Source: Acidobacteriota bacterium (GTDB lineage: Bacteria; Acidobacteriota; Terriglobia; Terriglobales; Acidobacteriaceae). From it: DNA of 34,761 nucleotides. Below are positions 1 to 34,761 of the stretch, piece after piece. The position numbers and the translations under genes are program-made. The first letter of the stretch is position 1; every line of letters starts with the position of its first letter. The notes under the pieces were generated by a model, which saw only the letters and a list, made by a program, of their open reading frames with translations, made no database searches and had not been told where the DNA came from. The stretch is from NCBI GenBank assembly GCA_028876335.1, contig JAGWSG010000056.1, positions 1 through 34,761 on the forward strand, in the 5' to 3' direction.

Positions 1-726
1 ATCGAGCCTGCCGGCGAGTGCAAAGTGCTTTGCAGTGCCGGCATTTTCCCGTGTAAGCTGGTCGAGCACAAAACGCTCATCCGCAGTCCCTATGTCAATC
101 CAGCGACTTGCCTGATCGCCAATGCGCCGCAGTATCTGCGTGGGCGTTAGCCCGGGTGGAAACCTGTTGCGAGGAGCAGGCACTAATCTGCCATCAGGAA
201 AGACAACGGTGCCCGCGATATCGGGATGCTGGATCGCCGCAACCATATATCCGCGGCTCACCATCGCTTCGAAGAGCGCGGTATATTTGAAAATCGAACC
301 TCCGGCGCCGTGCGAGAAAATCACGACGGGAAACTGTCCTGGGCTCTTGGCTGGTGGCGCATTCTCTACTACGTGTGAGTAGATGGCACCTGAGAGAACC
401 TGCGCCCACTCTTCAGTTCCAAATTCTTCGCTCATCCGGAGCCGGAGTTCGGGATCGGCATCGATCAGCTTCGCTCCGGGCATGTATGCACCGTGCTGTT
501 CCGCAGTTGGACGTTCTGTGGGATACCACAGGTAGACCATCAACTCGCGCTTGCGTTTTGCGTTCGGTTCAGGGCTATTGCCACGCGAATTGTCTGTCCA
601 GTCGTAGGCTGCCCTGCCGATGCCGTAAGGTCCTGAGGGCTCAGGCAGGCGACCGGCATGGGCGGCATACGTCAGGCCTCCGGTGAGCAATGCTGCAATA
701 AGAAACAAATGAGCGATGAGCTTCAA
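1..726 (-). CDS. Secreted alpha/beta hydrolase, PAF-acetylhydrolase/dienelactone hydrolase-like (N-terminal part)
   Basis: The reverse strand is open from a TTG at 726 to the left edge, giving 242 residues with no stop, so the C-terminus lies outside the window. The TTG follows a GAGGAAG ribosome-binding site by seven bases and begins a signal peptide (MKLIAHLFLIAALL, then an Ala-rich end), so export is likely. At about residues 134-144 the strand VVIFSHGAGGS is the oxyanion-hole region of alpha/beta hydrolases of the platelet-activating-factor acetylhydrolase/dienelactone hydrolase type. The segment after it (FEAMVSRGYMVAAIQHPD) fits the same fold. The nucleophile elbow GxSxG, expected shortly after the RLD at the truncated end, is not in view. 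The substrate cannot be told; short-chain esters or lipids are typical of the fold. No ATG lies at the proper start, so a search restricted to ATG starts would miss it. Confidence 0.85.
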   Translation of the reverse strand, partial: MKLIAHLFLIAALLTGGLTYAAHAGRLPEPSGPYGIGRAAYDWTDNSRGNSPEPNAKRKRELMVYLWYPTERPTAEQHGAYMPGAKLIDADPELRLRMSEEFGTEEWAQVLSGAIYSHVVENAPPAKSPGQFPVVIFSHGAGGSIFKYTALFEAMVSRGYMVAAIQHPDIAGTVVFPDGRLVPAPRNRFPPGLTPTQILRRIGDQASRWIDIGTADERFVLDQLTRENAGTAKHFALAGRLD

Positions 727-783
727 TGCGATGCTTCCTCGTGGACTGATGAACTCAGTCTCATGTCAGATTATCTCCACCTA

Positions 784-808
784 GAGGTGTCCCGGTCCGG
801 GACACCTC
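784..808. repeat. Perfect inverted repeat, 12-bp arms around one base
   Basis: GAGGTGTCCCGG at 784-795 is matched exactly by its reverse complement at 797-808, with a single T at 796 between. It lies about 58 bases upstream of the hydrolase start at 726. A one-base spacer makes it a poor RNA hairpin terminator and a good match to a dimeric-repressor operator, so control of the hydrolase is possible. It could equally be a relic of the decayed region. Confidence 0.6.
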
Positions 809-1027
809 AAATATGTATTCATATGTAGGATGGTGATCCCCTTCGCTTGCCAACCTAGGATGCATTCAAATTCGAGTTGATGCTCGAGTATCTAAGCCGT
901 TTCGGGCGGTTGGTTGCAAACAGGAAGTTAGCCTGAAAATGGCGAAGATCCGTCAAAGGGCTGTCTGGCCGGTCAACTGCCAAGAACTCCGAAAATCTGC
1001 GTTTACGAGCGACTTGAAATGAAATCG

Positions 1028-1105
1028 AACGCACAGCTGTCAGAGTGAATCCCGGGCTCCGGCGTAATTGGCGCAGAGCATACCGCACATCTTGAGACGT
1101 ACCGG
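1028..1105 (-). pseudogene. N-terminal fragment of an ADOP-type ABC permease
   Basis: On the reverse strand the peptide QDVRYALRQLRRSPGFTLTA is the hallmark N-terminus of acidobacterial duplicated orphan permeases (MacB/FtsX family, normally about 800 residues). After about 26 residues the similarity stops abruptly (the next expected block, LALGIGANTAIF, is absent) and the frame continues as unrelated sequence to 855. The fragment is therefore a gene remnant. The upstream peptide MRQGKVSGTS is also unlike a normal start. Confidence 0.6.
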
Positions 1106-1582
1106 ACACTTTACCCTGCCTCAATTGAAATTCTTACTCAAACTTGTATTCATTAGAGACGTTGGATAAACGCAATGCGCTCAACAATTGGATTAATCAA
1201 TCACCAGCTCTAGCAGGTCCGTTGAAGACATCCGGCTCGCCACTCGTTGAAATACTAAGAGGGAGTGGTCCGCTACGCAGAAGTCGAAATTACGAATATG
1301 TTTCGCTTTGGAATTTCGATTCCGAGGGATTGGACGGATCTCAGTTTGGCCGAGGTTCCGATCACTGAACTATCGATTTAGGAGGAAAGCCTCAACTCCG
1401 AAAACAAATGGTTACTGAACTCAGTAGAGTTCGAAAGCTTCGGGCTGGCCCCCACAGTCCAGCCCTGCTCCGCTTGGCTAAAAGTTTGTCGCATTCTTGT
1501 CGCAATGGCCGCCAATCGGGCCGGTTTTGCCGTTTTCGCCAATTCGTAAGCCGTGTAACGTCTTTAACTTACGATCTTCGAC

Positions 1583-1632
1583 ATTGCATGGCATGGAAGA
1601 GGTCATCGGTTCGATCCCGATCAGGTCCACCA
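1583..1632 (+). pseudogene. 3' half of tRNA-Ala(GGC), possible attachment-site remnant
   Basis: From the anticodon loop ATGGCAT (1588-1594; anticodon GGC) onward the sequence is that of a tRNA-Ala: variable region AGGTC, T stem-loop ATCGG-TTCGATC-CCGAT, acceptor strand CAGGTCC, discriminator A and encoded CCA (1630-1632). The T arm pairs perfectly. The anticodon stem pairs at only three of five positions, and no D arm or 5' acceptor strand (expected GGxCCTG) precedes it. It cannot be a working tRNA. A tRNA 3' half with an abrupt 5' boundary is the usual footprint of integration by a tyrosine recombinase into a tRNA gene. Confidence 0.65.
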
Positions 1633-1826
1633 AATATTTTCAATAAGATCCGTCTCCCTTCCGGGACTTCGCGGTCAGATTTCCTTCCTGCAGTTTCTAG
1701 TCAACTCTTCATATATTGAGCAGACAGTAGAGCGCGCTTCCAGCCCCAACAGCTGCATGGAGTTGCGTTGAACCGCCCTGTAAATTCTGTAAATGTGAAG
1801 CAAAAATTGTTAGGCATGAAAAGAGC

Positions 1827-1940
1827 ATGACCCTTGCAGACTGTTTCGAAGAGGATGTCGAAGTTGCCTTGACTGATCGCAGTGAAGATTACAAAAGGCG
1901 AGATGCAACTATTGTCTTACTTGGAAGTGGTTATCCTTGA
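1827..1940 (+). CDS. Possible 37-residue small ORF, unrecognised
   Basis: ATG at 1827 opens a 37-residue frame rich in acidic residues (MTLADCFEEDVEVALTD at the start) ending TGA at 1940. Only a weak AAGAG precedes it, and the frame is open further upstream. It resembles no family I know. It could be a decayed fragment in the scar region. Confidence 0.15.
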   Translation: MTLADCFEEDVEVALTDRSEDYKRRDATIVLLGSGYP

Positions 1941-2025
1941 GAACTTCTGCCGACACAATCGAAAGTAGTACGGCGATCAAATCTGACCCGGGCAAAGTTC
2001 GCGAGCTCTAACGCTTCAATCCCGC

Positions 2026-3480
2026 TCATACGGAAATATGCTGACTTAGCTCCGCGATTGGTGCGCAAGGAAGCCGCACTTCAATTTCGATCCCGCCTTT
2101 CAACCCGTTAAATGCCGTCAGGTGCCCCGCGTGTGCGTGAACTACAGCATTAACAAATGCAAGCCCCAGACCATGACCTTGCGATTGCTTTCCACGTGTC
2201 CGCTGTTGAAACAGGCTCGGCAATAACTCCGCGTCAAAACCAGGACCATCATCTTGAATTCGCAGAACCGCGCTGCCTTCGTGCTCTTCCAGAAAGATGG
2301 TGATACTTGAACCAGATGGAAGATGCTTCAGCTCATTATCGAATAGATTGGCAAGCATTCGATGCATGAGTCCCTGATCGGCTTTTATCAACAGTGGTCC
2401 TGAAAGACGAAGCCTTACAACCAGCCCTCTTTCTGTCATGGATGGTTCGTAAAGCTCTGCCATGGACCTCACCAGTTGTTCCAGATCTATCACCGTCGGT
2501 GTCAGCCGCAACGCATCGGCCCGCGCTTCCGCCACGTCGAGCGACTCATTGAGCAAGTCTGCAAGGCTATCCAATTCTTCGATCGCAGAGGCAATCGCTT
2601 CCTGACGTTCGCCGTCGTCGGCTTTCACCAGTGATGTCTCCAGCTTGCCGCGAATTGCTGTCAGCGGACTTCTTAAATCATGCGCCAGTGAATCCGTAAT
2701 TGTGTGCAATTGCCGTACCGCATTCTCGATGCGATCGAGCATGTGATTTAAGGTGTACGCCAACTGCGCCATTTCATCATTATTCTCGGATGTGGGAACG
2801 CGCGTCTTTAGATCAAGCTCTCCAATATGAGAAGCAGCTTCCGTTATGCGCCGCACATACCGTAGCGTACGCCGCGTCGCATAGAAGACAATGGCAAATC
2901 CAAGCAAAATGAGTGCAATCCAAAGTGCCAGGAAGCGCACACGCAGATTCTGGATCACCCTCTCCTCGTCACGCACAGAGAGCCCCAGGTACACCCTGCT
3001 GCCATCAGCCAATGTTGTTGAGGCAACACGGAACGGCACGGTAAATCCGTCGACGTGTACGTCAGAAGGCGTGGTTGAATTCCTCCTAAGGCCGTGAATC
3101 GCTTTCAGATCCGCCTGCCCGTCTCCCACACCGACCCAAAGCTTCAGGCTGCCATCAGAACCTGTTTGCAGGAAGAAGACCGAGTCGTTTTGCGAGCTCA
3201 GCGTGGGAGTTCGATTTGGCACTTCTCGCGATGCCAATTCCGCCACTTCGCCAACCACGCGATTGTACAAAGCATCCTTGGGCGTGTGAGCCGCCACATC
3301 GCCCAGGACTTCCACTTCGCCCGTCAACCAGGCGTCGGTACGCTGTTGAATGTCCCTTGCGACAAAACGGTCCAGAAAAAGAAAGATGACGATCGCACCA
3401 AGTGTGTAGGCAAGTGTTGACCATAGTGAAATCCGCCATGCAGCACTGCGCATTCCGGGTCTAGCGGTCTTTGAGAACAT
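2026..3480 (-). CDS. Two-component sensor histidine kinase (HAMP, HisKA, HATPase)
   Basis: The protein has 484 residues and the order typical of membrane sensor kinases. There is a transmembrane helix near residues 19-37, a periplasmic sensor domain of about 145 residues, a second helix near 184-200, HAMP to about 255, then HisKA with the phospho-accepting histidine in SLAHDLRSPLTAI (His267). The ATPase domain follows, with N box (LANLFDNELKHL), G1 (DDGPGFD) and G2 (GHGLGLAFV). ATG at 3480 is chosen because GAGG lies eight bases upstream; a GTG at 3489 is the alternative. The start overlaps the end of the response-regulator gene by 20 bases, so the two are translationally coupled. The periplasmic domain has no motif that reveals the ligand. 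The divergent operon at 4427-11372 is the natural regulatory target, by inference from position. Confidence 0.93.
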   Translation of the reverse strand: MFSKTARPGMRSAAWRISLWSTLAYTLGAIVIFLFLDRFVARDIQQRTDAWLTGEVEVLGDVAAHTPKDALYNRVVGEVAELASREVPNRTPTLSSQNDSVFFLQTGSDGSLKLWVGVGDGQADLKAIHGLRRNSTTPSDVHVDGFTVPFRVASTTLADGSRVYLGLSVRDEERVIQNLRVRFLALWIALILLGFAIVFYATRRTLRYVRRITEAASHIGELDLKTRVPTSENNDEMAQLAYTLNHMLDRIENAVRQLHTITDSLAHDLRSPLTAIRGKLETSLVKADDGERQEAIASAIEELDSLADLLNESLDVAEARADALRLTPTVIDLEQLVRSMAELYEPSMTERGLVVRLRLSGPLLIKADQGLMHRMLANLFDNELKHLPSGSSITIFLEEHEGSAVLRIQDDGPGFDAELLPSLFQQRTRGKQSQGHGLGLAFVNAVVHAHAGHLTAFNGLKGGIEIEVRLPCAPIAELSQHISV

Positions 3481-4138
3481 AGCCCACACCTCGAAGCGTG
3501 CGAATCAGCGGCTGCTGTCCATTTCCATCGACCTTGCCTCGCAGGCGATAGATATGTACATCCACCACATTTGTATCTGGATGAATGCGCATACCCCACA
3601 CCTTTTCGAGAATCATGGTTCGAGTCACCACGCGTCCAGCATTGCGGCACAAATACTCCAGAAGGACGAACTCTTGTGGTGTAAGTTGAAGTCTCTGGCC
3701 ACCCCTGATGGCCTCTCGGCGAAGAAGGTCCAATTCGAGATCGAGCACGCGAAGCCGCGTAGCCTCACTGCCCTGCGGTGCATTCCGTTTGAGCAGATTA
3801 CGCAGCCGCGCAAGCAATTCCGCCAGGGCAAATGGTTTGGTGAGGTAATCGTCTCCTCCTTGCTCAAGCCCTTTTACACGGTCATCCACCGTGCGTCTTG
3901 CTGAAAGGATCAGCACCGGTGCATGTACCCCCATCTGACGCAAGCGCATAATCAGCGCAATGCCATCTCCGTCCGGAAGGCCAAGATCCACAATGAGAAT
4001 GTCGTATTCGCCGGCGAGTGCCAACTGCTCGGCGCTCACTGTATCCGACGCAAGATCAACCGCATAACCAGCCTCAGTAAGTGCCTGCTTCAAGAACGAT
4101 CGAATGTCTTGCTCGTCTTCCACCAGCAGTAGCCGCAT
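3461..4138 (-). CDS. OmpR/PhoB-family response regulator
   Basis: This 225-residue protein has a receiver domain (LLLVEDEQDIRSFL at the start, phospho-acceptor Asp51 in DILIVDLGLPDGDG, conserved Lys in DDYLTKPFA). A winged-helix DNA-binding domain of the OmpR type follows (LTPQEFVLLEYL, then VDVHIYRLRGKVD and LIRTLRGVGYVL). ATG at 4138 is taken as the start; a TTG at 4144 would add two residues. It is the partner of the kinase whose start it overlaps. An 8-bp inverted repeat covers the sequence just upstream of its start (4141-4162), which suggests autoregulation. A role in controlling the divergent operon is inferred from the arrangement. Confidence 0.95.
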   Translation of the reverse strand: MRLLLVEDEQDIRSFLKQALTEAGYAVDLASDTVSAEQLALAGEYDILIVDLGLPDGDGIALIMRLRQMGVHAPVLILSARRTVDDRVKGLEQGGDDYLTKPFALAELLARLRNLLKRNAPQGSEATRLRVLDLELDLLRREAIRGGQRLQLTPQEFVLLEYLCRNAGRVVTRTMILEKVWGMRIHPDTNVVDVHIYRLRGKVDGNGQQPLIRTLRGVGYVLKDR

Positions 4139-4140
4139 GC

Positions 4141-4162
4141 TCAAAATGTTATTGCATTTTGA
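4141..4162. promoter_or_regulatory. Inverted repeat next to the response-regulator start
   Basis: TCAAAATG (4141-4148) and CATTTTGA (4155-4162) are perfect 8-bp arms around six bases. The repeat sits immediately 5' of the response-regulator ATG and spans the place where its ribosome-binding site should be; no good Shine-Dalgarno sequence is visible there. Protein binding or folding here could limit translation or transcription of the regulator. Confidence 0.4.
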
Positions 4163-4330
4163 AAGCTTGCGCAGCGCATCTCGGTATTACCCGTGCCAAA
4201 TCTTGCTCCGTCGACTCAAGATGAATAAATCGTCATTTCCCCGTATATCCCAGTTCATTTTCCGTCTATAACATTGATTCAATCGCAAATTCCCAGGCAT
4301 AAATCGAGCATTTCTCGGTACATGAACGAA

Positions 4331-4350
4331 TTGTCACTAAAGAATGACAA
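4331..4350. promoter_or_regulatory. Inverted repeat TTGTCA-N8-TGACAA, possible operator
   Basis: TTGTCA at 4331-4336 is repeated in inverted form at 4345-4350 (TGACAA), 77 bases upstream of the first operon gene. The TTGTCA half-site could itself act as a -35-like element. It is a candidate binding site for the neighbouring response regulator or another dimeric factor. Confidence 0.35.
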
Positions 4351-4426
4351 CGGCCCCGCTCGCCACTGCGCATAGTTCCGCGTCTCAAAAGCAGCGGATA
4401 TTTGCAACAACTTTGGAGAATAAGGA

Positions 4427-5398
4427 ATGGCAAGGAGTGGTGTGGTCGCAGAAGTGCATAGCATCGATTCAGTCTCGCAGGACTCTCTGGGAGCCGAATT
4501 GTACAGAGCCTACGGCCAAAGCCTCCGGTGCGGATTCAATACCGATCCCGTCCTTCAAAGAACTCTCGCGCACGTACTTGCTCATCCCGGCAGTTTGGCA
4601 CGTCCACGCATGTCAGTTCAGACCGGGTTGGCCTATGGCGCTGAAAGGCAATCGACCTTAGACCTTGCCATCGCGCTGGAGTATTTCCATACAGCATCTC
4701 TGCTATTTGACGATCTGCCCTGCATGGACGACGCTGCGGTGCGCCGGGGTGCTCCATGCGTCCATCGGCTATTCGGTGAACCAGCCGCTATTCTTGCCGC
4801 CTTGACGCTCATCAATCGCGCATATGGCCTTGTATGGTCGGCGTTGCGCACTGTCCCCCTCCAACATCAAGTCAGGGTATTTGAATTTCTGAATGACCGG
4901 CTGGGTGTAAATGGCCTGCTTAACGGGCAGAGTCTCGATCTGAATTTCCAGTCCAGTGCTCGAGACCTTGCGGAAGCTGAGCGGGTTGCGCGCGGTAAAA
5001 CCGTGCCCATGATCGAAATCGCTCTCGTATTGCCGGCTATCCTCGCACAAGCCCCGCAACGTGACATACAACTCCTGCAGAGGCTGAGCCTTTTCTGGGG
5101 ATTGGCCTACCAACTGGCGGACGACCTGAAGGACGTTCTCGCGTCCCAATCTGATACCGGCAAAAGCGCCGAGCGTGATGGCAGGTTGGGAAGACCGAAC
5201 ACGGCATTAGTCATCGGCATACCAGCAGCTGTCGGCCGATTGGGCAGACTCATTCATGCAGGTGACCGATTGATGAATCGACTCATTGCCAAAAGGTCCT
5301 CTCTCAATTTTCTGAACGATTTCCGGACGAGCCTGCTGGATGAGTTAACGAATGCCATTGAAGAGGCAGGAGCGATTCCGATCGACAGAGTCCGATGA
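4427..5398 (+). CDS. Divergent polyprenyl diphosphate synthase (IspA/CrtE-like)
   Basis: The 323-residue protein belongs to the trans-prenyltransferase fold, which extends allylic diphosphates with IPP using Mg2+. The first aspartate motif DDLPCMDD (95-102) is followed by RRGAP, and the second, ADDLKD (231-236), is preceded by AYQL; the KT motif (GKTVPM, 190-195) is kept. Alanine five residues before the first motif (ASLLFDD) is smaller than the tyrosine of FPP synthases and points to a product longer than C15. The usual GGKRLRP block that holds IPP reads PGSLARP (54-60), so the conserved Lys and first Arg are gone. The enzyme may use substrates unusually or have lost IPP condensation. It is first in a tightly packed operon that ends with a YceI isoprenoid-binding protein, which suggests a lipid or quinone-tail role. 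Confidence 0.85.
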   Translation: MARSGVVAEVHSIDSVSQDSLGAELYRAYGQSLRCGFNTDPVLQRTLAHVLAHPGSLARPRMSVQTGLAYGAERQSTLDLAIALEYFHTASLLFDDLPCMDDAAVRRGAPCVHRLFGEPAAILAALTLINRAYGLVWSALRTVPLQHQVRVFEFLNDRLGVNGLLNGQSLDLNFQSSARDLAEAERVARGKTVPMIEIALVLPAILAQAPQRDIQLLQRLSLFWGLAYQLADDLKDVLASQSDTGKSAERDGRLGRPNTALVIGIPAAVGRLGRLIHAGDRLMNRLIAKRSSLNFLNDFRTSLLDELTNAIEEAGAIPIDRVR

Positions 5399-6501
5399 TC
5401 TTTCTCCGCTTGATTGTTGTTAATTTACTCCGGCACAGGATTCGAACTGTCATCAGCATGGCGGGCATCGCCTTCAGCGTCGCGGCCATGCTCACAGTAG
5501 TCGCATTACTACAAGGTGCCATCGGCATGTTTTCCGGGATTCTCTCCAGCGGTGCCGAGATGATTGTCTTTGAACGCAATGTCTCCGATCTTTTCTTCAG
5601 CGACGTCTCTCAGTCTGCTGCGGCAGCCATTGCGAAGTGGCCCATGGTGGAACACGCAGATCCTGTTCTCTTCGGTGTTGTCGCAAGTGAAGGCCATCCC
5701 ATTGTCACCTGCTTTGGAGTAACCGCCACCGATGCGCGCATCCATGACGCACAATGGCTTGCCGGCGGGCCTCAGGACTTCGGCCGCCAGGACAGTGTGG
5801 TGCTTGGTGATCGAGCTGCACAGTTTCTTGGCGCGACCGTCGGGAAACAGGCGCAAATCGGCCATGAAACCTTTACCGTCGTCGGCATTATTCGCACTCG
5901 AAACGGCTTCGAAGACGGCGGTGTTTTCATGCCAATCAATGAGGCCAGGGATTTCTTCCACAAGCAAGGCTCCTCCGTTCTTACTATCAAATTGCGGAAC
6001 AAAGACGACGCCGCGCAATTCAAGGCAGACGTCCATGCACAATTCAAGGACCTCATCGCTCTGGAGGATCGTGAATTCGAACGAACATATTCACAATTCA
6101 GAATTCTGCGCGCGACAGCCTGGGCCGTCGGTATCTGTGGCCTTGCTCTTGGCGGACTTGGCGTTGCCAACACCATGATCATGTCGGTCTTTACGCGCAT
6201 TCGTGAAATTGCGATTCTGCGCGTAAACGGATTCTCTGGCTTTCAGATCGCGGCTGTCATCTTCGGCGAATCGGCTGTTGTTTCAGTTCTTGGAGGCATA
6301 GCGGGCGCAATCCTCGGCGCACTTACTCTCGTAGCACTCAAGCACATACCCGCGCTCGACGGATATGTCGACGGATCGCTTCATCCACTTCTCATGTTCG
6401 GAGTGGTGCTGCTGGCATTGGTCACAGGCATGGCGGGTGCACTTTATCCAACTGCATATGCTATGCGTATTCGCGCAGTGGAGGCACTTCGCTTCGAATG
6501 A
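5395..6501 (+). CDS. ABC transporter permease, FtsX/MacB type
   Basis: The 368-residue protein has the FtsX/LolC/MacB permease plan. An N-terminal helix follows a basic start (IFLRLIVVNLLRHRIRTV, helix about 18-45). A large extracytoplasmic domain of about 200 residues comes next, then three C-terminal helices (about 240-265, 285-315, 335-355). The cytoplasmic loop MSVFTRIREIAILRVNGFS (about 262-280) is the coupling element that contacts the ATPase and is a family signature. Its ATG overlaps the stop of the prenyl synthase by four bases, and the ATPase gene follows with the same overlap. Relatives act in lipoprotein or lipid extraction, peptide or antibiotic efflux, or peptidoglycan hydrolase control. 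No membrane-fusion protein is encoded nearby, so a MacAB-type tripartite pump is not evident. Cargo is unknown; an isoprenoid or a redox-protein component is a context-based guess. Confidence 0.9.
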   Translation: MIFLRLIVVNLLRHRIRTVISMAGIAFSVAAMLTVVALLQGAIGMFSGILSSGAEMIVFERNVSDLFFSDVSQSAAAAIAKWPMVEHADPVLFGVVASEGHPIVTCFGVTATDARIHDAQWLAGGPQDFGRQDSVVLGDRAAQFLGATVGKQAQIGHETFTVVGIIRTRNGFEDGGVFMPINEARDFFHKQGSSVLTIKLRNKDDAAQFKADVHAQFKDLIALEDREFERTYSQFRILRATAWAVGICGLALGGLGVANTMIMSVFTRIREIAILRVNGFSGFQIAAVIFGESAVVSVLGGIAGAILGALTLVALKHIPALDGYVDGSLHPLLMFGVVLLALVTGMAGALYPTAYAMRIRAVEALRFE

Positions 6502-7196
6502 ATACGCATATGTCCAGCACAGCCGTGCTGCCCCCTGCAGCTCGCATGAGCAACCTGTGGAAGAGCTATGAGCAAGGTGCGATTGCCGTCTTGAATGGCG
6601 TCGATCTCGAAGTCAAACAGGCTCAGACCGTCGCCCTGTGCGGCCCTTCCGGTTGCGGAAAGAGCACACTTCTACATATCATCGGCGGGCTTGATCGGCC
6701 CGACCATGGAGAAATTGAAGTGCATGGCAGACCCCTCGATGCAAACCGCAACATGGTGGATTTTCTTCGCCGAGAAGTCGGTTTTATCTTTCAACTTCAC
6801 AACCTTATTCCCGACCTCACACTTGAGGAGAACTGCCTTCTTCCAGCCATCGCGGCAGGCACGCCGAGGCATGCGGCGCTGAAACGCCTTGAAGTCCTTG
6901 CCGAACGGACAGGACTTCAACATCGACTTGGACAGCGAATTCAAAAGCTTTCCGGAGGAGAACGTCAGCGCACAGCCATTTGCCGAGCGCTGATGAATCG
7001 GCCTGCAATGCTCCTGGCGGATGAGCCCACCGGCTCGCTGGATGAACGCTCAAGCCAAGGCGTTTTTGAACTGCTCCTTGAACTGACGCGCACCGAAGGC
7101 GTCACTCTCCTCATGGCGACGCATGATCTAACTCTCGCGCGACGCTGTGACCGCCTGGTCCAAATGCGCGACGGGAGGATTCATGAAGAATCCTGA
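6498..7196 (+). CDS. ABC transporter ATP-binding protein, LolD/MacB type
   Basis: This 232-residue ATPase carries Walker A GPSGCGKST (49-57), Q-loop (FIFQLHNLIPDLT, about 97-109), signature LSGGERQR (151-158), Walker B MLLADEP (171-177) followed by TGSLD, and the switch histidine in MATHD (His209). This is the LolD/MacB/FtsE-like subgroup that pairs with FtsX-type permeases, which agrees with the gene just upstream (ATGA overlap). Two further in-frame ATGs at the N-terminus (residues 5 and 17) leave the exact start a little uncertain; the coupled ATG is preferred. It overlaps the next gene by 14 bases, so the transporter and the redox proteins downstream are probably made together. Confidence 0.93.
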   Translation: MNTHMSSTAVLPPAARMSNLWKSYEQGAIAVLNGVDLEVKQAQTVALCGPSGCGKSTLLHIIGGLDRPDHGEIEVHGRPLDANRNMVDFLRREVGFIFQLHNLIPDLTLEENCLLPAIAAGTPRHAALKRLEVLAERTGLQHRLGQRIQKLSGGERQRTAICRALMNRPAMLLADEPTGSLDERSSQGVFELLLELTRTEGVTLLMATHDLTLARRCDRLVQMRDGRIHEES

Positions 7197-8487
7197 CGCG
7201 AACCCAACCGTCGTTGCACGCCATGCACTCGCATGGCTAGTCTTCGGCAATGCAATTGGTGTTGGTTTGGCGCTGTTGCTGCTCTTGCCGAATCTGAACT
7301 CGCTGCTAGGTGAGTGGACCTATGGCCGTTGGATGATGGTTCATATGAATGTGCTGCTCTACGGCTGGTGCGGCATCCCCATGCTCGGCTTTCTCTTCCA
7401 TACATATGGACTTGAAACAGGTCGCATGTCCCGTTGGACAAGACCGATTGTATGGTTATGGTCTTTGGCGCTGATGATTGGATCCGCCTCCTGGCTCCAG
7501 GGTCATTCAAGCGGCAAACTGTTTTTGGACTGGACAGGTTTTGCACGAATCTTCTTCGTGCTTACGCTGGAGACGCTGTGGATCTTTCTCGTCGCAGCAG
7601 TGTTTTTCGAGTTGCGCGATGGCACAAGTAGCAGCCTGAGAAAAGCATTGCCCCAACTAGCCGGAATCGTCGTCCTCGGCTTCGTCCCGAATGCAATTTA
7701 CTTCGCAACCAATCCCGGACTCTATCCAGCGATCAACCCAAACAGTGGTGGTCCCACCGGTGCCAGTCAACTCGAGTCCACTCTCTCCATTGTTCTCATT
7801 CTGCTTGTAATTCCCTTCGGCATTACAAGCCGGAACCCAAGGCAGAGCCGAATCGCTGGCTTTGCATGGATCATGTTTGCGGCTCAGGCCATATTTTGTG
7901 CATTTCTGGGGCGCGCCGACGCGAGCAATCACCTCCCCTTGCAGTACCTGGGCCTTACAACTTCACTGGTATGGGTACCTCTCATTCCGCTCTACTACAA
8001 CACATTTCGTTGGCGGGAAGAGTCGCGCCGTTGGAGATCGGCCTTTCTTTGGTGGTGGGGTGGCCTGGTAATCACAGGATGCGCTTTTTTCTTCCCCGGC
8101 ATACTCGATAGGTTCAAGTTCACCGACGGCCTCGTTGGACATTCGCTCACGGCCGTAGCCGGCTTCCTCACCGCCTTCCTTATTTTCATCATGGTAGAGC
8201 TGGCCGGACCGCAACATGCCTGGATTTTCAATCGCACCTGGTCCTTCCACGCTTGGAATATGGGTGTCCTCGCTTACGTTCTGTTGATGACGGCTACGGG
8301 TTGGATCGAAAGCGCTGATCCCGCATTCACCATCTCTCCCGGAGGATTGCGAGACGTCCTCTACTTCCTTCGTCTCCTCACCGGTGTTGCCATGCTGGCT
8401 GCCTCCATCGAGTGGCTGCGCAATGCAATGACGCAGAACGCAGATCGAATTGAAGTGGAATCGCTTGTCGGAGCAAAAGCCGCATGA
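7183..8487 (+). CDS. CcoN-like heme-copper oxidase subunit I homologue, apparently without Cu(B) site
   Basis: The 434-residue protein has about 12 hydrophobic helices and aligns by eye with cbb3 oxidase subunit I. YGRWMMVHMNVLLYGW holds His54, placed like the low-spin heme b ligand in helix 2. FTDGLVGHSLTAVAGF, about residues 313-328, corresponds to the helix-10 block FTDWT-GHVHSGALG and keeps one histidine (His320) instead of two. The GHNAVGF histidine and the His-His pair that bind Cu(B) have no counterpart, so oxygen reduction is unlikely. One low-spin heme b could remain. ATG at 7183 is chosen for its GGAGG four bases upstream; a start at 7147 would run deep into the ATPase gene. It is followed by a small membrane protein and a CcoO-like cytochrome, the natural electron partner. 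Function beyond membrane electron transfer is unknown. Confidence 0.75.
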   Translation: MKNPDANPTVVARHALAWLVFGNAIGVGLALLLLLPNLNSLLGEWTYGRWMMVHMNVLLYGWCGIPMLGFLFHTYGLETGRMSRWTRPIVWLWSLALMIGSASWLQGHSSGKLFLDWTGFARIFFVLTLETLWIFLVAAVFFELRDGTSSSLRKALPQLAGIVVLGFVPNAIYFATNPGLYPAINPNSGGPTGASQLESTLSIVLILLVIPFGITSRNPRQSRIAGFAWIMFAAQAIFCAFLGRADASNHLPLQYLGLTTSLVWVPLIPLYYNTFRWREESRRWRSAFLWWWGGLVITGCAFFFPGILDRFKFTDGLVGHSLTAVAGFLTAFLIFIMVELAGPQHAWIFNRTWSFHAWNMGVLAYVLLMTATGWIESADPAFTISPGGLRDVLYFLRLLTGVAMLAASIEWLRNAMTQNADRIEVESLVGAKAA

Positions 8488-8891
8488 CTCGTTCTCTCAT
8501 CATCTCCTACCAATGGCTCACCGGTATTTCCGATTCGGTGACTGGAATTCTCTTGTGCGTAGCTCCTGTGTTTGCGCTGCAATCCATGCGCCTAAGCGCG
8601 CCGGCCGATGCAACCGCCTACATTGCATACATCGGAGCTTTCGTTTTCTCAGTGGGTCTGGCCGGTATTTGTGGCGCGGTCCTCATGCATCGACACGCAC
8701 CTGTCCCCGCGCTTGAAATGGTCTGGATGCTGACAGCGCTCACACGAGCTTCAGTTGCAATTTTTGTTACAAAAGCTGTGCTGATGGGGCAATTAGATCC
8801 CACGTGGATTTACGTCGCTGCGTTCGACGGTCTATGCGTCCTCATCCAGACTGTGGGTTTGCGCATGAGGTGGCTTAAGGATGCGCTCTGA
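8484..8891 (+). CDS. Small four-helix membrane protein, unrecognised
   Basis: This 135-residue protein has four predicted membrane segments (about 7-32, 44-65, 76-100, 106-127) and short loops. It has no cysteine pair and only one histidine region (LMHRHAP, after helix 2), so it is not an obvious heme protein. Its ATG overlaps the stop of the CcoN-like gene by four bases, and its end overlaps the next gene by 11, so it is almost certainly a subunit or assembly partner of the neighbouring redox proteins. I recognise no named family. It resembles in size and layout the small accessory subunits often found with oxidase complexes, which is an inference only. Confidence 0.7.
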   Translation: MTRSLIISYQWLTGISDSVTGILLCVAPVFALQSMRLSAPADATAYIAYIGAFVFSVGLAGICGAVLMHRHAPVPALEMVWMLTALTRASVAIFVTKAVLMGQLDPTWIYVAAFDGLCVLIQTVGLRMRWLKDAL

Positions 8892-10770
8892 GCACAAGGT
8901 ACGCGACTGGCGCGGCGCAATTCTTGTCGCGGCGGTCTACGTCTATTTCCTCATCTTTGCTCAATTCGCATTTCTCGAACTACTCTCCGCAGATGGACTG
9001 CAAGACAATAAACTCAAAGCCGTCATGGCGGCCATGGCCGTCGGCGGCATCCTCTTCAGCCTGCTCACGCCGCGATTGCGCATTATCGCGGATCCCGCCC
9101 GCCGTATCCGTATCGGCTTGATTCTCTCCGCACTTGCGGCAGCGCTCTCCGTAGTCCCGCTCTCTTTCACCGGCGCAATCGCAGTGGCTTTTCTCATCGG
9201 CGCAGGACTCGGAATCGTCACCGTCACACTCGTCACATATCTAGTGGTCTGGTGTGGAGAGCAGGCTTCCATTCTGAAAACCGGCGTGGGTGTCGGAATT
9301 GGCTACCTGATCTGTAATATCCCCGCGGTCTTCACCGCATCCGCAAAACACCAGGCTCTGTTCTCCGCTTTTGTCTTCCTTGCTGTGGCATTCCTCCCGC
9401 TCGCGGACAAAAATCTCCTGGGGCCAACACTACAGTCCGATGCTCCGTCGAAAACGCGACCTTACCTCGCGTTTCCCCTTGTACTCATCGCATTCACCGC
9501 TCTCATCTGGCTGGATTCTTCAGCCTTTTACATCATTCAGCACAGTGGAGTGTTGAAGGCTGGAACTTGGTCCGGCGATTTACGTCTCTGGGCTATTGGT
9601 GCAATCCATTTCGTTTTCGCGATTGCATCAGCATTTCTGCTGCTTAAGAAAAGAATTGCGCTCGTTTTGATTTCGGCATTTGCCTTTCTCGGTTCGGCCT
9701 GTGCTCTGCTCGCACATCCAGCACTGATCCATTCCGCTGCGCTCTTCTACCCAGCCGGCGTATCTCTGTACTCCGTTGCTCTTGTCATTTACCCTTCGTC
9801 CATTTCCTCCCATTACGACTTTGGCAAGCGTGCCCGACAGGCCGGCTGGCTGTATGCGATTGCGGGCTGGATTGGCTCGGCCCTAGGAATCGGCATGGGC
9901 CAGAATCTCGGTCACATTCCAACAACTTTCGTACTTACTGCCGGTGTGTTGGTATCGATCCCTTTGGGCGTTGGCCTTGCCCGCACCGCTCCGCGAGAAG
10001 TTACTCTCCTCGCATTCATCGTCGTCGTGAGCATGGTTGCGCTGCACTTCCTGCCGACTTCAAATCCGGAATACACACAGACCGCCATCGAGCGCGGCAG
10101 ACAAGTCTACATTGAGGAAGGCTGCATCAGTTGCCACTCGCAGTATGTGCGGCCCGGCACGAGCGATGTACTGATGTGGGGTCCGGCTTCCACGCCTGCG
10201 GAGATTCATGCGGAAAAGCCTCCACTGATAGGCAATCGCCGGCAAGGACCTGATCTTTCTGAAGTAGGCCTGCGGCGTTCTTCAACTTGGCTCAAAGAGC
10301 ATCTCATCGCACCACGCACGCTGACCGGCAATTCCATCATGCCCTCCTACGCATATCTCTTTGACGATGGCCGCGGGAATGACCTGGTTGCCTATCTTGC
10401 CAGCCTGCAAAGCGGAGACATCGCCGCGCACCTGGCCGAAGAGCATGCCTGGCGACCTTCCGCATCTGCTGTACGCCAAGCGAGCCTCTCAGAAGGGAAA
10501 CATCTCTATCGAGAAGATTGCGCCACCTGTCATGAAGCGCGTGGCGATGCGCGCGTCTTATGGAGCGATCAATTAAAGCCGCAACCACCTGACTTGTCCC
10601 AGATGCGTCGCAGTTCTGAGAAGCAAGACACACAGTATCTTGCTCAGATCATCAAATTCGGAATTCAGGACACAGATATGCCCGGCCACGAATGGCTGAG
10701 TGATCGACAGGTTGCCTCTCTTTCACTCTGGATTCACGACAACTCATCACAACCGATTGCTAAACATTGA
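8881..10770 (+). CDS. MFS-like transporter fused to CcoO-like and CcoP-like cytochrome c domains
   Basis: The 629-residue protein begins with about 390 residues forming some 12 membrane helices of an MFS-like carrier. It continues with two c-type heme domains on the periplasmic side. The first, about 403-510, is CcoO-like: GRQVYIEEGCISCHSQYVRP with heme site CISCH (415-419), then RQGPDLSEVGLR and the axial Met487 in SIMPSY. The second, about 537-620, is a class I domain like CcoP: CATCH (547-551) and Met600 in DTDMPGHE. In normal cbb3 oxidases CcoO has a single N-terminal anchor; here a whole carrier replaces it. The ATG overlaps the preceding gene by 11 bases. The protein could pass electrons from the CcoN-like neighbour to a periplasmic acceptor, or couple transport to redox state; neither is shown by the sequence. 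Confidence 0.88.
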   Translation: MRSEHKVRDWRGAILVAAVYVYFLIFAQFAFLELLSADGLQDNKLKAVMAAMAVGGILFSLLTPRLRIIADPARRIRIGLILSALAAALSVVPLSFTGAIAVAFLIGAGLGIVTVTLVTYLVVWCGEQASILKTGVGVGIGYLICNIPAVFTASAKHQALFSAFVFLAVAFLPLADKNLLGPTLQSDAPSKTRPYLAFPLVLIAFTALIWLDSSAFYIIQHSGVLKAGTWSGDLRLWAIGAIHFVFAIASAFLLLKKRIALVLISAFAFLGSACALLAHPALIHSAALFYPAGVSLYSVALVIYPSSISSHYDFGKRARQAGWLYAIAGWIGSALGIGMGQNLGHIPTTFVLTAGVLVSIPLGVGLARTAPREVTLLAFIVVVSMVALHFLPTSNPEYTQTAIERGRQVYIEEGCISCHSQYVRPGTSDVLMWGPASTPAEIHAEKPPLIGNRRQGPDLSEVGLRRSSTWLKEHLIAPRTLTGNSIMPSYAYLFDDGRGNDLVAYLASLQSGDIAAHLAEEHAWRPSASAVRQASLSEGKHLYREDCATCHEARGDARVLWSDQLKPQPPDLSQMRRSSEKQDTQYLAQIIKFGIQDTDMPGHEWLSDRQVASLSLWIHDNSSQPIAKH

Positions 10771-10793
10771 ACTCATTGGAAAGGAACCATGCT

Positions 10794-11372
10794 TTGAAAA
10801 AATCTCTTCTTGCCGCTGCAATCGTTATCTCTCTTTCGCTTAGCACAAATGCCCTAGCACAGAAGCACACGTTCGCTGTCGATCCATCCGCCAGCAATAT
10901 CGCATTCTCACTTTCCGGAACCGGGCACGATGTTGAAGGCACCTTCCATGTCACAAGCGGTGAAATCCATTTTGACCCGTCGTCACACTCCCTCTCCGGC
11001 TCCATTGTTGTATCCGCCGCAAGCGGACAAAGCGGCAATGACAGTCGCGATAAGAAGATGCACAATGACGTCCTAGACGTTTCTCACTTCGCTGATGTCA
11101 CCTTTCAGCCGCAAAGCTATCAGGGAACAATCGCACCATCTGGAGACTCGAGCATTCAGGTATCCGGCCAATTCACACTGCATGGAACACCGCACCCCAT
11201 CACCGTTCCCATGCAACTTCACATAGATGCAGGCAAAATTACCGCTAAGGGGAGTTTCATGGTGCCCTACGTGAAGTGGGGATTGAAAAATCCCAGCATC
11301 TTCATCTTGAAGGTTGCGAAGGAAGTCAAAATCGACCTGAATCTTGCGGGCACTGACACGGTTGGCAAATAG
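10794..11372 (+). CDS. YceI-like periplasmic isoprenoid-binding protein
   Basis: The 192-residue protein has a signal peptide (MKKSLLAAAIVISLSLSTNA, cleavage near LAQ-KH) and a YceI lipocalin-like barrel. The family markers are the start FAVDPSASNIAFSLSGTG, the block KMHNDVLDVSHFADVTFQ, and the FTLHGTPHPITVP strand. YceI proteins of known structure hold a polyisoprenoid or quinone-like chain in the barrel. TTG at 10794 is preferred because GGAAAGGA lies eight bases upstream and it begins the signal peptide exactly; an in-frame TTG at 10767 is the longer alternative. The nearby ATG at 10789 is out of frame. It is the last gene of the operon that starts with a prenyl synthase, so a carrier for that product is a reasonable inference. 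Confidence 0.92.
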   Translation: MKKSLLAAAIVISLSLSTNALAQKHTFAVDPSASNIAFSLSGTGHDVEGTFHVTSGEIHFDPSSHSLSGSIVVSAASGQSGNDSRDKKMHNDVLDVSHFADVTFQPQSYQGTIAPSGDSSIQVSGQFTLHGTPHPITVPMQLHIDAGKITAKGSFMVPYVKWGLKNPSIFILKVAKEVKIDLNLAGTDTVGK

Positions 11373-11379
11373 CACGTCG

Positions 11380-11416
11380 GACGGCTCAGTAGCACTGCAT
11401 GTGCATCTGAGCCGTC
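11380..11416. terminator. Hairpin between convergent YceI and CHAT genes
   Basis: GACGGCTCAG (11380-11389) pairs perfectly with CTGAGCCGTC (11407-11416) around a 17-base loop. It lies eight bases past the YceI stop and 12 bases from the stop of the convergent CHAT gene, so it could end transcription from both sides. No long T run follows. Confidence 0.7.
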
Positions 11417-11428
11417 ACGGCCAATCCG

Positions 11429-13966
11429 TCATAATCCCGTATAGATCTCAAAGGGCGCCCAGTAAAAAGGCTGTTTGAAATTGCCTTTGGAGTGCAGTAA
11501 TGTCAGCTTCGCCTGTCGCAATGCCTGCGCTGGTGATTGACCTACCGCGAGTCCACCGTAAAGCGAATTCATCAGTTGCGGAGTCGATGTATCGCTTACT
11601 TCCCACAAGGCTCCAATCACGTTGTGCGCGCCGGCGCGCAAAAATGCCCATGACAACCCAACAAGGCCCTCTCCCGCATACGAGCGGTCGCCGCTCCCAT
11701 AGCAGGCCGACACCGTCACAAGACGCGCGCGGATGTGGTGTTGCGTAATCTCGCGCGCATAGAGCTTAAAATTTCCATTCGCTTTACCGCTATTGGGAGA
11801 AAGAATGATGGCTGACTCCAGAGGATCAGTACTGCTCGCCGTTCCATGAGCCACAAAATGGATATAGCCATACTGCGCTGGATGACTGGCAAGATATGCG
11901 TCCGGTGTTGCGGACTTTTCCGCCAGCACAGTGCGCGCTCCTGCGGCAAAATGGCTCTCCACTTCATGCATTTCTCGCATTGCCATGGGCAACTGGGGAT
12001 AATTCGGATCGTCTGAAATAGCATCGCCAATCAACAACAGTTTGCCGCCCGTTGCATCCGGCCGTTCGGTAGAGGCCAGCAGAAGTTGCAACGACGGTGC
12101 CGATGTGAGCGTAGCGTCCTCTATGTAAAAGTGAGAGGGCGAGCCCGGCACAACCAGCGTCTCAAAATTCAGCAGGTTGAGCGCGCCATCTCCAAGAATC
12201 ACCACGTTGCCATCATGCGGAATAATCGATGCCGCTGGCGCAATCAACATCCGGTACAGAGCTTCACCGTCGCCTGTTGTTGAGCTGGCTGTATCTTCCG
12301 GACCAAGAAGTTCTCTCCTATAGCGCGCCACAAGATCTGCAATCTTTGCGCGAGGCGGCAGCGTAAAGAACGCAGTCTCGGCCGGTGTTGCAACCCAAAG
12401 ATACGACTGCGTGGCGCCTAGCCAGTAGAAGAGCAGCGTTGCATGTGCGCGCCGTGCAATCGCCGAGGCATCCAGCGAATGCACGGCGCTCAAGGATGCA
12501 CTTTTTGCCGACGTATCGATTCCCAGTCCCTGCTCAAGTGTGCGGGCGCGGCTCTGATCTGCCACCGAAAGTGCTTCTGCTGTCTCTCCCTTCTCAATCA
12601 GAAAATGGATATAGCTGTCATAAATTCCGGCTGCGTTTGCAAGAAATGGAAGCTTGGAGTCTTCTCTTTGCAATTGATTTCGCGCCGACTCGAAGATGGA
12701 AAGCGCCGCTTGAAATGCCTGCCTTGTGCGGCTGCCGTCACCGCTTGTTTCGTAGAGCCGGGCAAGCTCATACTGCGCCTCAAGCCGCATGGAGGTCTGA
12801 CTGTTGGGATCGGAGATCACCTGATGAAAAATTGCTTCTGCCGCGGAATTCTGATGTTGTTCTGCAGCCAGCCGTCCACGTGCAATTGCCACCGCAAGCT
12901 TGTCTAGTCGGTTATCTCCGGCGTCAATCAAAGGAGCGAGTAGGTTCAGATACTGTTCACTTCTCTTCAAGTCGCCCGCATCGAGCGAGACGTAGGCAAG
13001 CCCTTCCAAGGCATTCACTATATTCTGCTTGTCGCCAGTCTTTTCAGATAGCTGATAGGCGCGCTGCAGTGAATCGCGTGCACGATTGAGGTCTCCCGTA
13101 TCGTGATAGGCAAGGCTTGCTGTGGAAAGCCAGACTATCGCATCGTCCAGATCTCCGAGGGCAACGGCACGGCTCTGCGCTTTCGCGTACAGTGCGAGCG
13201 CCACCCTGGGTTCACCAAGTTTGTAATGCGCCCACCCCAGATTCCCAAGGTTATTAACCAGGATGTCTCCGGCATCCAGGGTTTCTGCGATCTTATCGGA
13301 AGCATTCAGCCAATCGATCGCATCATCGAAGTGCTCCTGCATCAGCGAAACTCCGCCCAGATTCATGAAAGAAGCGGCTTCTTCGAAACGATTGCCATAA
13401 TGCTGTGACCACTCAAGACACTGCGCAAAATAGCGGCGGGCATCATCGATCTGTCCACGCTGAATCGCCAATCCGGCGCGAGCGCGAATCAACTCGCCGC
13501 AGGACTCAATGCGCTTCGCCGCGCACAAACTCTCTCCAACAGAGAGTTGTTTCTCGGCCGCGTCAAACTGATTTAGGTGAGAATAGGCCTGAGCCAGCAG
13601 TGCGTGGTGTTCGATCTTGATTGTCGGGCTGGCCGATGAAGGATCTGGAAATGTCAATGCCTGAAGCGCTTCATCACTGGTTCCGCGCCAGATTGCTGCA
13701 CGCGCCTCAAGAATTCTGAAGCGCGCCTTCCAATCCTGCTCGTTGTCAGGAAGTGTCTCCACAACCAGGCCAGCCAGCCGTTGACTCTCTTGCAGTTGGC
13801 CCCGCTCAAAAAGCCTGTGAATCTCCCTATACCGATCTGCTATCGTCCGAGTCGGCGCATCGCTCAGAAACACGAACGGAACGAGCAGCAAACAGAAGGC
13901 AATTAGGGCTTTGTATGTCCGTTGATGATGGTGTCTGAAGCCGTTACCATTCCGCCGGCGATGCAA
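11429..13966 (-). CDS. TPR-CHAT cysteine protease
   Basis: About 845 residues: a basic N-terminus and one membrane helix (ALIAFCLLLVPFVFLSD, about 20-36), then roughly a dozen TPR-like helical repeats, then a C-terminal CHAT domain, a caspase/separase-fold protease. The catalytic pair is visible as YIHFVAHGT (His707) and VTVSACYGSG (Cys755). The block AFLRAGAHNVIGALWEVSD is also typical. The frame is open to 14152, but that would overlap the upstream gene by 250 bases, so a TTG at 13966 (basic residues then the helix) is preferred; the start is uncertain. The helix suggests membrane anchoring with TPR and protease either cytoplasmic or exported. Genes for an anti-sigma and an ECF sigma factor lie upstream on the same strand, so proteolytic control of sigma release is a plausible role. 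Confidence 0.85.
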   Translation of the reverse strand: MHRRRNGNGFRHHHQRTYKALIAFCLLLVPFVFLSDAPTRTIADRYREIHRLFERGQLQESQRLAGLVVETLPDNEQDWKARFRILEARAAIWRGTSDEALQALTFPDPSSASPTIKIEHHALLAQAYSHLNQFDAAEKQLSVGESLCAAKRIESCGELIRARAGLAIQRGQIDDARRYFAQCLEWSQHYGNRFEEAASFMNLGGVSLMQEHFDDAIDWLNASDKIAETLDAGDILVNNLGNLGWAHYKLGEPRVALALYAKAQSRAVALGDLDDAIVWLSTASLAYHDTGDLNRARDSLQRAYQLSEKTGDKQNIVNALEGLAYVSLDAGDLKRSEQYLNLLAPLIDAGDNRLDKLAVAIARGRLAAEQHQNSAAEAIFHQVISDPNSQTSMRLEAQYELARLYETSGDGSRTRQAFQAALSIFESARNQLQREDSKLPFLANAAGIYDSYIHFLIEKGETAEALSVADQSRARTLEQGLGIDTSAKSASLSAVHSLDASAIARRAHATLLFYWLGATQSYLWVATPAETAFFTLPPRAKIADLVARYRRELLGPEDTASSTTGDGEALYRMLIAPAASIIPHDGNVVILGDGALNLLNFETLVVPGSPSHFYIEDATLTSAPSLQLLLASTERPDATGGKLLLIGDAISDDPNYPQLPMAMREMHEVESHFAAGARTVLAEKSATPDAYLASHPAQYGYIHFVAHGTASSTDPLESAIILSPNSGKANGNFKLYAREITQHHIRARLVTVSACYGSGDRSYAGEGLVGLSWAFLRAGAHNVIGALWEVSDTSTPQLMNSLYGGLAVGQSPAQALRQAKLTLLHSKGNFKQPFYWAPFEIYTGL

Positions 13967-14748
13967 CCCATCTGTATTTCCACCATCTTCATTTGAATCT
14001 CGGTCTGCTGCGGAATGCGGGTTCCCGGAAGAAAATCGCGCTGTGTGAGGGAAAAGCCCGCCAAATGAATCAACCCAAAATCCGGCACGTCGATTACGTT
14101 GCCAGAAACGGTTCCAAAGCGCACTCCCTCGATTTTGTTCACTAGCGAACATTCAACCGGTTCCACATTCTCCTGGTCGCGTGGAATTTGATTGTAACGC
14201 CCAGCGAGTTTGGCGGAGATTCCCTCATGCCGGTGAACAGCCTCGCAGTGCCTTGCCGCATTTTCAAGAAAATGCGGATGCCGCGTGTACGGCATATCAT
14301 CGACCGGCTTACTCCCGAAAAAGTTCAAATTGAGATCTGTGCATATCGGATCACCGGCAATACAAAAGTTCTCATAGCGCGTTCCAAGGAATGTCACCTT
14401 GGGGACATAACCCTTAAGCGGGTGCTCCATACTGATTTGCGCCACAATCCTGTCTGCGGTCACTACGTCAAGAATGTTCAATCCTTCAACAACCGCCGTC
14501 ACGAGCGTGGTCCATCCATGGCCTGGCTTCGGGTCGGGGTTGCCTGACACCTGTGTATAGGCAGAGCGAAAAGAGCAGACATTCTCAAGCCGGAACCCGC
14601 TTGAACGCTGGGCTCCGTAACCACCCTTAAAGTGGAGTTTTACGTAAGCCTGTGAACCCACATCTTGGGCAAGGGGGTGCTCAAATGAGCCGCCGAAAAC
14701 ATGCGCTTCCGCATGATATTCATGATGACGCTTCATTTCTTCTGACAT
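13903..14748 (-). CDS. Unrecognised 281-residue protein between anti-sigma and CHAT genes
   Basis: The protein starts MSEEMKRHHEYHAEAHVFGG (six histidines among the first 20 residues), has no signal peptide or membrane helix, and seems to be soluble. It alternates short hydrophobic strands, for example TTLVTAVVEGLNILDVVTAD and YVPKVTFLGTRYENFCIAGD, and looks mainly beta. I know no family match. It lies 36 bases after the anti-sigma gene and its end overlaps the likely start of the CHAT gene by about 64 bases, so the three are probably one operon. Being next to a TPR-CHAT protease, it is a candidate substrate, sensor or toxin-like effector of that protease; this is inference from position alone. 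Confidence 0.75.
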   Translation of the reverse strand: MSEEMKRHHEYHAEAHVFGGSFEHPLAQDVGSQAYVKLHFKGGYGAQRSSGFRLENVCSFRSAYTQVSGNPDPKPGHGWTTLVTAVVEGLNILDVVTADRIVAQISMEHPLKGYVPKVTFLGTRYENFCIAGDPICTDLNLNFFGSKPVDDMPYTRHPHFLENAARHCEAVHRHEGISAKLAGRYNQIPRDQENVEPVECSLVNKIEGVRFGTVSGNVIDVPDFGLIHLAGFSLTQRDFLPGTRIPQQTEIQMKMVEIQMGCIAGGMVTASDTIINGHTKP

Positions 14749-14784
14749 AAGATCTCTGCTTTCTGGGTAAGAAGTGAGGCGCCT

Positions 14785-15489
14785 CTAGTCTTCGAAATGC
14801 AGTTCCAGAGTGCGTCTGTCGATTGGGGTTTTGTCACCATTGGCACCTACGCCCAAAATGGTGAGTGTATAGGCACCCTGCTGCAAACCGGCACCGGGAA
14901 TGAGAAGCGAGAGCGTACCTGCATTCGGGCTATTTGCACCCGGCGCAGCTTCGTTTCGTGTCCAGATTAACTTCCCTGCGGAGTTGAACAGGTCGAAGGC
15001 ATAGGAAGTATACCCCGCTTCCAGCGGCAAATCGATCAGAAGCACCGCGCCGCCAGAGCGGCTCGCAACAAGAGTTGTCGTGCCTCCCGCACGGGTCCCC
15101 GCATGGATCGATGTCCAGGGAAGAATGCGCGGTTGTTCCGCAGCCGTACGTAGATGAGGAATCGTGCTCAGATTCTGGTAACAGACGATTGCCAGCAGTG
15201 CTGCAAATGCAGGTACTGCGAAAACCGCTTGCAGACTGAGCAGCCAATTCTTCTTGCGCGGCGTGGCGGTTACCGCAGGGGTTGGGGCGCCCATCGAGGG
15301 CGTCGATGCAATCAGAGTGGGCAAGTATGCGCGAGTTTCCTTTATAAACGCAGCGCCGGTGCGCAAATCCAACGCACACTCTGGACAATCGAAGAGATGT
15401 TCCTCGAACTCATCGCGGAGCTCGGCTGGCAAATCGTTGAGCAAATATCTCTCAACCGCCATGCTTTGAATCGCTTCGTTATGGTCCAT
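14785..15489 (-). CDS. Zinc-finger membrane anti-sigma factor
   Basis: The 234-residue protein begins with an anti-sigma zinc-finger domain carrying the HxxxCxxC motif (His31, Cys35, Cys38 in EEHLFDCPECALDL), the fold that holds an ECF sigma factor in the cytoplasm. After a Pro/Thr-rich linker comes a single membrane helix (about 82-104) and an extracytoplasmic C-terminal domain of some 130 residues. This domain looks beta-rich (VLLIDLPLEAGYTSYAFDLF, GAYTLTILGVG) and may be the sensor. The gene lies 64 bases after the sigma-factor gene and before the CHAT locus. Cleavage on either side of the membrane would release the sigma factor; the nearby CHAT protease is one candidate cutter. Confidence 0.88.
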   Translation of the reverse strand: MDHNEAIQSMAVERYLLNDLPAELRDEFEEHLFDCPECALDLRTGAAFIKETRAYLPTLIASTPSMGAPTPAVTATPRKKNWLLSLQAVFAVPAFAALLAIVCYQNLSTIPHLRTAAEQPRILPWTSIHAGTRAGGTTTLVASRSGGAVLLIDLPLEAGYTSYAFDLFNSAGKLIWTRNEAAPGANSPNAGTLSLLIPGAGLQQGAYTLTILGVGANGDKTPIDRRTLELHFED

Positions 15490-15553
15490 TACAACCGCCT
15501 TCTACTTCGAACTTGCTCCCACACGGAATTGTGGGCTGTGTTACGGAAACGTT

Positions 15554-16138
15554 TCACGCTTTTTGTGCTGTCGGTCCAGCCCCTACATGCTTCAAATACT
15601 CGGTTTTGAATTCCTGCCGCGCCCGGAAAAGCATCACCCTCAGGTATGCGCGGTCAATGTTGAATTCGCTGCACACCTCATCACGGTCACGCTCTTCGAG
15701 GAAAACCGCCTTGAGCAGCGTGCGATCGCGTGCCGGCATCTTCGTCAAAATCTCATGCACTTTTCCCGAAAGTTGCTTGGAAGAAGCCACCGAAAGCGCA
15801 TCGGCGTGGGTATCGACAGGCTCAGTCTGCCCTTCCTCGTCCAACGACTGGGAACGCGAGGAGGAGCGGTAATACTCCAGCAAAACGTTGTTACAAACGG
15901 AGTTGACAAAGGCGCCCAGTTTTTCCGGCTGCCGGAGGGTGTCCGGCTTACGAAGCGAAAAAAGTACTCTGGCAAATGTCTCCTGGCGCAGATCTTCCAC
16001 CGCCTGCTGCGACCGCAAACGCGAGCGCAGCTTCAGATGAAGCAATTCGGTGAAATAACCGACAAAATGCTCCTCCGTCGCCCTGTCTCCCGACCGGAGA
16101 CGGTCGATGTATGCCTGATCAAATGACTGAAACTTCAA
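15554..16138 (-). CDS. ECF-type RNA polymerase sigma factor
   Basis: The 194-residue protein contains sigma region 2 (about 7-95, with DLRQETFARVLFSL and AFVNSVCNNVLLEYYR, the latter the -10 recognition part). It also has region 4 (about 128-182, ILTKMPARDRTLLKAVFLEE and a helix-turn-helix, EVCSEFNIDRAYLRVMLFRA). It lacks regions 1 and 3 as expected for the ECF class. TTG at 16138 is preferred: GGAGG lies five bases upstream, and the frame before it (to 16270) does not look like coding sequence. Region 4 lacks the C-terminal extensions of some CHAT- or SnoaL-linked ECF groups. It is followed by its presumed zinc-finger anti-sigma factor. Confidence 0.9.
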   Translation of the reverse strand: MKFQSFDQAYIDRLRSGDRATEEHFVGYFTELLHLKLRSRLRSQQAVEDLRQETFARVLFSLRKPDTLRQPEKLGAFVNSVCNNVLLEYYRSSSRSQSLDEEGQTEPVDTHADALSVASSKQLSGKVHEILTKMPARDRTLLKAVFLEERDRDEVCSEFNIDRAYLRVMLFRARQEFKTEYLKHVGAGPTAQKA

Positions 16139-16260
16139 CCCTGCCTCCGCAAACCTGGGAGGCTGTAAGTATAACAGCCGAAAGGGTCGAGACACTTTAC
16201 GTCGGTTCACTTCGGTAGCCGCGCTCGCGCGATGACAGGGTAACTGCCGTTTGGGACCAC

Positions 16261-16482
16261 TTACTGGCATTCAAGCTCCCTGAACAGCGGCGTTTGGAGA
16301 AGTGGCGGTGCATCCATACGGTCAACCCATTGTGATGGTTGCATTTGGGAAAATTGATACAACTGCCCCGTAGCAACACCCCGTACCCGCACCGCAATAT
16401 GCCCGGAATAGCAAAGCTGCACGATTCCCAATTGATCGGAAGAGCCGCGAATCATTGCGTTTTCCTTCCCATCGCCGCTCAT
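16261..16482 (-). CDS. Small 73-residue protein upstream of the sigma factor
   Basis: ATG at 16482 has GGAG seven bases upstream and encodes 73 residues. The core, VRVRGVATGQLYQFSQMQP followed by WVDRMDAPPLLQTPLFREL, has the balanced composition of a real protein and resembles small bacterial domains ending in a DA-x-LL-x-T-x-LF pattern, for which I have no name. It has no helix long enough for a membrane anchor and no signal peptide. The ATG overlaps the stop of an open frame that begins at 16883 (TGATG), which would fit coupled translation if that frame is real. A 122-base gap before the sigma gene could hold the sigma promoter. Confidence 0.55.
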   Translation of the reverse strand: MSGDGKENAMIRGSSDQLGIVQLCYSGHIAVRVRGVATGQLYQFSQMQPSQWVDRMDAPPLLQTPLFRELECQ

Positions 16483-16883
16483 CACGGTTCTCCAGCCAGA
16501 GACTGCGAAAAGTTCTCAAAAAGGGGACAGTGCGAGGGCGCGTACCACATGTCCGGCTGGACAACTTCGCCACATATACTTTGCCAGTGCATAATTTGGC
16601 CGGCCCAGCAGCATGAGAACCAAATTGAAAAAGGCAATACAAACCAAAGGCTTGCGCAGTACCAACAATTCGCAATAGCCGCGATACTGGCCCATCGCCC
16701 TTCAGCTTCACAGCCAATCTGCGCAGCCGTTCTCACTTTGCAAAACAGAAGGGCCAGATGATTCATCCGTCCCCCAATATTCACCAGCAGTCTTTGGTTG
16801 TGACGATCCAGCACCATGGCAACTCCAGGGAGCATTGCAATGGAGAGAATGGGTGGAGCCCGTGGGAGTAGTACCCCACCCAT
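16482..16883 (-). CDS. Doubtful 133-residue ORF in the gap before the small gene
   Basis: This frame fills most of the 425-base gap between the 310-residue gene and the 73-residue gene. It ends in TGATG, sharing a base with the next start. Its protein is rich in Cys and Trp in the middle (ANCWYCASLWFVLPFSIWFS) and would make one membrane helix. It has no good ribosome-binding site, and other frames are open over parts of the same stretch. It may be chance or decayed sequence; I see nothing else in this interval. Confidence 0.2.
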   Translation of the reverse strand: MGGVLLPRAPPILSIAMLPGVAMVLDRHNQRLLVNIGGRMNHLALLFCKVRTAAQIGCEAEGRWASIAAIANCWYCASLWFVLPFSIWFSCCWAGQIMHWQSICGEVVQPDMWYAPSHCPLFENFSQSLAGEP

Positions 16884-16907
16884 TTCCCGGGGGAAACCAA
16901 TCCGGCC

Positions 16908-17840
16908 TTAGTTTCCTGCACGTATGCAGTGGCCGGATGTTGTGTGCGACGACGTCCTATCTACGCTCCCCCACACAGCTGTTCGCTTGAATAAGGCCTC
17001 GCGGCTCCGCCTTCTCAACCCAACGTCAACACCAACTGAATAAATTGCTTCCGTATCCTGCGCCGTCTGTCCCTTTCGGGGTGACAGCAACCCAAAGCTG
17101 AACGAATCCACAGAACAAAGCACCTTAGCAATATCCTGGCTGTCATCCATCACATCCAGTCCTTGATCGCAGTTCACACCTTCAGCAAAAGCCATAGCTC
17201 GCTCTATCGCAGTCCTTCCCGACACTGAATCGCCAGTTACCGCAAAATCGGGCACAATGCGCGTTGCTTCGGTTTGCGGATTTAGATCAAGGACATTGCC
17301 CCAGACGGGAAGCCATTCAGGTGAGTCCTGCGGCGGAATTTGATTCCAGGAGAGAATCGCGCGCAACCGCGGCAATCCATCAAAGTGAAGAAGCTCATCC
17401 CCAGGGTCCAGTCCTAGACTGACTTTGTGCATTGCGCATGTCCTGTCCGTTTTATCGCTCACATTCAACGTGCATACGCCCTGGTCTAGCCAATTCTCTC
17501 CGTCGTCCACTGAGAGATAAAACCGAACAAACTCCTGCGATTTTCCGGGATGCTTTCCATTTGAATAACCAGTCGGTTGTCGAATTTGAATGGTTGCGCC
17601 AATACATTCCAGCCGTGGATTGAAGTCCACTTCGCTCAGGCATTCGTACGTCGTGTCCTTCTCGATATGCAGCACAGCCTTAAAGGAACTCGCACTCAAG
17701 GAACCAAAATAATTGGGATTCTCAATCAGCAGAAATCGCAGATTCGCCCTTGCCAGCTCAGGAGGCATAAACGCGAAGGCGAGAAGATCCAGCGCCGGCT
17801 GTGACGACGTTGATGCGGACCTTCCTCCACGGATGTTCAT
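16908..17840 (-). CDS. Conserved-type soluble protein of unknown function (NPNYFG/DTTYE family)
   Basis: The 310-residue protein begins at ATG 17840, seven bases after GGAGG; an in-frame ATG at 17855 is less well placed. It carries a set of blocks I associate with an unnamed bacterial family: LLIENPNYFGSL (about 40-50), KDTTYECLSEVDFNPRLECI (about 65-85), SQEFVRFYLSVDDGENWLDQG (about 108-128) and LRAILSWNQIPP with VWGN (about 165-190). These look like beta-sandwich segments. The last 45 residues (LRRRSREALFKRTAVWGSV and onward) are basic and unlike the rest, which could mean a frameshifted or altered C-terminus. It may belong to the CHAT/sigma locus downstream or be independent; its function is not known. 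Confidence 0.65.
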   Translation of the reverse strand: MNIRGGRSASTSSQPALDLLAFAFMPPELARANLRFLLIENPNYFGSLSASSFKAVLHIEKDTTYECLSEVDFNPRLECIGATIQIRQPTGYSNGKHPGKSQEFVRFYLSVDDGENWLDQGVCTLNVSDKTDRTCAMHKVSLGLDPGDELLHFDGLPRLRAILSWNQIPPQDSPEWLPVWGNVLDLNPQTEATRIVPDFAVTGDSVSGRTAIERAMAFAEGVNCDQGLDVMDDSQDIAKVLCSVDSFSFGLLSPRKGQTAQDTEAIYSVGVDVGLRRRSREALFKRTAVWGSVDRTSSHTTSGHCIRAGN

Positions 17841-18027
17841 CTTCCGTCCTCCCACGGTCCGGCAAGATCATGCGTTCGAGAGGATAGTGCGAAAGTCGGC
17901 CTCGGCGTTTCATGTGAATTAAAACTTTCTTGCCGCTACAGGAATCACTTTGGAAATCGTGCTACGCTGGGAGCCAAAGCCACCTATCCAAAGACAAATC
18001 CGGCACCGCAGCCTCTATGATGAGCGC

Positions 18028-19305
18028 ATGGCCTTGGCAAATTGGCTCACTCGTTGCGGCACATTGTTGGCGTTTCTCGCTCTTTCCGTGGGAGCCTCGA
18101 CCGTTGCGGCGCAGTCACCTCTCCGTGATTTCCGCCAACAATTTGATTCCCAACTCACTCGCCACAATATCGTCGGCGGGGCGTTCGCCTTTGTGAATAG
18201 CTCCAGGCCGCCAACAGAATTTCTGCATGGCTCGATGAACACGATCAGTCGCCAGGCAATCGACCGCGAAACTGCCTATAACTGGGCTTCCATCACCAAG
18301 ACCTTCACTGCCATCGCCATTCTGCAATTGCGTGACCGTGGGTTGCTCAAACTCGACGACCCCGTGGTGCACTATGTTCCTGAGGTATCAGCTGTGCATG
18401 ATGCCTACGGATCTATCGGTGACATCACCATCCGCAACTTGCTCACTCACAGCGCAGGTTTTCGCAATCCAACCTGGCCCTGGGATTGTGACGACGCGAA
18501 AGATTGCTCATGGCAACCCTTTGAGCCAACCAAATGGTCCCAAATTGTCGCCATGCTGCCCTATACCCACGTTGCATTTAAGCCCGGCAGCCGTTGGAGT
18601 TACTCCAACCTCGGCTACGTCTTTCTCGGTCAAGTCATCGAGCGGCTCAGCGGTGACGATTTTGAAGTCTACATCGACAAGAACATCCTCAAACCTCTCG
18701 GCATGACCGAGAGCTACTTTGACAGAGCCCCCTATTTCCTTGAGTCGCATGTCTCCTCCAGCTATCTGCGCGCCGGGATGACTCTTACTCCCCAGCCCTT
18801 CAACTTCGACACCGGCATCACCACCTCCAACAGCGGCTTGAAGGCTCCCATCACCAACATGGAAAAATACCTGCGCTTCCTCATCGGCGAACCTGGCAAC
18901 TCACGCTATGAAATGGTTCTAAAGCGCAGCTCCCTTCAGGAAGCCTGGAAGGGTGAAGTCCCCATTACAGAATCGGGCGAAACCGCAACTGCCTACACTG
19001 CCACCGCAGGTCAGGCGCAGCCCATGATGGGCCTTGGCTTCTTCGTCCTCAGCACGGGCACGCGCACCTTCATCTATCACGACGGTGATCAGGGCGGCTT
19101 TTCCTCGGAACTCATGATCGACCCTGCAGACAAATGCGCCAGTGTGCTTATCGTCAACACCACCGACGCTGGACAATCGGAATCCACAACCCACGCCGTT
19201 CCAAATACCGAGCCTGATAGCCAAACTGATCTGCGCCTCGCCCTGCGCCTCGAGTTGATGACACACGTCTATCCCGCATGTGGCGCAGTACACTCCAGCC
19301 ATTGA
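18028..19305 (+). CDS. Secreted class C beta-lactamase-fold serine hydrolase
   Basis: The 425-residue protein starts with a signal peptide (MALANWLTRCGTLLAFLALS, cleavage near VAA-QS), which fixes the start at 18028 rather than 17950. It holds the three motifs of the serine beta-lactamase/DD-peptidase (class C, EstB-like) superfamily: SITK (Ser88, Lys91), the YSN triad (192-194) and HDG (351-353, in place of KTG). Members of this large family hydrolyse beta-lactams, D-amino-acid peptides or esters; the HxG form is common in the esterase and D-aminopeptidase branches. Resistance to beta-lactams cannot be claimed. The gene stands alone; the neighbouring TSUP transporter gene follows after 35 bases but is unrelated in function. 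Confidence 0.92.
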   Translation: MALANWLTRCGTLLAFLALSVGASTVAAQSPLRDFRQQFDSQLTRHNIVGGAFAFVNSSRPPTEFLHGSMNTISRQAIDRETAYNWASITKTFTAIAILQLRDRGLLKLDDPVVHYVPEVSAVHDAYGSIGDITIRNLLTHSAGFRNPTWPWDCDDAKDCSWQPFEPTKWSQIVAMLPYTHVAFKPGSRWSYSNLGYVFLGQVIERLSGDDFEVYIDKNILKPLGMTESYFDRAPYFLESHVSSSYLRAGMTLTPQPFNFDTGITTSNSGLKAPITNMEKYLRFLIGEPGNSRYEMVLKRSSLQEAWKGEVPITESGETATAYTATAGQAQPMMGLGFFVLSTGTRTFIYHDGDQGGFSSELMIDPADKCASVLIVNTTDAGQSESTTHAVPNTEPDSQTDLRLALRLELMTHVYPACGAVHSSH

Positions 19306-19340
19306 GGCCCCGTATACTTAAATTTCTCGCTTAGGCGCTC

Positions 19341-20177
19341 ATGACCGCACTCGAATTCACACTTGTTGAACTGGCTGTCTCCGCACTCGCAGGCTTTCTG
19401 GGCGCTCTCACGGGCCTCGGCGGGGGCGTCGTGGTCGTGCCCGCACTCACCCTCTTGCTTGGTGTCGATATCCGCTACGCCATCGGCGCCTCGCTCGTCT
19501 CCGTCATCGCAACATCTTCCGGAGCCGCAGCGGCTTACGTCAAAGAGGGCTATTCCAACATCCGCATCGGCATGCTGCTTGAGATCGCCACCACTCTGGG
19601 CGCGCTTGCCGGAGCCGTCATCGCCGCACATGTCACCACACACGCTATTGCCATCATCTTCGGTCTCGTACTTCTGCAGGCCGCATGGCAATCGTTCTCC
19701 GGCAAACATGACTCCACAACGATCGTCGAATCTGACAATCTTGGACACAAGCTGCGCCTCGGCGGCAACTACCCCGCGGAAAACGGACTGCAGGACTACG
19801 GCGTACGCAACGTGCCCACCGGCTTTGGCCTCATGTTTGGTGCCGGCGCACTCTCCGGTCTGCTTGGTATTGGCTCGGGCGCGGTCAAAGTTATAGCCAT
19901 GGACCGCGCCATGCGCATTCCCTTCAAGGTATCCACCACGACCAGCAATTTCATGATTGGCGTTACCGCTGCTGCAAGCGCGGGCGTTTACCTCAGCCGC
20001 GGATATGTTGACCCGCGCGTCGCAATGCCCGTCATGCTGGGCGTACTTGGCGGTGCACTTCTCGGCACAAGAGTGCTTGCCCGAGCCCGTGTCGGTACTT
20101 TGCGTCTGGTCTTCGGAGTCGTAGTGCTCGCACTCGCCATGGAAATGATCGTCAACGGAGTGCTTGGAAAGGTCTAG
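19341..20177 (+). CDS. TSUP-family (TauE/SafE) membrane transporter
   Basis: The 278-residue protein is mostly hydrophobic, with about eight helices in two repeats. Each repeat opens with the family's glycine-rich motif: GALTGLGGGVVVVPAL (about 21-36) and GALSGLLGIGSGAVKVIAM (about 168-186). TSUP proteins move organic or inorganic sulfur compounds such as sulfite, sulfoacetate or thiosulfate across the inner membrane. The substrate cannot be read from the sequence. It is followed two bases later by a DUF1634 gene; this pairing is common in other bacteria and suggests that the two work together. Confidence 0.92.
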   Translation: MTALEFTLVELAVSALAGFLGALTGLGGGVVVVPALTLLLGVDIRYAIGASLVSVIATSSGAAAAYVKEGYSNIRIGMLLEIATTLGALAGAVIAAHVTTHAIAIIFGLVLLQAAWQSFSGKHDSTTIVESDNLGHKLRLGGNYPAENGLQDYGVRNVPTGFGLMFGAGALSGLLGIGSGAVKVIAMDRAMRIPFKVSTTTSNFMIGVTAAASAGVYLSRGYVDPRVAMPVMLGVLGGALLGTRVLARARVGTLRLVFGVVVLALAMEMIVNGVLGKV

Positions 20178-20179
20178 CG

Positions 20180-20545
20180 ATGAACGATCAGAAGCTTGAA
20201 ATCATCATCGGCAATCTTCTGCGCGCCGGCGTTCTGCTCGCCGCTGTCATCGTCTTTGCGGGTGGTGCGCTTTATCTCGCACGCGACCACGCACACCACG
20301 TGGACTATAAGAATTTTGTTGCAGGTACCAGCAGTACACGTACACTTCCCGGCATCGTGGATTCCGCTGTCCACCTCAACAGTATGGGGCTCATGCAACT
20401 CGGGCTTGTTCTGTTGATCGCCACGCCAGTCGCGCGAGTTGCGCTGGCTGTCATTGGCTTTGCCCTTGAGCGGGACCGCATGTACACCGTGGTAAGCCTC
20501 ATTGTGCTGGGCGTCTTAATCTATAGCCTTTTTAGTGCAACCTGA
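20180..20545 (+). CDS. DUF1634 membrane protein, partner of TSUP transporter
   Basis: This 121-residue protein has three membrane helices (about 11-33, 69-90 and 100-119) with the DUF1634 layout: IGNLLRAGVLLAAVIVFAGG at the start, MGLMQLGLVLLIATPVARVA in the middle and LERDRMYTVVSLIVLGVLI at the end. Its start is two bases after the TSUP stop, so they form an operon. DUF1634 proteins have no known activity and are generally seen beside TSUP genes. It ends 13 bases from the convergent KdsC-like gene. Confidence 0.9.
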   Translation: MNDQKLEIIIGNLLRAGVLLAAVIVFAGGALYLARDHAHHVDYKNFVAGTSSTRTLPGIVDSAVHLNSMGLMQLGLVLLIATPVARVALAVIGFALERDRMYTVVSLIVLGVLIYSLFSAT

Positions 20546-20557
20546 TAATCCGGCAAC

Positions 20558-21461
<904 letters not shown>

Positions 21462-21525
21462 TCGGCCTCGTTGAATGTAGTATCGATTCTCATCTCAACG
21501 TGCATATCGCACACGCGGAGGAAAC

Positions 21526-21768
21526 ATGCTCTGGTGGCTTTTGGTAGGCCTCATCGCCGGATGGGCAACAGGCAAAATCATGAAAGGCAGCGGCTACGGT
21601 TTCATCGCGGACATCGGCCTCGGCATCCTCGGTGCATTCGTCGGCGGATTCGTCATGCGCTTCCTCGGCTTCGGCGGATCAGGCGGCATGATTTACACGA
21701 TCCTTGTCGCCATCGGCGGGGCTGTCTTGGTCGTCTACATCTTCCGGATCGTCAAGCGAAAAGGCTGA
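21526..21768 (+). CDS. GlsB/YeaQ/YmgE-family small membrane protein
   Basis: This 80-residue protein consists of three membrane helices with glycine motifs (LLVGLIAGWATGKIMKGSG, then DIGLGILGAFVGGFVMRFLG) that identify the transglycosylase-associated (GlsB/YeaQ) family. GGAGG lies five bases upstream of the ATG. Members are often stress-induced; a transglycosylase activity is not established. It converges on the VWFA gene, whose stop is seven bases away. Confidence 0.9.
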   Translation: MLWWLLVGLIAGWATGKIMKGSGYGFIADIGLGILGAFVGGFVMRFLGFGGSGGMIYTILVAIGGAVLVVYIFRIVKRKG

Positions 21769-21775
21769 ACTCGTT

Positions 21776-23908
21776 CTAATGGGAAGCCGTAGACCTCGTG
21801 CCCGCTTCGGCAGGCGGTGCGCCATCGTGTATCAGGATTGCGAATCGGGGAAACACAAAGCTTCCCGCTGCGTCATCAATCACATTCAACTGGCACAGGT
21901 ACTGCCCCGGCTTCAGTTCACTCAAGGGCACATCCAGCTCAATGGCTACCGCGTCGCGTCCAGCCACATTGATGTGCGTGGCACGCACCTCCGGCGTCTC
22001 AAACACTTTCGTCGCGCCCTGTATCAGTTCCAGGCTGCTTAGCACGTTAACACCAGGCTTGGTGCCTTTCGGCGCAGTCGCCGTAACCTTTTCCCGCGCG
22101 GGATCGTAAATCTCATACAGCAAATAGAGATGCTGATTCTGCCGGAACACATGGCTGATATTCGGGACGTACTCCACACCATTGCGCACCAGCGGCGAAT
22201 CCTTCTTGTCCGGCCTGCGCTGCGATGCCGGCAAAATCGAGCTCATCTTGAGAGGCATCTTCTTCAGGTCCGGCACTGTAATGTCTGTTTCGAACGATCC
22301 CATGCGCCCCGTTTGATTCTCGCGCACCACAAACTTCAGGTGATACTTGCCCGGCGGCAAATTAAAGCTCGTCGTGTACTGGATGTTGCGCTGCCGGGCC
22401 TTCAACGTCGGATCGAGATTCAGCTTCACTGTCTCACGCGCATTGCCAATAGGCCGCTTCGTTTCGTCAATCACTTCGCCAATAATGTCCAGCGTTGCTT
22501 TGTCCTTGTCTCCGCCCTGCACAAATGGAATCTGCGAACCCGGCACAATCAGCGAAACCGGTACGTAGAAACGATTGTCGCTGAGTCTGAAGTAGAACGC
22601 GTCCAGATACACGGCAATGTCGGTCGCCGGCAGGTCGCTGTCCAACTGCTCCTGCAGTTCCCTCTCTCGGTCTTCCTTGCCTGAGTGCTTAAAATCTGCC
22701 GGCGCATAGTAGCCGGGGCGATACTCGAGCTTCACGTTCGCCCTGTCACACTTAATGGTCAGCTTGCGATACTTCCCATCGCGCGCCGGATTCGACGAGT
22801 GAAAACCAATCGCATAATACTCAGAAGTGTCATGCTGAATCTGAGCGAACGCCGGCGCAAAATCGTTCGAGTCGAAAAAAGCCTTGCCACCCGTATCCGT
22901 ACTGAGCGTCGACATTGTTTCCTGCGACGAGAAGTTTGCGTTCATATTATTCGTCAATGCCCCACCATTGAAGGCGCCCGTTCCGCGCAGGCTTCCCGTT
23001 GAGGCGTCACCCAACGGCGATATCGCCTGCAATCCGCGCGTGTCCACGCTGTAGATCGCCATATTCGCCCGCACTGCTGCATTCGTCGCCGCGCGTAGAG
23101 ACTCCTGGTTCTCAATACCGTCGCGCGTAATACCACCGGAAAAGTAAAGCAGCGATTTCCTTACGCCAATCTTCTCCACCGACTTCGCAATTGCGCGCAG
23201 GGCAAATAACTCGCGGTCGGTATTGATGTCGTTATACTCGCTCTCATCCGGCGTATAGCTTGACGCATCCTCCACCTGATTCGAGTTCGACGTCGCGCCC
23301 TCCGCAAAGCCCTGTCCCTCTGTGCCGTTGTATGCTCCTACTTCGCGCGCCAGCGTATCCTTGTCCGCCGTAAAATCCTGGTCCACGCTCAGCGTATCGC
23401 CCAAGCTCACCAGCGCCACCAGGTCCGCAGGCTGCATCTTTGTCTTCAGAAATGTGCGCGCCGCGTCTACTGCGCGGTCCAGATCTTCCGGCTGCATGGA
23501 AGTCAAATCGAAGAAGAGAATAATCAACCTGTGATTGCGCAACTCCTCCCGATTGGCAACGGTCACGGCCTTGGACCCGTCACCAGTTGCTCCCGCGGCA
23601 AGACCACTCACCGTCGCCTCATTCAATGGCGTCGCCATCTCCACACTTTGAAAATCGAAGCTTGAAATCCTTTGCTGTTTGCCGTTCTCGTAAATTTTGA
23701 AATCTTTCTGCGTTGGCCCGCGCACCACCTCGCCCGTCTTCTTGTCGCGCACCACCACATTCGTCAGAACCAGGTCCGCATTCGCCTTGATCACAAACTG
23801 TGCCTGATCGGCTGTCGCAGCCGATTGCGCCCGCACGAAAACAGCACTAGCCACTGCCAGCAGCATTGCTGCGACCATCGCTGTCCATTTGCTGATCCGC
23901 ACCTTCAT
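21776..23908 (-). CDS. VWFA-domain secreted protein, acidobacterial type
   Basis: The 710-residue protein has a signal peptide (start MKVRISKWTAMVAAMLLAVA, cleavage near VRA-QS). ATG at 23908 is preferred to 23950 because it begins the signal and has GGAG ten bases upstream. A short domain follows (LTNVVVRDKKTGEVVRGPTQ and DFKIYENGKQQRIS, about 46-80), the usual entry to VWFA-related acidobacterial proteins. Next is a von Willebrand A domain from about 125 (RLIILFFDLTSMQPEDLDRA, a DxTS variant of the MIDAS) to about 320, with LLYFSGGI and IYSVDTRGL. The C-terminal half is beta-rich (YRPGYYAP, LNLPPGKYHLKF-like strands). VWA domains bind metal-dependent protein partners. It follows the Oar-like receptor gene by 41 bases, so both are probably one outer-surface operon. 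Confidence 0.88.
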   Translation of the reverse strand: MKVRISKWTAMVAAMLLAVASAVFVRAQSAATADQAQFVIKANADLVLTNVVVRDKKTGEVVRGPTQKDFKIYENGKQQRISSFDFQSVEMATPLNEATVSGLAAGATGDGSKAVTVANREELRNHRLIILFFDLTSMQPEDLDRAVDAARTFLKTKMQPADLVALVSLGDTLSVDQDFTADKDTLAREVGAYNGTEGQGFAEGATSNSNQVEDASSYTPDESEYNDINTDRELFALRAIAKSVEKIGVRKSLLYFSGGITRDGIENQESLRAATNAAVRANMAIYSVDTRGLQAISPLGDASTGSLRGTGAFNGGALTNNMNANFSSQETMSTLSTDTGGKAFFDSNDFAPAFAQIQHDTSEYYAIGFHSSNPARDGKYRKLTIKCDRANVKLEYRPGYYAPADFKHSGKEDRERELQEQLDSDLPATDIAVYLDAFYFRLSDNRFYVPVSLIVPGSQIPFVQGGDKDKATLDIIGEVIDETKRPIGNARETVKLNLDPTLKARQRNIQYTTSFNLPPGKYHLKFVVRENQTGRMGSFETDITVPDLKKMPLKMSSILPASQRRPDKKDSPLVRNGVEYVPNISHVFRQNQHLYLLYEIYDPAREKVTATAPKGTKPGVNVLSSLELIQGATKVFETPEVRATHINVAGRDAVAIELDVPLSELKPGQYLCQLNVIDDAAGSFVFPRFAILIHDGAPPAEAGTRSTASH

Positions 23909-23949
23909 CTTTGCGTTACTCCGCACACCCGCAAACAATCCTGCAGTCA

Positions 23950-26900
23950 CTAGAACCGGAACCGCGCATTGAAATTGAATTCCCTCATGCTCCCCGCTGA
24001 AATCACCTGCCCGGCGGTCGGCGATGTTAGGTTCGTATCGATTCCCGAATACTGCACTGTGTTGAACACATTCGAGGCCGTCGCACGAATCTCCATACTG
24101 CGCGTGCCACCCAGGCTCATCGTTTTTGACAACGACATGTTGTTTGAAATTGTCCCCGGCCCCGTGATCGAGTTACGAGGCACATTGCCAAATGCGTTGC
24201 CAAAGCTGTCCGCGACCGGTTGCACATAGGCTGCCGTGTTGAACCATGCGGTTGCCGATCCTCCACCCGCTGTAGGCGAAACGCCGGCAGCAAAATTCGG
24301 CCGCAACGTACCCGCCGTTCCATTTCCAACATCGGTAATCGATGCAGCATAGTGCGGAGTAATCGGCGTGCCCGTTGCAAATTTGAAGCTGCCGGATATC
24401 GAGAATCCCTCAAAAATATGCGCCGCCGTGCCGGACGTCAGCCAGCGCTTGTCCTGTCCAAACGGCAACTCAAATAGATAAGTCCCACTCACGCCGTGCC
24501 GCTGGTCAAAGCTTGAATTCCCTTCCTCGGCTTGCAGATTCTGCCAGTTCTGCGCAACCACGCTGGATGTGCCGCCAACAGAGCCCGCATTATCAATTGA
24601 ATGCGAATACTGGTAATTCGCCCCCAGTGCGATGCCGCCGCTCAGCCTCTTATTCAAGCGCAGCGTACCTGCATTGAAGCGTGAAAAAGCAGCCGCTGAT
24701 TCATAATTGAACAGCACATTCGTCGGGTTCGTACTTGGGCTGCTCACCGAGGCACGCGGCGCAATCGTAATGTCCAGATTGTTCCCACGCGATCCGTTGT
24801 AGCCCACATTTATCACAATGCCCCACGGCAGCGTCTTCTGTATGTCAACATTCCATTCCTGCACCATCGGCAGTCTGTAATGCGGATCGAGTGCGTAATT
24901 TCCAATCACCGCCGGCGCGGGAAAACCATTCGCAAGCGAGTAACAATCGACCGCGGGGACAGGACAATCGATAGTAGACGAGTTGTTCTGTACATTCGCA
25001 AAGGGTGGCTGATGTGCCATAGTTGATGCAAACGTCGCATACTGCCCATTCGTGAAGTTGATGCCGTAGCCCCCACGCAGAACAGTCTGGTGCGGCAGCC
25101 GCAAGGCCATCCCTAACCGTGGTTGGAACGCAACCCGGTAGGGATAAACCAGCGATCGCGGCAGATTCGTAGCATTCTGCGCGGTCACCTCTGTGAGGCT
25201 CCTGAAATCCTGCTGCGCATTGGTTGAAATATTCGCCAGCCGGTCGGTCTTCTCCGTATAGGGTGCAAAATACTCGTAGCGAATTCCAACGACCAGCGAG
25301 AGATTTGAGCGTACGCGCCAATCGTCCTGTGCGTACCAGTCAAACACGTTCTCACGCAGATAACTCTTCTCCACCGCCGCGTTGATGGACGTTGCCTGCG
25401 GCTGTCCGGAAAGAAAATCACCAAAGGACGATCCCGTGTACAAGCCCGTGAACGTGAATGTTCCTGTCGCGTTTGGCCCACCAAGAAAATCATTATGCAC
25501 GCGGCGATAATCCCCACCCACGCGAATGTTGTGTTTGCTCGCGCGAATGCTCACCGTCTCAGAGAACGAGAGTGTCTGTTGTGTGGAAAAGCGGGGCTGC
25601 TGCTGATTCAATCCTGTAAAGTCACTGAAAACAACGCTCGGCAAGCCGTAGTTCAAAGGACTTGAATTGAGCGCTGCGCCGCTCGGTCCCAGCACGCCTA
25701 TCTGCGTCGCAATATCTGTGCCATTCGTGAAAAAGTTCGTCGTCTGCGCAACGCTGCGATTCCAATTCGCATTAAAGATGCTTGTCACACGATGATAACC
25801 AACCGTGTAGCCCGTCTGAAGAGAATTCGAATCCGACGATGTCTTGCCTCCAAGTTGCGGGAACAGATTCACGTCGTCTGATGCCGAGTGGCTCCAGTTG
25901 TAATTGAAATGAAGACTCTGGCGCAAGGCCTGTGACTGTCCTCCGCGTCCCCCGCCTCGTCCAAATCCAAAAAACGGAGAAGCATTCGCGCCAAGGCTCC
26001 GCATGTAGCGAAGCCCAAATCGTGTCGAGTTACTTTGCTGCGTTGTCAGCAGGTGATAGTTCTGCGTCGTCCCCGGCAAATTCGGTCCCGGTACATAGGC
26101 AAGCAGAGCAGTTGCTTGCGGCACCGGCGTAATCGCCGTGCTCAATCCGGGAATGTTTCCCTGCCGCTCCGAATCCGTCGGCACAGTTCCGTACTGGTCA
26201 ATGGGATTGGAATTCCGCTGTCCGCTCAGCGTCAGAAAAACGTGGTCCTTGCCGCTCGGCTTGGTCACTCCCGGAATATACGGCGCGCTGATAAACGTAA
26301 TACCAAAGTTATTCGTCCCGCTTGCCGGCTGCTCCTGCGCTTGCCCCCTCAGCGAGTACGGCTGTGCATTCAGCGCGGAATTCGATCCGCTCCAGAAAAT
26401 CGCGCCATGGGGCTGACTCGGATTGAAGTTGCGGAAATTCCGCATTCCTCTGAAACCACCTGGTCCACCAAATCCTCCCAGGCCACTCATTAATCCGCCG
26501 CGTCCGCCATTTTGCATGCGCATCGTTTCAATCGCGTCACGAATGCGATCCATATCCAGCCCCGCCAGTGGACTCACCGATCCCGCCTGCCCGCTAATCG
26601 CTACGGATTCGTCACTGAAGTCTGAGTTGCCCGCTGCCGATGGCAAAGAAGCTCCACTCTCGCCCGCAATGCCGGTCTGCTGATCGCCACTGCCCGCAAG
26701 CGCATTCAGCAGATTCAGACTCTGCGCTCCATTGCCTGCAAGTTGCTGAATCGCCTGCGCAATGCGGTTGCTCTGCTCATCTTGTTCCTGCTGCTCAGCC
26801 GCTGCGCGCGACGCCAGCACCAGACTGAAGTCCAGCTTCTTCTCGTGATTCGTTTCGTTCAGCAGAGCTTCCTGTGCGCCCGGCGCAAAAGCCGCAAACT

Positions 26901-27222
26901 GCGTGCGCACCACATAGCGCCCATTCAACGGAATCTTCAAGGTCCATGCGCCGGTAATATCCGTCACCGTCGAGTAGCGCTTGCCGGTCAGCGTGTTCTG
27001 CGCAGTCACCGTCACGCCGGGCAGCGGAATCGCTCCGCTCTTTACCACGCCGCGTAACGTTCCCCCTTCTTGAGCAGCAGTAGTCGGTGCCGCTTGCCCT
27101 GCGGGAGTTGTGCCTGATGCCGGAACGACAGACGGCGCAGATGTCTGGGCTCCAGCGTATGCGCCAGGAGCCAGAAGGCAAACTGCGACTGCGCCTACCC
27201 TTAACTTTCTCAGTGAAACCAT
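23950..27222 (-). CDS. Oar-like TonB-dependent outer-membrane receptor with CarboxypepD_reg domain
   Basis: The 1090-residue protein starts at ATG 27222 after GGAGAG, giving a signal peptide (MVSLRKLRVGAVAVCLLAPG). A Pro/Ala/Thr-rich stretch precedes a carboxypeptidase regulatory-like beta domain (about 55-135, TLRGVVKSGAIPLPGVTVTA and TVTDITGAWTLKIPLNGRYV). A low-complexity glycine-rich stretch (about 255-285, GGRGGLMSGLGGFGGPGGFR) comes where a plug would begin. The rest, to the terminal aromatic NFNARFRF, has the alternating pattern of a TonB-type beta barrel (GDYRRVHNDF, WYAQDDWRV, GIRYEYFAPYTEK). This is the Oar/TonB-dependent transporter architecture abundant in Acidobacteriota. The cargo is unknown. 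The VWFA gene follows after 41 bases. Confidence 0.9.
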   Translation of the reverse strand: MVSLRKLRVGAVAVCLLAPGAYAGAQTSAPSVVPASGTTPAGQAAPTTAAQEGGTLRGVVKSGAIPLPGVTVTAQNTLTGKRYSTVTDITGAWTLKIPLNGRYVVRTQFAAFAPGAQEALLNETNHEKKLDFSLVLASRAAAEQQEQDEQSNRIAQAIQQLAGNGAQSLNLLNALAGSGDQQTGIAGESGASLPSAAGNSDFSDESVAISGQAGSVSPLAGLDMDRIRDAIETMRMQNGGRGGLMSGLGGFGGPGGFRGMRNFRNFNPSQPHGAIFWSGSNSALNAQPYSLRGQAQEQPASGTNNFGITFISAPYIPGVTKPSGKDHVFLTLSGQRNSNPIDQYGTVPTDSERQGNIPGLSTAITPVPQATALLAYVPGPNLPGTTQNYHLLTTQQSNSTRFGLRYMRSLGANASPFFGFGRGGGRGGQSQALRQSLHFNYNWSHSASDDVNLFPQLGGKTSSDSNSLQTGYTVGYHRVTSIFNANWNRSVAQTTNFFTNGTDIATQIGVLGPSGAALNSSPLNYGLPSVVFSDFTGLNQQQPRFSTQQTLSFSETVSIRASKHNIRVGGDYRRVHNDFLGGPNATGTFTFTGLYTGSSFGDFLSGQPQATSINAAVEKSYLRENVFDWYAQDDWRVRSNLSLVVGIRYEYFAPYTEKTDRLANISTNAQQDFRSLTEVTAQNATNLPRSLVYPYRVAFQPRLGMALRLPHQTVLRGGYGINFTNGQYATFASTMAHQPPFANVQNNSSTIDCPVPAVDCYSLANGFPAPAVIGNYALDPHYRLPMVQEWNVDIQKTLPWGIVINVGYNGSRGNNLDITIAPRASVSSPSTNPTNVLFNYESAAAFSRFNAGTLRLNKRLSGGIALGANYQYSHSIDNAGSVGGTSSVVAQNWQNLQAEEGNSSFDQRHGVSGTYLFELPFGQDKRWLTSGTAAHIFEGFSISGSFKFATGTPITPHYAASITDVGNGTAGTLRPNFAAGVSPTAGGGSATAWFNTAAYVQPVADSFGNAFGNVPRNSITGPGTISNNMSLSKTMSLGGTRSMEIRATASNVFNTVQYSGIDTNLTSPTAGQVISAGSMREFNFNARFRF

Positions 27223-27321
27223 GAACTCTCCGGCCCGGATGCGCTGGCATTCAGACTGACGTATGAACGCGATGGAAGGTTTACGCAGGAAATGCTGGGA
27301 AGCTTCGTCGTACACTCAGGC

Positions 27322-27855
27322 ATGGGCACTCCTCCCATCAGTTCCCGAACCGTTCAGATTGAAGAACTAACCTCCGCGTCTTCGAGTGAATCTCTCCATG
27401 CTGCGCGCGTCCTGCTCCTCGAGTACGGCCAGTTCGTCGTAGCCCAGCGCGGAGCCGCTCAGTTCTGTTTTGGCTTGCTGGAGAAAGAATCAGCACGGCT
27501 GCCGGTAAGCTACCTGGAACAGAACGGTGGCGCACTCCTTGCCCATGTCGACAATCAACCTGCCGGATTCGTCGCCTGGCGCGCTCTGCCAGAACAATCA
27601 GTTCCAAATGCGTGGGAGATGAAAAGGCTTTGGGTTCGCCCCATTGCACGAGGCCTAAAGCTCGGCAAGCAACTCACTGAAGAAGTCATCGCGCGCGCCC
27701 GCGCCGCCAACAAGTCTGCAATGTATCTCGACACAGTGCCGGAAAGTATGGCCTCCGCATACACCATGTATCTCGAGCTTGGCTTTCAACCATGCCCTCC
27801 CTATAACGACAACGAGATGGACGGAATCACCTATCTGAGAAAACCTCTCGCCTGA
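27322..27855 (+). CDS. GNAT-family N-acetyltransferase
   Basis: This protein of about 177 residues has the GNAT core: a strand before the acetyl-CoA site (AWEMKRLWVRPIARGLKLGK, about 102-121), in which R-x-x-x-L-G-K is the Q/RxxGxG/A pyrophosphate loop in a divergent form, then LTEEVIARARAANKSAMYLD and YTMYLELGFQPCPPY. The start is uncertain: ATG 27322 has no clear ribosome-binding site, and ATG 27292 (ten residues longer) is preceded by AGGA only one base away. It diverges from the Oar-like gene. Substrate is not evident; small-molecule amines or peptides are typical. Confidence 0.85.
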   Translation: MGTPPISSRTVQIEELTSASSSESLHAARVLLLEYGQFVVAQRGAAQFCFGLLEKESARLPVSYLEQNGGALLAHVDNQPAGFVAWRALPEQSVPNAWEMKRLWVRPIARGLKLGKQLTEEVIARARAANKSAMYLDTVPESMASAYTMYLELGFQPCPPYNDNEMDGITYLRKPLA

Positions 27856-28014
27856 CCCGAATTGCGCTGCCGTTGACCATACTGGTTACCCAAGTCAGTA
27901 CATGGCACTGTTTTCCTATTGGCAGTCCATGCCATGCATGTTAACCATTATGTCAATACCTTCTTAGTACCTGCCGGGGTCCTGCCTCAGCACGGCGCAG
28001 ATCGGAATTGGCTC

Positions 28015-28365
28015 ATGATGAAAATCGGCACCACCATTCGTGCGCACAGGCTGCAAAAGGGCCTATCGCAAGGCGACATCGAAAAGAAGACCGGACTTCT
28101 CCGCTGCTATCTCTCGCGCGTGGAAAACGGACACACTGTTCCATCGCTCGACACGCTCAGCAAAATTGCCGGCGCGCTCGATCTGCCCATCGCGCAATTC
28201 TTCAGTGAAGAGACAGTCGGCCATCAGCTCAACACGCGCACGTTGTCTGACGATGAACTGCGCTTCCTTACGCAGATTCGCCGTTACTCAACCAACCTGA
28301 ATGAAAGTGACCGCAAGCTGCTGCTCGCCATGGTCAAGAAGTTCGCCGCAACCGCCGTGCGTTAA
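28015..28365 (+). CDS. XRE-family helix-turn-helix regulator
   Basis: The 116-residue protein is led by a Cro/CI-type domain (KIGTTIRAHRLQKGLSQGDI, then KKTGLLRCYLSRVENGHTVP and SLDTLSKIAGALDLPIAQFF, about 2-65). A C-terminal stretch of about 50 residues (DDELRFLTQIRRYSTNLNES, then DRKLLLAMVKKFA) follows, likely helical and used in dimerisation. Two ATGs adjoin (28015, 28018); an upstream ATG at 27919 would add 32 residues that do not look like this family. Nothing nearby shows its target; self-regulation is usual for the family. A strong hairpin follows it. Confidence 0.88.
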   Translation: MMKIGTTIRAHRLQKGLSQGDIEKKTGLLRCYLSRVENGHTVPSLDTLSKIAGALDLPIAQFFSEETVGHQLNTRTLSDDELRFLTQIRRYSTNLNESDRKLLLAMVKKFAATAVR

Positions 28366-28378
28366 ATTGTCAGCTCAA

Positions 28379-28403
28379 AAGGGCCGGCTCACATCCGGCC
28401 CTT
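28379..28403. terminator. Hairpin between convergent XRE and aldo/keto reductase genes
   Basis: AAGGGCCGG (28379-28387) and CCGGCCCTT (28395-28403) form a perfect 9-bp stem with a 7-base loop. The stem is preceded by AA and followed by CCTC. It lies 13 bases after the XRE stop and just before the end of the convergent reductase gene, so it can serve both. Confidence 0.75.
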
Positions 28404-28405
28404 CC

Positions 28406-29368
28406 TCACACATCGTTCCCCAGGTGGAAGATCGGCTCCACGCCTTTTCCACCCATCAGCAAGGCTTGTTCTTCGTGATCGCCCAGCGGTTTGTAATTCT
28501 GCGCCACATCCATTGCCAGCCTGAAATACTTCTCATCGCCGGGCGGAATCGCAGCCGTAATCGGATGTCCCAGCGTCCAGCGCAAACCTAGAGAAGCTTC
28601 ACCCGGAAACGACGCGGGCTTATACCAGCACTTCGGCTCAGGATGATCCTTCCGCTGATCGGCGGGCCATACGCTCTTGGCCATGCTCTTCAGGCATAGA
28701 ATGCCGATACCCTTCTCCTGTGCCTTCTTCATGATCTGCGGACCAAATCCAGCCTGCGTGTAGAGCACCCAGTTCAGCGGAAACAGAATCGTGTCGAACG
28801 GATACCGCTCCATTGCTGCCACCGCTGTCTCTGCAGAGTGCACGCTGAATCCTATGTAGCGAATCTTGCCTTCCTTCTTTGCGGCCTCCATCGTCTCCAT
28901 AGCACCGCCTGGTCCCAACACCTTATCCAGATCGGTCATCTTCGTCAGCGCGTGGAACTGATAGAGATCCACATGATCCGTCTCAAGCAGCCGTAGTGAC
29001 TCCTCCAATTGCTTACGCGAGTCGTCCTTCATCCTGCCTTCCGTCTTGCATGCCAGAAAGCAATCCTTTCGGTACGGCTTCAACGCCGGCCCCAGTCGCT
29101 CCTGTGCATTGCCATAACTCGGCGCAACATCAAAGTAGTTGATGCCGCGGTCGAACGCCTCCGCCACAATATTCTTCGAGTCGCTCGCCGACTCATCCAT
29201 CACCACAATGCCGCCAAAGCCGATGATGGAAAGCTTCTCTCCAGTTCGGCCCAGCGTGCGCCGCGCAATCGGCGCTGTCGGAGTTCCCTTTGAAGCTTTC
29301 ATCTGGCTCGCAGAAGCGGCTGCCGCTGCGGTAATCGCAGCTTGACGAAGAAATGCGCGTCGTTCCAT
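28406..29368 (-). CDS. Tat-exported aldo/keto reductase
   Basis: The 320-residue protein is an NADPH-type aldo/keto reductase of the TIM-barrel fold. The catalytic tetrad is visible: Asp80 and Tyr85 in YFDVAPSYGNAQE, Lys108 in LACKTEG and His139 in DLYQFHAL. The start at 29368 (AGGAGG five bases upstream) begins a twin-arginine signal (MERRAFLRQAAITAAAAASA), so the enzyme is likely to be exported folded with its cofactor; a longer start at 29422 lacks this support. Exported AKRs are less common than cytoplasmic ones and are frequent in Acidobacteriota and relatives. Substrate unknown. The C-terminal half (LGLRWTLGHPITAAIPPGDE) is normal for the family. Confidence 0.92.
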   Translation of the reverse strand: MERRAFLRQAAITAAAAASASQMKASKGTPTAPIARRTLGRTGEKLSIIGFGGIVVMDESASDSKNIVAEAFDRGINYFDVAPSYGNAQERLGPALKPYRKDCFLACKTEGRMKDDSRKQLEESLRLLETDHVDLYQFHALTKMTDLDKVLGPGGAMETMEAAKKEGKIRYIGFSVHSAETAVAAMERYPFDTILFPLNWVLYTQAGFGPQIMKKAQEKGIGILCLKSMAKSVWPADQRKDHPEPKCWYKPASFPGEASLGLRWTLGHPITAAIPPGDEKYFRLAMDVAQNYKPLGDHEEQALLMGGKGVEPIFHLGNDV

Positions 29369-29489
29369 GGGTTCCTCCTGTGCGGTGGGCAATACCGACC
29401 GCTGTTGCGCACATTGTTGCACACGATTTCACAAACCACATGTGACGGAAAGCCGATTGTAGCCATCGGACTGAAGCGTTGCACCCCGG

Positions 29490-30329
29490 CTACCGCACCA
29501 CCGTGTGGATGTAGAACGTAAACAGAATCAGGATTCCAACGACAACCCCAATCGCCAGCCTCAGCCGGGTCTGAAAATCCGAGCGCGGAGAACCAAGCCG
29601 CGGAACCATTGGCATCGCGAACAGCAGCCCGCAGCTCACACCGCCCAAATGCGCCATATTGTCGATGCTGATGCCAGTCAGTCTCGATGTCAGACTGATG
29701 GTAAATCCAAGTCCCAGATTGATGGCTGCGAAATAAATCACAGAACGGCGCAGCTTGTGCAGATCGTCAGGGGGAACGGGCAACCTCTTCGACTTGAGCA
29801 GAATAATCAGCGCACCTGCAATACCGAAAACTGCGCCTGAAGCTCCAACGCACGCCGGAAAGTCTCCGGAAACGTGATAGCTATACCAATTCACAAGGTT
29901 TGAAAGCAGATTCCCCGCGGTACCTGTCAGCAGATACACGGCAAACACGCCCAGTGAGCTCATTAGCGGCTCGGCCAGCAGCCCCAGATTCCACAGGCAC
30001 CACATATTCACGCTCAGGTGCAAAATGCCCGCGTGCACAAACATTGCAGTAAAAATGCGGTACCACTCGCCGTGGTACAGAACAGACCCCGCATTGTCCG
30101 CGCCAAAATGCATCAACTGTTCGCCCGTCGGGCTCGTAAAGCTCACCCCGCGCGCAGTCATGTACACAAACCAAAGGCAATTAATCGCGATAAGAATGTA
30201 GGTCGCCGGCGCAACAGCCCAGCGGGACCGGCGACGGCTCGGTGGCGCCGGTTGGCTCGTCTCCGGAGGAAGGTCCGAATGAGGCACGGCGACATAGTTT
30301 CCCATGGGACTATCGTAATCGATTTTCAC
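29490..30329 (-). CDS. Rhomboid-family intramembrane serine protease
   Basis: The 279-residue membrane protein has a cytoplasmic basic, proline-rich N-terminus (about 1-40) and six or more helices. Rhomboid signatures are present: HLSVNMWCLWNLG (Asn108, oxyanion side chain), GASGAVFG with the nucleophile Ser164, and the catalytic histidine in NMAHLGGVSCGL (His227). The start is GTG at 30329 with only a weak GGAA before it; an ATG at 30305 is an alternative. Rhomboids cut membrane proteins within or near helices. The substrate is not known and no partner gene is adjacent; purH lies divergent. Confidence 0.93.
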   Translation of the reverse strand: MKIDYDSPMGNYVAVPHSDLPPETSQPAPPSRRRSRWAVAPATYILIAINCLWFVYMTARGVSFTSPTGEQLMHFGADNAGSVLYHGEWYRIFTAMFVHAGILHLSVNMWCLWNLGLLAEPLMSSLGVFAVYLLTGTAGNLLSNLVNWYSYHVSGDFPACVGASGAVFGIAGALIILLKSKRLPVPPDDLHKLRRSVIYFAAINLGLGFTISLTSRLTGISIDNMAHLGGVSCGLLFAMPMVPRLGSPRSDFQTRLRLAIGVVVGILILFTFYIHTVVR

Positions 30330-30426
30330 ATTTCCAAGCGGTGCGGAAACCGCCCCGGACGCAGGTTGTACTCTGGTTCTTGGTGGTTCAGACCATTCTG
30401 TAAATACAAATCAGGAGTGTTGTACT

Positions 30427-32001
30427 TTGAGCGCGGAAAAGAAGATTCGGCGGGCGTTGTTGAGCGTAACGGACAAAACCGGTCTGGTTGAGTTTGCCAA
30501 AGGTCTGGCAGGCTTCGGTGTGGAGCTGGTCTCCACCGGCGGCACAGCGAAAGCCCTTCGTGAAGCAGGCCTTACGGTCAAGGACATCAGCGAGCTCACG
30601 GGCTTTCCTGAAATGCTCGACGGCCGCGTCAAGACTCTTCACCCGCGCGTCCATGGCGGACTCCTCTACATTCGCGGCAACGCCGAGCATGAAGCCGCCG
30701 TCGCCGCCCACAACATCGAGCCCATCGATATGGTCGTCGTCAATCTCTACGCCTTTGAAAAAACCGCTGCCAAATCCGGTGTCGCCTTCGGTCACATCAT
30801 TGAGAACATCGACATTGGCGGTCCCTCCATGGTCCGCTCCGCCGCCAAAAATTTTGAAGACGTCGCCATCGTCACCTCCGTTGCAGACTACCCCGCTCTC
30901 CTCGACGAAATGAAAGACGCCAACGGAGCACTCGGACGTGAAACCCGCTGGCGTCTTGCCAAACAGGCCTTTGCTCTCACCGCCGCGTATGACTCCGCCA
31001 TCGCCGCCACACTCGACAAGATTCCCCACGCGCCGGAGCCCGCCGCGCCCGCCGTGCTCGATTCAGAATCGCTCCCGTCCACCCTTCGCATCAACTATCC
31101 TTTGCGCCAATCGCTTCGCTACGGTGAAAATCCTCACCAGCGCGCGGCACTTTACTGGAACGAAACTGGTCTCGGCATCGCCGGGGCAACGCAATTACAG
31201 GGTAAGGAGCTCAGTTACAACAACCTAGTCGACCTCGACGCCTGCTGGGAGCTGACCCGCGAATTCGACGAGCCCATGGTCGCCATCATCAAGCACACCA
31301 ATCCCTGCGGCGCGGCTACCGGCAGCACAATTCTTGAGGCTTATCAAAAAGCCCTCGCCTGCGACCCCGTCTCCGCCTTCGGCAGCGTTATCGGCATCAA
31401 TCGCGAAGTGGACGCCGCAGCCGCTGAAGAAATGGCCAAGCTCTTCGTGGAGGCTATCGCCGCACCCGGCTTCTCTGCGGAAGCGCGCGAGCGCCTCGCC
31501 GCCAAAAAGAATCTCCGCCTGATTGAAGTCAAAGCCGCTGACGCCAAGACCGTCGTCAAAAACATCTCCGGCGGCCTCCTCCTGCAGGATGCCGACAATG
31601 CCCGCGTCACCGAATCCGAGCTCAAGGTCGTCACCTGGCGTCCACCATCGCCCGAGGAGCTGCGCAGCCTCCTCTTTGGCTGGCGCGTCTGCAAACACGT
31701 CAAATCCAACGCCATCGTCTATGCCCGCGACGGTCAGACCGTCGGTGTTGGCGCAGGTCAGATGAGCCGCGTCGATGCCGCCAAATTCGGTGCGCAAAAG
31801 GCTGTCCTGCCGCTCGCAGGCACCGTCGCTGCCTCTGACGCCTTCTTCCCCTTCCCTGACGGCCTGGAAACCGTGGCCGCCGCCGGCGCAACCGCTGTCA
31901 TTCAACCCGGCGGCTCCGTCAATGACGAAAAAGTCATCGCCGCGGCTGACAAGCTGGGCATCGCCATGGTCTTCACCGGAATCCGCCATTTCCGCCATTG
32001 A
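30427..32001 (+). CDS. purH: Bifunctional AICAR transformylase / IMP cyclohydrolase
   Basis: The 524-residue protein catalyses the last two steps of IMP synthesis: formylation of AICAR with 10-formyl-THF and ring closure to IMP. The N-terminal cyclohydrolase half (MGS-like, about 1-150) shows [51 protein letters not shown] and NLYAFEKT. The transformylase half shows [14 protein letters not shown], the catalytic-loop block [11 protein letters not shown] (Lys-His) and the C-terminal [11 protein letters not shown] and RHFRH. Length and motifs match the family fully. It starts at TTG 30427, with AGGAG ten bases upstream. It stands apart from other purine genes. Confidence 0.98.
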
Positions 32002-32076
32002 AACTGCCTGCGGTCCACCCTCCAGCGCAAACGTAACTGGTCGCGCAAACCACGCAATCGTTGGTCGTTAAGGTCC

Positions 32077-32103
32077 CCCAAGAGCCCCCTTTTGGCTCTT
32101 GGG
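32077..32103. terminator. Hairpin terminator after purH
   Basis: CCCAAGAGCC (32077-32086) pairs perfectly with GGCTCTTGGG (32094-32103) around CCCTTTT. It lies 75 bases past the purH stop. There is no T tail, as often in GC-rich genomes. Confidence 0.65.
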
Positions 32104-32242
32104 ACGTGCCTCTGCGACCAATCGCGCGTAAAATCGTCAGTACATCAGGCGGACAGATTCGACCGCCGCCGGAAGGATGGCTATCTTTCCTGCATGCCGG
32201 GCTCGCTCAAGTCCGGTTTTGAAAGGCATGGAACAGTTCACG

Positions 32243-34375
32243 ATGATCAATACCCGCCGTATTTTGCCGGCCATTTGGCTCTCGCTTGCATCCGCCAGCC
32301 TCTTTTGCGCACCCGCGCTGCTCACTGCCCAATCCGGTGCAAAGCCTCAGGCCGCTGCGACCAAAGATTCGAATTCGGCGTCTCTGCCTCTCAAGGATGA
32401 CAAGCGCGCCCAGGCATACTTCCATTCCGCAATGGCGAGCGTCTATGAAGACCAGGCCATGAATACGGGACGTCCGGAGTACGTGACCCATGCCATTGAG
32501 GAGTACAAGCTGGCAATCGATCTGGCCCCCGATTCGCCGGAGCTCAACAACGAACTGGCAGATCTTTATTTCCGTATCGGACGCGCAGGTGAAGCCGAAG
32601 CCACCGTCCGCAATCTCCTCAAAACCTATCCCGATAATCAGGAAGCGCATGAGCTGCTTGGCCGCATTTATCTCCGCAAACTAGGCCAGTCGCAGAATGG
32701 TGTCTCTTCGGCATCTCCCAGCGGAAACACGCTCGATCAGGCCATTGCCGAATTTGAAACCATCGTCCGCCTTAAGCCCAACAGTGTGGATGACCGCATG
32801 GTTCTCGGCCAGTTGTACGGCATCAAACACGACACGAAAAAAGCCGAAGAGCAATTCAAGCTCGCGCAGAATATCAACCCCGACTCGGAAGAAGTAGTCC
32901 TGAACTTGGCCCGGCTTTACGCTGAAAACGGCAACATCGATCAGGCCGCCAAGACATTGGAAGCCGTCGCTCCTGATGATCGGACGCCAAAGATGGAGTT
33001 CGCACTTGGCGCCGCCTACGATCAGTTGAAGAAACCTAAGGACGCAATAGCGGCCTATCAGCGTGCTGCGGACATGGACCCAAGCGACCCGCGCACCCTG
33101 TCTGCTCTGGGCCAGGCCCTTCTCAACAACGGGCAATTGGATCCCGCTTTGAAGGCCTATCAGCAGCTGTCGGAGGTTGACCCGGAAAATAACGGCGCGC
33201 TCATCCACATCGCGGAGATTCAGCGCCGCCAGGGCAAATATGAGGACGCGCTTTCGACTATCCGCAAAGCCAATGAGAAGGACCCCGACTCTCTTGAAGG
33301 CGGATACAACGAGGGCCTCCTTCTCGACGTTCTCGGTCGCTACGACGAAGCCGTAAAAGTCTTCTCCCACATGGTCGACCTCACTTCCCATGCCAACGGC
33401 GCTTATACCGCTGAGGAAAAGAACAACCGCGGCATTTTCCTGTCCAGGCTCGCGGCCGTTTATCACGAGCAGAACAAAACCGATCTCGCCATTGCCACTT
33501 ATCAAAAGCTGATCGATATGGGAGGCGACTCAGCCATCACCGGTTATCAGGGCCAGGTCGATACCTATCGCGACGCCAAGATGTATGACAAGGCTGTCGA
33601 CACAGCGCGCAAGGCTGTCGCTGCGGATCCCAAAAACAATGACCTCAAGCTGATGCTTGCCGGTGAAATGGCTGACCTCGGCAAAGCTGATGAAGGCATC
33701 GCCATGGCCAAGAGCATGCTCAAGGGCACAAAGGACGATCGCACCATCTGGATGTCTCTGGCCCAGATGTACACCCGCGCGCGCCGCTGGAAGGACTCCG
33801 ACGATGCTCTCGATAAGGCCGATGCTCTATCCAGCAAAAAGGAGGACCATCTCTACATTCTCTTCCTCCATGGCGCGAACGAGGAACGCCAGAAGCATTT
33901 CGAACCTGCGGAGAAATACTTCCGACAGGCTCTTGAAATCGATCCATCCAATGCCATGGTCCTCAATTATTTTGGTTACATGCTCGCCGACAAGGGCACA
34001 AAGCTGCCCGAAGCGTTGCAGATGATTCGCAAGGCCGTCGAGCAGGACCCCCTCAACGGCGCATATCTTGATTCACTGGGATGGGCCTACTTCAAGCTTG
34101 GTCAGTATGAATTGGCTGAAGACAACCTTCGCCGTGCGGTTTCACGCAATCAGACTGACCCCACGGTTCATGACCACCTCGGCGACCTCTACGAGAAAAC
34201 CGGACGCATCCGCCTTGCCGCCGCCCAGTGGGAACTTTCGCTTTCCGAGTTCTCCAAAACCGCCGCGGAAGACGTGGAACCGTCTGAAGTTGCAAAGGTG
34301 CAGAAGAAGCTTGAAGGCGCACGGGTCAAGCTGGCCAAGCAGGAAACACTGGTCGGCCAGCCTAATCCAGAGTAG
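32243..34375 (+). CDS. Large secreted TPR-repeat protein
   Basis: The protein has about 710 residues: a signal peptide (MINTRRILPAIWLSLASASL, then cleavage near LTA-QS), and some 14-16 tetratricopeptide repeats to the end. Typical repeats are AIEEYKLAIDLAPDSPELNN, DAIAAYQRAADMDPSDPRTL and PAEKYFRQALEIDPSNAMVL. ATG 32243 has GGAA nine bases upstream; ATG 32228 and 32177 are longer options with poorly spaced sites. TPRs bind protein partners, so the protein is probably a periplasmic or outer-membrane scaffold, as with proteins acting in lipoprotein, polysaccharide or pilus assembly. Nothing shows which. It ends with a short linker, KLEGARVKLAKQE, and converges on the periplasmic binding-protein gene, seven bases away. 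Confidence 0.92.
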   Translation: MINTRRILPAIWLSLASASLFCAPALLTAQSGAKPQAAATKDSNSASLPLKDDKRAQAYFHSAMASVYEDQAMNTGRPEYVTHAIEEYKLAIDLAPDSPELNNELADLYFRIGRAGEAEATVRNLLKTYPDNQEAHELLGRIYLRKLGQSQNGVSSASPSGNTLDQAIAEFETIVRLKPNSVDDRMVLGQLYGIKHDTKKAEEQFKLAQNINPDSEEVVLNLARLYAENGNIDQAAKTLEAVAPDDRTPKMEFALGAAYDQLKKPKDAIAAYQRAADMDPSDPRTLSALGQALLNNGQLDPALKAYQQLSEVDPENNGALIHIAEIQRRQGKYEDALSTIRKANEKDPDSLEGGYNEGLLLDVLGRYDEAVKVFSHMVDLTSHANGAYTAEEKNNRGIFLSRLAAVYHEQNKTDLAIATYQKLIDMGGDSAITGYQGQVDTYRDAKMYDKAVDTARKAVAADPKNNDLKLMLAGEMADLGKADEGIAMAKSMLKGTKDDRTIWMSLAQMYTRARRWKDSDDALDKADALSSKKEDHLYILFLHGANEERQKHFEPAEKYFRQALEIDPSNAMVLNYFGYMLADKGTKLPEALQMIRKAVEQDPLNGAYLDSLGWAYFKLGQYELAEDNLRRAVSRNQTDPTVHDHLGDLYEKTGRIRLAAAQWELSLSEFSKTAAEDVEPSEVAKVQKKLEGARVKLAKQETLVGQPNPE

Positions 34376-34381
34376 TGGGCT

Positions 34382-34761
34382 CTATTTGTTCCCGGCTGCC
34401 GCCGTCAAATATTGGTCTACGTTGTTCTTGTCGATCAGCGTTGTTCCTGTATCCACAAACACCGGATACGGCGAAAACGGATCGGAAGCATAATCCTTGT
34501 CCAGTTGCTTCGGCGGCGCATGGAATACCTCATCCAGCGCTTTCAATCCGTAATAGCCCATCGTAAAAGGCTTCTGCACAATCGCGGCGTCAATGCTTCC
34601 TGACTTGATGCCGTTCAGCGTTTCCTGGTTCGCATCCCACGCAATCAGCACCCGGTCCGTCGCGTTGGCTCTCTTCAGCGCATCTGCAACTGGCTTGCCT
34701 GAAGCTGACTCAAGGCACACAAATGCATCCACTTTGTTCGTGCCCGTCGCCGCCAGATATG
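34382..34761 (-). CDS. Periplasmic sugar-type substrate-binding protein (C-terminal part)
   Basis: The reverse strand is open from the right edge to a stop at 34382, giving 126 residues of the C-terminal portion. The pattern TNKVDAFVCLESASGKPVAD, VLIAWDANQETLNGIKSGSI, DAAIVQKPFTMGYYGLKALD and the end FVDTGTTLIDKNNVDQYL belongs to the ribose/galactose-type periplasmic-binding (Peripla_BP_4) family that feeds ABC sugar importers or sensors. Its N-terminal lobe, signal peptide and transporter partners lie outside the window. The ligand cannot be told. Confidence 0.88.
   Translation of the reverse strand, partial: YLAATGTNKVDAFVCLESASGKPVADALKRANATDRVLIAWDANQETLNGIKSGSIDAAIVQKPFTMGYYGLKALDEVFHAPPKQLDKDYASDPFSPYPVFVDTGTTLIDKNNVDQYLTAAAGNK

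Follow-up and report, generated by a model that had tools for sequence, protein, structure and literature searches.

Among the closest described systems is BcnA-LcoA-PsrA, in which the gene of a YceI lipocalin, bcnA, is reported as genetically tied to that of a b-type membrane cytochrome in lipid-peroxyl defence, and in which the lipocalin belongs to proteins with known isoprenoid ligands, YceI structures mostly holding octaprenyl compounds or ubiquinone-8 (PMC9113575). The locus described here also shares parts with the cbb3 oxidase (CcoN/CcoO/CcoP), the LolCDE and MacB transporters, the CusRS, HprRS and AgrR regulators, and the magnetosome proteins MamX/MamZ/MamH, among which, according to PMC3905215, an MFS permease is joined to a redox domain and has cytochromes c as partners.

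The window analysed is the whole 34,761-nucleotide stretch (positions 1 to 34,761, forward strand) of contig JAGWSG010000056.1 from an Acidobacteriota bacterium (Acidobacteriaceae; assembly GCA_028876335.1, a 3.84-Mb genome, 91% complete). Seven plus-strand genes at 4427..11372 overlap successively by 4, 4, 14, 4 and 11 bases, with a 23-base gap before the last, the YceI gene, as the original prediction of a single unit had it; genes for a sensor kinase and a response regulator, both on the minus strand, diverge from them. The operon apparently is a real and undescribed envelope redox system. The original prediction knew of no described system with this gene set, and none was found in the open PubMed Central literature, other papers and preprints lying outside that scope. 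Its interpretation as a whole is partly supported.

The operon would work like BcnA-LcoA yet falls outside that family: its b-type partner has a haem-copper-oxidase fold instead of b561 (none of the nine proteins has a b561 match in Pfam or NCBIfam), and it adds an isoprenyl synthase, a Lol/MacB-type ABC pair, a fusion of MFS, CcoO and cytochrome c, and a two-component system of its own. By analogy, we propose, at a little under an even chance, that the nine genes form an envelope redox module in which electron transfer derived from a C-family oxidase is tied to an isoprenoid carried by YceI. The b-type cytochrome link and the lipocalin ligands count for this proposal; the published BcnA system has no MFS permease, unlike the operon, which counts against it.

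Conservation of the operon

The original prediction had staked itself on the gene set being conserved in related genomes, and it is, both within the genus and in other phyla. The permease, CcoN-like and fusion genes occur together in 16 of 36 same-genus genomes, the other 20 being without an intact set; in genome G032 the CcoN-like gene is a fragment only. The gene order recurs in 15 other genomes of the genus with similar overlaps, mostly -4, -4, -8 to -26, -4, -11/-14 and finally a spacing of 11 to 28 bases or -4 in front of YceI, although a few starts picked by the script differ, and in locus L033 a 70-base run of N interrupts the CcoN-like gene. From synthase to fusion, six genes are collinear in 48 of 51 Acidobacteriaceae-type loci, a set that shares some contigs with the same-genus genomes; the other three are on contigs that are short or cut at the end. 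Verrucomicrobiota, other Acidobacteriota and one Bdellovibrionales bin also have the cassette or its core, as found with profiles built partly from the very loci searched, and a core of YceI, synthase, CcoN-like protein, small protein and MFS/cytochrome is kept without a detected ABC permease in L111 and L166-L168. The genus-level co-occurrence, the wide recurrence and the retained core all favour an envelope redox role, and the failure to find YceI near L079 or L073 weighs against it. L092 keeps the rest of this core with neither ABC permease nor YceI detected, its contig ending 542 bases before the synthase. Presence is patchy: a full-length match (E <= 2e-90) was found in 8 of 396 Acidobacteriota genomes, and the locus is present in 20 of 387 genomes of the phylum of L084. 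A metallo-beta-lactamase-fold hydrolase clusters in seven far loci (Pfam checked in three of the seven) and is absent from the window; apart from it, candidates for a further conserved partner gene in the far loci were rejected as antisense or overlapping frame clusters.

The CcoN-like protein and the CcoO fusion

The CcoN-like protein (7183..8487, plus strand) has no Pfam or NCBIfam match at E 0.1, PF00115 included, and its assignment rests on fold and profile-profile comparison, which give a full haem-copper-oxidase (C-family subunit I) fold; a PDB sequence search with its profile is weak, ranking an unrelated chlorophyll-binding protein (E 1) between two CcoN matches (E 0.29 and 2.5). Residues were tabulated in 79 rows, the window plus 78 of 79 distinct loci from the best 80 of 83 matches (the short L113 was left out, a contig end truncates L083 and L100 has masked letters), and read by the established ligand roles of the histidines of CcoN and the histidines and glutamate of cNOR. 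Among these loci from the best 80 of 83 matches, the helix II histidine is present in 78 of 78 readable rows and the first helix X histidine in 77 of 77, and the helix VI stretch 188-206 contains no histidine in 78 of 79 rows, all three consistent with an envelope redox role. The second helix X histidine, the low-spin ligand, is kept in 25 of 26 readable rows from outside Acidobacteriaceae in the same set; it is L, F or I in all 51 readable Acidobacteriaceae-type rows, window included, which counts against that role.

The remaining metal-site positions vary. The helix VII HH pair is not constant, the window having N-H; an S-H-H motif at 248-250 is common, with H249 in 46 and H250 in 37 of 52 Acidobacteriaceae-type rows (N249 in the window). 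This motif was considered and rejected as the Cu(B) pair: the alignments put the CcoN pair a few residues earlier, in two of them on non-histidine residues, residues 245-249 being poorly modelled (pLDDT under 50) and placement there not being relied on alone. E198 is present in 52 of 52 Acidobacteriaceae-type rows and absent outside the family. The place of the helix VI histidine falls at 192 and 191 in two of three alignments, six or seven residues before E198, and four residues before it in the remaining one; in cNOR the FeB glutamate lies four residues after that place.

By sequence and model, the protein is a C-family haem-copper-oxidase-like b-type protein without an intact Cu(B) site. 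With the helix VI Cu(B) histidine missing from 78 of 79 rows, a cbb3 oxidase is rejected, in agreement with the original prediction, which a standard enzyme with Cu(B) would have refuted; the HH pair expected of such an oxidase is not kept either, and a nitric oxide reductase (cNOR/qNOR) is rejected on the same residue grounds, the full set of FeB ligands, three histidines and a glutamate, not being present. The operon shares with cbb3 oxidases the CcoN fold, the helix II and first helix X histidines, and a CcoO domain that has its anchor helix and its haem c; it differs in the Cu(B) site, in the second helix X histidine missing in Acidobacteriaceae, in the lack of a PF00115 match, in the fusion of CcoO to an MFS permease, and in having no diheme CcoP subunit.

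That fusion (8881..10770, plus strand; FixO (CcoO) 1e-29, Cytochrom_C) was foreseen as an MFS-cytochrome c protein and can now be described more sharply: by sequence and model it is an MFS permease (residues 1-370) joined to a whole CcoO, with its anchor helix at about 371-390 and its haem c domain, and a second cytochrome c. The permease part has 12 helices, in line with MFS topology, and an MFS_1 match of 23.9 bits, below the 33.4 cut-off; the CcoO part matches 9g6b_B/3mk7_B at 3e-19. Both c-type haem sites and their Met ligands are invariant in 24 aligned rows, further support for a redox role in the envelope, and the CcoO-like gene is separate in L084 and L090. The copper motifs of CcoA are given as MxxxM in helix 7 and HxxxM in helix 8 (PMC5829832); none of 24 rows has either motif in the helix concerned (MxxxM occurs elsewhere in four), and the MFS part was accordingly rejected as a CcoA copper importer. 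Between the CcoN-like and fusion genes lies that of a small membrane protein with four hydrophobic stretches by hydropathy (8484..8891, plus strand), conserved in far loci, which has no Pfam or NCBIfam match at cut-off (DUF7268 only, E 0.047) and no PDB relative by profile. Alignments were chosen from the available sequences (A4, 34 rows; A5, 24 rows).

Lipid-related genes and the shared promoter

The first gene encodes a trans-isoprenyl diphosphate synthase (4427..5398, plus strand; PF00348 1e-38) of short-chain type, with a two-residue FARM insertion, a non-aromatic -5 residue, read by the rule linking this residue to chain length, and FPP/GGPP-type synthases as best PDB matches. DDxxxxD and DDxxD are both present in the window and in 71 of 71 full-length relatives, three cut sequences of 74 being left out. 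The synthase is this genome's third copy; the cassette has no recognised prenyltransferase and no recognised gene for making quinones, which counts against an envelope redox module. The ABC permease (5395..6501, plus strand; MacB_PCD 6e-24, FtsX 2e-13) has PDB matches that include LolC (3e-7) and MacB (9e-7), and scores 79 bits against the LolCE family (cut-off 362); the LolD-like ATPase (6498..7196, plus strand) scores 217.5 bits against TIGR02211 (cut-off 307.75). Like LolCDE/MacB, this MacB_PCD/FtsX permease and LolD-like ATPase could pass lipid to a periplasmic carrier. Unlike LolCDE, there is a single permease in place of a LolC/LolE pair, neither the LolCE nor the LolD cut-off is reached, and the ABC pair is not detected in some cassette lineages. 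The YceI lipocalin (10794..11372, plus strand; PF04264 4e-25) has a TTG start, an N-terminal hydrophobic leader and, as best PDB match, the YceI-like BcnA structure 5ixh (1e-6).

The divergent kinase (2026..3489, minus strand; HisKA, HATPase_c, HAMP) is CopS/CusS/HprS-like by family score only, a resemblance that does not give its signal, with TIGR01386 as best NCBIfam match at 195 bits, below the 292.55 cut-off. The OmpR-family regulator (3461..4144, minus strand; Response_reg and Trans_reg_C) is of the CopR/CusR/HprR class by family score, reaching 241 bits against TIGR01387 (cut-off 279.2), and its orthologues are 79-85% identical. In E. coli this regulator class is described as serving Cu and H2O2 sensing (PMC8249747), in keeping with the envelope redox proposal. 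In the periplasmic part of 39 kinases, H40 stands at the membrane edge in 29 (D in the window) and no other His, Met or Cys place is kept by more than half, that is, no conserved metal-ligand cluster; copper sensing by the kinase stays a candidate role, and the missing cluster weakens the proposal.

The shared promoter contains two copies of a 16-bp 6-4-6 palindrome, a putative regulator box, ATGAATAAATCGTCAT at 4221..4236 and ATGAACGAATTGTCAC at 4322..4337 (both plus strand), in a block conserved across 16 aligned promoters and of the AgrR type, the AgrR box being given as ATKACANNNNTGTMAT (PMC7380067). Within three mismatches, at least one copy occurs in 16 of 16 aligned promoters and two in 13 of 16. 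A separate count took in 47 of 51 Acidobacteriaceae-type loci (three too near a contig end and one without a synthase were left out). The exact pattern occurs in the 91% complete genome only as these two promoter copies, and none of 100 shuffled versions of the window had two boxes. Because of this conserved palindrome, control of the operon by the adjacent two-component system, as originally predicted, is likely. The arrangement is that of CusRS/HprRS/AgrR in having an OmpR-family regulator whose own promoter carries a predicted 16-bp 6-4-6 inverted repeat, and differs in sub-cut-off NCBIfam scores, in an unrelated target operon and in the lack of a conserved metal-ligand cluster from the sensor region of the kinase. 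Two genomes (L034, L164) have the regulator without the cassette and a YceI gene within 6 kb, a point in favour of an envelope redox function; in L164 YceI is in tandem with a geranylgeranyl reductase superfamily FAD protein, preceded by this type of box. Counted on the other side, a third such genome (L165) has no recognised YceI, and the two-component system is absent from seven Acidobacteriaceae-type loci with more than 6 kb upstream.

Candidate functions

In the proposed module, the synthase would provide a lipid or quinol with its prenyl chain, and the ABC pair would lift this lipid from the inner membrane and hand it to the YceI carrier; the CcoO and cytochrome c hemes and the CcoN-like haem would link periplasmic cytochrome c by electron transfer to the carried isoprenoid or to the membrane pool of it; and the isoprenoid, kept reduced, would quench envelope oxidants, much as has been proposed for BcnA with the cytochrome b561 LcoA, the regulator activating these genes when oxidants or metals cause stress. 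A more specific version seems possible but doubtful: that a haem-copper oxidase branch without Cu(B) has turned lipid-redox enzyme, sending electrons from periplasmic cytochrome c, with the MFS-fused CcoO, to an isoprenoid made by the operon and carried by YceI, as a regulator-controlled envelope antioxidant or repair circuit in Verrucomicrobiota, Acidobacteriota and perhaps Bdellovibrionota.

Of the alternatives, a quinol:cytochrome c oxidoreductase, in line with the respiratory reading in the original prediction, is unlikely; in it, menaquinol would be oxidised at the CcoN-like b haem, and its electrons would travel via CcoO and then the second cytochrome c to cytochromes of the periplasm, bypassing complex III. 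It would account for a b-type fold encoded next to two c hemes, and true oxidases elsewhere could accept the electrons (three COX1 proteins are encoded on other contigs of this genome). In C-family oxidases electrons flow from c to b, however, and the oxidoreductase would run the opposite way; it leaves the lipocalin, synthase, ABC pair, MFS part and regulator class unexplained, and the patchy presence in both phyla speaks against it. Also quite unlikely is an iron or copper redox-and-transport complex analogous to MamX/MamZ/MamH, with the MFS part moving metal or chelate, the hemes setting its oxidation state and the CusR-class system sensing it. The fusion of MFS to redox domains, the regulator class, the frequent membrane-edge histidine of the kinase and the architecture of MamZ, for which PMC3905215 proposes an iron oxidoreductase/transport role, are consistent with such a complex. 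Against it stand the missing CcoA motifs and the kinase without a conserved metal cluster, and it leaves the synthase and lipocalin unexplained. MamZ itself is described with a YedZ-like (ferric-reductase-like) domain, not CcoO, and YceI and a synthase are not among the parts that source describes (PMC3905215).

A degenerate but working O2 or NO reductase whose non-haem metal site has changed, perhaps to E198 with H249/H250 in Acidobacteriaceae, is very improbable: the invariance of E198 in the family, the common S-H-H motif, the retained first helix X histidine and the one alignment with cNOR-like spacing would suit it, whereas the other two alignments, the variable H249/H250, the loss of E198 outside the family, the CcoN HH pair on non-histidine residues and the absence of a PF00115 match do not. 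Least probable of all is an assembly, copper-loading or haem-supply set for true oxidases, with the MFS part as CcoA and the synthase serving haem O/A farnesylation, since, despite several oxidase-related parts in one operon and the MFS copper importers known for cbb3 (PMC5829832), the CcoA motifs are absent, the COX1 genes lie on other contigs, COX1 is also found in five of five far genomes searched, and this genome (91% complete) has no ccoN (TIGR00780) match and thus no cbb3 to assemble was seen.

If the operon is an envelope redox module, the main oxygen-reducing enzyme fold serves other redox work without its copper site, and a single operon equips YceI lipocalins with a biosynthetic source, a pump for loading and a donor of electrons. 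The role of YceI isoprenoid carriers would then become directly testable in cultured strains, and two of these have the locus, Terriglobus roseus DSM 18391 (L078) and Edaphobacter modestus DSM 18101 (L063).

Composition of the gene set and its conservation within the genus

The gene set is real and conserved across loci: redox components of b and c type are combined with a permease, a synthase for isoprenoids and a lipocalin of the isoprenoid type, all served by a single promoter that carries a conserved palindrome. Seven frames on one strand with overlaps of 4, 4, 14, 4 and 11 bases and a 23-base gap were described in the original prediction, and the reading frames bear this out. Pfam and NCBIfam assign the window's genes to an isoprenyl diphosphate synthase (4427-5398), a MacB/LolC-type permease (5395-6501), a LolD-type ATPase (6498-7196) and YceI (10794-11372); the CcoN-like protein (7183-8487) has no match in either collection, and the small membrane protein (8484-8891) has none at cut-off. 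The fusion protein (8881-10770) matches FixO (CcoO) and cytochrome c strongly and MFS below threshold, with MFS_1 recognized in 8 of 16 relatives at E 0.01. For the divergent kinase (2026-3489, minus strand) and regulator (3461-4144, minus strand) the top models are heavy-metal CopS/CopR, with scores under cut-off.

Comparison with 60 relatives, 36 from the same genus and 24 from outside it, places the CcoN-like gene in 17 genomes, every one same-genus, with G032 retaining only a fragment with stops. The permease and the fusion occur in an identical set of 16 genomes, so that permease, CcoN-like gene and fusion are found together in 16 of the 36 same-genus genomes and the intact set is absent from the other 20; none of the three was detected in the 24 out-of-genus genomes at the thresholds used. 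Gene order and strand are identical and overlaps similar in 15 other same-genus loci, and in one locus (L033) the CcoN-like gene is broken by 70 consecutive N. One genome has an additional copy of the fusion, cut off by its contig and with 56% identity (G017:C35:13-1308).

The regulator gene extends to 19 genomes, namely the 16 together with G032, G014 and G034. Among regulator-bearing genomes without the cassette, YceI is retained at two loci. The decayed copy at L034:3426-5939 holds the two-component system, a CcoN-like fragment with stops, the small membrane protein and YceI; its 12-kb contig yielded no synthase, ABC pair or fusion. At L164:2888-4869 the regulator lies nearby, and a box of the type present in the cassette promoter stands about 95 bases before a gene for a geranylgeranyl reductase-superfamily FAD protein (99 bits, below the 158.8 cut-off), followed by the YceI gene, an arrangement that points to the isoprenoid theme being reached by another route. 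A neighbor at a further locus, L165, looks YceI-like by eye and was left out of this count because it has no Pfam match.

Distribution beyond the genus

A profile search of GTDB genome contigs with the CcoN-like protein gave 79 loci from the best 80 of 83 matches, 51 of Acidobacteriaceae type and 28 others. Within these best 80 of 83 matches the 28 are mostly Verrucomicrobiota, including one Methylacidiphilaceae bin, along with one bin each of Bdellovibrionales and Thermoanaerobaculia and a single further Acidobacteriota bin. One locus counted in the 51 is labeled Rhodanobacteraceae (L068) and carries an Acidobacteriaceae-like copy (52%); its contig is perhaps misplaced. Locus L078 comes from the soil strain Terriglobus roseus DSM 18391. 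The six genes from synthase to fusion are collinear in 48 of the 51 Acidobacteriaceae-type loci, YceI lies within the flank in 45, and kinase and regulator do so in 38, the pair at L036 being only distantly similar; of the 13 loci lacking the pair, 7 have more than 6 kb upstream and 6 are near contig ends.

The complete set (YceI, synthase, permease, ATPase, CcoN-like, small protein, MFS plus cytochrome, regulator plus kinase) runs in one direction in nine Verrucomicrobiota loci (L084, L088, L097, L099, L102, L105, L106, L109 and L112), found with profiles made partly from those same loci; gene order deviates from these in L100. Five loci (L092, L111 and L166-L168) keep the core with the ABC permease undetected. 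The YceI gene shifts position and is retained in L080, L081 and L098, where it lies upstream on the opposite strand and not at the operon end. A full-length CcoN-like match (E <= 2e-90) occurs in 8 of 396 Acidobacteriota genomes, with one in-frame TGA in each of two; at <= 1e-3 the count is 13 of 396, the extra five being weak partial matches that include a true CcoN (G091). In the phylum of L084, 20 of 387 genomes have a match. A metallo-beta-lactamase-fold hydrolase, defined as a BLAST cluster with Pfam Lactamase_B_2 checked in L085, L092 and L095, is encoded near the cassette in seven loci outside the Acidobacteriaceae type, from two phyla (these three and L086, L089, L094 and L108).

The palindrome of the shared promoter

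Alignment of the 16 regulator-synthase gaps reveals two conserved blocks, ATGAAC-N4-[CT]GTCAT, located in the window at 4221..4236 and 4322..4337 as putative regulator boxes. Allowing up to 3 mismatches from ATGAACNAATNGTCAT, at least one copy is present in 16 of 16 promoters and two in 13. The stricter ATGAANNAATNGTCAY occurs twice in the entire genome (91% complete), both times in this promoter and never as the reversed control, a count for that pattern only, as looser copies may exist elsewhere; none of 100 window shuffles contained two boxes. Across 47 Acidobacteriaceae-type loci, ATGA-N8-TCAT appears 59 times in the 24.3 kb before the synthase versus 9 times in 805.7 kb elsewhere, with at least one copy in 40 loci and at least two in 19. 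Among 23 other loci, nine carry the palindrome ATGAA-N6-TTCAT 607-686 bases ahead of the synthase and two about 1300 bases ahead of it; 12, some of them at contig ends, have none in this region. For the two loci with YceI coordinates, L093 and L097, the palindrome precedes the YceI gene by about 60 bases. The cassette palindrome shares, at the level of sequence, the 6-4-6 layout of the AgrR box (PMC7380067). The E. coli regulators CusR (copper) and HprR (H2O2) have one common recognition sequence (PMC8249747).

Isoprenoid components and proposed function

Both aspartate-rich motifs of the synthase are complete in 71 of 71 full-length sequences, the residue at -5 before the first motif is A in 70 and S in one, and the first motif has a two-residue insertion. 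Because A or S at -5 with this insertion is the type II GGPP synthase pattern, the product is likely C20 or longer, although the best-scoring solved relatives are mostly annotated as farnesyl-type geranyltranstransferases. Two further synthases in the genome differ, one having Y at -5 (FPP type) and one lacking the insertion. The closest solved relative of the YceI protein is BcnA (5ixh). In published YceI structures the ligand is mostly an octaprenyl compound or ubiquinone-8, and a link between bcnA and a cytochrome b561 gene in defense against lipid peroxyls is described (PMC9113575). The cassette would work like this YceI-cytochrome b561 pair, yet it falls outside that family by the features tested. 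It is likewise not a member of the oxidases by the features tested, which upholds the original expectation that no standard cbb3 oxidase is formed. A search of the open PubMed Central literature found no published description of the gene set.

In the proposed mechanism, the cassette synthase would make the chain, the ABC pair would lift the lipid, YceI would carry it, and CcoO with the CcoN-like protein would keep the carried lipid reduced. Electrons in C-family oxidases flow from c- to b-type centers, and at the potentials of c hemes, lipid radicals and similar high-potential acceptors are reduced more easily than menaquinone. For these two reasons an antioxidant system is preferred over the respiratory role also raised in the original prediction. 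Reversed flow, from quinol to cytochrome c, would run counter to that direction and seems unlikely. A role in metal redox transport, by analogy with that proposed for MamX/Z/H (PMC3905215), likewise seems unlikely.

In the CcoN-like protein, all 52 Acidobacteriaceae-type rows carry Q196 and E198, two residues missing from all other rows, and the branch that carries them is the one that lost the second helix X His; the heme pocket region is changed in one lineage. Around the cassette, a TPR-CHAT protein (11429-14152, minus strand) adjoins the operon end and is unmatched in the 16 fetched same-genus loci. Further along, the segment at 21776-27315 (minus strand) encodes an outer-membrane barrel protein of 1121 residues that includes a carboxypeptidase-regulatory domain, adjoined by a 724-residue protein that has no Pfam hit at 1e-5, and a PF00144 beta-lactamase-fold protein neighbors a TauE/SafE exporter at 17950-20177 (plus strand).
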